Shown: one piece after another, positions 1 to 48,149 of the stretch
How positions within the stretch are numbered: the stretch's first letter is position 1
Layout: each line of letters opens with the position of its first letter
From: an uncultured Nitrospira sp.
GTDB lineage: Bacteria > Nitrospirota > Nitrospiria > Nitrospirales > Nitrospiraceae
DNA: 48,149 nucleotides
Reading direction: 5' to 3'
Assembly (NCBI GenBank): GCA_902500785.1
Contig: CABVRW010000027.1
Span: 1-48,149, forward strand
Position numbers and translations under genes: made by a program
Notes under the pieces: model-generated
Told to the model about the DNA's origin: nothing
Seen by the model: only the letters and a program-made list of their open reading frames with translations
Databases searched by the model: none

Positions 1-1563
1 GTGATTTCTCGTACCGGGCCCCGCGCGGCGGCGCATTACTTCGAAGTGCAGATCGACACGAAGAAAAATGAGCCGCTGGTGCATGAGAATAAACAGATCG
101 AATGGGCGCAGCCTCAGGGCACTGAGGTGGCGCTCGAGGTCGAAGGGCGATACCAAAAAGGCCGCGCGTCGGTGGACGAATGGCTGGAGCAGACGTCGAT
201 TGCGAATCCGCATGTCCGGCTGGTGTATCACCAGCCGGAAGGGGACACGAAAGAATATCCCCGGACTTATCACGAACTGCCGGCTTCACCGAAAGAAATC
301 AAGCCGCATCCGTATGGCATCGAGTTCGGGGCCTTGCTCAAGATGCTGCAGGATACGAAGAGCCATACGGTGGCAAGTTTCCTGGCGAGCGACTTCTGCC
401 GGGTCTCGCCTGCTCTGGCCGAGGAGATGTGCAAGACGGCGAAAGTGTCGCCCCAGACCAAACCTCGCGCCCTCAAGCACCAGGCGGCCGAAACGCTGTA
501 CAAGACGATCCAGACGACTAAGATCATGGCGCCGCCGACGAACTGTATCTCGCCGATCGGAGAGAAGGCGATTCTCTCCGGCCTGTACAAACAAATTAAA
601 GGCGAGTTTTATACCGCGGTCAGTCGTCCGCCGGCCGTGTATCGCGGCTATCCCTTTATCATCGAAGCCGGGTTGGCATTCGGCAAAGCGCCCGACGAAG
701 CGGCGAAGCCACAACAGGCCGCCGTGCCCTTGGCTGAAGGCGAAGACCACGGGAACGATACCGAGCAGGCGTGGGTGATCCGGTATGCGAATCGGGTGCC
801 GTTGCTCTATCAACAATCGGCGTGCGCCACCTTTAAGGCGGTGCTCAGTACCACGTGGCGCAACTACGGCGTCTCCCAGTCACGGGGCGCGCTTCCCGCC
901 GGACCAATGGTGATTTTCGTCCACATGGCGTCCGTGTGGGTGCCGTTCACCAGCGAGTCGAAGGAAGCGATCGCGGACTACGACGAAATTCAGAAGGAAA
1001 TTACGCTGGCGCTGCGCGAAGCCGGACGACGTCTGGGTATTTTTCTGCGGAGAAGAGAGCGGGCCGCCAGTGAATTTCGGCGACGCAACATCTTCGAACT
1101 GTATATTGAAGAAGTCGTCGCCGCCTGCAATCGTCTGAAAGGCGGGACCCTTCCCACCGAAAAGTTAAAGGAGCAGTTGCACAAGATCGCCAGCACACGG
1201 ACAGGTGGCCTCAGGACCGATGAGGCTCTCGGGAAAACCAACGCCCGACCTGAAGGCCTGCCGCATTCCATCATCGTGACGGCCGAAGGCATCGAGGGCG
1301 ATGCCGATCTCGCGCAGCAGGCTCCTCCGGCGCGTACCGCGGCTCCCATGACACTCCAGGCTGAACCAATCGCACAAACAAAGACCAGGCCCAAAGCCAA
1401 GCGGGGCGCAAAAGAGGCGCCGAACAGCGGAACGGGCAAGTCGGTCCGTGCAACGAAGGCGAACGTCGGGCAGCAAACCTTGTTTGAGACGCCGTCGGCG
1501 AAAAAAACGACGTCGCTCAAGGGGAAGCCCGCGCAGGCATCCGCCACCCGTAAAAGGAAGTAG
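1..1563 (+). CDS. top6B: DNA topoisomerase VI subunit B, 5' end outside window
   Basis: This is the ATPase subunit of type IIB topoisomerase, which with subunit A passes one duplex through another using ATP. The visible part matches the transducer half of archaeal Top6B, with KPHPYG near residue 101, an SPIGEKA segment near 185 and YRGYPFIIEAG near 215. The GHKL ATP-binding motifs are not here. The frame is open at base 1, so the GTG there is probably not the true start and roughly 150 residues lie upstream. The last 80 residues are a Lys/Ala/Thr-rich basic tail that looks disordered and may bind DNA. Subunit A follows after 8 nt, so the two are surely co-transcribed. Topoisomerase VI is typical of archaea and plants and patchy in bacteria. 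Confidence 0.93.
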   Translation: MISRTGPRAAAHYFEVQIDTKKNEPLVHENKQIEWAQPQGTEVALEVEGRYQKGRASVDEWLEQTSIANPHVRLVYHQPEGDTKEYPRTYHELPASPKEIKPHPYGIEFGALLKMLQDTKSHTVASFLASDFCRVSPALAEEMCKTAKVSPQTKPRALKHQAAETLYKTIQTTKIMAPPTNCISPIGEKAILSGLYKQIKGEFYTAVSRPPAVYRGYPFIIEAGLAFGKAPDEAAKPQQAAVPLAEGEDHGNDTEQAWVIRYANRVPLLYQQSACATFKAVLSTTWRNYGVSQSRGALPAGPMVIFVHMASVWVPFTSESKEAIADYDEIQKEITLALREAGRRLGIFLRRRERAASEFRRRNIFELYIEEVVAACNRLKGGTLPTEKLKEQLHKIASTRTGGLRTDEALGKTNARPEGLPHSIIVTAEGIEGDADLAQQAPPARTAAPMTLQAEPIAQTKTRPKAKRGAKEAPNSGTGKSVRATKANVGQQTLFETPSAKKTTSLKGKPAQASATRKRK

Positions 1564-1571
1564 GGCAGTTT

Positions 1572-2678
1572 ATGGCACAGGCGAAACCGAAGAAGAACGG
1601 TGCGGTGGGAAAAAAACTCGTCGGCATGGCCGATGTCGTGATCGCGGCGGCGCAACGGGCCAAAGACCCGACGTTTGAGATTCCGATTCGTGCCTTGTCC
1701 AATGTGTCGTTTAATCCCCGCCGGGGCTTGATCGTGATGGGCGAGAAAAAGCAATCCCGCTCATTTTTCAATGTCGGGATGGCGAAGAAATTCATGCAGA
1801 CCATGCTGGTCGCCGATGCGCTCGCTGAGCTGCAGCAGGCCGACCTCACGACCTCCCTCAGGGAAATCTATTATCGGACCAAGCATACGATTCAGGACTC
1901 GCATGAGAATACGTTCGATACGCAGGACGAGTCCGACCCGATCATCGAGGATCTCGAAGTGTCGCTCGTGGCCCTCCGGGAAGAACTCCATGTGCGGGCG
2001 GAGAACAGCGGGAGTATCGTCGGGCCGGTGGTGTTCGGGGATGACGGCGATCGGGTAGATTGCGCCAAGCTGGGAAAGGGCGGGTATTCCGTGCCTTCGA
2101 TCGTCGAACCGGAATATCTTGAGATACGCCGCTGCACTGCCGATTTCCTCTTGCTGGTTGAAAAAGGTACGCAGTGGAATCGATTGTCGGAAGACAAGTT
2201 CTGGCGGCGATACAACTGTGTGCTGCTCACGGGGAACGGCCAGCCGCCGCGCGGCGTCCGCCGGTTGGCGCGGCGGCTGCACGAAGAGTACAAACTGCCG
2301 GTGTATGTCCTGGTCGACAACGATCCCTGGGGGTACTATATTTACTCGGTGGTGAAACAGGGCTCGATCAACCTCGCGTTCGAAAGCCAACGTATGGCGA
2401 TTCCCAAAGCGAAGTTCATCGGACTCTCCAGCGCCGATCCGGAGCGGTATGAGTTGCCGCGCAATGTGGGCATCAAGCTGAACGACAAAGACATCACGCG
2501 CGCCAGGGAACTGCTGAACTATCAGTGGTTCCAGAAGCCGGCCTGGCAGCAGGAAATCAAACGGATGCTCACGAGCGGGTTGAAATACGAATTGGATGCA
2601 CTGGCGAACAAGGACTTTCAATACCTGACCAAGAAATATTTGCCGCGAAAGCTCAAGGAGAAAGACTGGCTGGATTAG
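1572..2678 (+). CDS. top6A: DNA topoisomerase VI subunit A (Spo11-like)
   Basis: This 368-residue protein is the DNA-cleaving subunit, homologous to eukaryotic Spo11. REIYYRTKHT at residues 98-107 carries the catalytic tyrosine (Tyr100 or Tyr101) of the 5Y-CAP domain. The Toprim metal site is seen as VEKG (196-199, Glu197) and DNDPWG (249-254, Asp249/Asp251). The length matches archaeal Top6A (about 360-390). The gene starts 8 nt after the stop of top6B, consistent with a heterotetramer made from one transcript. No disruption is visible, so the enzyme looks functional. Confidence 0.95.
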   Translation: MAQAKPKKNGAVGKKLVGMADVVIAAAQRAKDPTFEIPIRALSNVSFNPRRGLIVMGEKKQSRSFFNVGMAKKFMQTMLVADALAELQQADLTTSLREIYYRTKHTIQDSHENTFDTQDESDPIIEDLEVSLVALREELHVRAENSGSIVGPVVFGDDGDRVDCAKLGKGGYSVPSIVEPEYLEIRRCTADFLLLVEKGTQWNRLSEDKFWRRYNCVLLTGNGQPPRGVRRLARRLHEEYKLPVYVLVDNDPWGYYIYSVVKQGSINLAFESQRMAIPKAKFIGLSSADPERYELPRNVGIKLNDKDITRARELLNYQWFQKPAWQQEIKRMLTSGLKYELDALANKDFQYLTKKYLPRKLKEKDWLD

Positions 2679-2720
2679 GCGCGGGATGAAGCGGCAGGGA
2701 CACAGATCGGGAGTGATACC

Positions 2721-3032
2721 ATGAATGTGTTGATGTTGATGTTGGTGTTTCGGTCTTCGCTCAAGGAGCGGGTGCATGTATTGTTGGAGCAGTGCGACGT
2801 CCGCGCCTATACCGAATTGCCTGAAACGACCGGAGCCGGACAGACGGGGCCCGCCGATGGCATCTCCTTCTATCCTGGGGTCAACAGCGTACTGCTGGTG
2901 GCGGTAGACGATGCGCAGGCGGAAAAGATTGAGAACGCGATCAAGGCTTGGATTGATGAGGTGCTGCAACGGCCGGGGGGCCAGAAGCCCTCTATTACGC
3001 TGTTTATCTGGCCTTGTCGGCAGCTGGTGTAG
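2721..3032 (+). CDS. Small PII-like (GlnB-superfamily) protein, function unknown
   Basis: This 103-residue protein starts at an ATG 7 nt after a GGAG ribosome site. The pattern (a strand MNVLMLMLVF, a helix, a variable loop rich in Thr/Gly, a strand SVLLVAV, a helix DAQAEKIENAIKAW and a final strand) fits the ferredoxin-like fold of PII and CutA-type trimeric proteins. The canonical PII signatures are absent, so this is not GlnB or GlnK. It follows top6A by 42 nt on the same strand and may be co-transcribed. The fold is inferred from the pattern and the function is not recognised. Confidence 0.6.
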   Translation: MNVLMLMLVFRSSLKERVHVLLEQCDVRAYTELPETTGAGQTGPADGISFYPGVNSVLLVAVDDAQAEKIENAIKAWIDEVLQRPGGQKPSITLFIWPCRQLV

Positions 3033-3051
3033 TCGAAGACGCGGAGTAGAT

Positions 3052-3489
3052 GTGAGGCAGCATAGCGGATCAGAAGGGCGGTGGGTGCAGGTGAGTCTGT
3101 GGGTGCTGGGACTCTGCCTCGCTACGGTGGCGGCGCCGTCGGTTGCCGGAGCGCAGGTCTCATCCTCGCCGTCGAACCCTCAAAATCAGCTTGGACAGAA
3201 TCAGCCCGGACAGAATCCGCAATCTTTTGGGACCTTGCCGATTCCGAATCCCCTCGCGCAGTCGTCGGCTATCGCGTCGACGGCCTCGGGCGCGAGCGCG
3301 CCGCAAGCGGTCACCATTCCTTCCAGCCAAGGCAAGTCGTTCGGGACGATCGGAAAAGGACTGCCGGGCATGACGGGTGGGCCGGCGCTGACCGCGCCGA
3401 TGGGGTCGCAAGATCCCACGTCGCGCTACATGCGTCCCGCGGTGATTCCTCCACTCTTTTGCGATCCGTCCATCAATATTCCCTGCTGA
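3052..3489 (+). CDS. Secreted low-complexity hypothetical protein
   Basis: A 145-residue product from the GTG at 3052, chosen because GGAG lies 5 nt upstream. A longer in-frame extension exists but has an Arg-rich composition that does not look like protein. Residues 12-34 form a signal peptide (hydrophobic core LWVLGLCLATVAA, likely cleavage after AGA). The mature part is rich in Ser, Gln, Asn, Pro and Gly, with a short NQ-P-GQN repeat (LGQNQPGQNPQ), and ends with two cysteines (DPSINIPC). No family is recognised. It probably lies in the envelope or periplasm. Confidence 0.6.
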   Translation: MRQHSGSEGRWVQVSLWVLGLCLATVAAPSVAGAQVSSSPSNPQNQLGQNQPGQNPQSFGTLPIPNPLAQSSAIASTASGASAPQAVTIPSSQGKSFGTIGKGLPGMTGGPALTAPMGSQDPTSRYMRPAVIPPLFCDPSINIPC

Positions 3490-3624
3490 CAGGCTGTTGC
3501 AACACTCTCCCTCGGTGGAATTGTCGCAACATACTGCGCCTCACTCCGACGGTGTTCCTCACGCATGTTCTTTATCGCGGCATGAACCGGTTGCCGACTC
3601 GATGCCCTGTCGTCCGCGTGTGGT

Positions 3625-4056
3625 TTAAGAGCTGCGCTTCGATCGGGATGGTTCGATGCGGATGCTCCCAGTGGGCGTGATGGCGCCTTGGGGATTGTCG
3701 GCTTCGAGCCAGACATTAAAGCGAACGGTGGTGGGTTTCGAGAAACAGAGGCTGACGGATTGTAGGGGGGCGATGGTCACGGAATCTTGGAGGATTCCGA
3801 ATTGAGAAAAGCCTTTATCGCAGGCGATCAGATCAGGGTTGGTTTCTGCGAGCATCCGTAGCCTGACCGCATGGGCATTCAAGTTTTGCCAACGGATCTC
3901 GTCGCCGATCTGCACGATCAGATGGCGCGGCGCGACGTCCGTTCGGATATTGAAATACCGGACCGCGCCTGTGAGGCGATGATCGGACGAGGTGCTGCAC
4001 CCGGCGTCCAATCCGAGCAAGCCCACCAGCATTAGAAGGGATAGCATGCGAAGCAT
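3625..4056 (-). CDS. Cupredoxin-like lipoprotein
   Basis: From the ATG at 4056 the product is 143 residues with a signal peptide ending in the lipobox LDAGC, so it is probably lipid-anchored. An upstream ATG at 4197 is possible but would put about 47 non-signal residues ahead of the signal peptide. The body (VAPRHLIVQIGDEIRWQN, HAVRL, then VTIAPLQSVSLCF) resembles the beta-sandwich of cupredoxin or plastocyanin-like domains. The full Cys-His-Met copper set is not evident, so copper binding is uncertain. It is divergent from the DUF1800 gene, so the two share the 4057-4199 promoter region. Confidence 0.65.
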   Translation of the reverse strand: MLRMLSLLMLVGLLGLDAGCSTSSDHRLTGAVRYFNIRTDVAPRHLIVQIGDEIRWQNLNAHAVRLRMLAETNPDLIACDKGFSQFGILQDSVTIAPLQSVSLCFSKPTTVRFNVWLEADNPQGAITPTGSIRIEPSRSKRSS

Positions 4057-4199
4057 CGGGCATAATACAAGAACCCTTCGGCCGCCGGCTACTAGGTTTA
4101 TGCCCAGGTACACCATGGCCGACACAACTGTCAACCAGGTGGTTCGAGTGTCGTTGTCAGGGATGATAGCGTCGCATCCATTTTCCAGAAAGCTCATGC

Positions 4200-5522
4200 A
4201 TGACTCTGACCTTCGATGAGGCCCGCCATTTCCTTTCTCGTATCGCCTTTGGAGGCACGCCCGACGATATCCGGCGCGTGATGCGGCTGGATCGGGCGAC
4301 GGCGGTCGCGCAAGCGGTGGCGATCCCCACCAACAAGGCTCAGGCTCCGCCCCCGTCCTGGATTCATGGACTCCCTCCGCCTCCCAGGGAGCGCAAGCGC
4401 TGGAGCGAGTCGGAGCGGAAGGTCTTTCACCAGATGCTCAAGGCAGATGGCCATGAGCTCAAGGTCTGGTGGTATCGAGAGCTCATGGCGACGCCCCATC
4501 CGCTTCTGGAACGCATGACGCTGTTTTGGCACAATCATTTCACCTCCAGTTTGCACAAGGTGAGGTGGACGCCGTTTCTGTATCAGCAGAATGTGCTGTT
4601 GCGACTCCACGCCTTGGGATCGTTCCGCACGCTGCTCAATTTCATCGCAAAGAATCCGGCGATGCTTCTGTATCTCGACACGCAGACAAACCATAAAGCG
4701 CACCCCAACGAAAATTTTGCCCGTGAGTTGTTCGAGCTGTTTACGCTGGGAGAGGGGCACTACACCGAGCAGGATATCAAGCAGGCCGCACGGGCGTTTA
4801 CCGGCTGGCATCTCGACCTCCGGACAGGCGCGTTTCGCATCGATCCGCGGCAGCACGATGATGGACGCAAAGAGGTATTCGGCACAGCCGGTTCCTTCGA
4901 GGGCGACGATATCCTGTCGTTGACGCTGGAGCAGCCCCAGGTCGCCCGCTACATCGTCGGCAAGTTGTGGCGCGAATTTATTTCAGACACGCCGGATCCG
5001 GGAGCAGTTGATCGTCTTGCCGAGTCGTTCAGGCGGACGAAGTATGAAATCGCAGGATTGCTTCAGGACCTTTTCCTGACGGCGCAGTTTTGGGCGCCCG
5101 AGAATCGCGGCGTCTTGATCAAGTCTCCGGTAGAACTCATTGTGGGCACCACAAGACTTTTCAACTTGCCGATCGAGGACATCGGGCGGCAGATCGGGTC
5201 GGCGCGCAGGCTCGGGCAGGACCTCTTCGATCCTCCCAACGTGAAGGGATGGCCGGGCGGGACGCGATGGATTACCACCTCAACCCTGCTGGAGCGGACG
5301 CAACTGCTGCATCGTGCGATTCGCGGGCATGAGACCGGCCATGCGCACGGGATGGCCGACATGGGCCAGGCGGTCGGCGCGAACTGGCTCGCGGCGGAAC
5401 CCATCGACATCGTGCAGGCCACCATCCTTCCGCTCGCGCCGGTGCAGCCCCTGATTGTTGGAGAGGAGCGCGGCCAGTCCGTGCGTCAACTGGTCTTGGA
5501 TTCCGTCTATCAACTCAAGTGA
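4200..5522 (+). CDS. DUF1800 family protein
   Basis: A 440-residue member of the DUF1800 family. Typical motifs are FWHNHFTSS near residue 104, NENFARELFELFTLGEGHY near 170 followed by QAARAFTGW, and KGWPGGTRWI near 348. There is no obvious signal peptide, although the partner protein has a Tat-like one. The gene is followed 7 nt later by a DUF1501 gene. The two families occur as neighbours in many bacteria and are thought to act together at the cell surface, but the biochemical role is unknown. Confidence 0.9.
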   Translation: MTLTFDEARHFLSRIAFGGTPDDIRRVMRLDRATAVAQAVAIPTNKAQAPPPSWIHGLPPPPRERKRWSESERKVFHQMLKADGHELKVWWYRELMATPHPLLERMTLFWHNHFTSSLHKVRWTPFLYQQNVLLRLHALGSFRTLLNFIAKNPAMLLYLDTQTNHKAHPNENFARELFELFTLGEGHYTEQDIKQAARAFTGWHLDLRTGAFRIDPRQHDDGRKEVFGTAGSFEGDDILSLTLEQPQVARYIVGKLWREFISDTPDPGAVDRLAESFRRTKYEIAGLLQDLFLTAQFWAPENRGVLIKSPVELIVGTTRLFNLPIEDIGRQIGSARRLGQDLFDPPNVKGWPGGTRWITTSTLLERTQLLHRAIRGHETGHAHGMADMGQAVGANWLAAEPIDIVQATILPLAPVQPLIVGEERGQSVRQLVLDSVYQLK

Positions 5523-5529
5523 GGCAGTC

Positions 5530-6741
5530 ATGAGCGGGAATGGTCCGGATCGACGCGCATTGTTGAAAGCCGCATTCGCCCTGCCGTTTGTGTTGTTGCG
5601 CCCGAACTGGCTGCCACGGCTCTGGGCGGCTGATGCCGATGGGGCGAGGACGGGAGCAGGCCGGCGGGACCGATTGCTGCTGTTGGTCGAGTTGCACGGC
5701 GGGAACGATGGCCTGAACACGCTCATTCCCTATCAGGAGGCGGCCTACTATCAGGCACGACCGCAATTGGCGATTCCGCGTGATCAGGTCCGCCAGCTCA
5801 CCCCCAAGTTCGGGATCCATCCGGCGCTGACCCCGCTGATGTCTCTCTGGGAAGGCAAGGAACTGGCCTGGTTGCATGGTGTCGGCTATCCAAGGCCGAA
5901 TCGTTCCCATTTCAGATCCATCGAGATCTGGGAGACGGCGTCGGATAGTGAGCAGGTGCTGGATCAGGGGTGGCTATCGCGGGTGTTCGAGCAGTTTCCA
6001 GTGCCGGCACGTTTCACAGCGGAAGGGGTGCTCCTCGGCAAGGGTGATGCCGGTCCGTTGAGCGGAGGGAAGACCCGCACCATTGCCTTGCACGATCCTG
6101 GCCAATTTCTGCAGCAGGCCGGCGCGGTCAAACCGGTGTCCCTGCCCACGACGAACCGCGCCTTGGCCCATATTCTGGAGGTCCGGCGGGAAATCTCCCA
6201 TGCCGCATTCGACCTGCAGGGCCGCATTCGGCAGGCACCACCACTCGCGATCGACTTTCCGGCGAGCAGGATCGGCAAACAGCTGGAGGTCGCAGCCACG
6301 CTCATCGCCGCGCAGGTGCCGGTCGCGGTCATGAAGGTCACTCAAGGGAGTTTTGATACCCACGCCGGCCAGTCGGCGGCGCATCATCGGTTACTGGAGG
6401 AACTCGCGCAAGGGCTGATGGCCTTCCGGGCGGCCATGGAGAAACTAGGTGTTTGGAAAGACGTTCTGGTGATGACCTATTCGGAGTTCGGCCGCCGGGT
6501 CGGGGAGAACGCCAGCCATGGAACCGATCATGGCACCGCGGCGCCGCATTTCTTCATGGGTGGACAGGTGAAGGGCGGTTTCTATGGAACGCCTCCCTCG
6601 CTCACCGACCTGCAGGAAGGCGATCTGAAATACACGCTCGACTACCGGACGGTGTATGCGACCGTGATTGAGAAATGGTGGGGACTGCCGGCGATGTCCT
6701 TCGGGACCGGGCGATATCCGGCGATCGATTGTCTCGCATGA
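5530..6741 (+). CDS. DUF1501 family exported protein
   Basis: A 403-residue protein starting at ATG 5530, which lies 7 nt after the DUF1800 stop; an in-frame start further upstream would overlap DUF1800. The N-terminus DRRALLKAAF plus a hydrophobic stretch resembles a Tat signal peptide (RR then hydrophobic). LVELHGGNDGLNTLIPY near residue 57 and the C-terminal SHGTDHGTAAPHFFMGG are DUF1501 hallmarks. The family belongs to the alkaline phosphatase/sulfatase-like superfamily by fold. Substrate and role are unknown. It is co-transcribed with the DUF1800 gene. Confidence 0.9.
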   Translation: MSGNGPDRRALLKAAFALPFVLLRPNWLPRLWAADADGARTGAGRRDRLLLLVELHGGNDGLNTLIPYQEAAYYQARPQLAIPRDQVRQLTPKFGIHPALTPLMSLWEGKELAWLHGVGYPRPNRSHFRSIEIWETASDSEQVLDQGWLSRVFEQFPVPARFTAEGVLLGKGDAGPLSGGKTRTIALHDPGQFLQQAGAVKPVSLPTTNRALAHILEVRREISHAAFDLQGRIRQAPPLAIDFPASRIGKQLEVAATLIAAQVPVAVMKVTQGSFDTHAGQSAAHHRLLEELAQGLMAFRAAMEKLGVWKDVLVMTYSEFGRRVGENASHGTDHGTAAPHFFMGGQVKGGFYGTPPSLTDLQEGDLKYTLDYRTVYATVIEKWWGLPAMSFGTGRYPAIDCLA

Positions 6742-6808
6742 TGCGGCGGGGCTTGATTTCAGGCACCATTCTTCCTATCCTGCGGGCCTCTGAAAGGAAG
6801 GTGAAGCG

Positions 6809-7174
6809 ATGACGAGGCATCTATGGCGACGTTTGATGGGAACTGCGGTGCTGCTCTTGATCGTTCTGCTGGCTGGTTTCACTGCGCCGGTCGGAGCGCA
6901 GGAGGTCGGTGGGAGGACTGTGCCGTCCACGATGCCGGCCTCGGAGAGTCGTGGCAGCGTCCTTCAGCAGACCCCGATTCCGGTTGCGCCATCCTTGCCG
7001 CTGTTGTTCGCCGAAGGGTCCAATTCCTGCGAGATCGTCTCGTGCGGCATGGGGATCAAGCAGACCTGCCAGATTACATGTCCGGCCGACAAGACCCCGA
7101 AGTGCAGCTGTGATTGCGAGCGGAGCTTCGGTCCGATGTGTATGGACTACAAGGCAAACTGTCGCTGCGAGTAG
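6809..7174 (+). CDS. Small cysteine-rich secreted protein
   Basis: A 121-residue protein with AAGGAAGG (6796-6803) as ribosome site. Residues 1-30 are a Sec signal peptide (LLLIVLLAGF, cleavage near VGAQ). The last 50 residues hold ten cysteines, spaced as C, C, C, C, CSCDC, C and CRC, which suggests a disulfide-knotted or metal-binding domain outside the cytoplasm. No family is recognised. It lies 67 nt after the DUF1501 gene and may belong to the same exported set. Confidence 0.7.
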   Translation: MTRHLWRRLMGTAVLLLIVLLAGFTAPVGAQEVGGRTVPSTMPASESRGSVLQQTPIPVAPSLPLLFAEGSNSCEIVSCGMGIKQTCQITCPADKTPKCSCDCERSFGPMCMDYKANCRCE

Positions 7175-7190
7175 GCGGGAGACGGGCCGA

Positions 7191-7391
7191 TCAGTCGTTC
7201 TCGGGCGACGATGATTCCGATCCGCCCACCGTCAGGATCGGCCCTGCCACGCGGTACTGCTCGCCCGCCCAGACCCCCAAATCGATCGTTTGGCATCGTT
7301 CAGAACAAAACGGACGCCAGGGATTGTCCTGCCAAGTGGTGGGCTGGCGGCATTCGGGACAGCGGCGGGTGGAAGGCTGAGTAAGGGACAA
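7191..7391 (-). CDS. yacG: DNA gyrase inhibitor / zinc-binding protein YacG
   Basis: A 66-residue zinc protein. CPEC near residue 11 and FCSERC near 28 give the four zinc-binding cysteines, followed by the family signature IDLGVWAGEQYRV. Known YacG binds the GyrB C-terminal region and inhibits gyrase. Length and motif order match the family. It lies on the minus strand just after the NlpC/P60-like lipoprotein gene, with a 5 nt gap, so the two may be co-transcribed. Confidence 0.93.
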   Translation of the reverse strand: MSLTQPSTRRCPECRQPTTWQDNPWRPFCSERCQTIDLGVWAGEQYRVAGPILTVGGSESSSPEND

Positions 7392-7396
7392 GGTGT

Positions 7397-8095
7397 TTAC
7401 CGTCTGTCTGGTGATGGGGTCGACTCTACCACTCTTGTACCGAAGGCGGCAAATAACTCGCCGGTCAGATAGGGGGTCTGTGCGCCGTCCCGCCAGTGCT
7501 TACGCCGCATGTAGTCATTGAGCAAGCGGCCGTCGGCTGCGCGATGCACATGCGGCTGCGCGAGATTCATCCGATATCGCTCAATTGCTCCGGCCACACG
7601 GCTGATAAAGACGATCGTGCCGTTGGGCTCTACTCTCTCCACGATGCCTACATGGGTCAAGGGATCGTTGACGAGACCGTCCCCGTTGTAATCCCAGGTA
7701 TTGTCGAAGAATACCAGGTCGCTGCCATGCACGACCGGACCGCGGTGGAGTCGTCCATGCGTGCGGAGATGGGTATAGATCAAGCCGACGCCGTTGGCTT
7801 TTCCGCCACCAGCACCGCCTTCAAACAGGTCGATGCCATGGGCGAGGTAGATGGCGCGGGTCACTCCGGCGCAATCGTAGGTGATACGGCGGCCCTGGCT
7901 TTCGATCGTTGTGGCGCCGATCAGGGTGACCGCCGTTCGGACGATCGCCTGTCGGCGAGGGTCGGTCTGGGTCGCGCGGCAACAATCGGGGATCGGAGTG
8001 ACCGCCGGACGGAGTGCCTGCGACGATGGCGCGGCGCAGGCGCTGAGTATAGCGCCGATGAGCAAGGTCGAGAACGTGCGAGACAGTCTCAGCAT
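7397..8095 (-). CDS. NlpC/P60-like lipoprotein (putative cell-wall peptidase)
   Basis: A 232-residue protein with a lipoprotein signal peptide (lipobox LSAC at 17-20). The body has the order of an NlpC/P60 cysteine peptidase: TYDCAGVTRAIY (catalytic Cys), GSDLVFFD and THVGIVE (catalytic His). Such enzymes cut peptidoglycan stem peptides. The usual D/N-Cys-S/T-Gly is D-C-A-G here, so catalysis should be treated with care. No ribosome site precedes the ATG and a TATACT box ends only 9 nt upstream, which hints at an almost leaderless mRNA. Confidence 0.72.
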   Translation of the reverse strand: MLRLSRTFSTLLIGAILSACAAPSSQALRPAVTPIPDCCRATQTDPRRQAIVRTAVTLIGATTIESQGRRITYDCAGVTRAIYLAHGIDLFEGGAGGGKANGVGLIYTHLRTHGRLHRGPVVHGSDLVFFDNTWDYNGDGLVNDPLTHVGIVERVEPNGTIVFISRVAGAIERYRMNLAQPHVHRAADGRLLNDYMRRKHWRDGAQTPYLTGELFAAFGTRVVESTPSPDRR

Positions 8096-8112
8096 ACTGG
8101 TTTAAGTATAGC
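8096..8112 (-). promoter_or_regulatory. Candidate -10 element for the NlpC/P60-like gene
   Basis: On the minus strand TATACT (8110-8105) ends 9 nt before the ATG at 8095. A start 7 nt downstream would leave a leader of only about 3 nt. No good -35 hexamer is seen at the normal spacing, so this is tentative. Confidence 0.3.
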
Positions 8113-8201
8113 TGGTGGCCGGAATCAACTCGGCGCGGACCCTGAGGAAATGCGCTTCACGGAGGTCGAGCGCGCCGCCGCCGAACGTTTCCCCCATCCC
8201 G

Positions 8202-9854
8202 TCAGGCTCCGGCGCTGGAAAAGACCTGGCTGATCAAGGCCTGCGCATCCTCCTGAATTCGTCGGAGGTGGTCCGGGCCGTTGAAGCTTTCCGCGTAGAG
8301 TTTATACACCTCTTCGGTTCCGCTCGGGCGCGCGGCAAACCAGCCGTTTTTCGTGGTGACCTTGAGGCCTCCGATTGGGGCCTTATTCCCGGGCGCCTCC
8401 GTCAACATCGCGGTGATGGGTTCTCCGGCGAGTTCTCGGCTCTGTACTTGTTGCGGGGAGAATTTCTGGAGAGCGGCTTTCTGTGCCCGCGTGGCCGGCG
8501 CGTCGATGCGTTCGTAAACCGGTTCGCCCAGTTGAGTCGTCAACTCCGCATAGAGTTGTGCCGGATTCTTGCCGGTGACCGCCAGCATTTCCGCGGCCAA
8601 CAGATCCATGATGATGCCGTCCTTGTCGGTGACCCACGTGGTGCCGTCCTGGCGAAGAAACGCCGCCCCCGCACTCTCCTCGCCGCCGAATCCCAACGAG
8701 CCGTCGCTCAGGCCAGGCACGAACCACTTGAAGCCGACCGGCACTTCGACCAGTCGGCGCCGTAGGCTGCCGGCGACGCGGTCGATGATGCTGCTGCTGA
8801 CGACGGTCTTGCCGATTCCTGCGCCTGTTGTCCATCCGGGGCGATGGCTGAAGAGGTACGAGATCGCAGCGGCCAAGTAGTGGTTAGGGTTCATCAAGCC
8901 GCTTCGAGGGGTCACGATGCCATGACGATCGGTATCCGTATCGTTGCCGAAGGCGAGATCGAAGCGGTCTTTCAATTTGATGAGTGAGGCCATGGCATGG
9001 GGTGAGGAGCAGTCCATGCGGATCTTCCCGTCCCAATCCAGCGTCATGAATTGAAAGGTCGGATCGACGGACTCATTGACGATGTGGAGGTCCAAGCCGT
9101 AACGCTCGGCCAGCGGACGCCAGTACGCCACGGCAGCGCCACCCAACGGATCGACGCCCAGCCGTATCTTCGCCGCTTTGATACGTTCGAGATCGACCAC
9201 GTTGGCCAGGTCTGCGAGGTAGGTGCTGATGAAATCATGCCGTGCCGTAGAGCCCGCCGTCAGGGCCCGTTCGTAGTGGACGCGTTTTACGCCATGTAAT
9301 TTGGTCGCCAGCAATTCATTGGCTCGATGCTCGATCGCCTTGGTCGTCTCCGTATCTGCGGGGCCACCGTGCGGCGGGTTGTATTTGAAGCCGCCGTCTT
9401 CCGGAGGATTGTGGGATGGGGTGACGATGATGCCATCGGCCAGGCCGGAGGTTCGTCCTCGATTGGCGGTGACAATCGCATGGGAGATCACCGGCGTGGG
9501 GGTATACCCATCGTCTCGATCCATGCGGATCTGAACGCCGTTTGCGGCCAATACCTCCAGCGCGCTGCGTTGGGCGGGCGCGGACAGGGCGTGGGTATCT
9601 CTGCCGATGAATAGGGGGCCGGTGGTGCCGGCCTGAGCGCGGTACTCGCAGATGGCCTGGGTGATGGCGAGAATGTGCGCTTCGTTGAAGGTGAGGCGGA
9701 GAGATGAGCCGCGATGACCGCTGGTGCCGAAACTGACGCGCTGCTGGGGATCGGACGGGTCCGGTACCTCCCCGAAGTAGGCCTGGTCAAGTTTTACGAG
9801 ATTGACCAATTCGTTCGGTTGTGCCGGTTGACCGGCACGAGGATGGAGTGCCAT
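8202..9854 (-). CDS. pgm: Phosphoglucomutase (alpha-D-glucose phosphate-specific)
   Basis: This 550-residue enzyme interconverts glucose 1-phosphate and glucose 6-phosphate in glycogen and sugar metabolism. The phosphoserine loop is [17 protein letters not shown] near residue 145, the metal loop is DTDTDRHG near 305, the sugar-binding loop GGEESAG near 390, and the phosphate-binding [16 protein letters not shown] is near the C-terminus. Length equals the E. coli Pgm family (about 546). It stands alone on the minus strand. Glycogen-related sequence elsewhere in the window is limited to a broken glucan phosphorylase at 35.55 kb. Confidence 0.96.
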
Positions 9855-10016
9855 GGAGTCCTCATTAAGGCGGTAATGAATGATGATAGGGCCGTATGCC
9901 TGGATGATGGCGCGCTCAGTATATACGGCTCGATGATGAATGTCAGGCGCGCTCTCGCTTGCGTGCTCGTCTCCGCGGGTGCTAAGATTCGTTCACGTTA
10001 AGGAGAGGGGTTGTCC

Positions 10017-10283
10017 ATGCCGAATATCACCTTGTTGCATTCACCGACCTGTGGGGCCTGTCCATCGGCGAAACGTGTGTGGAAGGAACTGAGGGTCAAG
10101 TATAGCTTTAGCTATCGCGAGGTTGATATTACGACCCCGGATGGCCAGGAGTTGGCGAATCGGCATTCGGTCCGGGCAGTGCCCGCGACCATTATCGATG
10201 GCCGGCTGACCTTCGTGGGTGTGCCGCCTCGTCAAAGCGCCGAAAAGGCGTTGCAGCTGAAAATGAAGCCCCAGGGCGCATAG
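10017..10283 (+). CDS. Glutaredoxin/thioredoxin-fold protein
   Basis: An 88-residue cytoplasmic protein with redox motif CGAC near residue 14 and cis-proline segment VPATIIDG near 60, the standard thioredoxin-fold layout. The ATG at 10017 is chosen because AGGAGAGGGG ends 6 nt upstream; a TTG at 10011 touches the ribosome site. It is followed 11 nt later by a 54-residue zinc-ribbon gene, probably in the same transcript. The redox partner is unknown. Confidence 0.85.
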   Translation: MPNITLLHSPTCGACPSAKRVWKELRVKYSFSYREVDITTPDGQELANRHSVRAVPATIIDGRLTFVGVPPRQSAEKALQLKMKPQGA

Positions 10284-10294
10284 ATCGGAGCGAT

Positions 10295-10459
10295 ATGACG
10301 GTTCCTGATGACGATGATTTTGAACTGCCGGATCTTCCCATGATCGATAAAGGCCCGCCTCCTGAATGCGGGACCTGCGGGGACCCGATGAAGTTCATCG
10401 ACGGCGATTGGGCCTGCATCGATTGCAACGGAGAACTGTTGGGGCCTGAAACGGGCTAG
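10295..10459 (+). CDS. Small zinc-ribbon protein (54 aa)
   Basis: A short gene starting with ATG 4 nt after GGAG. The N-terminal 20 residues are acidic (VPDDDDFELPDLP). The C-terminal part has CGTC (residues 25-28) and CIDC (41-44), a clear four-cysteine zinc ribbon. It ends with TAG at 10457-10459. It follows the thioredoxin-fold gene by 11 nt, so the pair may work together, for example in zinc or redox sensing. That role is inference. Confidence 0.7.
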   Translation: MTVPDDDDFELPDLPMIDKGPPPECGTCGDPMKFIDGDWACIDCNGELLGPETG

Positions 10460-10565
10460 TCGATCGCGCCGTTTCTTGCCCGCCACGCGTAACGCGGAGG
10501 GAGCTTGCGAGATCATTTCTCTCGCTCTCCGCCTGACGCTTCACGATTAACGGTCCACGGTCTCC

Positions 10566-13500
10566 ATGCTCCGCCTCGTCACCGGCCCGTTCCATCCCAC
10601 ACTCGAATCCGCGCTGGTTCACGATCTCCTGGCACTACAATCTCAGTCTCCTCAGGCCGCGGTCGCGCTTATCGTGCCGTCGGATCAGCTGCGGCGTTCG
10701 CTCAAGCGATTGCTGGTCGTGCAGCGCGGCCTGGCCTTGCTCAACGTCCATATCCTCTCGTTTCACCAACTCGCTTTGCAGCTGGACCGCGAACGTCGCA
10801 CGCGCACGAGGGACTCTGGCATGGAGCGGAGTCTCGACCTGGTGACGGATTTCTTTTTCGAGCACCTGCTGCACCATCTCGGGACGCGCAATGTTCCACA
10901 GACCGAGGCGCTCCGTTTGTCACACCTGCCTCCGGGTGCCTGGCCGGCGTTGTGGGCCAGTCTGCGAGACCTCAAGGATGCGACGGTGGATTCTGCCGTG
11001 GCCTTGCGTGCGATCGACGAGGGCCAATTCCCGCCGGAAGATGGTGAGAAGCTCAAGGGATTGTTTACCTTGTATGCGGCGCTGCGCGAAGGCAGTGCGG
11101 CGCTCGGGGTCGGGTCTCCTGATGATTTGGCCTCGCTCGTCACCGACGACGTGTCAGCCTCTCCGTTTCTCCGCAGTCTCACGGGGCTGTGGTACTACGG
11201 GTCATACGACCTGACGCAAACCCAGTTGACCCTCCTGGAGGCCCTGAGCGCCTGTCTCCCGGTCACGGTCTATTTCCCGCTCGGCGAACAACCGGCCTAC
11301 AGCTTTGCAAGACAGTTTCTGGAGCGCTCTCTGTATCCACTCGCCGGAGGTGCCGACGAACGATCGGGACTGTCGTCCGGCGATGATCCCTCCGAATCCC
11401 GCACAGCGAACCTCTCGGTTGAGGTGCGAAATACCGCCGGGGGCGACGATGAATTGACGCTGGTCTGCAAGCAAATCCTGACGCTGGTGGAAACCAACGG
11501 ATATCATTTCGACGAGATCGGTGTGGTGGGACGCACCCTCGCGCCGTACCAGGCCTCCTTGAGACGAATATTCGACCAACATCGTATTCCATTTGTGTCC
11601 AGCGCCACGTTGCCGCTGTTGCAGGAACCGGCGGTGAAAACGTTGCTTCACCTTGCCCGGCTCAAGGGAAGCGGGCTGCATCGGCCGGCGATGCTGGATG
11701 TGATGACCTCCCCCTGGAATCGACGCCTCACGAATCGGACCAGCGGCATCGAACCGCGTCCCGACCTCTGGCGTGTGGCGGTGCTGGCGCTCGGGATTAC
11801 CCGTGGTGAGGAGGAGTGGCGGCGGCTTGCGCAAGTGGGACGATTGGACGCCCGGGCGACCGACGGCGACGAGACCTTCACGGAGGATCTCGGGTCCCTG
11901 TCGATCGATGGCGCGCAGTTGCGCTTGCTCTGGAGCTGTCTGTCGCCGCTGATCGACGATGTAAAGCGACTTCCGGAGCAGGGCGGATACGCGGCCCTGA
12001 CCGATGCCTTCTGTTCGCTGGCTCAAGAACATCTGACCATTCCCCTCGAACCGTCCACCACGGTCGAGGGGACGGCACGGGAAGAGGAAGCTCGTGAGGT
12101 GGGTGAAGCGCTGTCCGTGGTGTTCGCCCAGTTGCGGGAGCTGGATCGGCTCGACGTCAGCATCACTTGGGTGGAATGGACCGAGACGTTTGCGCAGCTG
12201 TTGGAGCGAACGACCTGCGCCGTGGCGCCGTCCTCACATCACGGCGTGCTCGTGTTGGATGCGATGGCGGCGCGTGGTGTGGGCTTTCGGGCCCTGTTCC
12301 TCATCGGGATGAACGAAAAACTATTCCCACGGTTCATCCATGAGGACGGATTTCTTCGCGATCGGCATCGACTGATCTTGAGTGAAACCCTGGGCTACAA
12401 GATCGATCAAAAGCTTCACGGGTATGGAGAAGAGGCGCTCCTGTTCGAACTGCTGCGAGCATCGGCCCGGGAACGGCTGTACCTCTCCTATCAACGGGCG
12501 GATGCCGCCGGTCGTCCGCTGGCGCCGTCGGGGTATCTCGATAGCGTCGGCGCCGTGCCGCACCCATCCGCCGCAGAGGTTACGTTCGCCCTTCCACGTC
12601 GCTGGCCGGATCGGGTGACGCTTCCGCTGTTTACACCGCCGCTGTTGACGCGTGAGGAACTCACCGTCAGTTCGGTGCTCCAGGGGTCCGACGTGTCTCT
12701 CCTGTTGGAGGCGGTCGGGCGTGATGCGTTGTTATTCTCCCATGGACGAGAGGCCCAAGGCGTCATCGAAACCAACCGGCCGGCGCTCACGGCGTACGAT
12801 GGCATGCTCGCGGATGCGACGGCCCATTGGCGCCGAGTGATCGAACGCGGGTTCTCACCGACCGCGTTGGAAACCTATGCGCGCTGTCCCTTTCAATATT
12901 TCGCCGGACAGGTGCTCAATCTCGAATCGGTACGCCACAAGCCGGCCATGCAACTCACGCCGCCGGCCATGGGACAGCTCTGTCATGACGCATTGCGGCT
13001 CTCCTATCTGGCTCTGATCCGACAGGGTTGGCCCAACGAGGCGCTCTCCGCTTCCGTCATTGCTGCCGAGGTGACTCACGCCGTCACGCAGGCCTTTGCC
13101 ACCTATGCGATGACGCATGGAACCGGATATGCCCTGACGTGGCAATTGGCGCAAGAATCGGTCGGACGATTGATCGAGGCGGCGATGACCCTCGATCGCG
13201 AGACGGCCCTGGCTTCGGGCTTTTTTCCGGCCGAGTTCGAAATCGACGCCAGGGGAACATGGTCGGATGGCTCGGGTGGGGAGGAGATTCTGCTTCGTGG
13301 ACGATGGGATCGTGTCGATCGGCATCCGGCATCAGGCGCGGTGAGGGTAATCGATTACAAATACCGCGCGAATGATCGGGTCGAGGCCAAGGATCGCCAT
13401 CTCCTGCAGGCGGCCGTGCGTGCTCAACGTCTGCAGCCCGCGCTCTATGCTTTGATGACCCCTGAAGAGGCGTCCGGCCGCCGACCGGGACCTTTGCCCG

Positions 13501-13796
13501 AACAGGTCGATTTCCTGTACTTGCTGCCGCGCGTCGTTCCTGCGGTAGAACGCACCTCCTTTGCGGCCTCGGCCTGGCAGGGCCCTTCGGGTCCGATGTT
13601 GAGTCGGACGATGCAGGTGCTGCTCGACGGGGTGCGCGCCGGGCAACATTTTATCGTGCCGGACGCCCACTGCGCCCATTGTGAATTTTCAACTGCCTGC
13701 CGCCGAGCCCACCAGCCCAGTTGGTGGCGGGCCTATCGATCGTCACCGGCCTTGCGGCTGCGAGAGGTGCGATCGCAGAAGGTGGCGCGTGACTGA
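10566..13796 (+). CDS. addB: AddB-like recombination nuclease subunit
   Basis: A 1076-residue partner of AddA in the AddAB helicase-nuclease, which resects double-strand breaks for RecA. The N-terminal region has an inactive helicase fold: there is no Walker A motif at the start. The PD-(D/E)XK nuclease near the C-terminus shows VIDYKYR with Asp930 and Lys932. Cys774 (ARCPFQYF) with Cys1036, Cys1039 and Cys1045 (CAHCEFSTAC) makes the four-cysteine iron-sulfur staple typical of AddB. The stop codon lies inside the start of addA (8-nt overlap), so translation is coupled. Confidence 0.9.
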   Translation: MLRLVTGPFHPTLESALVHDLLALQSQSPQAAVALIVPSDQLRRSLKRLLVVQRGLALLNVHILSFHQLALQLDRERRTRTRDSGMERSLDLVTDFFFEHLLHHLGTRNVPQTEALRLSHLPPGAWPALWASLRDLKDATVDSAVALRAIDEGQFPPEDGEKLKGLFTLYAALREGSAALGVGSPDDLASLVTDDVSASPFLRSLTGLWYYGSYDLTQTQLTLLEALSACLPVTVYFPLGEQPAYSFARQFLERSLYPLAGGADERSGLSSGDDPSESRTANLSVEVRNTAGGDDELTLVCKQILTLVETNGYHFDEIGVVGRTLAPYQASLRRIFDQHRIPFVSSATLPLLQEPAVKTLLHLARLKGSGLHRPAMLDVMTSPWNRRLTNRTSGIEPRPDLWRVAVLALGITRGEEEWRRLAQVGRLDARATDGDETFTEDLGSLSIDGAQLRLLWSCLSPLIDDVKRLPEQGGYAALTDAFCSLAQEHLTIPLEPSTTVEGTAREEEAREVGEALSVVFAQLRELDRLDVSITWVEWTETFAQLLERTTCAVAPSSHHGVLVLDAMAARGVGFRALFLIGMNEKLFPRFIHEDGFLRDRHRLILSETLGYKIDQKLHGYGEEALLFELLRASARERLYLSYQRADAAGRPLAPSGYLDSVGAVPHPSAAEVTFALPRRWPDRVTLPLFTPPLLTREELTVSSVLQGSDVSLLLEAVGRDALLFSHGREAQGVIETNRPALTAYDGMLADATAHWRRVIERGFSPTALETYARCPFQYFAGQVLNLESVRHKPAMQLTPPAMGQLCHDALRLSYLALIRQGWPNEALSASVIAAEVTHAVTQAFATYAMTHGTGYALTWQLAQESVGRLIEAAMTLDRETALASGFFPAEFEIDARGTWSDGSGGEEILLRGRWDRVDRHPASGAVRVIDYKYRANDRVEAKDRHLLQAAVRAQRLQPALYALMTPEEASGRRPGPLPEQVDFLYLLPRVVPAVERTSFAASAWQGPSGPMLSRTMQVLLDGVRAGQHFIVPDAHCAHCEFSTACRRAHQPSWWRAYRSSPALRLREVRSQKVARD

Positions 13797-16700
13797 CTCG
13801 GCCCAGATTCCGGATCACGCAGCCAGGGAGGCGGCCGCGACGACCTTCGATCGGAATGTCGTGGTAATTGCCGGCGCGGGAACAGGGAAAACCACGTTAC
13901 TGGTGAACCGGTTGTTGTATCTGCTCATGCGCCGCTCCGATCCGTTGGACCTGTCGCGCATCGTGGCCTTGACCTTCACCAACAAGGCGGCTACCGAAAT
14001 GAAACTCCGTTTGCGCGAGCGGCTGCGGGCATTGGTGCAGGCGGAAGGTCGCGACGATCTGACGGCCGGCAGCGGAACGGTGTCAGTGGCCGACCTGCGT
14101 CTGCGGTATGGCTGGACGGCCGACGAGATCGTGGCACGGGCCGCCGCCGCCTTCCGTGATGTTGAAAAGGCGCAGATCGGGACGTTGCATAGTTTTGCCG
14201 CGCATTTGCTGCGCCTGTATCCCATTGAAGCCGGAGTCATGCCGACCTTTCAGACGGATGAAGACGGGTCGCGGTTCGAAGAGCATTTCACCAGAGAATG
14301 GGAGCTGTGGCTGGATCGTGAGTTGGGGACGGCAGGCGCTGACCATGGACGTTGGCGGCTGCTCCTGGATACGTTCAGTCTCGACGACCTCCGGGAGTTG
14401 GCCTACAGCCTGCACAGTGACTTGATCGATCTCACGGGGTTGACGGAGCAGCTGGCCGAAACCAGCCTGAACCCAGCCCTGCGCGACTGGTTCACACTCC
14501 GGCAGGCCGCGGCTGAAGGTCTCCTGGCGCGGTATGACCGTCCCAAACGGCGAAAGATCGAGCTGATGCTTGCCGCGATCGCGGAACTGTTCGCCCTTCT
14601 GTTGGCCGAAGGACTGGAGGGGCTGCGAGCCGTTTCACGTGAGACACAGGAGTTGTTGGCGAAGGAGCTCGGCGCCGCGCCGAGCGGGTGGGCAGAAGAA
14701 GATGGGACAGCAGCCGAGTCCTTGCTGCGGATCGCTCGGCGATTGCTCAAGGTCGATCATGAGCGGCTGCGGCATCTCGTGGCGGTCCTCTCACCGTTCG
14801 TGCAAGCCGTGCGGAAGTCCTTCTTGGATTCGGGATGGCTCACGTTCGACGGGTTGGTCGGCAAGGCCAGGGCGCTGCTCCGCGATCATCCGGCGATTCG
14901 GGAACAATTGAAACGCGACTATCGCGCGTTGCTGGTGGACGAATTTCAGGATACGGACCCGGTGCAGTACGAGATCGTGCTGTATTTGGCCGAGCGCCTT
15001 GGAGCGCAGGCGGAGTCCTGGCGCGAGACGGAGCTCGAATCGGGGAAATTGTTCATCGTCGGTGACCCGAAGCAGTCGATTTACGCGTTTCGTCGAGCCG
15101 ATATCGAGGCGTTCGATCATGTCGTCGATCGCTTGGAACGCAGCGGGGCGTTGCGCTGTGAACTGGCCACGAACTTTCGCAGCCATGCGCAGGTGCTCGA
15201 TCTGGTCAACGGCCTGTTTAACCGCCTGCTCATCGCGCAACCGTCGATTCAGCCGCCGAATGTTCCGCTCACCGTTCAACCCAATCGATTCAGTCAGTTT
15301 GGCATGTCCGGCGTGGAACTCCGGCTGGTGACCTCGGAGGAAGAAGACGACTTGGATTCCGCCGCGGCAACCCGGGTGGAGGCGGAACAGATTGCGCTGC
15401 TGGTCTCCCGGATGCTGAATCCGTCTGAGGCAGGGGTTGCGACGACCGGACCGGACAGCAGGTTGCGACCCGGCCACATCGCGCTCCTGTTTCGAAAATT
15501 GACCCAGGCCGAACAGTATCTGGAAGCCCTCCGCCGGCATCACATTGCCTATGTGATCGATGGAGAGAAGCACTTTTACCGGCGGCAAGAAGTGATCGAC
15601 CTGGTGAACCTCCTTCGGTGCGTTGACAATCCTCACGACCGCATCGCGCTGGTGGGTCTGCTCCGCTCGGCTGTGGGAGGGCTGCCTGACTCCGTGCTGG
15701 TCGTTCTGCAGGAGAAACAGGCGTTGGACTATCGCGAAGTCGATCGCCTCGCAGACTGGACGAATCCGCATGCCGAGCCGCTCCGACGACTGTATGGCGC
15801 GCTTCAGCGGCTGCACGAACAGGCGCCCCGTTGTCCCTTGCCAGAGGTCCTGGATCTCATTTTTGCGCAACTCCCGGTACTCGAGCTGGCGGCGGCGTCA
15901 CTGCACGGAGAACAGGCGACGGCCAATCTCCTCAAGGTTCGCCGGATGGCGGCGGACCTGGCTGATCGTCCGAATCTCACGTTGACCGGATTCGTCGAGC
16001 TGATGCTGGATCGGCTCACCGAGCAACCGGAAGAAGCGGAGAGCGCCTTGTCGGAAGACACCCTGGATGCCGTTCGCGTGTTGACGATCCATAAGGCGAA
16101 GGGTCTGGAGTTTCCGCTGGTGATTCTGGCTGGGTTGCACCATGGGGACGGGGCGGGCCGTGGCCCCGCGCGACCACTCATTTGGCATGACTGGTCGACC
16201 GGAGTGCAAGGCCTCGACTTGGGGGACCGGTGTAGTATGGGTGCGGTGCTGGTGGCTGAGAAGGCCCGCACGCGCGAACAGGCCGAACGGCGCCGGCTCT
16301 TTTACGTCGGGATGACGCGTGCGCGGGAGCGCCTGGTGCTGTCCGGTGCCCTGCCTCGACGGCGGGTGCGCGGCGCCTTGCTGGAACTTCTGGAGCAGGC
16401 CGCGGGAACTGAACTGGGCCTGGCCGATCAGCAAGACCTTCCGATCGGTGGCGTCGGCCTCCGTCAGACCATGCTCCAAGGTGACGATCGTCCGCCTACC
16501 AGACAGCGCGAGCAGGCGACGGCCTTGGACGAGGCGGTCATGGACCAGGCCTTCTCAGACCGTTGGCGCGCGCGTGATCGGATCTGGCAGGCGGAACGAG
16601 CGGAATCCTTGGTGGTTTCGCCGTCGGACTTCATTCAGAAACCAGCACCGGTGGTTGAGCCTGAGCCGGGTCAAGCCGGACGTGCGACGGGAGGGAAGGT

Positions 16701-17175
16701 GGTCGGGACCATCGTGCACCGGCTGCTGCAATACTGGGATTTCACTGCAGATCCCGAGTCGCAAGTCACGTCGATCATCCACGCCGCTCCGGCGCTCGAT
16801 GGGCAGGATGAGGCGACGCAAGAGGCCCTGCTTGAGGAGGTGCGGACCCTGCTGCGGACATTCGCGCAGTCTCCTGCCTATGAAAAACTCCGCCGGGCGA
16901 CGGTGATCGGACGAGAAGTGCCGTTTCTCATGCCTTGGAACGGCGGTCGCCAAATCATGGAAGGGGTCATCGATCTGATCTATTGTCTCGACGGCGAGCT
17001 CTGGATTGCCGATTACAAGACGGATATGATCCCCGCGGATCAGGTGACGGCAAGGGCGGAGACCTATCGGGAGCAGGCGCGGCTCTACCGGTCGGCGGTC
17101 GTACAAGCCTTGGGGGAGTCGGTTGCGGGCTTCGAATTCATTTTTCTGAGACAGGGTGTGACGGTCACGGTCTGA
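13789..17175 (+). CDS. addA: AddA-like UvrD/Rep helicase-nuclease
   Basis: A 1128-residue SF1A helicase. From GTG 13789 (AGAAGGTGG upstream) the motifs are GAGTGKT (29-35, Walker A), FTNKAATEMKLR, GTLHSFAAHLLR, VDEFQDTDPVQYE (Walker B), GDPKQSIYAFRRAD, HKAKGLEFPLV and YVGMTRARERL. A C-terminal PD-(D/E)XK nuclease is seen as EGVIDLIY then IADYKTD. AddAB unwinds and degrades broken ends in many bacteria that lack RecBCD. The start lies inside the addB stop, giving a tight addB-addA pair. Recombination hotspot (Chi) specificity cannot be read from the sequence. Confidence 0.93.
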   Translation: MTDSAQIPDHAAREAAATTFDRNVVVIAGAGTGKTTLLVNRLLYLLMRRSDPLDLSRIVALTFTNKAATEMKLRLRERLRALVQAEGRDDLTAGSGTVSVADLRLRYGWTADEIVARAAAAFRDVEKAQIGTLHSFAAHLLRLYPIEAGVMPTFQTDEDGSRFEEHFTREWELWLDRELGTAGADHGRWRLLLDTFSLDDLRELAYSLHSDLIDLTGLTEQLAETSLNPALRDWFTLRQAAAEGLLARYDRPKRRKIELMLAAIAELFALLLAEGLEGLRAVSRETQELLAKELGAAPSGWAEEDGTAAESLLRIARRLLKVDHERLRHLVAVLSPFVQAVRKSFLDSGWLTFDGLVGKARALLRDHPAIREQLKRDYRALLVDEFQDTDPVQYEIVLYLAERLGAQAESWRETELESGKLFIVGDPKQSIYAFRRADIEAFDHVVDRLERSGALRCELATNFRSHAQVLDLVNGLFNRLLIAQPSIQPPNVPLTVQPNRFSQFGMSGVELRLVTSEEEDDLDSAAATRVEAEQIALLVSRMLNPSEAGVATTGPDSRLRPGHIALLFRKLTQAEQYLEALRRHHIAYVIDGEKHFYRRQEVIDLVNLLRCVDNPHDRIALVGLLRSAVGGLPDSVLVVLQEKQALDYREVDRLADWTNPHAEPLRRLYGALQRLHEQAPRCPLPEVLDLIFAQLPVLELAAASLHGEQATANLLKVRRMAADLADRPNLTLTGFVELMLDRLTEQPEEAESALSEDTLDAVRVLTIHKAKGLEFPLVILAGLHHGDGAGRGPARPLIWHDWSTGVQGLDLGDRCSMGAVLVAEKARTREQAERRRLFYVGMTRARERLVLSGALPRRRVRGALLELLEQAAGTELGLADQQDLPIGGVGLRQTMLQGDDRPPTRQREQATALDEAVMDQAFSDRWRARDRIWQAERAESLVVSPSDFIQKPAPVVEPEPGQAGRATGGKVVGTIVHRLLQYWDFTADPESQVTSIIHAAPALDGQDEATQEALLEEVRTLLRTFAQSPAYEKLRRATVIGREVPFLMPWNGGRQIMEGVIDLIYCLDGELWIADYKTDMIPADQVTARAETYREQARLYRSAVVQALGESVAGFEFIFLRQGVTVTV

Positions 17176-17191
17176 CTGGAAGGAGGGTGGC

Positions 17192-17596
17192 ATGAGGCGT
17201 GTGATAGGGGCAATCGCCGCGATGTTGATGGTGGTGGGGTGTGCTGGCCGGCACCAGGCAGAGGTGCGGCCGCTCCTTGCGCCGGCGGGCACCAGCGCTG
17301 TGGTGAGCCAACAGCTGGAACAGGGCAATCAGTTGTTTGCGCGACAAGACTGGGTCGGGGCTCGACAGGTGTATCTGACAACGATCCAAGCCGACCAGAC
17401 GCTGGCGGAAGCGCATTACAACCTGGCGTTGACGCTGGAGCGAATGGGAGAGAAAGCCGAAGCCAAGAAGCACTATGTCGCGGCGGCCAATCTGGCTCCC
17501 GGCCACAAGGTGATCTGGGATGCTCCGCCGCTTCGGAAGTACGACGGCGAAGCCGCACTCGATAAGCAATCCTGGATGGATGCCCATCCCAAGTAA
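17192..17596 (+). CDS. TPR-repeat lipoprotein
   Basis: A 134-residue protein with a short signal peptide ending in lipobox VVGC (residues 14-17). Two TPR-like helix pairs follow, QQLEQGNQLFARQDWVGAR and AHYNLALTLERMGEKAEAK, which are protein-binding repeats. AAGGAGG lies 7 nt before the ATG. It follows addA by 16 nt but its function is probably unrelated to recombination. It is likely anchored to the inner or outer membrane. Confidence 0.8.
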   Translation: MRRVIGAIAAMLMVVGCAGRHQAEVRPLLAPAGTSAVVSQQLEQGNQLFARQDWVGARQVYLTTIQADQTLAEAHYNLALTLERMGEKAEAKKHYVAAANLAPGHKVIWDAPPLRKYDGEAALDKQSWMDAHPK

Positions 17597-17613
17597 CGAT
17601 TACCGCGACCGGG

Positions 17614-18447
17614 TCAGAGCGGAGCCGCCGATCCGGAGCCGGTCTGGAGCGGGCGCTTACGTTGGGAGACCAGCGCGAGGATCACGGCTCCCGCGACGAT
17701 CATGGGAATGCTCAGCATCTGTCCCATCGAAATCGTGCCGACGATAAACCCGATCTGCGCATCCGGCTCGCGAAAGAACTCCACGACAATGCGGCACAGC
17801 CCATACCCCACCAGGAAGGCGCCGAACACGGTGCCCGAGGGTGGCTGCCGTCGGGTGATCAGCCAGAGCACGGTGAAGAGCAGGAGCCCTTCCAGCAACG
17901 CCTCATAGAGCTGCGACGGATGGCGACAGACCATGCCGCCGGCCGGAAACACCATGCACCAGTCCACGTCGGTGGGGCGGCCATAGAGTTCGCCGTTGAT
18001 AAAATTGCCGATTCGCCCCAGTCCGAGACCCACCGGGGTCACACCGGCAGCGAGGTCGGCAATGGTGAGGACCGTGATGCCTTGCCGTCTGGCGAATAGC
18101 ACCAACGCCACAATCGTGCCGATCAGCCCGCCGTGGAACGACATGCCACCTTCCCAGACCGCGAACACCTTGAGCGGATTCTCCAGATAGTAGGACAGGT
18201 TATAGAACAGGACATACCCCAACCGGCCGCCGGCAAAGACGCCGACCGCCGCGTACACGATCATGTCGTAAACCTGATCCTTGTTCAGCGGGAGCTTCTG
18301 AGCCCTCGCCCGGGCTCCGATAATGAAGTAGGCCAAGGTAAGCCCGATGAGATACATCAGGCCGTACCACCGGAACTGCAAGGGGCCTAATCGCAGAAAG
18401 ACCGGGTCGATATCCGGGTAGGGGATCGCGCGGGACCATGACAACAT
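17614..18447 (-). CDS. lgt: Prolipoprotein diacylglyceryl transferase
   Basis: A 277-residue polytopic inner-membrane enzyme that transfers diacylglycerol from phosphatidylglycerol to the lipobox cysteine of prolipoproteins. SFHGGLIG near residue 103 holds the key His, and GRIGNFINGELYGRPT near 143-158 is the Lgt signature. I chose ATG 18447 because GGAG lies 8 nt upstream; ATG 18465 has none. Several lipoproteins encoded in this window are its likely substrates. It converges with the TPR lipoprotein gene, leaving 17 nt between stops. Confidence 0.96.
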   Translation of the reverse strand: MLSWSRAIPYPDIDPVFLRLGPLQFRWYGLMYLIGLTLAYFIIGARARAQKLPLNKDQVYDMIVYAAVGVFAGGRLGYVLFYNLSYYLENPLKVFAVWEGGMSFHGGLIGTIVALVLFARRQGITVLTIADLAAGVTPVGLGLGRIGNFINGELYGRPTDVDWCMVFPAGGMVCRHPSQLYEALLEGLLLFTVLWLITRRQPPSGTVFGAFLVGYGLCRIVVEFFREPDAQIGFIVGTISMGQMLSIPMIVAGAVILALVSQRKRPLQTGSGSAAPL

Positions 18448-18465
18448 AGTAGGACTCCATATCAT

Positions 18466-18773
18466 TTCGCGATCTTATGTGAGCCGGATCCGCAATGCAA
18501 GGCGAGCCGCGAAGCCGCGCCGGATAAGGCCAGAGGACCGGTCAGCTGTTTACTCTACGCACACCTGTCGCTTTTCTGAAACGGTTGTCTCCTTCCATTG
18601 TTCACAAAACAGCACCCTTTATGAGGAGCCGCTCACCTGGTGTCTCGAATTGCAGCCATAGCCCACGAATCCGCATGGCTCGGCTGTGGCACGGTTGATG
18701 CTGTACTCATCGGTAGCTCTCGCCGAAAGTCAGTGGACCGTAAACCTTGTTGTACTAAAGGGAGGATGTCACG
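18466..18773. other. Intergenic region between lgt and ytxH
   Basis: About 310 nt without a credible gene. It must hold the lgt promoter on the minus strand and the ytxH promoter on the plus strand. A sigma-54-like element lies at 18687-18702 and is listed separately. A short frame near 18479 is not supported by composition or ribosome site. Confidence 0.6.
18687..18702 (+). promoter_or_regulatory. Sigma-54-type promoter upstream of ytxH
   Basis: TGGCACGGTTGATGCT agrees with the consensus TGGCACG-N4-TTGCW at 11 of 12 informative positions, with GG and GC exactly 10 nt apart. Transcription would start near 18713, giving a leader of about 60 nt before ytxH at 18774. The match is good enough to predict NtrC-type activator control. 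Confidence 0.65.
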
Positions 18774-19025
18774 ATGTCTACCAAGGGGCGTGAAGCAGCG
18801 AAGATTGCAGCCATCATCGGAGGGGGCGCAGTTGTCGGGGCGGCGTTGGGATTACTCCTGGCGCCGAAGACCGGGGCGGAGACGAGGCGGGATGTCGCGC
18901 GGTACGCCAAACGGGCACAGGTCCAGGCGACCCGCTTCAGTCGGTCGGTGAAGACCGGCGTCTCGACCATGGTGGAACGCAGCAAAGCACTGGTGAAGAA
19001 AGACGATCATAAAGTCGCTGCGTGA
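18774..19025 (+). CDS. YtxH domain stress-type membrane protein
   Basis: An 83-residue protein with GGGAGG 7-8 nt before the ATG. Residues 10-30 are one glycine/alanine-rich membrane segment (AAIIGGGAVVGAALGLLLAP), followed by the family signature KTGAETRRDV and a basic amphipathic helix. YtxH/GvpP-type proteins are small, abundant and often stress-induced, with unknown biochemical role. The sigma-54-like site upstream suggests regulated expression. A hairpin terminator follows at 19072. Confidence 0.85.
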   Translation: MSTKGREAAKIAAIIGGGAVVGAALGLLLAPKTGAETRRDVARYAKRAQVQATRFSRSVKTGVSTMVERSKALVKKDDHKVAA

Positions 19026-19071
19026 GCCTGGTTGCCTGCCGGCACCGGTCCCGCGAGAAGAAGGGTACGAC

Positions 19072-19106
19072 AACGGCCTGTCTCGAGAGGGACAGGCCGT
19101 TTACAT
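19072..19106 (+). terminator. Hairpin terminator after ytxH
   Basis: An 11-bp perfect inverted repeat (AACGGCCTGTC at 19072-19082 and its complement at 19091-19101), extended by one wobble and one GC pair to a GAGA tetraloop, then TTTAC. The U-tract is short, so termination may be partial. It separates ytxH from the tRNA gene. Confidence 0.65.
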
Positions 19107-19181
19107 ATCAGCAGATGGTCTGCCGAGCGGCTTGACCCCCCGGAACCCCGATGTTAGATTTCGCCCCGGCGGTGTTCTCCT

Positions 19182-19268
19182 GCGGGAGTGGCGGAATCGG
19201 CAGACGCCCAGGACTTAAAATCCTGTACTGTAAAAGGTGTGCGGGTTCAAGTCCCGCCTCCCGCACCA
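19182..19268 (+). tRNA. tRNA-Leu (anticodon UAA)
   Basis: An 87-nt class II tRNA. The acceptor stem GCGGGAG pairs with CTCCCGC and the 3' CCA is encoded. The anticodon stem CAGGA/TCCTG encloses the loop CTTAAAA, giving anticodon TAA, which reads the Leu codon UUA. The variable arm is long, as expected for leucine. GGTTCAAGTCC is the T-loop region. The downstream DNA carries a decayed transposase, so this tRNA end may have been an insertion neighbourhood. Confidence 0.97.
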
Positions 19269-19650
19269 ACCCTAGCCTCCAGCAACATGCTCCCGTCTCT
19301 CTCGTCAGCCGTGAGCAGACGACGGGGTATGGACTCGAAAGCCGGCTTCTCTTTCCCACCGCTTGATTCCCCTTCAACAGCCCAGCCGGGCGTTCCCATC
19401 GTAATAGCCTCCCTCATCGGTACCTGGTGGCGAATGGCACCTTGTTTTACCAATCAGGCGGCCAAGTATAGGCTCGGACGCATTGTTGGGAAGTTCTGCT
19501 CACCACGCTCCTCCCGATCATGCTCCGGTGCTGTGGGAATGCTGGGTCTCGTGCTAGGAATTGGGACCGTGCCAGTTCATAAGCACTCACCATGATGCCG
19601 ATGTGTTGGCGCCGAGCCTGCTTCGAAACACAAAACAACGACTATGCCCG
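19269..19650. other. Gene-poor stretch after tRNA-Leu
   Basis: About 380 nt with no recognised gene on either strand. No second copy of the tRNA 3' end was seen that would mark an integration site. It leads into the transposase remnant. Confidence 0.5.
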
Positions 19651-19653
19651 TGA

Positions 19654-19928
19654 GTTTGGGATTGGGCCTATCGGTGGGGCGTGCAACTCGACTTCATACG
19701 ACCGGGCATACCCGCGGAAAATGCCTTTATTGAATCGTTTAACGAGCGCTTGCGAGATGAATGTTTGAACGTGCATCAGTTCGCATCGTTGGTCGAGGCA
19801 CAGGCCCTCATTGAATAGATGACAATCACGACCGACCCCACAGCGCGCTCGGGCACCTGACCCCGAACGAGTTCGTTGCACAACGTCAGGGACAACAGAT
19901 CGTCGAAGAAGTCGCCTGCTCTGGTTAA
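19654..19928 (+). pseudogene. IS3-family transposase (OrfB) C-terminal remnant
   Basis: The frame beginning near 19654 reads WAYRWGVQLDFIRPGIPAEN then AFIESFNERLRDECLN, the rve integrase core end of IS3 OrfB with its catalytic Glu. It hits a TAG at 19816. The sequence resumes two nt out of frame at 19821 as DNHDRPHSALGHLTPNEF and ends at TAA 19926. The 5' part of the gene, OrfA and both terminal inverted repeats are not seen. This is a dead fragment, not a mobile unit. Confidence 0.85.
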
Positions 19929-20082
19929 GGACCGTCCCAGAACGAGGCCAACTTCACACTAGCCTATGATCCTAATTTAGCTGGCTCGTTTTTCGGGAGG
20001 AGGTCAATCAGAATTGGTCTTAAATGAGATTTGGGCAGGCTATGGAGAATTGAAATCGATAGAGTGCAGGTATCCTGAGCAA

Positions 20083-20454
20083 TCAAACCGAGCTGTCAAT
20101 CGCTTGATCGATCTGGATGACAATCGTGCTCCTTCCAGAAAGCGGTTCCAGATCGGTGACTATGTTGTAGATCTGTTCACCGAGTATTTCTTCGATGTGT
20201 TTCTTCAACATATCGTGTCCGGTAGTGAACAACGCCTGGTGTATCTGCCGAAGTTGGCCGCAACCTTCGGGGGCTTGAGCGAGCCGAACTTCCGCCGGAA
20301 TCGGCGAGGTTCTGGTCAGGTCCACCTCGATCACATTCTCAAGAAGTCGAACCTGAACGTGCGAATAGTGCGATTGCATGAACTCCTTTTGAAAGTTCAG
20401 CACAGCCAACATGACGGCATATTCAACGTCAGCCTTGTTTCGAGTGTTGGACAT
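20083..20454 (-). CDS. mpsC: DUF2294 / MpsC-domain protein
   Basis: A 123-residue soluble protein with strong ribosome site GGGAGGA 6 nt before the ATG. The pattern ADVEYAVMLAVLNFQKEFM, VRLLENVIEVDLTRTSPIPAE, RLAQAPEGCGQLRQIHQALF and a final VTDLEPLSGRSTIVIQID matches the DUF2294 family, now called MpsC. MpsC is linked to MpsA and MpsB in the membrane-potential/bicarbonate system of Firmicutes. Here homologues of MpsA (32943) and MpsB (24296) lie on the same strand within 15 kb. The exact function of MpsC is not established. The gene symbol is by domain, not by proven orthology. Confidence 0.75.
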   Translation of the reverse strand: MSNTRNKADVEYAVMLAVLNFQKEFMQSHYSHVQVRLLENVIEVDLTRTSPIPAEVRLAQAPEGCGQLRQIHQALFTTGHDMLKKHIEEILGEQIYNIVTDLEPLSGRSTIVIQIDQAIDSSV

Positions 20455-20480
20455 TGGGTTCCTCCCGGAAGGTGGCCGGC

Positions 20481-20684
20481 TTAGACGGTCTTGCGACCTG
20501 TGCGTGGGTTTTCAAGCTTCGTGCTGAAACGGTCGCGGATGAATTCCTCGATCGACTCAGGGAGGGGACCGTTCGTCTCGTCGTGTTCAGGATAGGGGAT
20601 ACTGCAGGAGTGGATTCCCACGGGTATCTCCGAGCCGTTATGGGAGTGGTGTGTCAGTGCTTCGCTATAGGGTAGATCCATCAT
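20481..20684 (-). CDS. Small hypothetical protein upstream of mpsC-like gene
   Basis: From ATG 20684 (GGAGAG 10 nt upstream) the product is 67 residues, rich in Pro, Glu, His and Ser, with no membrane segment. An ATG at 20702 is an alternative. The C-terminal helix ESIEEFIRDRF and the 26-nt gap to the MpsC-domain gene suggest a shared transcript. No family is recognised, and it could be a non-coding frame. Confidence 0.4.
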   Translation of the reverse strand: MMDLPYSEALTHHSHNGSEIPVGIHSCSIPYPEHDETNGPLPESIEEFIRDRFSTKLENPRTGRKTV

Positions 20685-20752
20685 ACACAGAGGACTCTCC
20701 ATAAAGGGGAATCAGCGACCCTGTTGATGCTGAGCGTGGTCAGGCTGGAGTC

Positions 20753-20785
20753 GATGCGTGCCCGGCGACAGCCGAGGCACGCATC
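20753..20785 (-). terminator. Strong hairpin downstream of the split IDH genes
   Basis: A perfect 10-bp inverted repeat (GATGCGTGCC at 20753-20762, complement at 20776-20785) with an inner CGG/CCG pairing. It starts about 50 nt after the stop of the IDH C-terminal gene on the minus strand. No T-tract follows, so it may be a factor-dependent terminator or an mRNA-stabilising stem. Confidence 0.5.
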
Positions 20786-20833
20786 ACACTCACCCGTTCC
20801 AATCCACACGCCTATCGGTACGTACGGTCGCCC

Positions 20834-21184
20834 TTAGTAGGCCTTGCTGAATCCTGGCTCGCCGTCGTAGTTCCACAACTTCTGTGCCGCAGACCACCAC
20901 CAACCCTTCTTGGTTAGAGCGTCCAGAAACGTGTTGACGTCCGCGTCCTGCACGTTTTTGGTTGCCATGAACCGGCACCGGTACCAATTGACTTGCAGCA
21001 GATCGGGACTGACAAATCCGGGCCAGACTTTCGTGCCCCGGTTGGAAATAAACTCACATTTGAATGCTCCAATCTCGTCGAACTTTGGGATACCCTTCTC
21101 GGTAATGATGTACATATCGATCCCGACCAATTTAATCTCGCGTTTCTTCTTCGTCGCTTTTGCAATGTCAGTGCATGTTGGCAT
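20834..21184 (-). CDS. Separate C-terminal domain of Thermus-type isocitrate dehydrogenase
   Basis: A 116-residue protein similar to the extra C-terminal domain found fused to isocitrate dehydrogenase in Thermus and Rickettsia-type enzymes: KLVGIDMYI, then FISNRGTKVWPG, then NWYRCRFMA, DVNTFLDAL and the ending YDGEPGFSKAY. It has its own ribosome site (AAGGAG, 7 nt before ATG) and begins 38 nt after the stop of icd. It presumably binds the IDH body and may affect stability, oligomer state or regulation. The homology is from pattern recognition; the role is inference. Confidence 0.75.
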   Translation of the reverse strand: MPTCTDIAKATKKKREIKLVGIDMYIITEKGIPKFDEIGAFKCEFISNRGTKVWPGFVSPDLLQVNWYRCRFMATKNVQDADVNTFLDALTKKGWWWSAAQKLWNYDGEPGFSKAY

Positions 21185-21222
21185 GGATGTTCTCCTTGTT
21201 CATTCAGCCGGTAGTCTCGAAC

Positions 21223-22239
21223 TCAAGCCTTCTCGTGCATCTTGTCCACGATGGCTTGCGCATACTCGTCGGTCGTTGCCGTCCCGCCGACGTCGTACGT
21301 CACGTGCTTCCGCTCTTCGAGGACGGCAAACATCGCCTTGGTGATCCGATCGGCTGCGGCTTCTTCCTTCATCCAGCGGAGCATCATGATTCCAGAGACC
21401 AGCACGGCAGAGGGATTGACCTTCTTCAGCCCGGCATACTTCGGCGCAGAGCCGTGGACGGCTTCGAAGATCGCGCAGTTATCGCCCACGTTGGCGCCTG
21501 GCGCGAAGCCGAGGCCGCCGACCAGTCCGGCACAGAGATCCGTCAGGATGTCGCCATACAAATTCGGGAGCACCAGACAATCGAATTGCGCCGGATTTCT
21601 GACGAGTTGCATACAGCAATTATCCACGATGATGTCGCCGGATTCGATGTCGGGATACTTTTTGGCGACCTCTCTGAAGGCATCGAGGAAGAGTCCGTCG
21701 GTCATCTTCATGATGTTGGCCTTGTGGACGCAGTAGATCTTCTTGCGCCCATTGGCCTTGGCCCACTTGAAGGCAAACTCAGCGATGCGATAGGAGCCTG
21801 GCCAGGTGATGACTTTCAAGCATTGCGCCACCTCGTCGGACACCATATGTTCGATGGCCGCGTAGCAATCCTCGGTGTTCTCACGGAAATTCAGGATGTC
21901 GATCTTGTCCCAGGGCCGCTTGAGCACCGGAATCAGCTTGGCTGGCCGCACGTTCGCATAGAGATCGAACACCTTCCGGAGTGTCACGTTCGCGCTTTTG
22001 TGGCCAGTCCCGACCGGCGTAGTCGTAGGGCCTTTCAATGCGATCTTGTTTCTGGCGATGGCTTGGACCGTCTTGTCCGGCAGCAACGTGCCGTGCTTAT
22101 CCAAGCAGTCCAGACCGATCTCTTCGTACTCCCATTTGATATCGACGCCGCTTGCGTCGATCACCAGCCGGACCGCTTCGCAAATTTCCGGACCGGTGCC
22201 CTCTCCCGGTAACATCGTCACGACATGCTGTGTACCCAT
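21223..22239 (-). CDS. icd: Isocitrate dehydrogenase, catalytic subunit
   Basis: A 338-residue decarboxylating dehydrogenase of the IDH/IMDH family. Substrate residues are visible as Ser82 and Asn84 (HKSANVTLR), Arg88, Arg98 and Arg119 (FRENTEDCYAAIEH), in the same spacing as E. coli Ser113, Asn115, Arg119 and Arg129. The metal Asp is in LYGDILTD and the cofactor loop is HGSAPKYAG. Thermus IDH continues for about 140 residues past this point; here that part is a separate downstream gene. In autotrophs using the reductive TCA cycle the enzyme runs in the carboxylating direction. GGGAGG precedes the ATG. Confidence 0.93.
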   Translation of the reverse strand: MGTQHVVTMLPGEGTGPEICEAVRLVIDASGVDIKWEYEEIGLDCLDKHGTLLPDKTVQAIARNKIALKGPTTTPVGTGHKSANVTLRKVFDLYANVRPAKLIPVLKRPWDKIDILNFRENTEDCYAAIEHMVSDEVAQCLKVITWPGSYRIAEFAFKWAKANGRKKIYCVHKANIMKMTDGLFLDAFREVAKKYPDIESGDIIVDNCCMQLVRNPAQFDCLVLPNLYGDILTDLCAGLVGGLGFAPGANVGDNCAIFEAVHGSAPKYAGLKKVNPSAVLVSGIMMLRWMKEEAAADRITKAMFAVLEERKHVTYDVGGTATTDEYAQAIVDKMHEKA

Positions 22240-22300
22240 AAAAAACCTCCCTTAAGCAGCAAGGGGGATTGGACCATCCGCTCCCATGACTCGTTCTATT

Positions 22301-22316
22301 TGCAAATCAGGTTCCA
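22301..22316 (-). promoter_or_regulatory. Sigma-54-like promoter upstream of icd
   Basis: On the minus strand TGGAACCTGATTTGCA matches TGGCACG-N4-TTGCW at 10 of 12 informative positions with exact GG-N10-GC spacing. Transcription would start near 22290, leaving a leader of about 50 nt before icd. The only other obvious gene start near here is icd. Confidence 0.5.
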
Positions 22317-22879
22317 GACGACGTGGGTCTTACGCTTCGAACGGATAATCGAAATTCCCCCAGCAAATTCGCGAAATCTGACGAGAACGAGATCGCGTGA
22401 GGGCCGGTGTTTCTGAACAGGGCAAACCTCTCGTGTATTGACGCACGAGCCGCCCCGCGATCCGTGCATCTATGCTCGGACGTCGGATCCGTTGCTGCTT
22501 GATTCAGCTAGAAACATGTTCGGACTTGGTGAGCAGGGGAAGGCTGCAATGCTGGCTGTCTCGCTACCGGCAACCAGAAGGGCCTCTGGACCAGAAGATG
22601 CCGTGCGGAACGCGGTGGCAGTGAGTCACTCGAAGTGGGTCAGGGTTTCCCCGCACCCTTAAGGAGCGGTCGAAGTTGAGTGAACGCCGCCCCGAAAGTC
22701 TGCTCGCTGACCGGCGAAACATTCCCATAGATTGGGCGATTCGTTCTTGCACCTCGCGGGAATCTTTCTGGATGAATAAAAACGGGTAGGACTACCCGAT
22801 CCGCGACCAGATTGGATGCCGCTATCCGGGGTTTCATTGCATGCCTCTCTGTCCGAACGACCGTCGATCCCGGACGCGT
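22317..22879. other. Intergenic region between folC and icd
   Basis: About 560 nt with only short frames of poor composition and no ribosome sites. It has no recognisable gene, repeat or RNA. The gap shows that icd is not simply read through from folC. Confidence 0.5.
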
Positions 22880-24265
22880 TCATGCCTCCACTTGAGATAC
22901 CGCGGCTTGTGCGAGGGGGCGACAATAGCCTCCCAGTTCCAAGGAGCCGGTTACCACAACGAACCCAAGAGGCTCTGCTGCCAGGACGGCTCTCTGAAAC
23001 GATTCAGTGGGGTCGTTCACGATCTCCGCCGTGGTTGGCGTATAGGAGCGCCAGATAGCCGCAAGGTCCTGAGGGGCGACCGCGCGATCGTCTGGATGCC
23101 GGGTGAAGATGGCTCGGTCAGCACCTGCGCCGGCCAGTTGTCGAATGATCTTTTCGACCTCTTTCTCTCGCAGAAGCGACACGAGTAAGACCGTTCGGCG
23201 TCCTTCACGCACGCTTCGGACGGTCGACGAGAGACTGGCGGCAGCCGGGGCATTGTGGGCTCCATCGATGACGATCGTCGGACGCCCAGGGAACACTTCG
23301 CAACAAGCCGGCATGCGAACCTGCGCAAGGGTGTGGCGGAGGGCCGATCCATCTAATGTGGCGACCAGTCCGCGGCGACGGAGGACATCGTAGGCTGCGA
23401 GCGCATGCGCGGCGTTGGTGGCCATGAACGCTGCAGGGGAGTCCACTGTGATCCCTTCCCAGGTGGAGTCCCCGACCCGAAGCGTGCAGGTTCCTTGATA
23501 GCCGGCGCGTACGAACTCCTTCGTCTCGTATTCGCGTCCGATCAACAAGACTGGGGCACTCAACTGCATCGCGCGGGACAGGATCAATTCGCGAGGAGCA
23601 TCTGCCATCGGACCGCACACGACAGGGGTGAGCGGCTTGATGATTCCGGATTTCTCCGCTGCGATCTGTTCTAGGGAGTCACCCAAAACGTCCATATGAT
23701 CGTAGTCTACGTTCGTGATGATAGAGACTTCCGGGGCAATGATATTGGTGGCGTCTTGCCGCCCCCCGATTCCGACTTCGACGACGGCATAGTCCACCTT
23801 GGCCGCACGGAACGCGAAGAAAGCGGCGGAGGTGAGGAATTCGAATGGACTCATCTCGACGCCGCCCCAGTCCATGAGCGACTTGAGGTGGTTACAGGCA
23901 TCCACCAACTCTTGTTCGCTGATCGGTTCGCCGTCGACGGAGATACGCTCTCGAAAATGTCCGAGATGTGGACTGGTGAAGCGACCGACCTTCAGGCCGC
24001 TGGCTTGGATGAGGGCTGCAGTCATACGACTGACACTGGTTTTGCCGTTGGTGCCAGTCACGTGCACGGACCGATAGGCTCGGTCGGGACGTCCGAGGTC
24101 TTGCAAACATCGAGCAATGGCTTCGAAGCTCACGGTGCCATCCGAGGGCCGGCCGCCCGAAATGCAGGCGATTTCAAGTTCGCGAAAAAAGTCCATGACG
24201 TCCTTATACGAGGAGAAGGGCACGGCCCAATGGGGGAAAAGCTTCTTCGACTCCGTGTCGGGCAT
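22880..24265 (-). CDS. folC: Folylpolyglutamate synthase / dihydrofolate synthase
   Basis: A 461-residue Mur-ligase-family enzyme adding glutamate to dihydropteroate or folates. The ATP loop is GTNGKTS (71-77), followed by FTSPHLGHFRERI (the folate-binding omega loop), NVDYDHMDVLG and VIDGAHNAPAA. ATG 24265 is chosen because GAGG lies 5 nt upstream; ATG 24280 is the alternative. It begins 30 nt after the dabA stop, so it is probably the second gene of the dabA transcript. A functional link with carbon uptake is not obvious. Confidence 0.92.
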   Translation of the reverse strand: MPDTESKKLFPHWAVPFSSYKDVMDFFRELEIACISGGRPSDGTVSFEAIARCLQDLGRPDRAYRSVHVTGTNGKTSVSRMTAALIQASGLKVGRFTSPHLGHFRERISVDGEPISEQELVDACNHLKSLMDWGGVEMSPFEFLTSAAFFAFRAAKVDYAVVEVGIGGRQDATNIIAPEVSIITNVDYDHMDVLGDSLEQIAAEKSGIIKPLTPVVCGPMADAPRELILSRAMQLSAPVLLIGREYETKEFVRAGYQGTCTLRVGDSTWEGITVDSPAAFMATNAAHALAAYDVLRRRGLVATLDGSALRHTLAQVRMPACCEVFPGRPTIVIDGAHNAPAAASLSSTVRSVREGRRTVLLVSLLREKEVEKIIRQLAGAGADRAIFTRHPDDRAVAPQDLAAIWRSYTPTTAEIVNDPTESFQRAVLAAEPLGFVVVTGSLELGGYCRPLAQAAVSQVEA

Positions 24266-24295
24266 ATATACCTCGTTCATGTACGCCGCCGCCTA

Positions 24296-27200
24296 TCAGG
24301 CCTGCTCGGCGGCAACGGTCTCCGTTGTGACGGCAATCCATCCTCCCGCAGCGTTGTAGTGATAATATCGTCGTTCTCTCGGCTCAAAGGCGATCAGATG
24401 AAGCCAGCGATTGTTGAACAACTTCTCCAGCAGCGGTTGGCGATTGATGATGGCTGAAATTTGGTCCCGCGGGGCTTCGATAATCGTCGCGAGGCGCATG
24501 GGTTCGTGATACGGACGCGCACGGTTCATAACGGTCTGGACGGGCAGTCCCATCCGGAGATCGCTCTGTCCCCCTGTCATCACCCCGATACGACCCGTTA
24601 CATTGTGATAGACCTTACTACCGCTGCCATAGACCTCTGGGTCCACCGTCGAGAAGTAGTACTCCATATTGATCCATTGGGCCACGATCAGGGGTGCCGT
24701 CATGATGATCTCCAACAGCTTCCCGTCTGTGTCGGGGCGATGATCGTAGGAGTGCAGGAAGGAGCGTCCCGCAAGATCGATCCCCTGCGTCAGATGGCGG
24801 CTCCCGATAATGAACAGGCTGTTTCTCGCTAATCCCCACTCGGGACGCACTTGTGCCCAATCCAGGCTGCGGAGTTCAACATCCTGCTTCGACTGTCGAC
24901 GGTTGTGCCGAGTGGGCGTGGCGTGCAGCGCGATCCCTCGTTCTGCGGCGGCCATAGATCCGGTGTCGTTCACGTCTTCCAGCAGCTGAGCCAGCTCCTT
25001 GCGATGCGTGGAGGGCACATCTTCCAGATCCACGAGTCGGACCTGATCCGTCGTCGTGTCGTGGAGCGCCGCGAGAAAATGGGTGTCCAGGGGAATGGCC
25101 AGTCCTCGCTTCGCCAGCAACTCGCGTACCGGTGGACGGTTGGCGATCATGGCGAACGCGCGTGCGTTCGGAAGCCCGTGACTTCCTCCGCAGGCGCCGC
25201 AGTCCAAGGCCGATTCATACGGGTTGTTTTGCGAGGTGCTGCCGTGGCCGCACAGGATGACGAGGCGCGACCATGTCTCGGTCAAGCCCATGAGCCGCAG
25301 CGAGGTCTCCACGTAGTACGCCTGTTCATTGAGCGTGAATCCAGTCTGCGTGATCCGAGCGAGGCGCCCCGCCGTGCCCTGCGGCGTGATGCGACAGTGG
25401 TGGCGAAGTTCCTCGATGAGGGCTGCTTCTGTTGCTCGTGAGAGTCCGAGGATATGACCGAGGGTCCCTAGGGCCGCCGGTGGCTCATACGGCGATTCCA
25501 GCGCCTGGCACCGGATGCCTTCGAGCCGGTCAGCCGTCAGTCGAGTGCCCGAGCCCTCGAATCTCGCGCGCAGCCACCGGGCAATCTGCATCCGTTGCTC
25601 GGCCGCGACCATGTCTTCCGCTTCGTTGGTGGGGATCTTATCCACCGTCAACGTGGTCGCCACCGTCGGGATGAACGTCTGCTTCACCCAGGTCGCCAGT
25701 CGATGATACCCACGAGGACACAGCGTCTTCCCCAACAACGGCAACACGAAGAACCATCCGATGGCTTCCACCATGACATACGGCGTGATCACATTGTGCT
25801 TAAGGTCATGGAGTAGTTTATGTCCGGTCTTGACCAGCTGCGTACTGGATTTGTGTCGTAACGCGGCCTCGCCCTGGTATGTCCTCGGGACCTCTCGAAT
25901 CGTATGTTTCGGCTTGAGGAGCACCGGACACAGGTCCGTCGTGCAGTCCGCACCCAACGCCCGATAGGCCACGGGCAAGCCGAAGAATCCGGCAAAGCCG
26001 AAGGTCTCATAGCAACCGCGCTGCTCGAGATGCCGGCGAAAGACTTCGGATCGAACATCAATACAAAATGCGAACTGCGCCGGGGGGCGCACAGGGCTTC
26101 CTTCTCGTCCCTGCAGGCCGGCGTCACCGGGCGCGCGCGATTCGAGTTGTCGCAGGATCGTGTGCTGGTGCGCGAGTTCGTAGGCGTCGAGCCACCTGGG
26201 ACCGTGCTGCCGTTCAGGGAATGCACCGAGCCAGTTCAGCAGTGTCTTCAGATCGGTCGGCGCCGTCGATGGGAGAAGGTCTGGCCTGACATCGAGGGCC
26301 TCAGCCAGCCGCAACAAAAGGCGCGCATGGTTGATGGCCGTCTCTCCTCGGCACACAAGCCGGTGCTCGCGGTACCAGTGTTGAGCCAGCTCCTCCCACG
26401 CCTGGGCATCCGACGATCGCCACCATCGCTGAAGCCTCACGGCATCCGTCGAGGCTTTCTTCGGGAGCTGTCCATTCAGGAGCGCGCGACGGAACCAGAT
26501 CGCGCGGGGAAACCGTCGCGCATAATCCTGAATTGCTTCGACATCCCCTGAGCAGTTCAAGACTTTCTTGCAGGAGACCGCCACCAATTCCCGTTCATAG
26601 AACAGACGAATGGCGAGATATTTCACCAAGTCGATGCGATAGGCCTCCTGCCAAGGATACGCCGTTTGCTCCGCACGCCATTTGATGAATCCAGCCCATC
26701 CCGGCAAGGCCGCTACATGGCGCGAGAGATATTCCTCCCTCGCCGAGGCGGGGATCTTCAGTTGTTCAAGTGCCTCCAGGAGGGCTTCTTCAGGGCGGTC
26801 GGATAAGAGTCGAATCTTTTCCGACGCCCGTTCGATTCCGAGCAAGGACAATCCCAGGTCATACTGCGCCGCGTCCTTCCAGGCACGGTAGAATGTGTGT
26901 TCGCGGCCGGGCATAGGCCAGGTGGCGTCCCCCTCGTCGCAGAAAGCGGCGCACCATTTGATCAGTTGGCCGTTGATCTGGTCCTCAAGGTCGGTTCCGA
27001 ACGTTCGATCGCACCAGGCCGCCATCGTTGTCCGGTAGGGCAACTCCTCCGATTCACCCATGCGCAGGCTTTCATTCTCGCCCCAGGTATCGGAATCCGG
27101 AATCGACGCAAGCCACTGCGTCAGTCGTGTGAGCGATTCCGTGTTCTCGTCCGGCGATGGGGCTCCAGCTGAGGCGGATCGGCCAGGGGACGATGGCTCC

Positions 27201-27568
27201 ACTCCATGCACCATCACTGCACGGAGCACATCCAGGTGGAACAGCCGACGATCGCCGAAGAGGATGTGTGTTTCTGTGGCCAGCGGACGTAACGCTTCAT
27301 CCACATGCCAGGGTTGGATGCGGCCGCGTCGAAACGCTTCGCGATACGCGTCACAGGATAAATATCCCCGTCCCCCAAAGAGCTGTTCTCCCCGCCGCAC
27401 GGCCTCGTCGAAGGTGAGCTGTTCAAACCCCTGCAGCGGATTTCTCGAGATGAATGTCCGCATCGGCCAGAGACGCGCCACCACCTCACCCGCAAGGTTG
27501 ACATAGGAGCGCAACTCCATCCGCTGTGCGTCGGTATAGGATGTCGGCCTGTCGTTCGCTTGTGCCAT
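24296..27568 (-). CDS. dabA: DabA / MpsB (DUF2309) inorganic carbon transporter subunit
   Basis: A 1090-residue protein related to the beta-carbonic anhydrase-like DabA. The predicted zinc site is Cys502 and Asp504 (FCIDVRSE) with His775 (CGHGSTS) and Cys790 (ALDCGACGG). The Cys-x-Asp and His-x14-Cys spacings equal those of Halothiobacillus DabA2 (C351/D353, H524/C539). It is about 260 residues longer than that protein, including about 100 extra residues between the two halves of the site. With DabB it is thought to convert CO2 to bicarbonate vectorially, driven by cation flow. An unusual element lies about 40 nt upstream; folC follows. Confidence 0.92.
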   Translation of the reverse strand: MAQANDRPTSYTDAQRMELRSYVNLAGEVVARLWPMRTFISRNPLQGFEQLTFDEAVRRGEQLFGGRGYLSCDAYREAFRRGRIQPWHVDEALRPLATETHILFGDRRLFHLDVLRAVMVHGVEPSSPGRSASAGAPSPDENTESLTRLTQWLASIPDSDTWGENESLRMGESEELPYRTTMAAWCDRTFGTDLEDQINGQLIKWCAAFCDEGDATWPMPGREHTFYRAWKDAAQYDLGLSLLGIERASEKIRLLSDRPEEALLEALEQLKIPASAREEYLSRHVAALPGWAGFIKWRAEQTAYPWQEAYRIDLVKYLAIRLFYERELVAVSCKKVLNCSGDVEAIQDYARRFPRAIWFRRALLNGQLPKKASTDAVRLQRWWRSSDAQAWEELAQHWYREHRLVCRGETAINHARLLLRLAEALDVRPDLLPSTAPTDLKTLLNWLGAFPERQHGPRWLDAYELAHQHTILRQLESRAPGDAGLQGREGSPVRPPAQFAFCIDVRSEVFRRHLEQRGCYETFGFAGFFGLPVAYRALGADCTTDLCPVLLKPKHTIREVPRTYQGEAALRHKSSTQLVKTGHKLLHDLKHNVITPYVMVEAIGWFFVLPLLGKTLCPRGYHRLATWVKQTFIPTVATTLTVDKIPTNEAEDMVAAEQRMQIARWLRARFEGSGTRLTADRLEGIRCQALESPYEPPAALGTLGHILGLSRATEAALIEELRHHCRITPQGTAGRLARITQTGFTLNEQAYYVETSLRLMGLTETWSRLVILCGHGSTSQNNPYESALDCGACGGSHGLPNARAFAMIANRPPVRELLAKRGLAIPLDTHFLAALHDTTTDQVRLVDLEDVPSTHRKELAQLLEDVNDTGSMAAAERGIALHATPTRHNRRQSKQDVELRSLDWAQVRPEWGLARNSLFIIGSRHLTQGIDLAGRSFLHSYDHRPDTDGKLLEIIMTAPLIVAQWINMEYYFSTVDPEVYGSGSKVYHNVTGRIGVMTGGQSDLRMGLPVQTVMNRARPYHEPMRLATIIEAPRDQISAIINRQPLLEKLFNNRWLHLIAFEPRERRYYHYNAAGGWIAVTTETVAAEQA

Positions 27569-27607
27569 GCTGCTGACCCCCTCCCTTCTGTCCTGCTACA
27601 CCCAACA

Positions 27608-27624
27608 CAGCAAGAAGAGGGCCG
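27608..27624 (-). promoter_or_regulatory. Sigma-54-like element upstream of dabA, shared with dabB
   Basis: Minus strand CGGCCCTCTTCTTGCTG, with GG-N10-GC geometry and a perfect TTGCT, 9 of 12 consensus positions. It differs at two positions from the element at 34665-34681 before dabB. Predicted start near 27598, giving a leader of about 30 nt. Confidence 0.5.
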
Positions 27625-27836
27625 CGACACGATATCCCTTCCATGGAGGAACGTAAGCGCCTCGTGAATAAGGGAAAACCGATGACAGGCGTCATCGAAC
27701 GGCCAACGAGAATCGATCCACTCGCCGAAGAATCAGTGCGTCAACACACGTGCGTGCATGCCTGCACGCAGCCACGGCCACGGATTGGAAGCATCGGGGA
27801 AGTTGGGGCGGAGTATTTCGCTCGCACGGCAAGCGG
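27625..27836. other. Rest of the cysD-dabA intergenic region
   Basis: About 210 nt between the cysD-like stop and the dabA promoter element. No gene or terminator hairpin was recognised. Confidence 0.5.
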
Positions 27837-28634
27837 TTACATATGTCCGAGTTTGCGGAGCGTTTCCATTCCGCGGCCTTCGTCCTGCGCGCGCCCTGCG
27901 CGTTCGGCGGTCGTGGTGCTCCGCAACTCGATGATGACCTGCGGAATCGTCTTTGCGCAGGAGTTCACGGTGCCCGTGCAGGGCACGCAGCCAAGGCTGC
28001 GGTAGCGAGTGCCGGCGCCTCGATCGAAATATAGTTCCGGAAGGGGAACCCGTTCCTGTTCGAGGTATTCCCAGATATTCAGCTCGGTCCAGTCGAGCAG
28101 CGGATGCACGCGCACATGAGAACCAGCAGGAAATGTCGTCTTGTATTGATCCCAGAGTTCGGGCGGCTGATCGCGGTAATCCCATTCCCCATGTTTGTCC
28201 CGGAGAGAGAAGCAGCGTTCTTTGGCTCGCGTGCCTTCCTCGTCCGCGCGAATGCCGAGAATGACGGCCGTCCACCCATGTTTGGCGATCGTGTGCTTGA
28301 GGGCCTCGATTTTCATGGCCGTGCAGCAGGTGACGCGCCCCTGCTCAGGGCCCATCCCGCCAGCGAGCGCCTCCGTATTCTGACCGACGACCAGCTTGAG
28401 CCCCCACTCGCGGCAGAGCCGGTCCCGATAGTCGATTAACTCGGGGATCTCGTAGCCCGTGTCGATATGCACGAGCGGAAACGGCACATGACCGAAGAAG
28501 GCCTTTCTGGCCAGCCACAACAGCACCGTCGAGTCCTTGCCCATCGACCAGAGCATGGCGAGGTCGTCGAAGTGTTTGTAGGCTTCGCGAAGAATGTAGA
28601 CGCTCTGATCTTCAAGTTCTCTCAGGTGCTGCAT
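27837..28634 (-). CDS. cysD: CysD-like sulfate adenylyltransferase subunit 2
   Basis: A 265-residue PP-loop ATP pyrophosphatase. [17 protein letters not shown] (near 30-46) is the PP-loop, VHIDTGYE follows, then [13 protein letters not shown] and the closing [10 protein letters not shown], all in CysD order. CysD normally makes APS with the GTPase CysN, but no cysN is in this window. It is shorter than E. coli CysD (302). It has extra cysteines ([11 protein letters not shown], and CVPC then SC in the segment after YRSLG) where E. coli CysD has other residues. It overlaps the preceding broken larB-like frame by 13 nt. A sulfonucleotide reductase-like activity is an alternative. Confidence 0.8.
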
Positions 28635-28924
28635 GGGTCTGCTCCTCTTTCATAAGATTCCGGCTCGGAGAACGTTCGATTCGACGCGAGGTCGACCAGA
28701 TGGAGTCCTTCGAAGTGTGCCGCTGTGTGCCGCACTGTCATCCGTCCGATCGATCCCTCCTCCGTGATGCACAGGTCTCCCTCCTCGTTGTGTGCGATGG
28801 TGGTCCACAGAGCATAACCGAGATCGACGATCGGGAGATCCTTCAACCCGCGCTGCGCGTCCTCGAGCCTCAGGCCACCGGCACGGACAGGCTCGAGGAG
28901 GCCCGGGAGAGCGGAGGCATCCAC
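28622..28924 (-). pseudogene. larB: Broken larB-like fragment
   Basis: The frame from GTG 28924 reads LLEPVRAGGLRLEDAQRGLK, then DLPIVDLGYAL, which matches the N-terminus of LarB (NCAIR mutase-related, makes the nickel-pincer cofactor of lactate racemase). At about 28808 the next residues of the family, VDHHRT, are present but in another frame. The rest of the frame to 28622 does not match LarB. So this looks like a 5' remnant with a frameshift, running into the cysD start. Genuine small protein is the alternative. Confidence 0.5.
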
Positions 28925-28959
28925 GGTGTTGCGTTGCCGATCGGGAGGTCGATCAGCGG

Positions 28960-30366
28960 TTAATCCGTTTGTTTTCGACGCCGGTCCAGCATCCAGCGCG
29001 TGATGCCGAGATGTTTGGCGGCCAAGGTCTTGTTGCCGTCTGACCGTTGCAACACCTCGGCAATGATTCGATCTTCGAGATCGTTCAGCGAGTGCTCTCC
29101 GACTCGGAAGGAGATCTGGACGGCGGTAGGATCGGACGCATCCGGCGCAGGCATCGGATGTTTCGGTGAAACGGCCGCCAACGGCTGGCTCGCGCCTTGA
29201 AGCTCGGAGGGAAAGTTGGCGGCTTCGAGGGTTGTGCCTTGGCAGAATAGAACGGCCCGTTCCATGAGATTGCTCAGCTCACGGATATTGCCGGGGAAGC
29301 GATACTGGCGCAAGAGGGCCTGTGCGCTTGCTCCCAATGTACGGACCGGTTTCTTGAGCGCCACCGCAGAACGAATGAGAAATTGCTCGGTGAGAGGAAT
29401 GATCTCGTCGCCTCGTTCGCGGAGCGGCGGGACGGTGAGCGTCACGACATTGAGCCGATAGTAGAGATCCTCGCGAAACTCGCCCTTCGCGACTGCGTCC
29501 TTGAGATCGCGATTCGTCGCGGCCATGAAGCGGACATCCACCGGGATGGTAGCCGCTCCTCCGACGCGACGCAACGTCCGTTCCTCGATCACCCGTAAGA
29601 GCTTCGCCTGCAGGGGGAGCGGCAAGTCGCCGATCTCATCGAAGAAAACGGTTCCCCCTTCGGCCAGTTCGAGCAGGCCGCATTTCCGTCCTGAGGCCCC
29701 CGTAAACGACCCTTTCTCATGGCCGAACAATTCGCTCTCGAACAATTCGCGCGGAATTGAAGGACAATCTACTTCCATGCACGGCTTGTCTGCCCGGGGA
29801 CTGTTGAAATGGATCACGCGCCCCATGTACTGCTTGCCGGTCCCGGTTTCTCCTTGGAGGAGGACCGTTACGCGAGCGCTCTTGGCCAGTTCTCGAACCT
29901 CCTGCATAAACGTCTGCATGGCAGGACTGTTCGCGATGATGCGATCGATCGCATAGCGCTTTGCATCCTGGCTGCTGTGCAGTTGGACCTGCCGGCGAAG
30001 CGTGAGTAGATCCGTCGCGCGGCGCAGGGTGTGGTGGAGATCGTCCATGTCTATGGACTTGGCCACAAAATCGAAGGCCCCGAGTCGCATCGCTTCGACC
30101 GCATCCTTCACTGTCCCTCTGGCGGTCAGCACGATCACGAGAAGCTCCGGTGTGGTTTGTTTCACCCGGGCGAGGACGTCCAGGCCAGAGAAGTTGGGCA
30201 TGATCAGGTCCAGCACCAGGATATCCGGCTCGAAGGAGCGCAGGATGGTGAGGGCGTCTTCTCCCGATCCCGCGGTTTGGACGAGGTAGCCTTGGCCGGT
30301 GAGACGCAGGGCGAAGGCCTCCCGAACGGATGCTTCATCCTCGACCAGTAGAAGTTGCCATGCCAT
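28960..30366 (-). CDS. Sigma-54-dependent response regulator (NtrC family)
   Basis: A 468-residue regulator. The receiver (1-120) has the acidic pair Glu9/Asp10, phospho-acceptor Asp53 (VLDLIMPNFSG) and Lys103. The AAA+ domain has Walker A GETGTGK (172-178), the sigma-54-contact loop as GSFTGA (219-224; the usual form is GAFTGA) and Walker B VFFDEIG. The C-terminal Fis-type helix-turn-helix is DGNKTLAAKHLGITRWML. Its histidine kinase gene ends 1 nt before its ATG. Sigma-54-like sites upstream of dabA, dabB and icd make these its candidate targets; this is inference. Confidence 0.93.
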   Translation of the reverse strand: MAWQLLLVEDEASVREAFALRLTGQGYLVQTAGSGEDALTILRSFEPDILVLDLIMPNFSGLDVLARVKQTTPELLVIVLTARGTVKDAVEAMRLGAFDFVAKSIDMDDLHHTLRRATDLLTLRRQVQLHSSQDAKRYAIDRIIANSPAMQTFMQEVRELAKSARVTVLLQGETGTGKQYMGRVIHFNSPRADKPCMEVDCPSIPRELFESELFGHEKGSFTGASGRKCGLLELAEGGTVFFDEIGDLPLPLQAKLLRVIEERTLRRVGGAATIPVDVRFMAATNRDLKDAVAKGEFREDLYYRLNVVTLTVPPLRERGDEIIPLTEQFLIRSAVALKKPVRTLGASAQALLRQYRFPGNIRELSNLMERAVLFCQGTTLEAANFPSELQGASQPLAAVSPKHPMPAPDASDPTAVQISFRVGEHSLNDLEDRIIAEVLQRSDGNKTLAAKHLGITRWMLDRRRKQTD

Positions 30367-30367
30367 G

Positions 30368-32332
30368 TCAGCCCTCGCATTTCAATGGAAGCCAGACGTC
30401 CACGACGGCTCCGCTCTCAGGCGGACTGTGAATCAGCAATTGGCCGCCGTGCCGCTCGATAATGTCGTGGGTAATGGTCAGCCCAAGACCGACACCCTTG
30501 GCTTTTCCATTCGTAAAGAACGGTTCGTAAATGCGTTGCAGGTTTTCGGGGGAGATGCCTTTCCCGGAATCGGCAAAGGTCATGAGCAGCCCCAGCCCTC
30601 GTCTGGTCTCCGGCCTGAGGGTGATCGTCAATTGGCCGCCGTTCGGCATCGCGTCGATCGCATTCATGGCGATATTCAGACAAACCTGGAGGATATGGGC
30701 CCGCGAGGCTTCCACCAATGGAAGGTCCGCGGCCACGTTTTTCTTCACAGCCACGCGATGCTTTAACAAGTTCGGGTGCAGCAACGTCAGGGTGTTGTCA
30801 AGCAGCGCGGATAGATCACAGGAGGCGATCTCAAAGGGGCGTGGCCGCAACTGTCCAAGGTGAGATTCCAGAAGATCGTCGATCCGCGCCGCTTCGCGCG
30901 CGATCAAGCGGCACCGATCGCGCGCGGCTTGAGGAAGCGTGTCCTGGTCCGCCAGATGGGTGGCGAGGCTCCCGAGTCCGATCAGAGGATTGCGGACTTC
31001 GTGGAGGATGCCGCCGGCGAGTTGCCCGACGAGTTTCACCTGTTCCGTATGGCGCAGGGCCTCGAGCATCTGTTCTCGCTCGCTGAGGTCGGTCAGGATG
31101 GCAAGAAAGTAGCGGATGGTCCCGTCCGGGTCTTTGACCGGGCTCACGCTCTCCCACGCCAAAAACTCAGAGCCGTCCTTGCGGCGGTTCACCACACGGT
31201 CGACGAAGGCCGATCCGGACTGGATCGTCTGCCACATGCGTTCGAAGAATTCCGGCGGGTGCTTTCCGGACTTCAGCAACGACGGTGTGCGGCCGATGAC
31301 CTCATGCCGTGTCCAGCCTGTCAGACGTTCCATGGCGGGATTCCACTCCAGGAGCGCCCCTTGCGTATCGGTCAACATGACGCCGTCCTGCACCAACTCG
31401 AACATCCGGTGATAGAGCTGTAGCTGCGTTTCCTCTCGCCGCCATCGTTCGAGTACGGTGGCGACAGTGTTGGCGACCGAGCAGAGAAACTCCAACTCCT
31501 TCGGGGTAAAATCCCGCACGGACTTGCAGTGTGCGCCCATGACTCCGTACACCCGATCCTGTACCATCATCGGCACGCTCATGCCGGCGATGCCATTATG
31601 TTCCGACAGGAGCTTCGACGGCATGAAGCGCGTTTCTGTGTGCAAATCCCGCACGACTACCGGCTGCCGTTCGCGGATTGCAAAGCCCGCCTGAGAATGC
31701 GTGCCTCCTTCCACCGTTAAGGTGCCGATGAGCCCCTCGCGCCAGCCGACGCCGGCGACGAGATACAGATGTTCATCCGATTCACGAGGAATGAGGATTT
31801 TGCAGAGTTCCACGTGCAAAGCCTCGGCCGTGAGGCGCGCGGCTTGGTTCATGATCTCTTGGACCGGTGTTCCACTGACCGCCAGGGTCCCGATGCGCGC
31901 GAGGACTGACTGAAACCGGACCACCTGGGCGGCTTCTTGTGACAGTAGAGTCCGCTCCGTGACGTTTTCCAACACCATCAACACGCCCGTGTTGCCGCAA
32001 TAGGGGACGACGTTGAACCGGCATTCGTAAATGAGGGGATAGCCCTGTCGATCAGTCAGCCGATACTCCGTTGTGTCACGGGCTCCGAGCGGTTGGTGAT
32101 TCCTGGCTATCGCCTCATCGAGAAGTCGCGTCCGTAGCTGAAATTCCGACCCCGGTTGGGGCGCCCAGACCAGTTCTCCAAACTGCGCGTTTTCGAAAAT
32201 CAGGGTGCCGTGGGACACAAAACAGAGGCCGCCCTGGATGCAGTCACTGAGCCAGGCCAGGCCTTGCTCCGCGGCGACTTCCGATGGCGCCTGAGTGGAT
32301 GGCTTGGGACGTGATCGACGGAAGGATGGCAT
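30368..32332 (-). CDS. PAS-GAF-PAS sensor histidine kinase
   Basis: A 654-residue kinase with no clear membrane segment, so probably cytoplasmic. Order: an N-terminal PAS-like region (about 25-130), a GAF domain (about 150-305, VPMMVQDRVYGVMGAHC), a PAS domain (about 320-440, LTDTQGALLEWNPAMERLTG), then HisKA with the phospho-His444 (HEVRNPL) and HATPase_c (NIAMNAIDA, DSGKGIS, GVGLGLTI). GAF and PAS domains suggest a small-molecule or redox cue. The regulator follows after 1 nt, so they form one unit. Confidence 0.93.
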   Translation of the reverse strand: MPSFRRSRPKPSTQAPSEVAAEQGLAWLSDCIQGGLCFVSHGTLIFENAQFGELVWAPQPGSEFQLRTRLLDEAIARNHQPLGARDTTEYRLTDRQGYPLIYECRFNVVPYCGNTGVLMVLENVTERTLLSQEAAQVVRFQSVLARIGTLAVSGTPVQEIMNQAARLTAEALHVELCKILIPRESDEHLYLVAGVGWREGLIGTLTVEGGTHSQAGFAIRERQPVVVRDLHTETRFMPSKLLSEHNGIAGMSVPMMVQDRVYGVMGAHCKSVRDFTPKELEFLCSVANTVATVLERWRREETQLQLYHRMFELVQDGVMLTDTQGALLEWNPAMERLTGWTRHEVIGRTPSLLKSGKHPPEFFERMWQTIQSGSAFVDRVVNRRKDGSEFLAWESVSPVKDPDGTIRYFLAILTDLSEREQMLEALRHTEQVKLVGQLAGGILHEVRNPLIGLGSLATHLADQDTLPQAARDRCRLIAREAARIDDLLESHLGQLRPRPFEIASCDLSALLDNTLTLLHPNLLKHRVAVKKNVAADLPLVEASRAHILQVCLNIAMNAIDAMPNGGQLTITLRPETRRGLGLLMTFADSGKGISPENLQRIYEPFFTNGKAKGVGLGLTITHDIIERHGGQLLIHSPPESGAVVDVWLPLKCEG

Positions 32333-32465
32333 AGACGTGGATTACTCCGTTCTGTAGCGTAGAGGAGCGAAACAGCTGTCGTCCTTGAACGGGCAGTATA
32401 CCCAGTCTGGCGCAGACCGTCGAGACAGGCATCGGCGCATGCGGCGGACAGGGCGACCGGCCCTA

Positions 32466-32795
32466 TTATTTGGCGACAAAGTGCTCGCGACGGCTGACCG
32501 CGACGTCGGTGACGAACATCGCTCCGGAATGCTTGTTGAACAACGGCCCCAGGCCGGCCAGAATCGGTTCGACCCGCTCTTCCGGCACCACCGTGAAGAC
32601 AATCACCTGACTGCTGATATCGTTGAACAACAAATGGCCCTCATGGAAGCCGTGCTGGCCTTTGCCGGACACATTGTTGATGATCGTATAGCCGGTGGCG
32701 CCGACTCGATCCAGCAGGTCGGTGATAAACTTCGCGTGCTCGCCTTGGACCACGATTTTGATTTCTTTCATGGGATGCAGGGTTAAGCTGATCAT
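32466..32795 (-). CDS. PII-like protein next to DabB
   Basis: A 109-residue protein of the PII/GlnB fold: KEIKIVVQGEHAKFITDLLD, a GATGYTIINNVSGKGQHG loop region, VIVFTVVPEERVEPILAGL and a final strand FVTDVAV. The start at 32795 follows AAGGAGG by 6 nt; ATG 32771 is an alternative. PII-like proteins (for example SbtB, CPII) are known to sense adenylates or bicarbonate next to inorganic-carbon transporters. Its place 147 nt downstream of dabB fits that role. The uridylylation T-loop tyrosine of GlnB is not evident. Confidence 0.8.
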   Translation of the reverse strand: MISLTLHPMKEIKIVVQGEHAKFITDLLDRVGATGYTIINNVSGKGQHGFHEGHLLFNDISSQVIVFTVVPEERVEPILAGLGPLFNKHSGAMFVTDVAVSRREHFVAK

Positions 32796-32942
32796 GCGAC
32801 CCTCCTTGTTTCCAACAGGTTCTTCTGTTTAGTCCGTCGTGCTCATACAACCCGCGACGCCGAGGATCATCCCATTCGTTGACAGTGACAAGTGCACCGA
32901 CTTCCCGTCACTAACGGACAGGCTCTCTTCAGGAGTGGCTCA

Positions 32943-34622
32943 TTAGTGTGATCGAACGGTCTTCCGTCGCGAGCGCCTTCCCCAGGCTCGCAGTACATCC
33001 TCCACATAGAGGCCGTTGAGAAACGCGACATAGGCACGGGTCTGGATGGTCCCCAGCCAGCCGGGGATCAAGAGCCGCATGCCATGAGCCTTGCCGTAAA
33101 GAAACATCCACACCGCGACGACGAGTACCGTCGCAAGGGCGACAAACGTCTCGAAGAGGCCGGAGGGCCAGGATGCTGCCTGAAAATAGGCTGCCGCCTG
33201 ACCCGGTTCGGCATAGAGAAAATGGGTGAACGATTCACCGGCCCACAAGTAGGTTAGTCCGATCAGTGCGAGCGTCGCCACCATCGTCAAGGACACGTTC
33301 CACGAGGCCGTCGCGTTCAGCTGATAGAGGCTGAAGATCGCTTGGGCTGAGGTGACCCAGGCAAAGAACAGGAAAATCAACGTGCCCTGCGATTCGAACA
33401 GAGGGATGTGCACCAGGCCGTGGGCGACGAGGAGGAGGAGCAACGGCAGGATCAAGGTGATTCCCAAACCGGTCGCCCAGGTCACCAACGAGAAGCGAGT
33501 CGTTTCTTCCACGGGCTCGCGCTCCGGAAGCTGGGACTCGTTCCGCGCTTTCTGAATAGTGGCTCCCGAATTGAGAAATAAGGTGGCCTTGAACAGGCCA
33601 TGGGCACAGAGGTGAAACACCGCGAGGGCGAAGGCCCCCAAGCCACATTCCATGACCATGTAGCCCATCTGTCCCATGGTGGAATAGACGAGCGTCCGTT
33701 TGATGCTGGATTGGGTCAGCATCGTGGTGGCTCCGATCAAGGCGGTCAGACCTCCGATGAGAAACATCAGATGGAGCGACGTCGGAGCGACGCCGTACAG
33801 CGGGGCCAAGCGGTTGACCAGAAATCCACCGGCATTGACGATCCCCGCGTGTAGCATGGCCGAGACGGGAGTCGGCGCCTCGATGGTTCCCGGCAACCAC
33901 ACGTGGAAGGGGAATTGGGCGGATTTCGTCATGATCGCGATCAAGAGCAAGAGCGTAATCACCGTGACGGAGTTGCTCTCAAAGACTGTTCCAACCCAAA
34001 GAAGAGGCGCAACAGACGATTGGATGGCACGGAACAATTCCGTGAGATCGAGCGTTCCGAATTTGAGGTAGATCAGGAGAATGCCGAGCAGCAAGGCCGC
34101 ATCACCGAGTCCTTGTACCCGCAAGGCCGTGTGTCCTGCCTTGCGGGCTGCGTGGCTCGTCGCATTGAACGAGAGCAGGGCCATCAGCAACCAGGTAACA
34201 GCGTGCCAATGGACGAACAGCCAGAACAGATTTCCACTGGTCACCAAACTCAAGAGCACAAAGGTCAGCAGGCTGAGTAGGCTGAAAAATCGAACATAGC
34301 CCTGGTCGCCTTGCATGTAGCGCTGTGAATACAGGTGAATCACCAGGCTCACACCCGTGATGAGGACCATCATGACGGCAGCAAGCCGATCAATCAGGAC
34401 CGTGTACTGAATAGACCTGGGAAGGAAGACGGAAAATGCGAGGAATATAGGCTCGCTCTGAACGACGTGATAGAGAGAAGCGAGTGTCGCGACTGTTGAG
34501 AGCGCCAGAGCGCTGACTCCGAAACTGGAGGTCCTCTCGCCCAATCTGGTTCCGAGGAGAGCGGTCAGGCCGCTGGCCAGGAGGGGCGCAAAGACCGCAA
34601 TAATCGGGAAAAGAAAATCCAT
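32943..34622 (-). CDS. dabB: DabB / MpsA (NuoL-like) membrane cation channel subunit
   Basis: A 559-residue polytopic protein of the NuoL/MrpA (proton-conducting transporter) family, with roughly 14 membrane segments. MTKSAQFPFHVWLPG then EAPTPVSAMLHAGIVNAGGF is the conserved core. There are no other complex I genes nearby, so it is not a respiratory subunit but the DabA partner, thought to supply cation flow. I chose ATG 34622 (AGGA 6 nt upstream); ATG 34670 would fall inside the promoter element. DabA lies 5.4 kb further along instead of adjacent, which is unusual. Confidence 0.88.
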   Translation of the reverse strand: MDFLFPIIAVFAPLLASGLTALLGTRLGERTSSFGVSALALSTVATLASLYHVVQSEPIFLAFSVFLPRSIQYTVLIDRLAAVMMVLITGVSLVIHLYSQRYMQGDQGYVRFFSLLSLLTFVLLSLVTSGNLFWLFVHWHAVTWLLMALLSFNATSHAARKAGHTALRVQGLGDAALLLGILLIYLKFGTLDLTELFRAIQSSVAPLLWVGTVFESNSVTVITLLLLIAIMTKSAQFPFHVWLPGTIEAPTPVSAMLHAGIVNAGGFLVNRLAPLYGVAPTSLHLMFLIGGLTALIGATTMLTQSSIKRTLVYSTMGQMGYMVMECGLGAFALAVFHLCAHGLFKATLFLNSGATIQKARNESQLPEREPVEETTRFSLVTWATGLGITLILPLLLLLVAHGLVHIPLFESQGTLIFLFFAWVTSAQAIFSLYQLNATASWNVSLTMVATLALIGLTYLWAGESFTHFLYAEPGQAAAYFQAASWPSGLFETFVALATVLVVAVWMFLYGKAHGMRLLIPGWLGTIQTRAYVAFLNGLYVEDVLRAWGRRSRRKTVRSH

Positions 34623-34664
34623 GGGCCATCCTACTGTGGTGGTTCGTGATGTTGGAGACCGTAT

Positions 34665-34681
34665 CAGCAAGAATAGGACCG
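34665..34681 (-). promoter_or_regulatory. Sigma-54-like element upstream of dabB, shared with dabA
   Basis: Minus strand CGGTCCTATTCTTGCTG, matching the dabA element at 15 of 17 positions and keeping GG-N10-GC. It lies 42 nt before ATG 34622 (39 nt for dabA). Predicted start near 34655. Confidence 0.5.
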
Positions 34682-35553
34682 ATAGGTTGTCGGAGTGGGT
34701 AACTGTTATAAGTCTATGAAGGATAGGTTAAATTTTTGAAGAGGAGGTATGGGGCAGGAGAGTTTGATTGTAAGTTGAGCGGAAGGTCTGTGTATGGGCG
34801 CACTGAATGTGTAGCGGCGCACGAGTGACCCCGGCCTCACGCGCTCGTTCCATGAAAACAACATAGGCTATGAGGTCCCTGCGCTTTATTCAGCAGGTGT
34901 GACGAGGATTGCCGCCCTTCTCACCACGGTTTCTCCATGAGCGATGGCACCCGGTCATCGAGCGGGGCTCCGCAAGCGATCGCCGTGATCGAGCCCGTGC
35001 TGTCTTCAATGATTGCTTGAGATCGATCATCGGAGCAGCAGTTTTCGGTCAGGATGCGTGGACGCTGGACGAGACGGACAATAACCCTGCAAAACGTGGC
35101 GAGATGGTCCGCACATGATGACGGGTTAGCTGCGATCGTGCCGATTGGCGCAATCACATTGCCCAACGATGCCGAGACTTCTACCAGGACCAGTCTGCAG
35201 GCTCCACTCCATCTTATGGTTGCGCTCAGAGACCTTCCTCATATCCTCCATTCGCCACACGGTCTGGATATAGCCCTACCACGAGATGCAGAGAGCGGCA
35301 TCCACGATGTCACGCGTTGGCCTTTCGCAGGCTGCTGTATCGTTCTTTCCAAATAACAGCTGTCCACAGTAGTGCGGTGTTCTGCCCCCACGCAGCCGGC
35401 GCACTGTGGCTAAATGTCCCTCTCGTCTCATCGTGTGCATGCCAGTTGCGTGAAAATTCAAAACGTCTTCGGCAGGCTGGTGTGCGGCAAGTAAGGCATC
35501 GCTCTTGCTGCCGTTGAACTGTGCATTTCTGCCGGTGTTTCGTTTATGTGATA
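34682..35553. other. Long gene-poor region upstream of the glucan phosphorylase remnant
   Basis: About 870 nt. The first 70 nt are AT-rich compared with the surroundings. Frames up to about 80 codons exist on both strands but have no ribosome sites, no motifs and many Arg/Ser-rich runs. It is probably decayed or regulatory DNA. A sigma-54-like site at 35494 is listed separately. Confidence 0.5.
35494..35509 (+). promoter_or_regulatory. Weak sigma-54-like site before the glgP remnant
   Basis: AGGCATCGCTCTTGCT matches 9 of 12 consensus positions with exact GG-N10-GC spacing. It points towards the glucan phosphorylase remnant and ppsA, which begins 450 nt further on. Confidence 0.3.
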
Positions 35554-35860
35554 GGTGCAGGTCGAGACCAATGCTGGCTTCGATCGGGACGTGCTGACCC
35601 TCGGCGTCGCCCGGCGGGGCGCCTGCAGATCGTCTTCACCGAGAAGGCCCATCCGCAAGACCATGACGGCAAAGAAGTGATCCGGCGGATTCACGCCATT
35701 CGCGCCGCCCTCAATGGCATGGTCCCCGTCGCGTACCCGGCAAGCTACGACATGGGCCGTGAGCCGGCTTGTTTGCGCCGGGGTGGACGTGAGGCTCAAT
35801 ACGCCCCTCCCGCTCCTGGAAGCCTCGGAGAGGAGCGGCATGAAGGCGGCGATCAGATGA
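35554..35860 (+). pseudogene. glgP: Alpha-glucan phosphorylase remnant
   Basis: Three pieces in three frames match the C-terminal half of short glucan phosphorylases. FDRDVLTLGVARR (35578-) is followed directly, after an internal loss, by RLQIVFTEKAHPQDHDGKEV and VPVAYPASYDMG. After another frame change comes VDVRLNTPLPLLEAS then SGMKAA, ending at TGA 35858. The region between the first two pieces and the whole N-terminal half are missing. The gene is dead. It ends about 100 nt before ppsA. Confidence 0.8.
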
Positions 35861-35957
35861 TGACCCAGTATGCCCACAATGTGTACCGCCTTCCCGATGA
35901 ACCCGCTGAGCCTTTTCAGCCGGACCAGTCGCAGGTGGCGGGCGAGGGAGGATGATC

Positions 35958-38375
35958 ATGGCAGATGCGACGACAGCCAAATCGTGGATTCGCTGGTTCG
36001 AGGAGATCGGCATCAAGGATGTGCCGCTTGTCGGGGGCAAAAATGCGTCGTTGGGAGAAATGTTCCGGGAGCTGGCCTCCCAGGGAGTCAAAGTCCCAAA
36101 CGGGTTTGCGATCACCACCCATGCCTATCGAGAGTTTCTGCGGGCGGCAGGGCTTGAGGCGACGATCATGGATGCCTTGAAGGACTTGGATGCGCGGGAC
36201 CTGGAGAATCTCCGCCGGCGGGGCAGCCACATCCGCCAGGCGATGCTGGCCGCGACCCTTCCTCACGCGCTGGAGCGCGCGATCCTCGAGGCCTACGCTC
36301 GCCTGAGTCAGGGCACCGGGGAGCCTATCGACGTTGCCGTGCGAAGCAGCGCCACCGCGGAGGATCTGCCGGATGCCAGTTTCGCCGGGCAGCAGGAAAC
36401 GTACTTGAACGTCCAGGGACCGCTCGCGCTTCTTGACACCTGCAAGCGCTGTTTCGCGTCGCTGTTCACCGATCGAGCGATCGCGTACCGGGTCGAGAAA
36501 GGATTCGACCACCAGAAGATCGCGCTCTCCACCGGAGTCCAACGCATGGTTCGCTCGGACCTCGCTGCGGCCGGCGTCATGTTTTCCATCGACACGGAAA
36601 CCGGGTTCGAGCATGCCGTCTTGATCAATGCCTCCTACGGCCTCGGCGAGAATGTGGTGCAGGGCTCGGTGAATCCGGACGAATTCTACGTCTTCAAGCC
36701 GACGCTCAAGGAGGGCTATCGCCCGATTCTGCAAAAACGCCTGGGCAGCAAAGAGTTCAAGCTGATCTACGACGTGGGAGGGAGCAAGATGGTGAAGAAC
36801 GTGCCGGTGCCTCCCGACGACCGGAACCGATTCGCCATCACGGACGATGAGATTCTCACGCTTGCCCGATGGGCCTGCATCATCGAAGACCACTATCGGA
36901 GCAAACGCGGCATCGCCAGTCCCATGGATATGGAGTGGGCGAAGGATGGGCGCACCGGCGAACTCTTCATCGTGCAGGCGCGGCCTGAGACGGTGCAGTC
37001 GCAGAAGGACCTGGACGTGATCGAGACCTACCGTCTCGCGGACCGCAGCCGCGTGCTGGTGAGCGGGCGCAGTGTCGGGGGCAAGATCGGCCAGGGAACG
37101 GCGCGGGTCATCAAGCATGTCCAACAGATGCAGGACTTTCGAGAGGGCGACGTGCTGGTGACCGATAAGACCGACCCGGATTGGGTGCCGATCATGAAAC
37201 AGGCGGCGGCGATCGTGACCAATCGCGGGGGGCGGACTTGCCATGCGGCGATCGTAAGCCGCGAACTGGGCTTGCCCGCGATCGTGGGCGCGGACAACGC
37301 CACGGAACTCTTGAAAGACGGCCAGATCGTCACCGTGTCCTGCGCGGAAGGCGAGACCGGCTTTGTCTACGAGGGCCGGCTGCAGGTCGAGGTCACGCGA
37401 GTGCGCGTCAAAGATCTACGCCGCCCTAAGACGGCCATCATGATGAACGTCGCCAATCCCGAAGAAGCCTTCCGGCTGTCGTTTGTTCCCAACGACGGGG
37501 TCGGGCTGGCCCGGGAGGAATTCATCATCGCCAACTCCATCAAAGCCCATCCGCTGGCGTTGCTGAACTATTCGAAGCTCGAGGACCCTGCCGTCAAGGC
37601 CGAGATCGACCGGCTCACCGCAGGCTACCCCGACAAAGCGCAGTTCTTCGTCGACAAGCTGGCCCAGGGTGTGGGCATGATCGCGGCGGCCTTCTATCCG
37701 AAGGACGTGATCGTGCGGCTCAGCGATTTCAAATCGAACGAATATGCCAATCTCATCGGCGGCCGCCGGTATGAACCGGTCGAAGAGAACCCCATGTTGG
37801 GCTTCCGTGGTGCCTCCCGCTACTATGACCCGCGCTACCAGGCTGGTTTTGCGTTGGAATGCCGGGCGCTCCGTGACGTGCGGGAGCTCATGGGCCTGAC
37901 CAACGTCAAGATCATGATCCCGTTTTGCCGGACGGTCGAAGAAGGCCGACGGGTGCTCGACGAGATGGCACAGTACGGACTCAGGAGAGGCGAGCGGGGA
38001 TTGGAGGTGTATCTTATGTGCGAAATTCCCAGCAATGTGCTCCTCGCGAAGGAATTTGCCGAGCATTTCGACGGATTTTCCATCGGCTCCAACGATTTGA
38101 CGCAACTGACGCTGGGGGTGGATCGGGACTCCGACCTCGTGGCCCCGCTGTTCGATGAACGGAACCCAGCCGTCACGCGGATGATTTCGATGGCGATTCA
38201 GGCAGCCAAAGCCACCGGCCGCAAGATCGGCATCTGCGGCCAAGCGCCCAGCGACTATCCGGAGTTCGTGCGGTTTCTTATTGACCAGGGCATCGATAGC
38301 ATTTCGCTCAATCCGGACGCCGTCATACGTACCACGGAAGCGGTCTTGGCGATCGAACAGCGCCTGGTGAAGTGA
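35958..38375 (+). CDS. ppsA: Phosphoenolpyruvate synthase
   Basis: An 805-residue enzyme making PEP from pyruvate and ATP, a gluconeogenic step used after pyruvate formation in autotrophs. The N-terminal ATP-grasp part has LVGGKNASLGEM and AVRSSATAEDLPDASFAGQQ. The phospho-His is His429 in GGRTCHAAIVSREL. The C-terminal barrel shows GSNDLTQLTLGVDRDS. ATG 35958 is chosen since GGGAGG ends 6 nt upstream; ATG 35952 touches that site. Length is close to E. coli PpsA (792). Preceded by the broken glgP. Confidence 0.96.
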   Translation: MADATTAKSWIRWFEEIGIKDVPLVGGKNASLGEMFRELASQGVKVPNGFAITTHAYREFLRAAGLEATIMDALKDLDARDLENLRRRGSHIRQAMLAATLPHALERAILEAYARLSQGTGEPIDVAVRSSATAEDLPDASFAGQQETYLNVQGPLALLDTCKRCFASLFTDRAIAYRVEKGFDHQKIALSTGVQRMVRSDLAAAGVMFSIDTETGFEHAVLINASYGLGENVVQGSVNPDEFYVFKPTLKEGYRPILQKRLGSKEFKLIYDVGGSKMVKNVPVPPDDRNRFAITDDEILTLARWACIIEDHYRSKRGIASPMDMEWAKDGRTGELFIVQARPETVQSQKDLDVIETYRLADRSRVLVSGRSVGGKIGQGTARVIKHVQQMQDFREGDVLVTDKTDPDWVPIMKQAAAIVTNRGGRTCHAAIVSRELGLPAIVGADNATELLKDGQIVTVSCAEGETGFVYEGRLQVEVTRVRVKDLRRPKTAIMMNVANPEEAFRLSFVPNDGVGLAREEFIIANSIKAHPLALLNYSKLEDPAVKAEIDRLTAGYPDKAQFFVDKLAQGVGMIAAAFYPKDVIVRLSDFKSNEYANLIGGRRYEPVEENPMLGFRGASRYYDPRYQAGFALECRALRDVRELMGLTNVKIMIPFCRTVEEGRRVLDEMAQYGLRRGERGLEVYLMCEIPSNVLLAKEFAEHFDGFSIGSNDLTQLTLGVDRDSDLVAPLFDERNPAVTRMISMAIQAAKATGRKIGICGQAPSDYPEFVRFLIDQGIDSISLNPDAVIRTTEAVLAIEQRLVK

Positions 38376-38433
38376 GCGCTGCCCGTCGAAAAGCGGCGGC
38401 CTGGAAGAATGGTCCATCATAATAGGGAGAAGA

Positions 38434-39345
38434 ATGAGAATGGCGTCGAGGAGGACAACGGGCTGCGTGTTGTTGCCCACCGACTTTCAGCGGCCGGCAC
38501 GACGGGCGTTTGCGTATGCCCTGAAGCTTGCGCGGGTGCTCGGATCACGGCTGGAGATCATTCACGTGATCAAAACCATGTCTGAGTCATCACGGCGTGC
38601 CCCCGACAGCCGCTATCTGAACTCCCTCAAAACCTCCGCGTTGCTCGAACTGGGACGCATGGCGAGCGTGGCGAAGGAGGGCGGGCTCCATGCGGACCCC
38701 TCCCTCCTGTTCGGGCTCCCTCCCGACTGTATTCTGGAGGAGGCGGCCCGGTTACAGGCGGGGCTCATCGTCATGGGAACCGAAGGACGGACCGGGTGGG
38801 ATCGCTTGCGCCTCGGCAGCACAGCGCACACCGTCTTCTCTCAGGCCTCCTGCCCGGTACTCGCCGTCCACGGAGGGCTCGCCGGAGATGTCGCTCGGCT
38901 CTCTGCCCGAGTGAAGCTGACACGACTGCTGGCCGCGACGGACTTTTCTCCTTGCGCGGCACAATCGCTGCAAGTTGTTTCCACGCTGGCGAAGTTGACG
39001 CAGGCCAAGGTCTGCGTCGTGCACGTCGTCAGCAATGGCACAGGCAAACAAGACGGGCAGCGGAAACTGAATATCCTGACGGAGAGACTTCGGCGACAAG
39101 GCCTTGATGTGGAAGTGGTTTGCATCACGGGCCCACCGATCGAGACCATTCTGAGGCAGGCGGCCGGATGGGAAGCTGACGTGCTCGCCGTTGGAACGCA
39201 AGGCCGTCGGGGGCTCTCTCGATTGCTACTGGGCAGTGTCGCCGAGGGAGTTCTGCGGCGGGCAGGTTGTCCCGTGCTGGTCGTGAAGAACGCGGTGCGG
39301 TTCGTCGGCGCGGAAACACGACGCCGACAGAAACACCCACGCTGA
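38434..39345 (+). CDS. Tandem universal stress protein (UspA x2)
   Basis: A 303-residue protein with two UspA domains. Each has the ATP-binding pattern G-x2-G-x9-[20 protein letters not shown] near 110 and [15 protein letters not shown] near 256. Fused pairs like this are common in stress-responsive operons. ATG 38440 is an alternative start. The stop overlaps the start of the antiporter gene by 1 nt (TGATG), showing coupled translation. Confidence 0.9.
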
Positions 39346-40829
39346 TGACACTGACGATTGAGTATCTGCTTCTCGGCACGTCAGGATTGTTGTTGTTGAG
39401 CGTGATCGCCAGCAAAGCGTCCAGCCGCCTCGGGGTACCTGTCCTATTGCTCTTCCTCCTCATCGGGATGCTCGCCGGGTCCGATGGGCTGGGCGGTATT
39501 CACTTCGATGATCCCTGGCTGGCCCAGTCGCTTGGCGTGGTGGCACTGACGTTTATCCTGTTTGCGGGCGGTATGGATACCGAGTGGAGCAGCGTTTGGG
39601 CGCAGCTAGGGAAGGGCATGGCGCTCTCGACTCTGGGCGTGGCGACCACCGCGGGGCTGGTCGGATGGTTTGCCAGGACGATCCTAGGGATGTCATGGCT
39701 GGAGGGGCTGCTGATCGGCGCCATTGTCTCCTCGACCGACGCGGCCGCCGTCTTCGCCGTCATGCGGTCACGGCAGGTGAGTCTTCGCAGCCCGTTGAAA
39801 CCGCTGCTCGAACTTGAATCCGGCAGCAACGACCCGATGGCGGTGTTCCTCACCATCGGGCTGATCAGTCTACTCACCGGGGCCTCCACGTCGGTGACCG
39901 ACTTGCTTCCCATGTTTGTACGCCAAATGGTGCTCGGCGCCGCCATCGGGTACGGCATCGGCAAGGTGATGGTGTTGCTGATCAACCGGTTGCGGCTCGA
40001 ATATGACGGACTCTATCCGGTGTTGACCGTGTCTCTGGTTCTGCTGACCTACAGCGGCAGCGCCTGGCTGGGCGGAAACGGATTTCTCGCGGTATACCTC
40101 GCCGGACTGATGGTGGGCAACAGCGAGTTCCTCCACAAACGCAGCCTCACGCGGTTTCATGACGGACTGGCGTGGCTGATGCAGATCGCCATGTTTCTGA
40201 CGCTCGGATTGCAGGTGTTTCCCGCGCAACTCGTGCCCGTCGCCGGAACAGGACTGCTCCTGGCGCTGTTCCTGATGGTCGTCGCCCGTCCGGCTGCCGT
40301 GTTCCTGATGCTGGCGTTCACCGCTCTCAGTCTGCGCGAAAAGACGATGGTCGCCTGGGTCGGTTTGCGCGGAGCCGTGCCGATCATTCTTGCCACGTTT
40401 CCGCTCCTCGCCGGCATTGCGCAGGCCACGATGATGTTCAACCTGGTGTTCTTCATCGTTCTGACATCCGTCCTGCTCCAGGGCACGTCGATCCCGCTGG
40501 TCGCGCGCTGGCTTAAGGTGGAAGCGCCGCTGCCGCGGCGGCTCGAGGCCTCGCCGGTTTGGAATGCGCCAACCGGTCTCAAGAGCGGGTTGGTCGAAAT
40601 GACCATCCCCGAATCTTCCGTGGCGGCCGGTCAACGGCTGCTCGATCTCGGCCTGCCCAAGTCCACGCTCGTCATCCTGATCGGGCGGAAGGGGCAGTGT
40701 TTCGTCCCGGACGGCAGCACCGTGTTGGAGGACAACGACTCGTTATTGATTTTTACCGATCAGGCCTCTTCCTTCCGGCTCCGTGCCATCGTGGAAGCCA
40801 GGTGTCACCCTGGGCAAAAGAGGGAATAG
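39345..40829 (+). CDS. CPA1-type K+(Na+)/H+ antiporter with TrkA-C domain
   Basis: A 494-residue membrane protein. Residues 1-390 hold about 12 membrane segments of the NhaP/CPA1 family, with [14 protein letters not shown] and [16 protein letters not shown] carrying the conserved ion-binding acidic residues. The C-terminal part (about 420-490, [20 protein letters not shown]) is a TrkA-C (RCK_C) regulatory domain, as in NhaP2/CvrA. It likely exports K+ or Na+ in exchange for H+. It is translationally coupled to the stress protein gene. Shorter than E. coli CvrA (578). Confidence 0.88.
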
Positions 40830-40893
40830 GCGGGGCGTTATCAACCGGTTAAGAAGGAGTCACCGCGTCGTGACAGACAAAAGGGGAGGAATA

Positions 40894-43767
40894 GTGGAGA
40901 ACGCTCGGCACGATCGTGATGTGCAGACACGGGACTCGATCACCAGCCACCATCATCTTCCGGCCCATGAAGTGGTACTGCTGCTCGAGACCGATGCGAC
41001 CAAGGGATTGAGTGCGGAGGAGGCGGCGCGACGGCTCGAACGGTTCGGCCCCAATGTCCTGCCGAAATTCCGGCGCCATGGTCCGCTCAGCCGGCTTCTT
41101 TTTCAGTTCCATCATCCGCTCATCTATGTCTTGCTGGCCGCGACCGTCATTACAGCGCTATTGGGCGAATGGGTGGATGCGGGCGTGATCTTCGGGGTGG
41201 TGTTCGTGAATGCCGTCGTCGGATTCATTCAGGAGTCTCGCGCGGAGGCGGCGCTGGACGCCCTTGCTTCCATGATGAAGACCGAAGCCAGGGTCCGGCG
41301 GGACGGACAGACGGTCCGGGTGCCTTCCGGGGACATCGTGCCCGGAGATGTGGTGCTGCTGGAGTCCGGTGACAAGGTGCCCGCCGACCTGAGGCTGACG
41401 AGAGGTCGTGAATTGCGGGTGGACGAATCGGCGCTGACCGGCGAGTCCGTGCCGGTCGAAAAAACCGACCAGGTGGTGCCACCCGAGACGGTCGTCGCGG
41501 ATCGCAAGAACATGGCCTTTTCCGGCACCCTCGTCACCTATGGACAGGGGACCGGCGTGGTGGTCGGGACCGGTGTGGCCACCGAGCTAGGGCGGATCCA
41601 CCAGCTGATCGGCGAGACCACCGAGATCGCGACCCCGTTGACGAAGAAACTCACCTCCTTCAGCAAATCGCTGACTGTCGCGATCCTCGGCCTGGCCGCG
41701 TTGACCTTCGCCTTAGGGCTCTGGCGGGGTCTGCCGGTGGCGGAGGTGTTCATGGACGCGGTCGCGCTGGCGGTCGCCGCGATTCCCGAAGGATTGCCCG
41801 CCGCCGTCACGATCACGCTGGCGATCGGGGTCAGCCGCATGGCACGGCGCAATGCCATCATCCGCAAGTTACCGGCGGTGGAAACACTAGGCAGCACCAC
41901 CGTGATCTGTTCAGACAAAACCGGCACGCTGACGAAAAACGAAATGACGGTCCGGGCCCTCTGGGCCGGAGGCCGCTCATTCGTGGTCGAGGGCGCCGGG
42001 TACGAGCCGGTCGGGGAAATCCGAGAAAGAGCCGTTGAGTCTCAAGTGCTGGCCGCTGAGACATCACTTGAGGGAAGCGTTTGTCGATCCGACAGCTCCG
42101 GACCCAGCAGTCCGCACGTAGCACTCCCCGCAGCTCTGCGCGAACTCCTGACAGCGGGGGCGCTCTGTAACGATGTCCAGCATCTTGACCGCCACGGCCG
42201 CTGGGCCATCGTGGGCGACCCGACCGAAGGCGCCTTGCTGGTGGCGGCGAAGAAAGCCGGAATCGATCTGAACCGGCTCCACGAGCAGTTCCCGCGCGTA
42301 GATGCGATCCCGTTCGAGTCGGAGCGGCAGTTTATGGCCACGCTGCATCGGGTGGAATCGGTCGGGGACTCGGTACTGTATCTCAAAGGCGCGGTGGAAA
42401 AAACGATCCTTTTGTGCGAGCGGATGCGTGTGGCGGACGGTACGGAACAGGCGCTTGATACTCAGGCCGTGCTCCGTCAGGTGGAGGCCTTTGCCGGTTG
42501 CGGACTTCGTGTCCTGGCCCTGGCACGTAAATATGTTTCGGCCGGGATGGCGACGTTGACGGAGCGCGATGTGGAAGGCGGCCTGACATTTTTGGGACTC
42601 CAGGCCATGATGGATCCCCCGAAGCCGGAAGCTATCGCGGCGGTGCGCGCCTGCCAGCAGGCGGGGATCGCAGTGAAAATGATCACGGGCGATCATGTGC
42701 TCACTGCCCGGGCGATCGCACAGCAGATCGGATTGGCCGGACGGAAACATCACGAGAACGGGGAGCTGATCGCGATGACCGGCCAGGAGCTTGCAGCTAC
42801 CGCCAAGCAGCGCCTGCCGGAGGCGGCGGAGCGTACGGCGGTCTTTGCGCGGGTCTCCCCGGAGCAGAAGCTCCGGTTGGTGGAAGCGCTCCAGGCGCGG
42901 CATCATGTTGTCGCGATGACCGGCGACGGCGTGAATGATGCGCCGGCACTCAAACAGGCCGATATCGGTGTGGCGATGGGGCAAGGGGGGACGGAGGTGG
43001 CGAAGGACGCGGCCGACATAGTGTTGACCGACGATAACTTCGCCTCCATCGAAGCGGCCGTGGAGGAAGGCCGCTGCGTCTTCGACAACCTGACCAAGTT
43101 CATCGTCTGGACCTTGCCGACCAACATGGGCGAAGGACTCGTCCTGCTCACGGCAATCGCGTTCGGGGCGGCGCTGCCGATCCTGCCGGTGCAAATTCTC
43201 TGGATCAATATGACGACGGCGGTAACACTGGGGCTGATGCTGGCGTTCGAGCCGAGAGAACCGGGCATCATGATGCGGCCGCCGCGCGATCCCGGTCAGC
43301 CGATCCTGACGGGGGTGCTGATCGAACGGATCGTCCTGGTATCGGCCTTGATGCTGGCCGGCGCCTACGGCGCGTTTCTCTGGGAACTGGAACGGACCGA
43401 CTCGATCGTCGCGGCTCGCACGGCGGCGGTGAACGTGTTCGTCATGGCGGAGCTGTTCTACCTGTTCAACTGCCGCTCGCTGGAGCGCACCATGTTCCAT
43501 GTCGGCCTGTTCAGCAATCCCTGGATCTGGCGCGGGGTGGCTGCCATGACCGTGCTGCAACTCCTGCTGACCTATGTTCCGGCCATGAACCGGTTGTTTC
43601 ATACGGCCCCGATCGATGGGCCCGCCTGGGGACTGGTCCTGGCGGCGGCCGTGACCGTGTACGTCGTCGTAGAAGTGGAGACGTGGCTGCGATTGCAGTG
43701 GAGACGGCGGACAGGGCCTGGTGCGCCGACGAGGAGGAGGACGAGGGACGCTCGAAACGCTGCGTGA
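40894..43767 (+). CDS. P2-type cation-transporting ATPase I
   Basis: A 957-residue P-type ATPase. GTG 40894 is chosen because AGGGGAGGA ends 3 nt upstream; GTG 40870 is possible. Motifs: DESALTGESVPVEK, AAIPEGLPAAVTI (membrane helix 4), CSDKTGTLTKNEM with phospho-Asp341, MTGDGVNDAPALKQADIGVA. Helix 6 reads NMTTAVTLGLMLAFEP instead of the TDGLPA form of Ca2+ pumps, so the ion is uncertain. A low-similarity insert lies near 375-405. It is 64 nt after the antiporter gene. Confidence 0.88.
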   Translation: MENARHDRDVQTRDSITSHHHLPAHEVVLLLETDATKGLSAEEAARRLERFGPNVLPKFRRHGPLSRLLFQFHHPLIYVLLAATVITALLGEWVDAGVIFGVVFVNAVVGFIQESRAEAALDALASMMKTEARVRRDGQTVRVPSGDIVPGDVVLLESGDKVPADLRLTRGRELRVDESALTGESVPVEKTDQVVPPETVVADRKNMAFSGTLVTYGQGTGVVVGTGVATELGRIHQLIGETTEIATPLTKKLTSFSKSLTVAILGLAALTFALGLWRGLPVAEVFMDAVALAVAAIPEGLPAAVTITLAIGVSRMARRNAIIRKLPAVETLGSTTVICSDKTGTLTKNEMTVRALWAGGRSFVVEGAGYEPVGEIRERAVESQVLAAETSLEGSVCRSDSSGPSSPHVALPAALRELLTAGALCNDVQHLDRHGRWAIVGDPTEGALLVAAKKAGIDLNRLHEQFPRVDAIPFESERQFMATLHRVESVGDSVLYLKGAVEKTILLCERMRVADGTEQALDTQAVLRQVEAFAGCGLRVLALARKYVSAGMATLTERDVEGGLTFLGLQAMMDPPKPEAIAAVRACQQAGIAVKMITGDHVLTARAIAQQIGLAGRKHHENGELIAMTGQELAATAKQRLPEAAERTAVFARVSPEQKLRLVEALQARHHVVAMTGDGVNDAPALKQADIGVAMGQGGTEVAKDAADIVLTDDNFASIEAAVEEGRCVFDNLTKFIVWTLPTNMGEGLVLLTAIAFGAALPILPVQILWINMTTAVTLGLMLAFEPREPGIMMRPPRDPGQPILTGVLIERIVLVSALMLAGAYGAFLWELERTDSIVAARTAAVNVFVMAELFYLFNCRSLERTMFHVGLFSNPWIWRGVAAMTVLQLLLTYVPAMNRLFHTAPIDGPAWGLVLAAAVTVYVVVEVETWLRLQWRRRTGPGAPTRRRTRDARNAA

Positions 43768-43921
43768 GACGTTGTTGTGGTGTGCCATGCTCAATTGTGG
43801 TGTCCTGCTGTGGTGGTGTCTGCTGTTCAACTTCGGGTACGACTGGGTGCACGGTGGCACGGTCGATGGTTCAGTCTTTCGCCAGAGCGCACCGCGCATG
43901 CCCGGCTCGGCTGCTCTGTGA
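43721..43921 (+). pseudogene. DUF6868-like small membrane protein, frameshifted
   Basis: The frame overlaps the ATPase end and reads ETLRETLLWCAMLNCGVLLW then a membrane stretch and DYDW-type end (YDWVHG). Such proteins usually continue with HG-x-WF-x-LS. That continuation (GRWFSLSPER) is present in a second frame from about 43869. So a frameshift probably truncates a small two-helix membrane protein. It may still be made as a shortened peptide. The family name is from memory and tentative. Confidence 0.45.
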
Positions 43922-43939
43922 GATGAAGGAGGCATTGAG

Positions 43940-44035
43940 ATGGACTCGTTTCTGGTGCTCGGTATTCTGGCGGTAATGATCGGCATCGTCGGGGTTCTCG
44001 TCTTGTTGAAAGGCCGGAAGAAGAACGTCCGATAA
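43940..44035 (+). CDS. 31-residue single-span membrane peptide
   Basis: ATG 43940 follows AAGGAGG by 7 nt. The peptide is one hydrophobic helix (FLVLGILAVMIGIVGVLVLL) followed by a basic end KGRKKNVR, with TAA at 44033. Layout and strong ribosome site suggest a true small protein, perhaps a regulator of the neighbouring ATPases like other short pump partners. That role is inference. Confidence 0.55.
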   Translation: MDSFLVLGILAVMIGIVGVLVLLKGRKKNVR

Positions 44036-44074
44036 ACGAATCGGTCGGCTGCTTGCGACGCAAGGAGGTGATGC

Positions 44075-44819
44075 ATGATCGGACAATCCGTGAAGCTGAC
44101 GACCATTCGCCGGATCGACATTGGCGTTCATGGCGGTCTTCAACTTAGTGCCGGGCTTCCCGCTCGACGGGGGCCGGATCTTGAGGGCGGTCCTCTGGCA
44201 CGTTACCGGAAGCTTCTCGAAGGCCACGCGACTCTCGGCCGGCTCTGGGCAGATCGTGGGGTATGGAATCATGCTTGGCGGGATCTGGACAGGGCTGATC
44301 ACCGGTAGCTGGTTCAGTGGCCTATGGCTTGTGTTCATCGGATGGTTCTTGCTCAATGCGGCGCAGGAGAGCGTCCTGCAAGTGAGTATCCGTTCCGTGC
44401 TCACCGGTGTGCGGGCGGACGACGTCATGACGCGAGACTGTCCGACCGTGTCCGGCCGGATGAGTGTGGCCGAATTGGTGGAGGAGCATATTCTCAAGTC
44501 AGGCCGGCGTTGCTTCGTGGTGGCCGAAGGTAGCCGGCTGGATGGATTGGTGACTCTCCACCAGGTCAAAGCGGTGCCGCAAGCTCGGTGGACAGGCGTC
44601 TCCGTCGGTGAGGCGATGACGCCCCTGGCGATGCTGCGCGTGGTGGCGCCGGAAACCCCGATCCTGGAGGTGTTACAGACGATGGAAAGAGAAGATGTCA
44701 ATCAGGTGCCGGTCGCGAACGACGGGCAGCTTGTGGGCATGCTCACTCGCGATCATATTTTACGGATCCTTTCCGCCAAGATGGAGTTGGGCACAGAAGC
44801 CGCGCGTGTGAGCCGTTAA
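44075..44819 (+). pseudogene. Site-2 protease (M50, CBS-domain) with internal deletion
   Basis: The N-terminus IGQSVKLTTIRRIDIGVH is the start of a Rip3-type site-2 protease. It then breaks at about 44128 into another frame: FMAVFNLVPGFPLDGGR continues with the C-terminal membrane segments. The intervening part, with the HExxH zinc site, is absent. Two CBS domains follow (DDVMTRDCPTVSG and GEAMTPLAM then QVPVANDGQLVGMLTRDHI). Junction sequence suggests loss between short repeats. Not a functional protease; the CBS part could be made from TTG 44121. Confidence 0.7.
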
Positions 44820-44847
44820 GGCAGGAGAGCAGAATGGCGGACAGCTC

Positions 44848-45021
44848 ATGCGAGTCCTGCTCGGCGGCGTCGGCGAGGTGCGCCTCAATGAAGTACCCAA
44901 GTCGATCCTGATCGTGCGCAGTCGACCACGAGGCCGCCTGGATCGCGGGCCGGAAGCGGTGTTCGCGATGGACTTTTCGATGGGATCAAAAAGGCTCATG
45001 GGATTCGATCGCTATCTATGA
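44848..45021 (+). pseudogene. Universal-stress-protein-like C-terminal scrap
   Basis: A 57-codon frame starting MRVLLGGVGEVRLNEVPKS and going on to ILIVRSRP, which recalls the last strand of UspA proteins. The rest is unlike UspA. Its stop overlaps the ATG of the next micro-ORF (ATGA at 45018). Weak similarity; could be chance. Confidence 0.3.
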
Positions 45022-45217
45022 GGGCGCATGTCCCGCAAGGTAACGCGGCATGGGTCCTGATCGGTCCTCGTGGTGAGGAACCGCCGACGCTGAATGTCGG
45101 ATCGGAGGGGATTACGCCATGCTGAGGGGGGTATTGGTTCTCAGCGAGCCGGACAGCGTGTTGATGACCGTAGGATACGGGCCGGGCATGTGGCTGGTGT
45201 CCCGGATCGGCGGCTGA
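45018..45217 (+). other. Two chained micro-ORFs before the second ATPase
   Basis: ATG 45018 opens a 35-codon frame ending at TGA 45123. ATG 45119 (GGAGGGG 8 nt upstream) opens a 32-codon frame (LVLSEPDSVLMTVGYGPGMW) ending at TGA 45215. Starts and stops overlap. They may be remnants of one gene broken by frameshifts, or leader peptides. No family is recognised. Confidence 0.3.
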
Positions 45218-45261
45218 TGGGCCAGCGTCATGTATCCGAACGAGTTCGAGAGGAGACGGAT

Positions 45262-47931
45262 GTGAGAACGGAGACCGTGAATAGGCCGACATCAGAGGCT
45301 ACTCCTGTGGCTTCATGGCATGTGCATTCCTCATCAGACGTGGCCCAGAAACTAACCGTCGATCCGCAGATGGGTCTGAGTGCCGATGAAGTCGCTCGAC
45401 GCTTGTCGACCTATGGGATGAACGCCATTCTAGAGCATCGTGGCCGCGGTCCGTGGCGGATGCTGCTGGACCAGTTCACCGATTTCATGATCCTTGTCCT
45501 GATCGGCGCCGCGGTGATTTCTGGCCTGATTGGGGAGCCGTCTGATGCGATCGCCATTGTGGTCATCGTGCTGCTGAACGGCATGATCGGGTTCATCCAG
45601 GAATATCGGGCCGAGCGGGCGGTGGCCGCGCTCAAGTTGCTCGCGGCGCCGAGCGCCACGGTGCTGCGTGACGGCCAACAGACGACGATTCCCGCCTCGC
45701 AGCTCGTCCCGGGCGATGTCGTGGTGCTGGAGGCCGGCGACGGCGTCCCGGCGGACGTACGGCTGGTCGAAACCGCCCAGCTGAAAATTGAGGAAGCCGC
45801 GCTCACCGGCGAGTCCGTGCCGGTGGACAAACAGGCGCGGCCGCTGACCGAGAGGGATCTCCCGCTGGGTGACCGTCTCAACATGGCCTACAAAGGCACC
45901 CTGGTCACGTATGGCCGCGGGACTAGCCTCGTCGTCGCGACTGGCATGCGAACGGAGCTGGGCAAGATCGCCACGCTGCTGCGGGAAGAAGACGAAGTCA
46001 AAACTCCGCTGCAGAAACGACTCGCGCAGTTCGGACAACGGCTGGCCATGGCGTCGCTCGCAATCTGCGCCATCGTCTTTTTCGTCGGCGTGCTCCGAGG
46101 CGAATCTGTGATTCTGATGTTCCTGACCGCGGTCAGCCTCGCAGTCGCCGCGATCCCTGAAGCGCTGCCGGCCGTCGTGACCGTGGCCTTAGCGCGGGGC
46201 GCCCGCAAGATGGTGAAGCAACAGGCCTTGATTCGGCGATTGCCTGCGGTCGAGACGCTCGGGTCTGTCTCTTACATCTGCTCTGACAAAACCGGGACCC
46301 TGACGCTGAACAAGATGCAGGTCGAGCAAGTAGTGGTGGCGGGTCAGGTCGCTGCGCAGGTCCCACAAGCTGGGACACATGGAGAGGCAGGAAGAATGTT
46401 CGGCCAGGCTCTGGCTCTGAGCAACGATGCCGTTCGTCAGGACAACGATCACGCGCTTGGCGATCCGACCGAAGTGGCGCTCTATGTCGCAGCGCATCAG
46501 GCTGGTTATGATAAGGAACGACTGCAGATCGCCTCGCCTCGGCTCGCTGAGCTGCCCTTCGACTCGGATCGCAAGTGTATGACGACGTTCCATCGCGAAG
46601 GGCCAGGCATCGTCGCGTTCACTAAGGGTGCACCGGAGCGGGTTATTGGATGGTGTGAGACGACCCACGACGGAAGCGGGCGTGTGCCGCTCAAGAAGAA
46701 CGTCGTCCTCGACCAGGCGGAGCGGATGGCGGCTGAGGGGCTGCGGGTGCTCGCGGTTGCGTTTCGGCAGTGGCCCGCCGTACCGAGCGAACTCTCGGCT
46801 GAACTGGTCGAGCGTGACCTCGTCTTCCTGGGATTGGTTGGGTTGCTGGACCCCCCCCGGACGGAAGTCCATGAGGCGGTGAAACTCTGCCAATCAGCCG
46901 GCATCACGCCGGTGATGATCACCGGCGATCATCCGACCACCGCCCGCGCCATCGCGAAGCGGCTGGGAATCATCACGAACGACGATGTCGTGATGACCGG
47001 GCAGGAACTGGCGCACCTCGCGCTGGAGAATTTTGAGGAGCAGGTCGAGCGGATCAGGGTTTATGCGAGAGTGACGCCGGAGCAGAAGATCAAGATTGTG
47101 AAAGCCCTCCAAGACAAAGGTGCGTTCGTAGCCATGACCGGCGACGGCGTGAACGACGCGCCGGCGCTCAAGCGGGCCGACATCGGTGTCGCGATGGGTG
47201 TGACGGGCACGGATGTGGCGCGCGAATCGTCGCACATGATTCTGCTGGACGATAACTTCGCGACGATCGTGAGCGCGGTGCGGGAGGGGCGGCGGATCTT
47301 CGACAATATCCGGCGGTTCATCAAGTATACGATGACCAGCAACGCGGGCGAGATCTGGACCATTTTTCTCGCGCCGTTCTTGGGATTGCCGATTCCGCTG
47401 TTGCCCATCCACATTCTCTGGATCAATCTCGTGACGGACGGCTTGCCCGGCCTTGCGCTCGCGGCAGAGCCGGAAGAACGAGGGCTCATGCAACGATCGC
47501 CGAGACCGCCGAACGAGAGCATCTTCGCGCATGGCATGTGGCAGGACATCCTCTGGGTCGGCCTGCTCATGGGCGGCGTGTCGTTGTTGACGCAGGCCTG
47601 GGCCTATCGGACCGGCCATGCCCATTGGCAGACGATGGTGCTCACGGTCTTGACCTTGTCGCAAATGGGCAACGTGCTGGCGATTCGCTCGGAGCGCGAG
47701 TCCTTCTTTACGTTAGGACCGTTGACGAATCGTCCTTTGCTGGCCGCTGTGCTCCTGGCCTTCGCGCTGCAGATGAGCACCATCTACATTCCCGCGCTCA
47801 ATCCGATCTTCAAGACCGAGCCGCTGGATCTGGATGAGTTGCTGGTCTGTCTTATCCTGTCGTCGGTGGTCTTCATTGGCGTTGAACTCCAGAAATGGAT
47901 GATCCGGCGAGGATGGCTGATGCGAGCATGA
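45262..47931 (+). CDS. P2A-type (Ca2+-type) cation ATPase II
   Basis: An 889-residue P-type ATPase from GTG 45262 (GAGGAG 7-8 nt upstream). Motifs: EAALTGESVPVDK, AAIPEALPAVVTV (helix 4), CSDKTGTLTLNKM with phospho-Asp342, MTGDGVNDAPALKRADIGVA and helix 6 NLVTDGLPGLALAAEP. PEALP plus TDGLP-x-LAL fit the Ca2+/Mn2+ exporting SERCA/PMR1 group. It probably pumps Ca2+ out of the cytoplasm. It is the second P2 pump within 2 kb and differs in helix 6 from the first. Confidence 0.92.
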   Translation: MRTETVNRPTSEATPVASWHVHSSSDVAQKLTVDPQMGLSADEVARRLSTYGMNAILEHRGRGPWRMLLDQFTDFMILVLIGAAVISGLIGEPSDAIAIVVIVLLNGMIGFIQEYRAERAVAALKLLAAPSATVLRDGQQTTIPASQLVPGDVVVLEAGDGVPADVRLVETAQLKIEEAALTGESVPVDKQARPLTERDLPLGDRLNMAYKGTLVTYGRGTSLVVATGMRTELGKIATLLREEDEVKTPLQKRLAQFGQRLAMASLAICAIVFFVGVLRGESVILMFLTAVSLAVAAIPEALPAVVTVALARGARKMVKQQALIRRLPAVETLGSVSYICSDKTGTLTLNKMQVEQVVVAGQVAAQVPQAGTHGEAGRMFGQALALSNDAVRQDNDHALGDPTEVALYVAAHQAGYDKERLQIASPRLAELPFDSDRKCMTTFHREGPGIVAFTKGAPERVIGWCETTHDGSGRVPLKKNVVLDQAERMAAEGLRVLAVAFRQWPAVPSELSAELVERDLVFLGLVGLLDPPRTEVHEAVKLCQSAGITPVMITGDHPTTARAIAKRLGIITNDDVVMTGQELAHLALENFEEQVERIRVYARVTPEQKIKIVKALQDKGAFVAMTGDGVNDAPALKRADIGVAMGVTGTDVARESSHMILLDDNFATIVSAVREGRRIFDNIRRFIKYTMTSNAGEIWTIFLAPFLGLPIPLLPIHILWINLVTDGLPGLALAAEPEERGLMQRSPRPPNESIFAHGMWQDILWVGLLMGGVSLLTQAWAYRTGHAHWQTMVLTVLTLSQMGNVLAIRSERESFFTLGPLTNRPLLAAVLLAFALQMSTIYIPALNPIFKTEPLDLDELLVCLILSSVVFIGVELQKWMIRRGWLMRA

Positions 47932-48149
47932 GCCCTCGTCGAACGACGCGCAGGACTCATGCAGGCAATCGCTGACCTTGTGTCGCCTGCGCTGCTCCGG
48001 GGATGTGCGTCCACGTTCCGGATCTATGGCCGCCCACGCCGGATGAGCCAGCCCGGACCATCTACATGTCTCTCGAAACCTGGCATTGTGATGGGTCAGG
48101 CCAGACAGACCACGGAAGAAATCGATTCAGTTCAGAACTGTCTCGAAGG
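47932..48149 (+). other. Right end of the window
   Basis: A frame from ATG 48003 stays open to the edge (about 48 codons) with no ribosome site or known motif, so its status cannot be decided. No terminator was seen after the ATPase stop. Confidence 0.3.

What the first reader, a model, noticed from the sequence alone, without database searches (positions are those of the whole stretch)
20834..22239. Isocitrate dehydrogenase split into catalytic and C-terminal genes
The C-terminal extension that is fused in Thermus-type IDH is encoded as a separate 116-residue protein with its own ribosome site, 38 nt downstream. Either the fission gives a regulatory subunit, or it preserves the ancestral unfused state.
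Basis: partly seen in the sequence, partly recalled or inferred. Interest (0 to 1): 0.6.

Follow-up and report, generated by a model that had tools for sequence, protein, structure and literature searches.

The report
Two-gene (split) isocitrate dehydrogenase
In Nitrospira and relatives, the two parts of an enzyme that other bacteria make as one protein are made by two neighbouring genes that always travel together, and the second gene looks like a separate partner subunit of the enzyme, which I found nowhere described.

Summary
On the minus strand lies a 338-aa isocitrate dehydrogenase (IDH, 21223-22239) and, 38 nt downstream in another frame with its own Shine-Dalgarno, a 116-aa protein (20834-21184) homologous to the C-terminal domain fused in Thermus/Rickettsia-type ('subfamily IV') IDH (PF18324, E 5e-15). 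It is not a frameshift: 56 of 57 named relatives in Nitrospira, Leptospirillum and five Bacillota (Dethiobacter-related) keep the same order as separate ORFs. In 175 family genomes 42 have both genes, 130 neither, and the three exceptions are contig edges, a fragment or a pseudogene. In trees, split and fused IDHs are sister clades. So recent fission is not supported, but the trees cannot tell an ancient fission from an unfused ancestor. The split domain lacks a segment corresponding to the first helix of the fused one. I infer an obligate hetero-oligomer (IDH dimer plus two small subunits); no complex was modelled. Nitrospira also carries a monomeric IDH, so here it is a second IDH, often near inorganic-carbon-uptake genes. 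Verdict: real, conserved, apparently undescribed; a new variant of a known IDH subfamily, of moderate interest.

The parts
21223..22239 (-). IDH catalytic subunit, 338 aa, beta-decarboxylating dehydrogenase family; Lys-Tyr at the E. coli IDH 344/345 positions predicts NADP+
20834..21184 (-). small protein, 116 aa, stand-alone PF18324 domain (subfamily IV IDH C-terminal/clasp domain), lacking a segment that aligns with the first helix of the fused form
21185..21222 (-). 38-nt spacer between the IDH stop and the small gene's ATG, with Shine-Dalgarno AAGGAG
24296..27568 (-). neighbour: DabA (PF10070), inorganic carbon transporter subunit; found near the pair in 17 of 56 related loci
28960..30366 (-). 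neighbour: sigma-54 response regulator; orthologue (59% identity) beside the pair in Leptospirillum-type loci
20083..20454 (-). neighbour: MpsC-family protein (PF10057); another MpsC member lies near the pair in L089

Best explanation
A two-gene form of subfamily IV isocitrate dehydrogenase. The upstream gene makes the catalytic subunit, predicted NADP+-dependent. The downstream gene makes the clasp domain as a separate small subunit, with its own ribosome site. Inferred mechanism: two small subunits dock on the IDH homodimer where the fused C-terminal domain sits in Thermus IDH, stabilising or tuning the dimer, so the enzyme is an obligate hetero-oligomer (probably alpha2-beta2). Inferred role: isocitrate/2-oxoglutarate interconversion, in Nitrospira and Leptospirillum plausibly in the reductive TCA cycle. 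Shown: homology, separate coding, conservation, near-perfect genetic linkage. Inferred: physical complex, stoichiometry, cofactor, reaction direction, co-transcription.
For: PF18324 and 2d1c matches; predicted fold best matches the 2d1c C-terminal domain. IDH is directly upstream on the same strand in 56 of 57 named loci; the exception is a pseudogene relic. In 175 family genomes 42 have both genes and 130 neither. N. moscoviensis carries two complete pairs and G056 two pairs, one cut by a contig end. Distances of the two proteins correlate, r = 0.90 (partly expected from shared ancestry). Homologous domains are one chain in Thermus-, Deinococcus-, Bernardetia- and Bacillota-type IDH. HGSAPKYAG motif shared with Thermus IDH. 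Clasp role of the fused domain: PMC3521221.
Against: No complex was modelled or measured. The structure model of the small protein is moderate (pLDDT 75) and the IDH model, run without an alignment, failed (pLDDT 42). The split domain lacks a helix segment present in the fused form, so docking may differ. Most Nitrospira also carry a monomeric IDH, so necessity is unclear there. The mirror-tree correlation does not separate interaction from linkage.
Confidence: 0.75

Rival explanations
1. The small protein is a dispensable or independently acting regulator (ferredoxin-like/ACT-like fold) that binds a metabolite and switches the IDH on or off, rather than a constant structural subunit.
For: Separate gene allows independent dosage; the fold search also lists ACT- and PII-like ferredoxin folds at Z 3.4-6; inorganic-carbon uptake genes and a two-component system lie near many loci.
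Against: Those fold scores are in the range of common arrangements. No IDH of this clade was found without the small gene except at a contig edge, which argues for an obligate part. The homologous fused domain is described as a clasp (PMC3521221).
Confidence: 0.2
2. Origin by ancient fission (compatible with the best explanation of function): the common ancestor of the split and fused clades had the fused gene, and the split lineage broke it apart and lost the linker and the first helix.
For: Split and fused are sisters (97/92); the fused clade is the more diverse, and both fused subgroups retain the helix segment.
Against: Split is not nested inside fused; the C-domain tree separates the two on one long branch and has no outgroup. 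An unfused pair followed by one fusion needs the same number of steps.
Confidence: 0.45
3. Sequencing frameshift or pseudogene of a fused IDH.
For: None beyond proximity of the two ORFs.
Against: Same split in dozens of independent genomes with three relative frames and conserved ribosome sites; strong purifying selection.
Confidence: 0.01

Closest known systems
Subfamily IV isocitrate dehydrogenase (Thermus thermophilus IDH, PDB 2D1C; Rickettsia-type; NCBIfam PRK09222/TIGR02924)
   Same: Same two domains in the same order; same Lys-Tyr cofactor motif as Thermus; sister clade in the catalytic-domain tree
   Different: Two genes instead of one ~480-500 aa chain; the linker is absent and the split domain lacks a segment aligned with the first helix; catalytic domain only 39-51% identical
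Unfused bacterial IDH of Nitrospirota and Pseudomonadota (PRK08997-like, e.g. PDB 6M3S)
   Same: Catalytic subunit of similar length, up to 55% identical; PRK08997 is the top NCBIfam hit, below its cut-off
   Different: The sampled Nitrospirota genomes that hold these IDHs had no PF18324 match; 6M3S has Asp-Ile at the cofactor site; separate branch of the tree
Mitochondrial IDH3 (alpha with beta/gamma)
   Same: Hetero-oligomeric IDH encoded by several genes; related catalytic fold
   Different: Its regulatory subunits are themselves dehydrogenase-fold paralogues, not a small PF18324 protein

Membership tests
Subfamily IV IDH (PMC3521221) | Iso_dh catalytic domain related to Thermus/Rickettsia IDH | tested here: met
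   PF00180 2e-101; best PDB hit 2d1c 8.8e-104; sister to fused clade 97/92
Subfamily IV IDH (PMC3521221) | Extended C-terminal region of ~100 residues in the same chain, 480-500 aa per chain | tested here: not met
   Domain is encoded by a separate gene
Subfamily IV IDH (PMC3521221) | C-terminal (PF18324) domain forms a clasp over the homodimer | not testable with these tools
   Complex not modelled; only the isolated domain fold was compared
PF18324 Isocitrate_DH_C_bact | Score above the curated cut-off | tested here: met
   56 bits against 25
NADP+-dependent IDH | Lys-Tyr at E. coli IDH 344/345 positions (site known from the literature, from my own knowledge) | tested here: met
   HGSAPKYAG in all split members aligned; cofactor use itself not measured

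The most novel reading that the evidence does not exclude
The separate clasp subunit is a dosage- or signal-controlled switch that sets the direction of the reaction, letting rTCA autotrophs such as Nitrospira and Leptospirillum drive reductive carboxylation of 2-oxoglutarate when inorganic carbon supply changes.
Probability: 0.12. Interest if true: 0.75.

Novelty: new variant of a known kind. Interest (0 to 1): 0.5.

Why it matters
It adds an apparently undescribed two-gene architecture to a central-metabolism enzyme in globally important nitrite oxidisers and iron oxidisers. It makes the role of the subfamily IV clasp domain directly testable, because it can be added or left out. If the small protein is an obligate subunit, expressing the IDH gene of these bacteria alone would give an incomplete enzyme. 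It also shows that many Nitrospira hold two unrelated IDHs.

Tried and rejected
Frameshift/pseudogene: rejected. Viral versions: none in two viral-contig scans; one weak plasmid hit was a fused Deinococcus gene. Other IDH types in the genus: no TIGR00183 or TIGR00127 at the limits used. A first tree that kept long-branch rows did not join split and fused, and holding them together was rejected there (AU p 0.003). I then removed the long-branch rows and repeated; the sister relation comes from those trees and depends on that choice. Grouping split with the unfused Nitrospirota IDHs was not clearly rejected (AU p 0.06). Literature: no paper found naming a split or two-subunit bacterial IDH of this kind (open-access library only). 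No neighbours shared with the window in the Bacillota loci.

Full report
Observation. The minus strand carries a 338-aa IDH at 21223-22239 and a 116-aa ORF at 20834-21184. The gap is 38 nt; an AAGGAG precedes the second ATG; the frames differ. The IDH matches Iso_dh PF00180 at 2e-101 and, among solved structures, Thermus IDH 2d1c best. The small protein matches PF18324, the bacterial IDH C-terminal domain, at 4.9e-15 and residues 385-492 of 2d1c at 1.1e-9. Its predicted structure (pLDDT 75) matches 2d1c 370-491 first, Z 9.0 over 107 residues, against 6.3 for the next row. The rmsd of that match is high (6.8), so this supports the assignment made by sequence rather than proving a fold on its own.

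Reality of the split. In the loci read in detail the small ORF starts after the IDH stop (overlapping it in L111) with relative frames 0, 1 and 2, gaps of about 10-45 nt and a purine-rich ribosome site. Nineteen equal-length orthologues differ from the window mostly at third codon positions (136/70/908). A sequencing error or programmed frameshift is therefore excluded.

Distribution. PF18324 occurs in 53 of 395 sampled genomes of the phylum; all matches are stand-alone except one 521-aa fused protein in G267. In the family, 44 of 175 genomes have the small gene and 43 the IDH; 42 have both. The exceptions are G419 (IDH at a contig end), G260 (a 36-residue fragment) and G175 (small gene with an internal stop and no IDH). 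A scan of named genomes returned 57 loci in Nitrospira, Leptospirillum and related Nitrospirota and five Bacillota (Dethiobacter-related); IDH lies directly upstream in 56, two of them cut by contig ends. That scan reported exactly 80 candidate stretches, which equals its limit, so further members may exist. Nitrospira moscoviensis has two complete pairs (L075, L084). Within the class of the Bacillota members, five genomes have the split form and four a fused one.

Other IDHs. In the genus, 28 of 29 genomes carry a monomeric IDH (PF03971), the window's genome included, so the split IDH is a second IDH there. Five Leptospirillum-family genomes, five Bacillota genomes and G125 have the split pair and no PF03971 match; whether they hold yet another IDH type was not tested.

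Evolution. In the catalytic-domain tree (44 rows, long-branch rows removed), split IDHs form one clade (100/99), fused IDHs another (95/92), and the two are sisters (97/92) apart from IDHs without the domain. An earlier tree that kept the long branches did not recover this join and rejected it, so the sister relation should be held with some caution. The C-domain tree separates split from fused completely but has no outgroup. Recent fission is not supported; ancient fission and an ancestral unfused pair are both open. The Bacillota members sit inside the Nitrospirota split clade, which suggests lateral transfer.

Anatomy. The alignment shows that split proteins lack a segment of about 10-12 residues after the first strand that is present in fused ones; the model of the small protein has no helix there. 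Conserved in both forms are NRG (NHG in one), RCR and the region around the C-terminal DGE/SKA. In Thermus IDH the extension is described as a larger second clasp over the dimer (PMC3521221).

Mechanism. The most economical reading is an obligate small subunit that supplies the clasp in trans. Co-occurrence, co-duplication, co-loss and fused homologues support functional linkage; they do not show a physical complex. Mirror-tree r = 0.90 is compatible but partly due to shared descent.

Context. In the window the pair lies downstream of a FolC-like gene and DabA, with antiporter (DabB-like) and sigma-54 two-component genes further on, and an MpsC-family gene downstream. Among 56 related loci DabA is near in 17; the response regulator orthologue is near in 20, including 15 of 17 Leptospirillum-like loci (groups were assigned by me from record titles and similarity). 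This suggests, and only suggests, a link with inorganic carbon assimilation. rTCA use by N. moscoviensis and high abundance of 'isocitrate dehydrogenase' there are reported in PMC8407350, without stating which IDH in the passages read.

Noticed in passing
L112 / G175:C13:135214-135450: Pseudogene of the small gene (internal stop) with the IDH gone, while DabA, the sigma-54 regulator and kinase homologues remain beside it: a relic of loss of the pair.
   Followed up: partly
L104, L107, L108, L109, L111: The split pair in Dethiobacter-related Bacillota nests inside the Nitrospirota clade, suggesting transfer between phyla; other members of the same class have the fused form.
   Followed up: partly
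L075 and L084 (NZ_CP011801.1): Nitrospira moscoviensis carries two complete split IDH pairs, about 9% apart in IDH and 17% in the small protein.
   Followed up: partly
window 20083-34670 (-): MpsC-family, DabA, proton-antiporter (DabB-like) and sigma-54 two-component genes lie around the pair, resembling an inorganic carbon uptake island.
   Followed up: partly
window 40783-43767 and 45094-47931 (+): Two large cation-transporting P-type ATPases close together, near a Na+/H+ exchanger (39267-40829).
   Followed up: no
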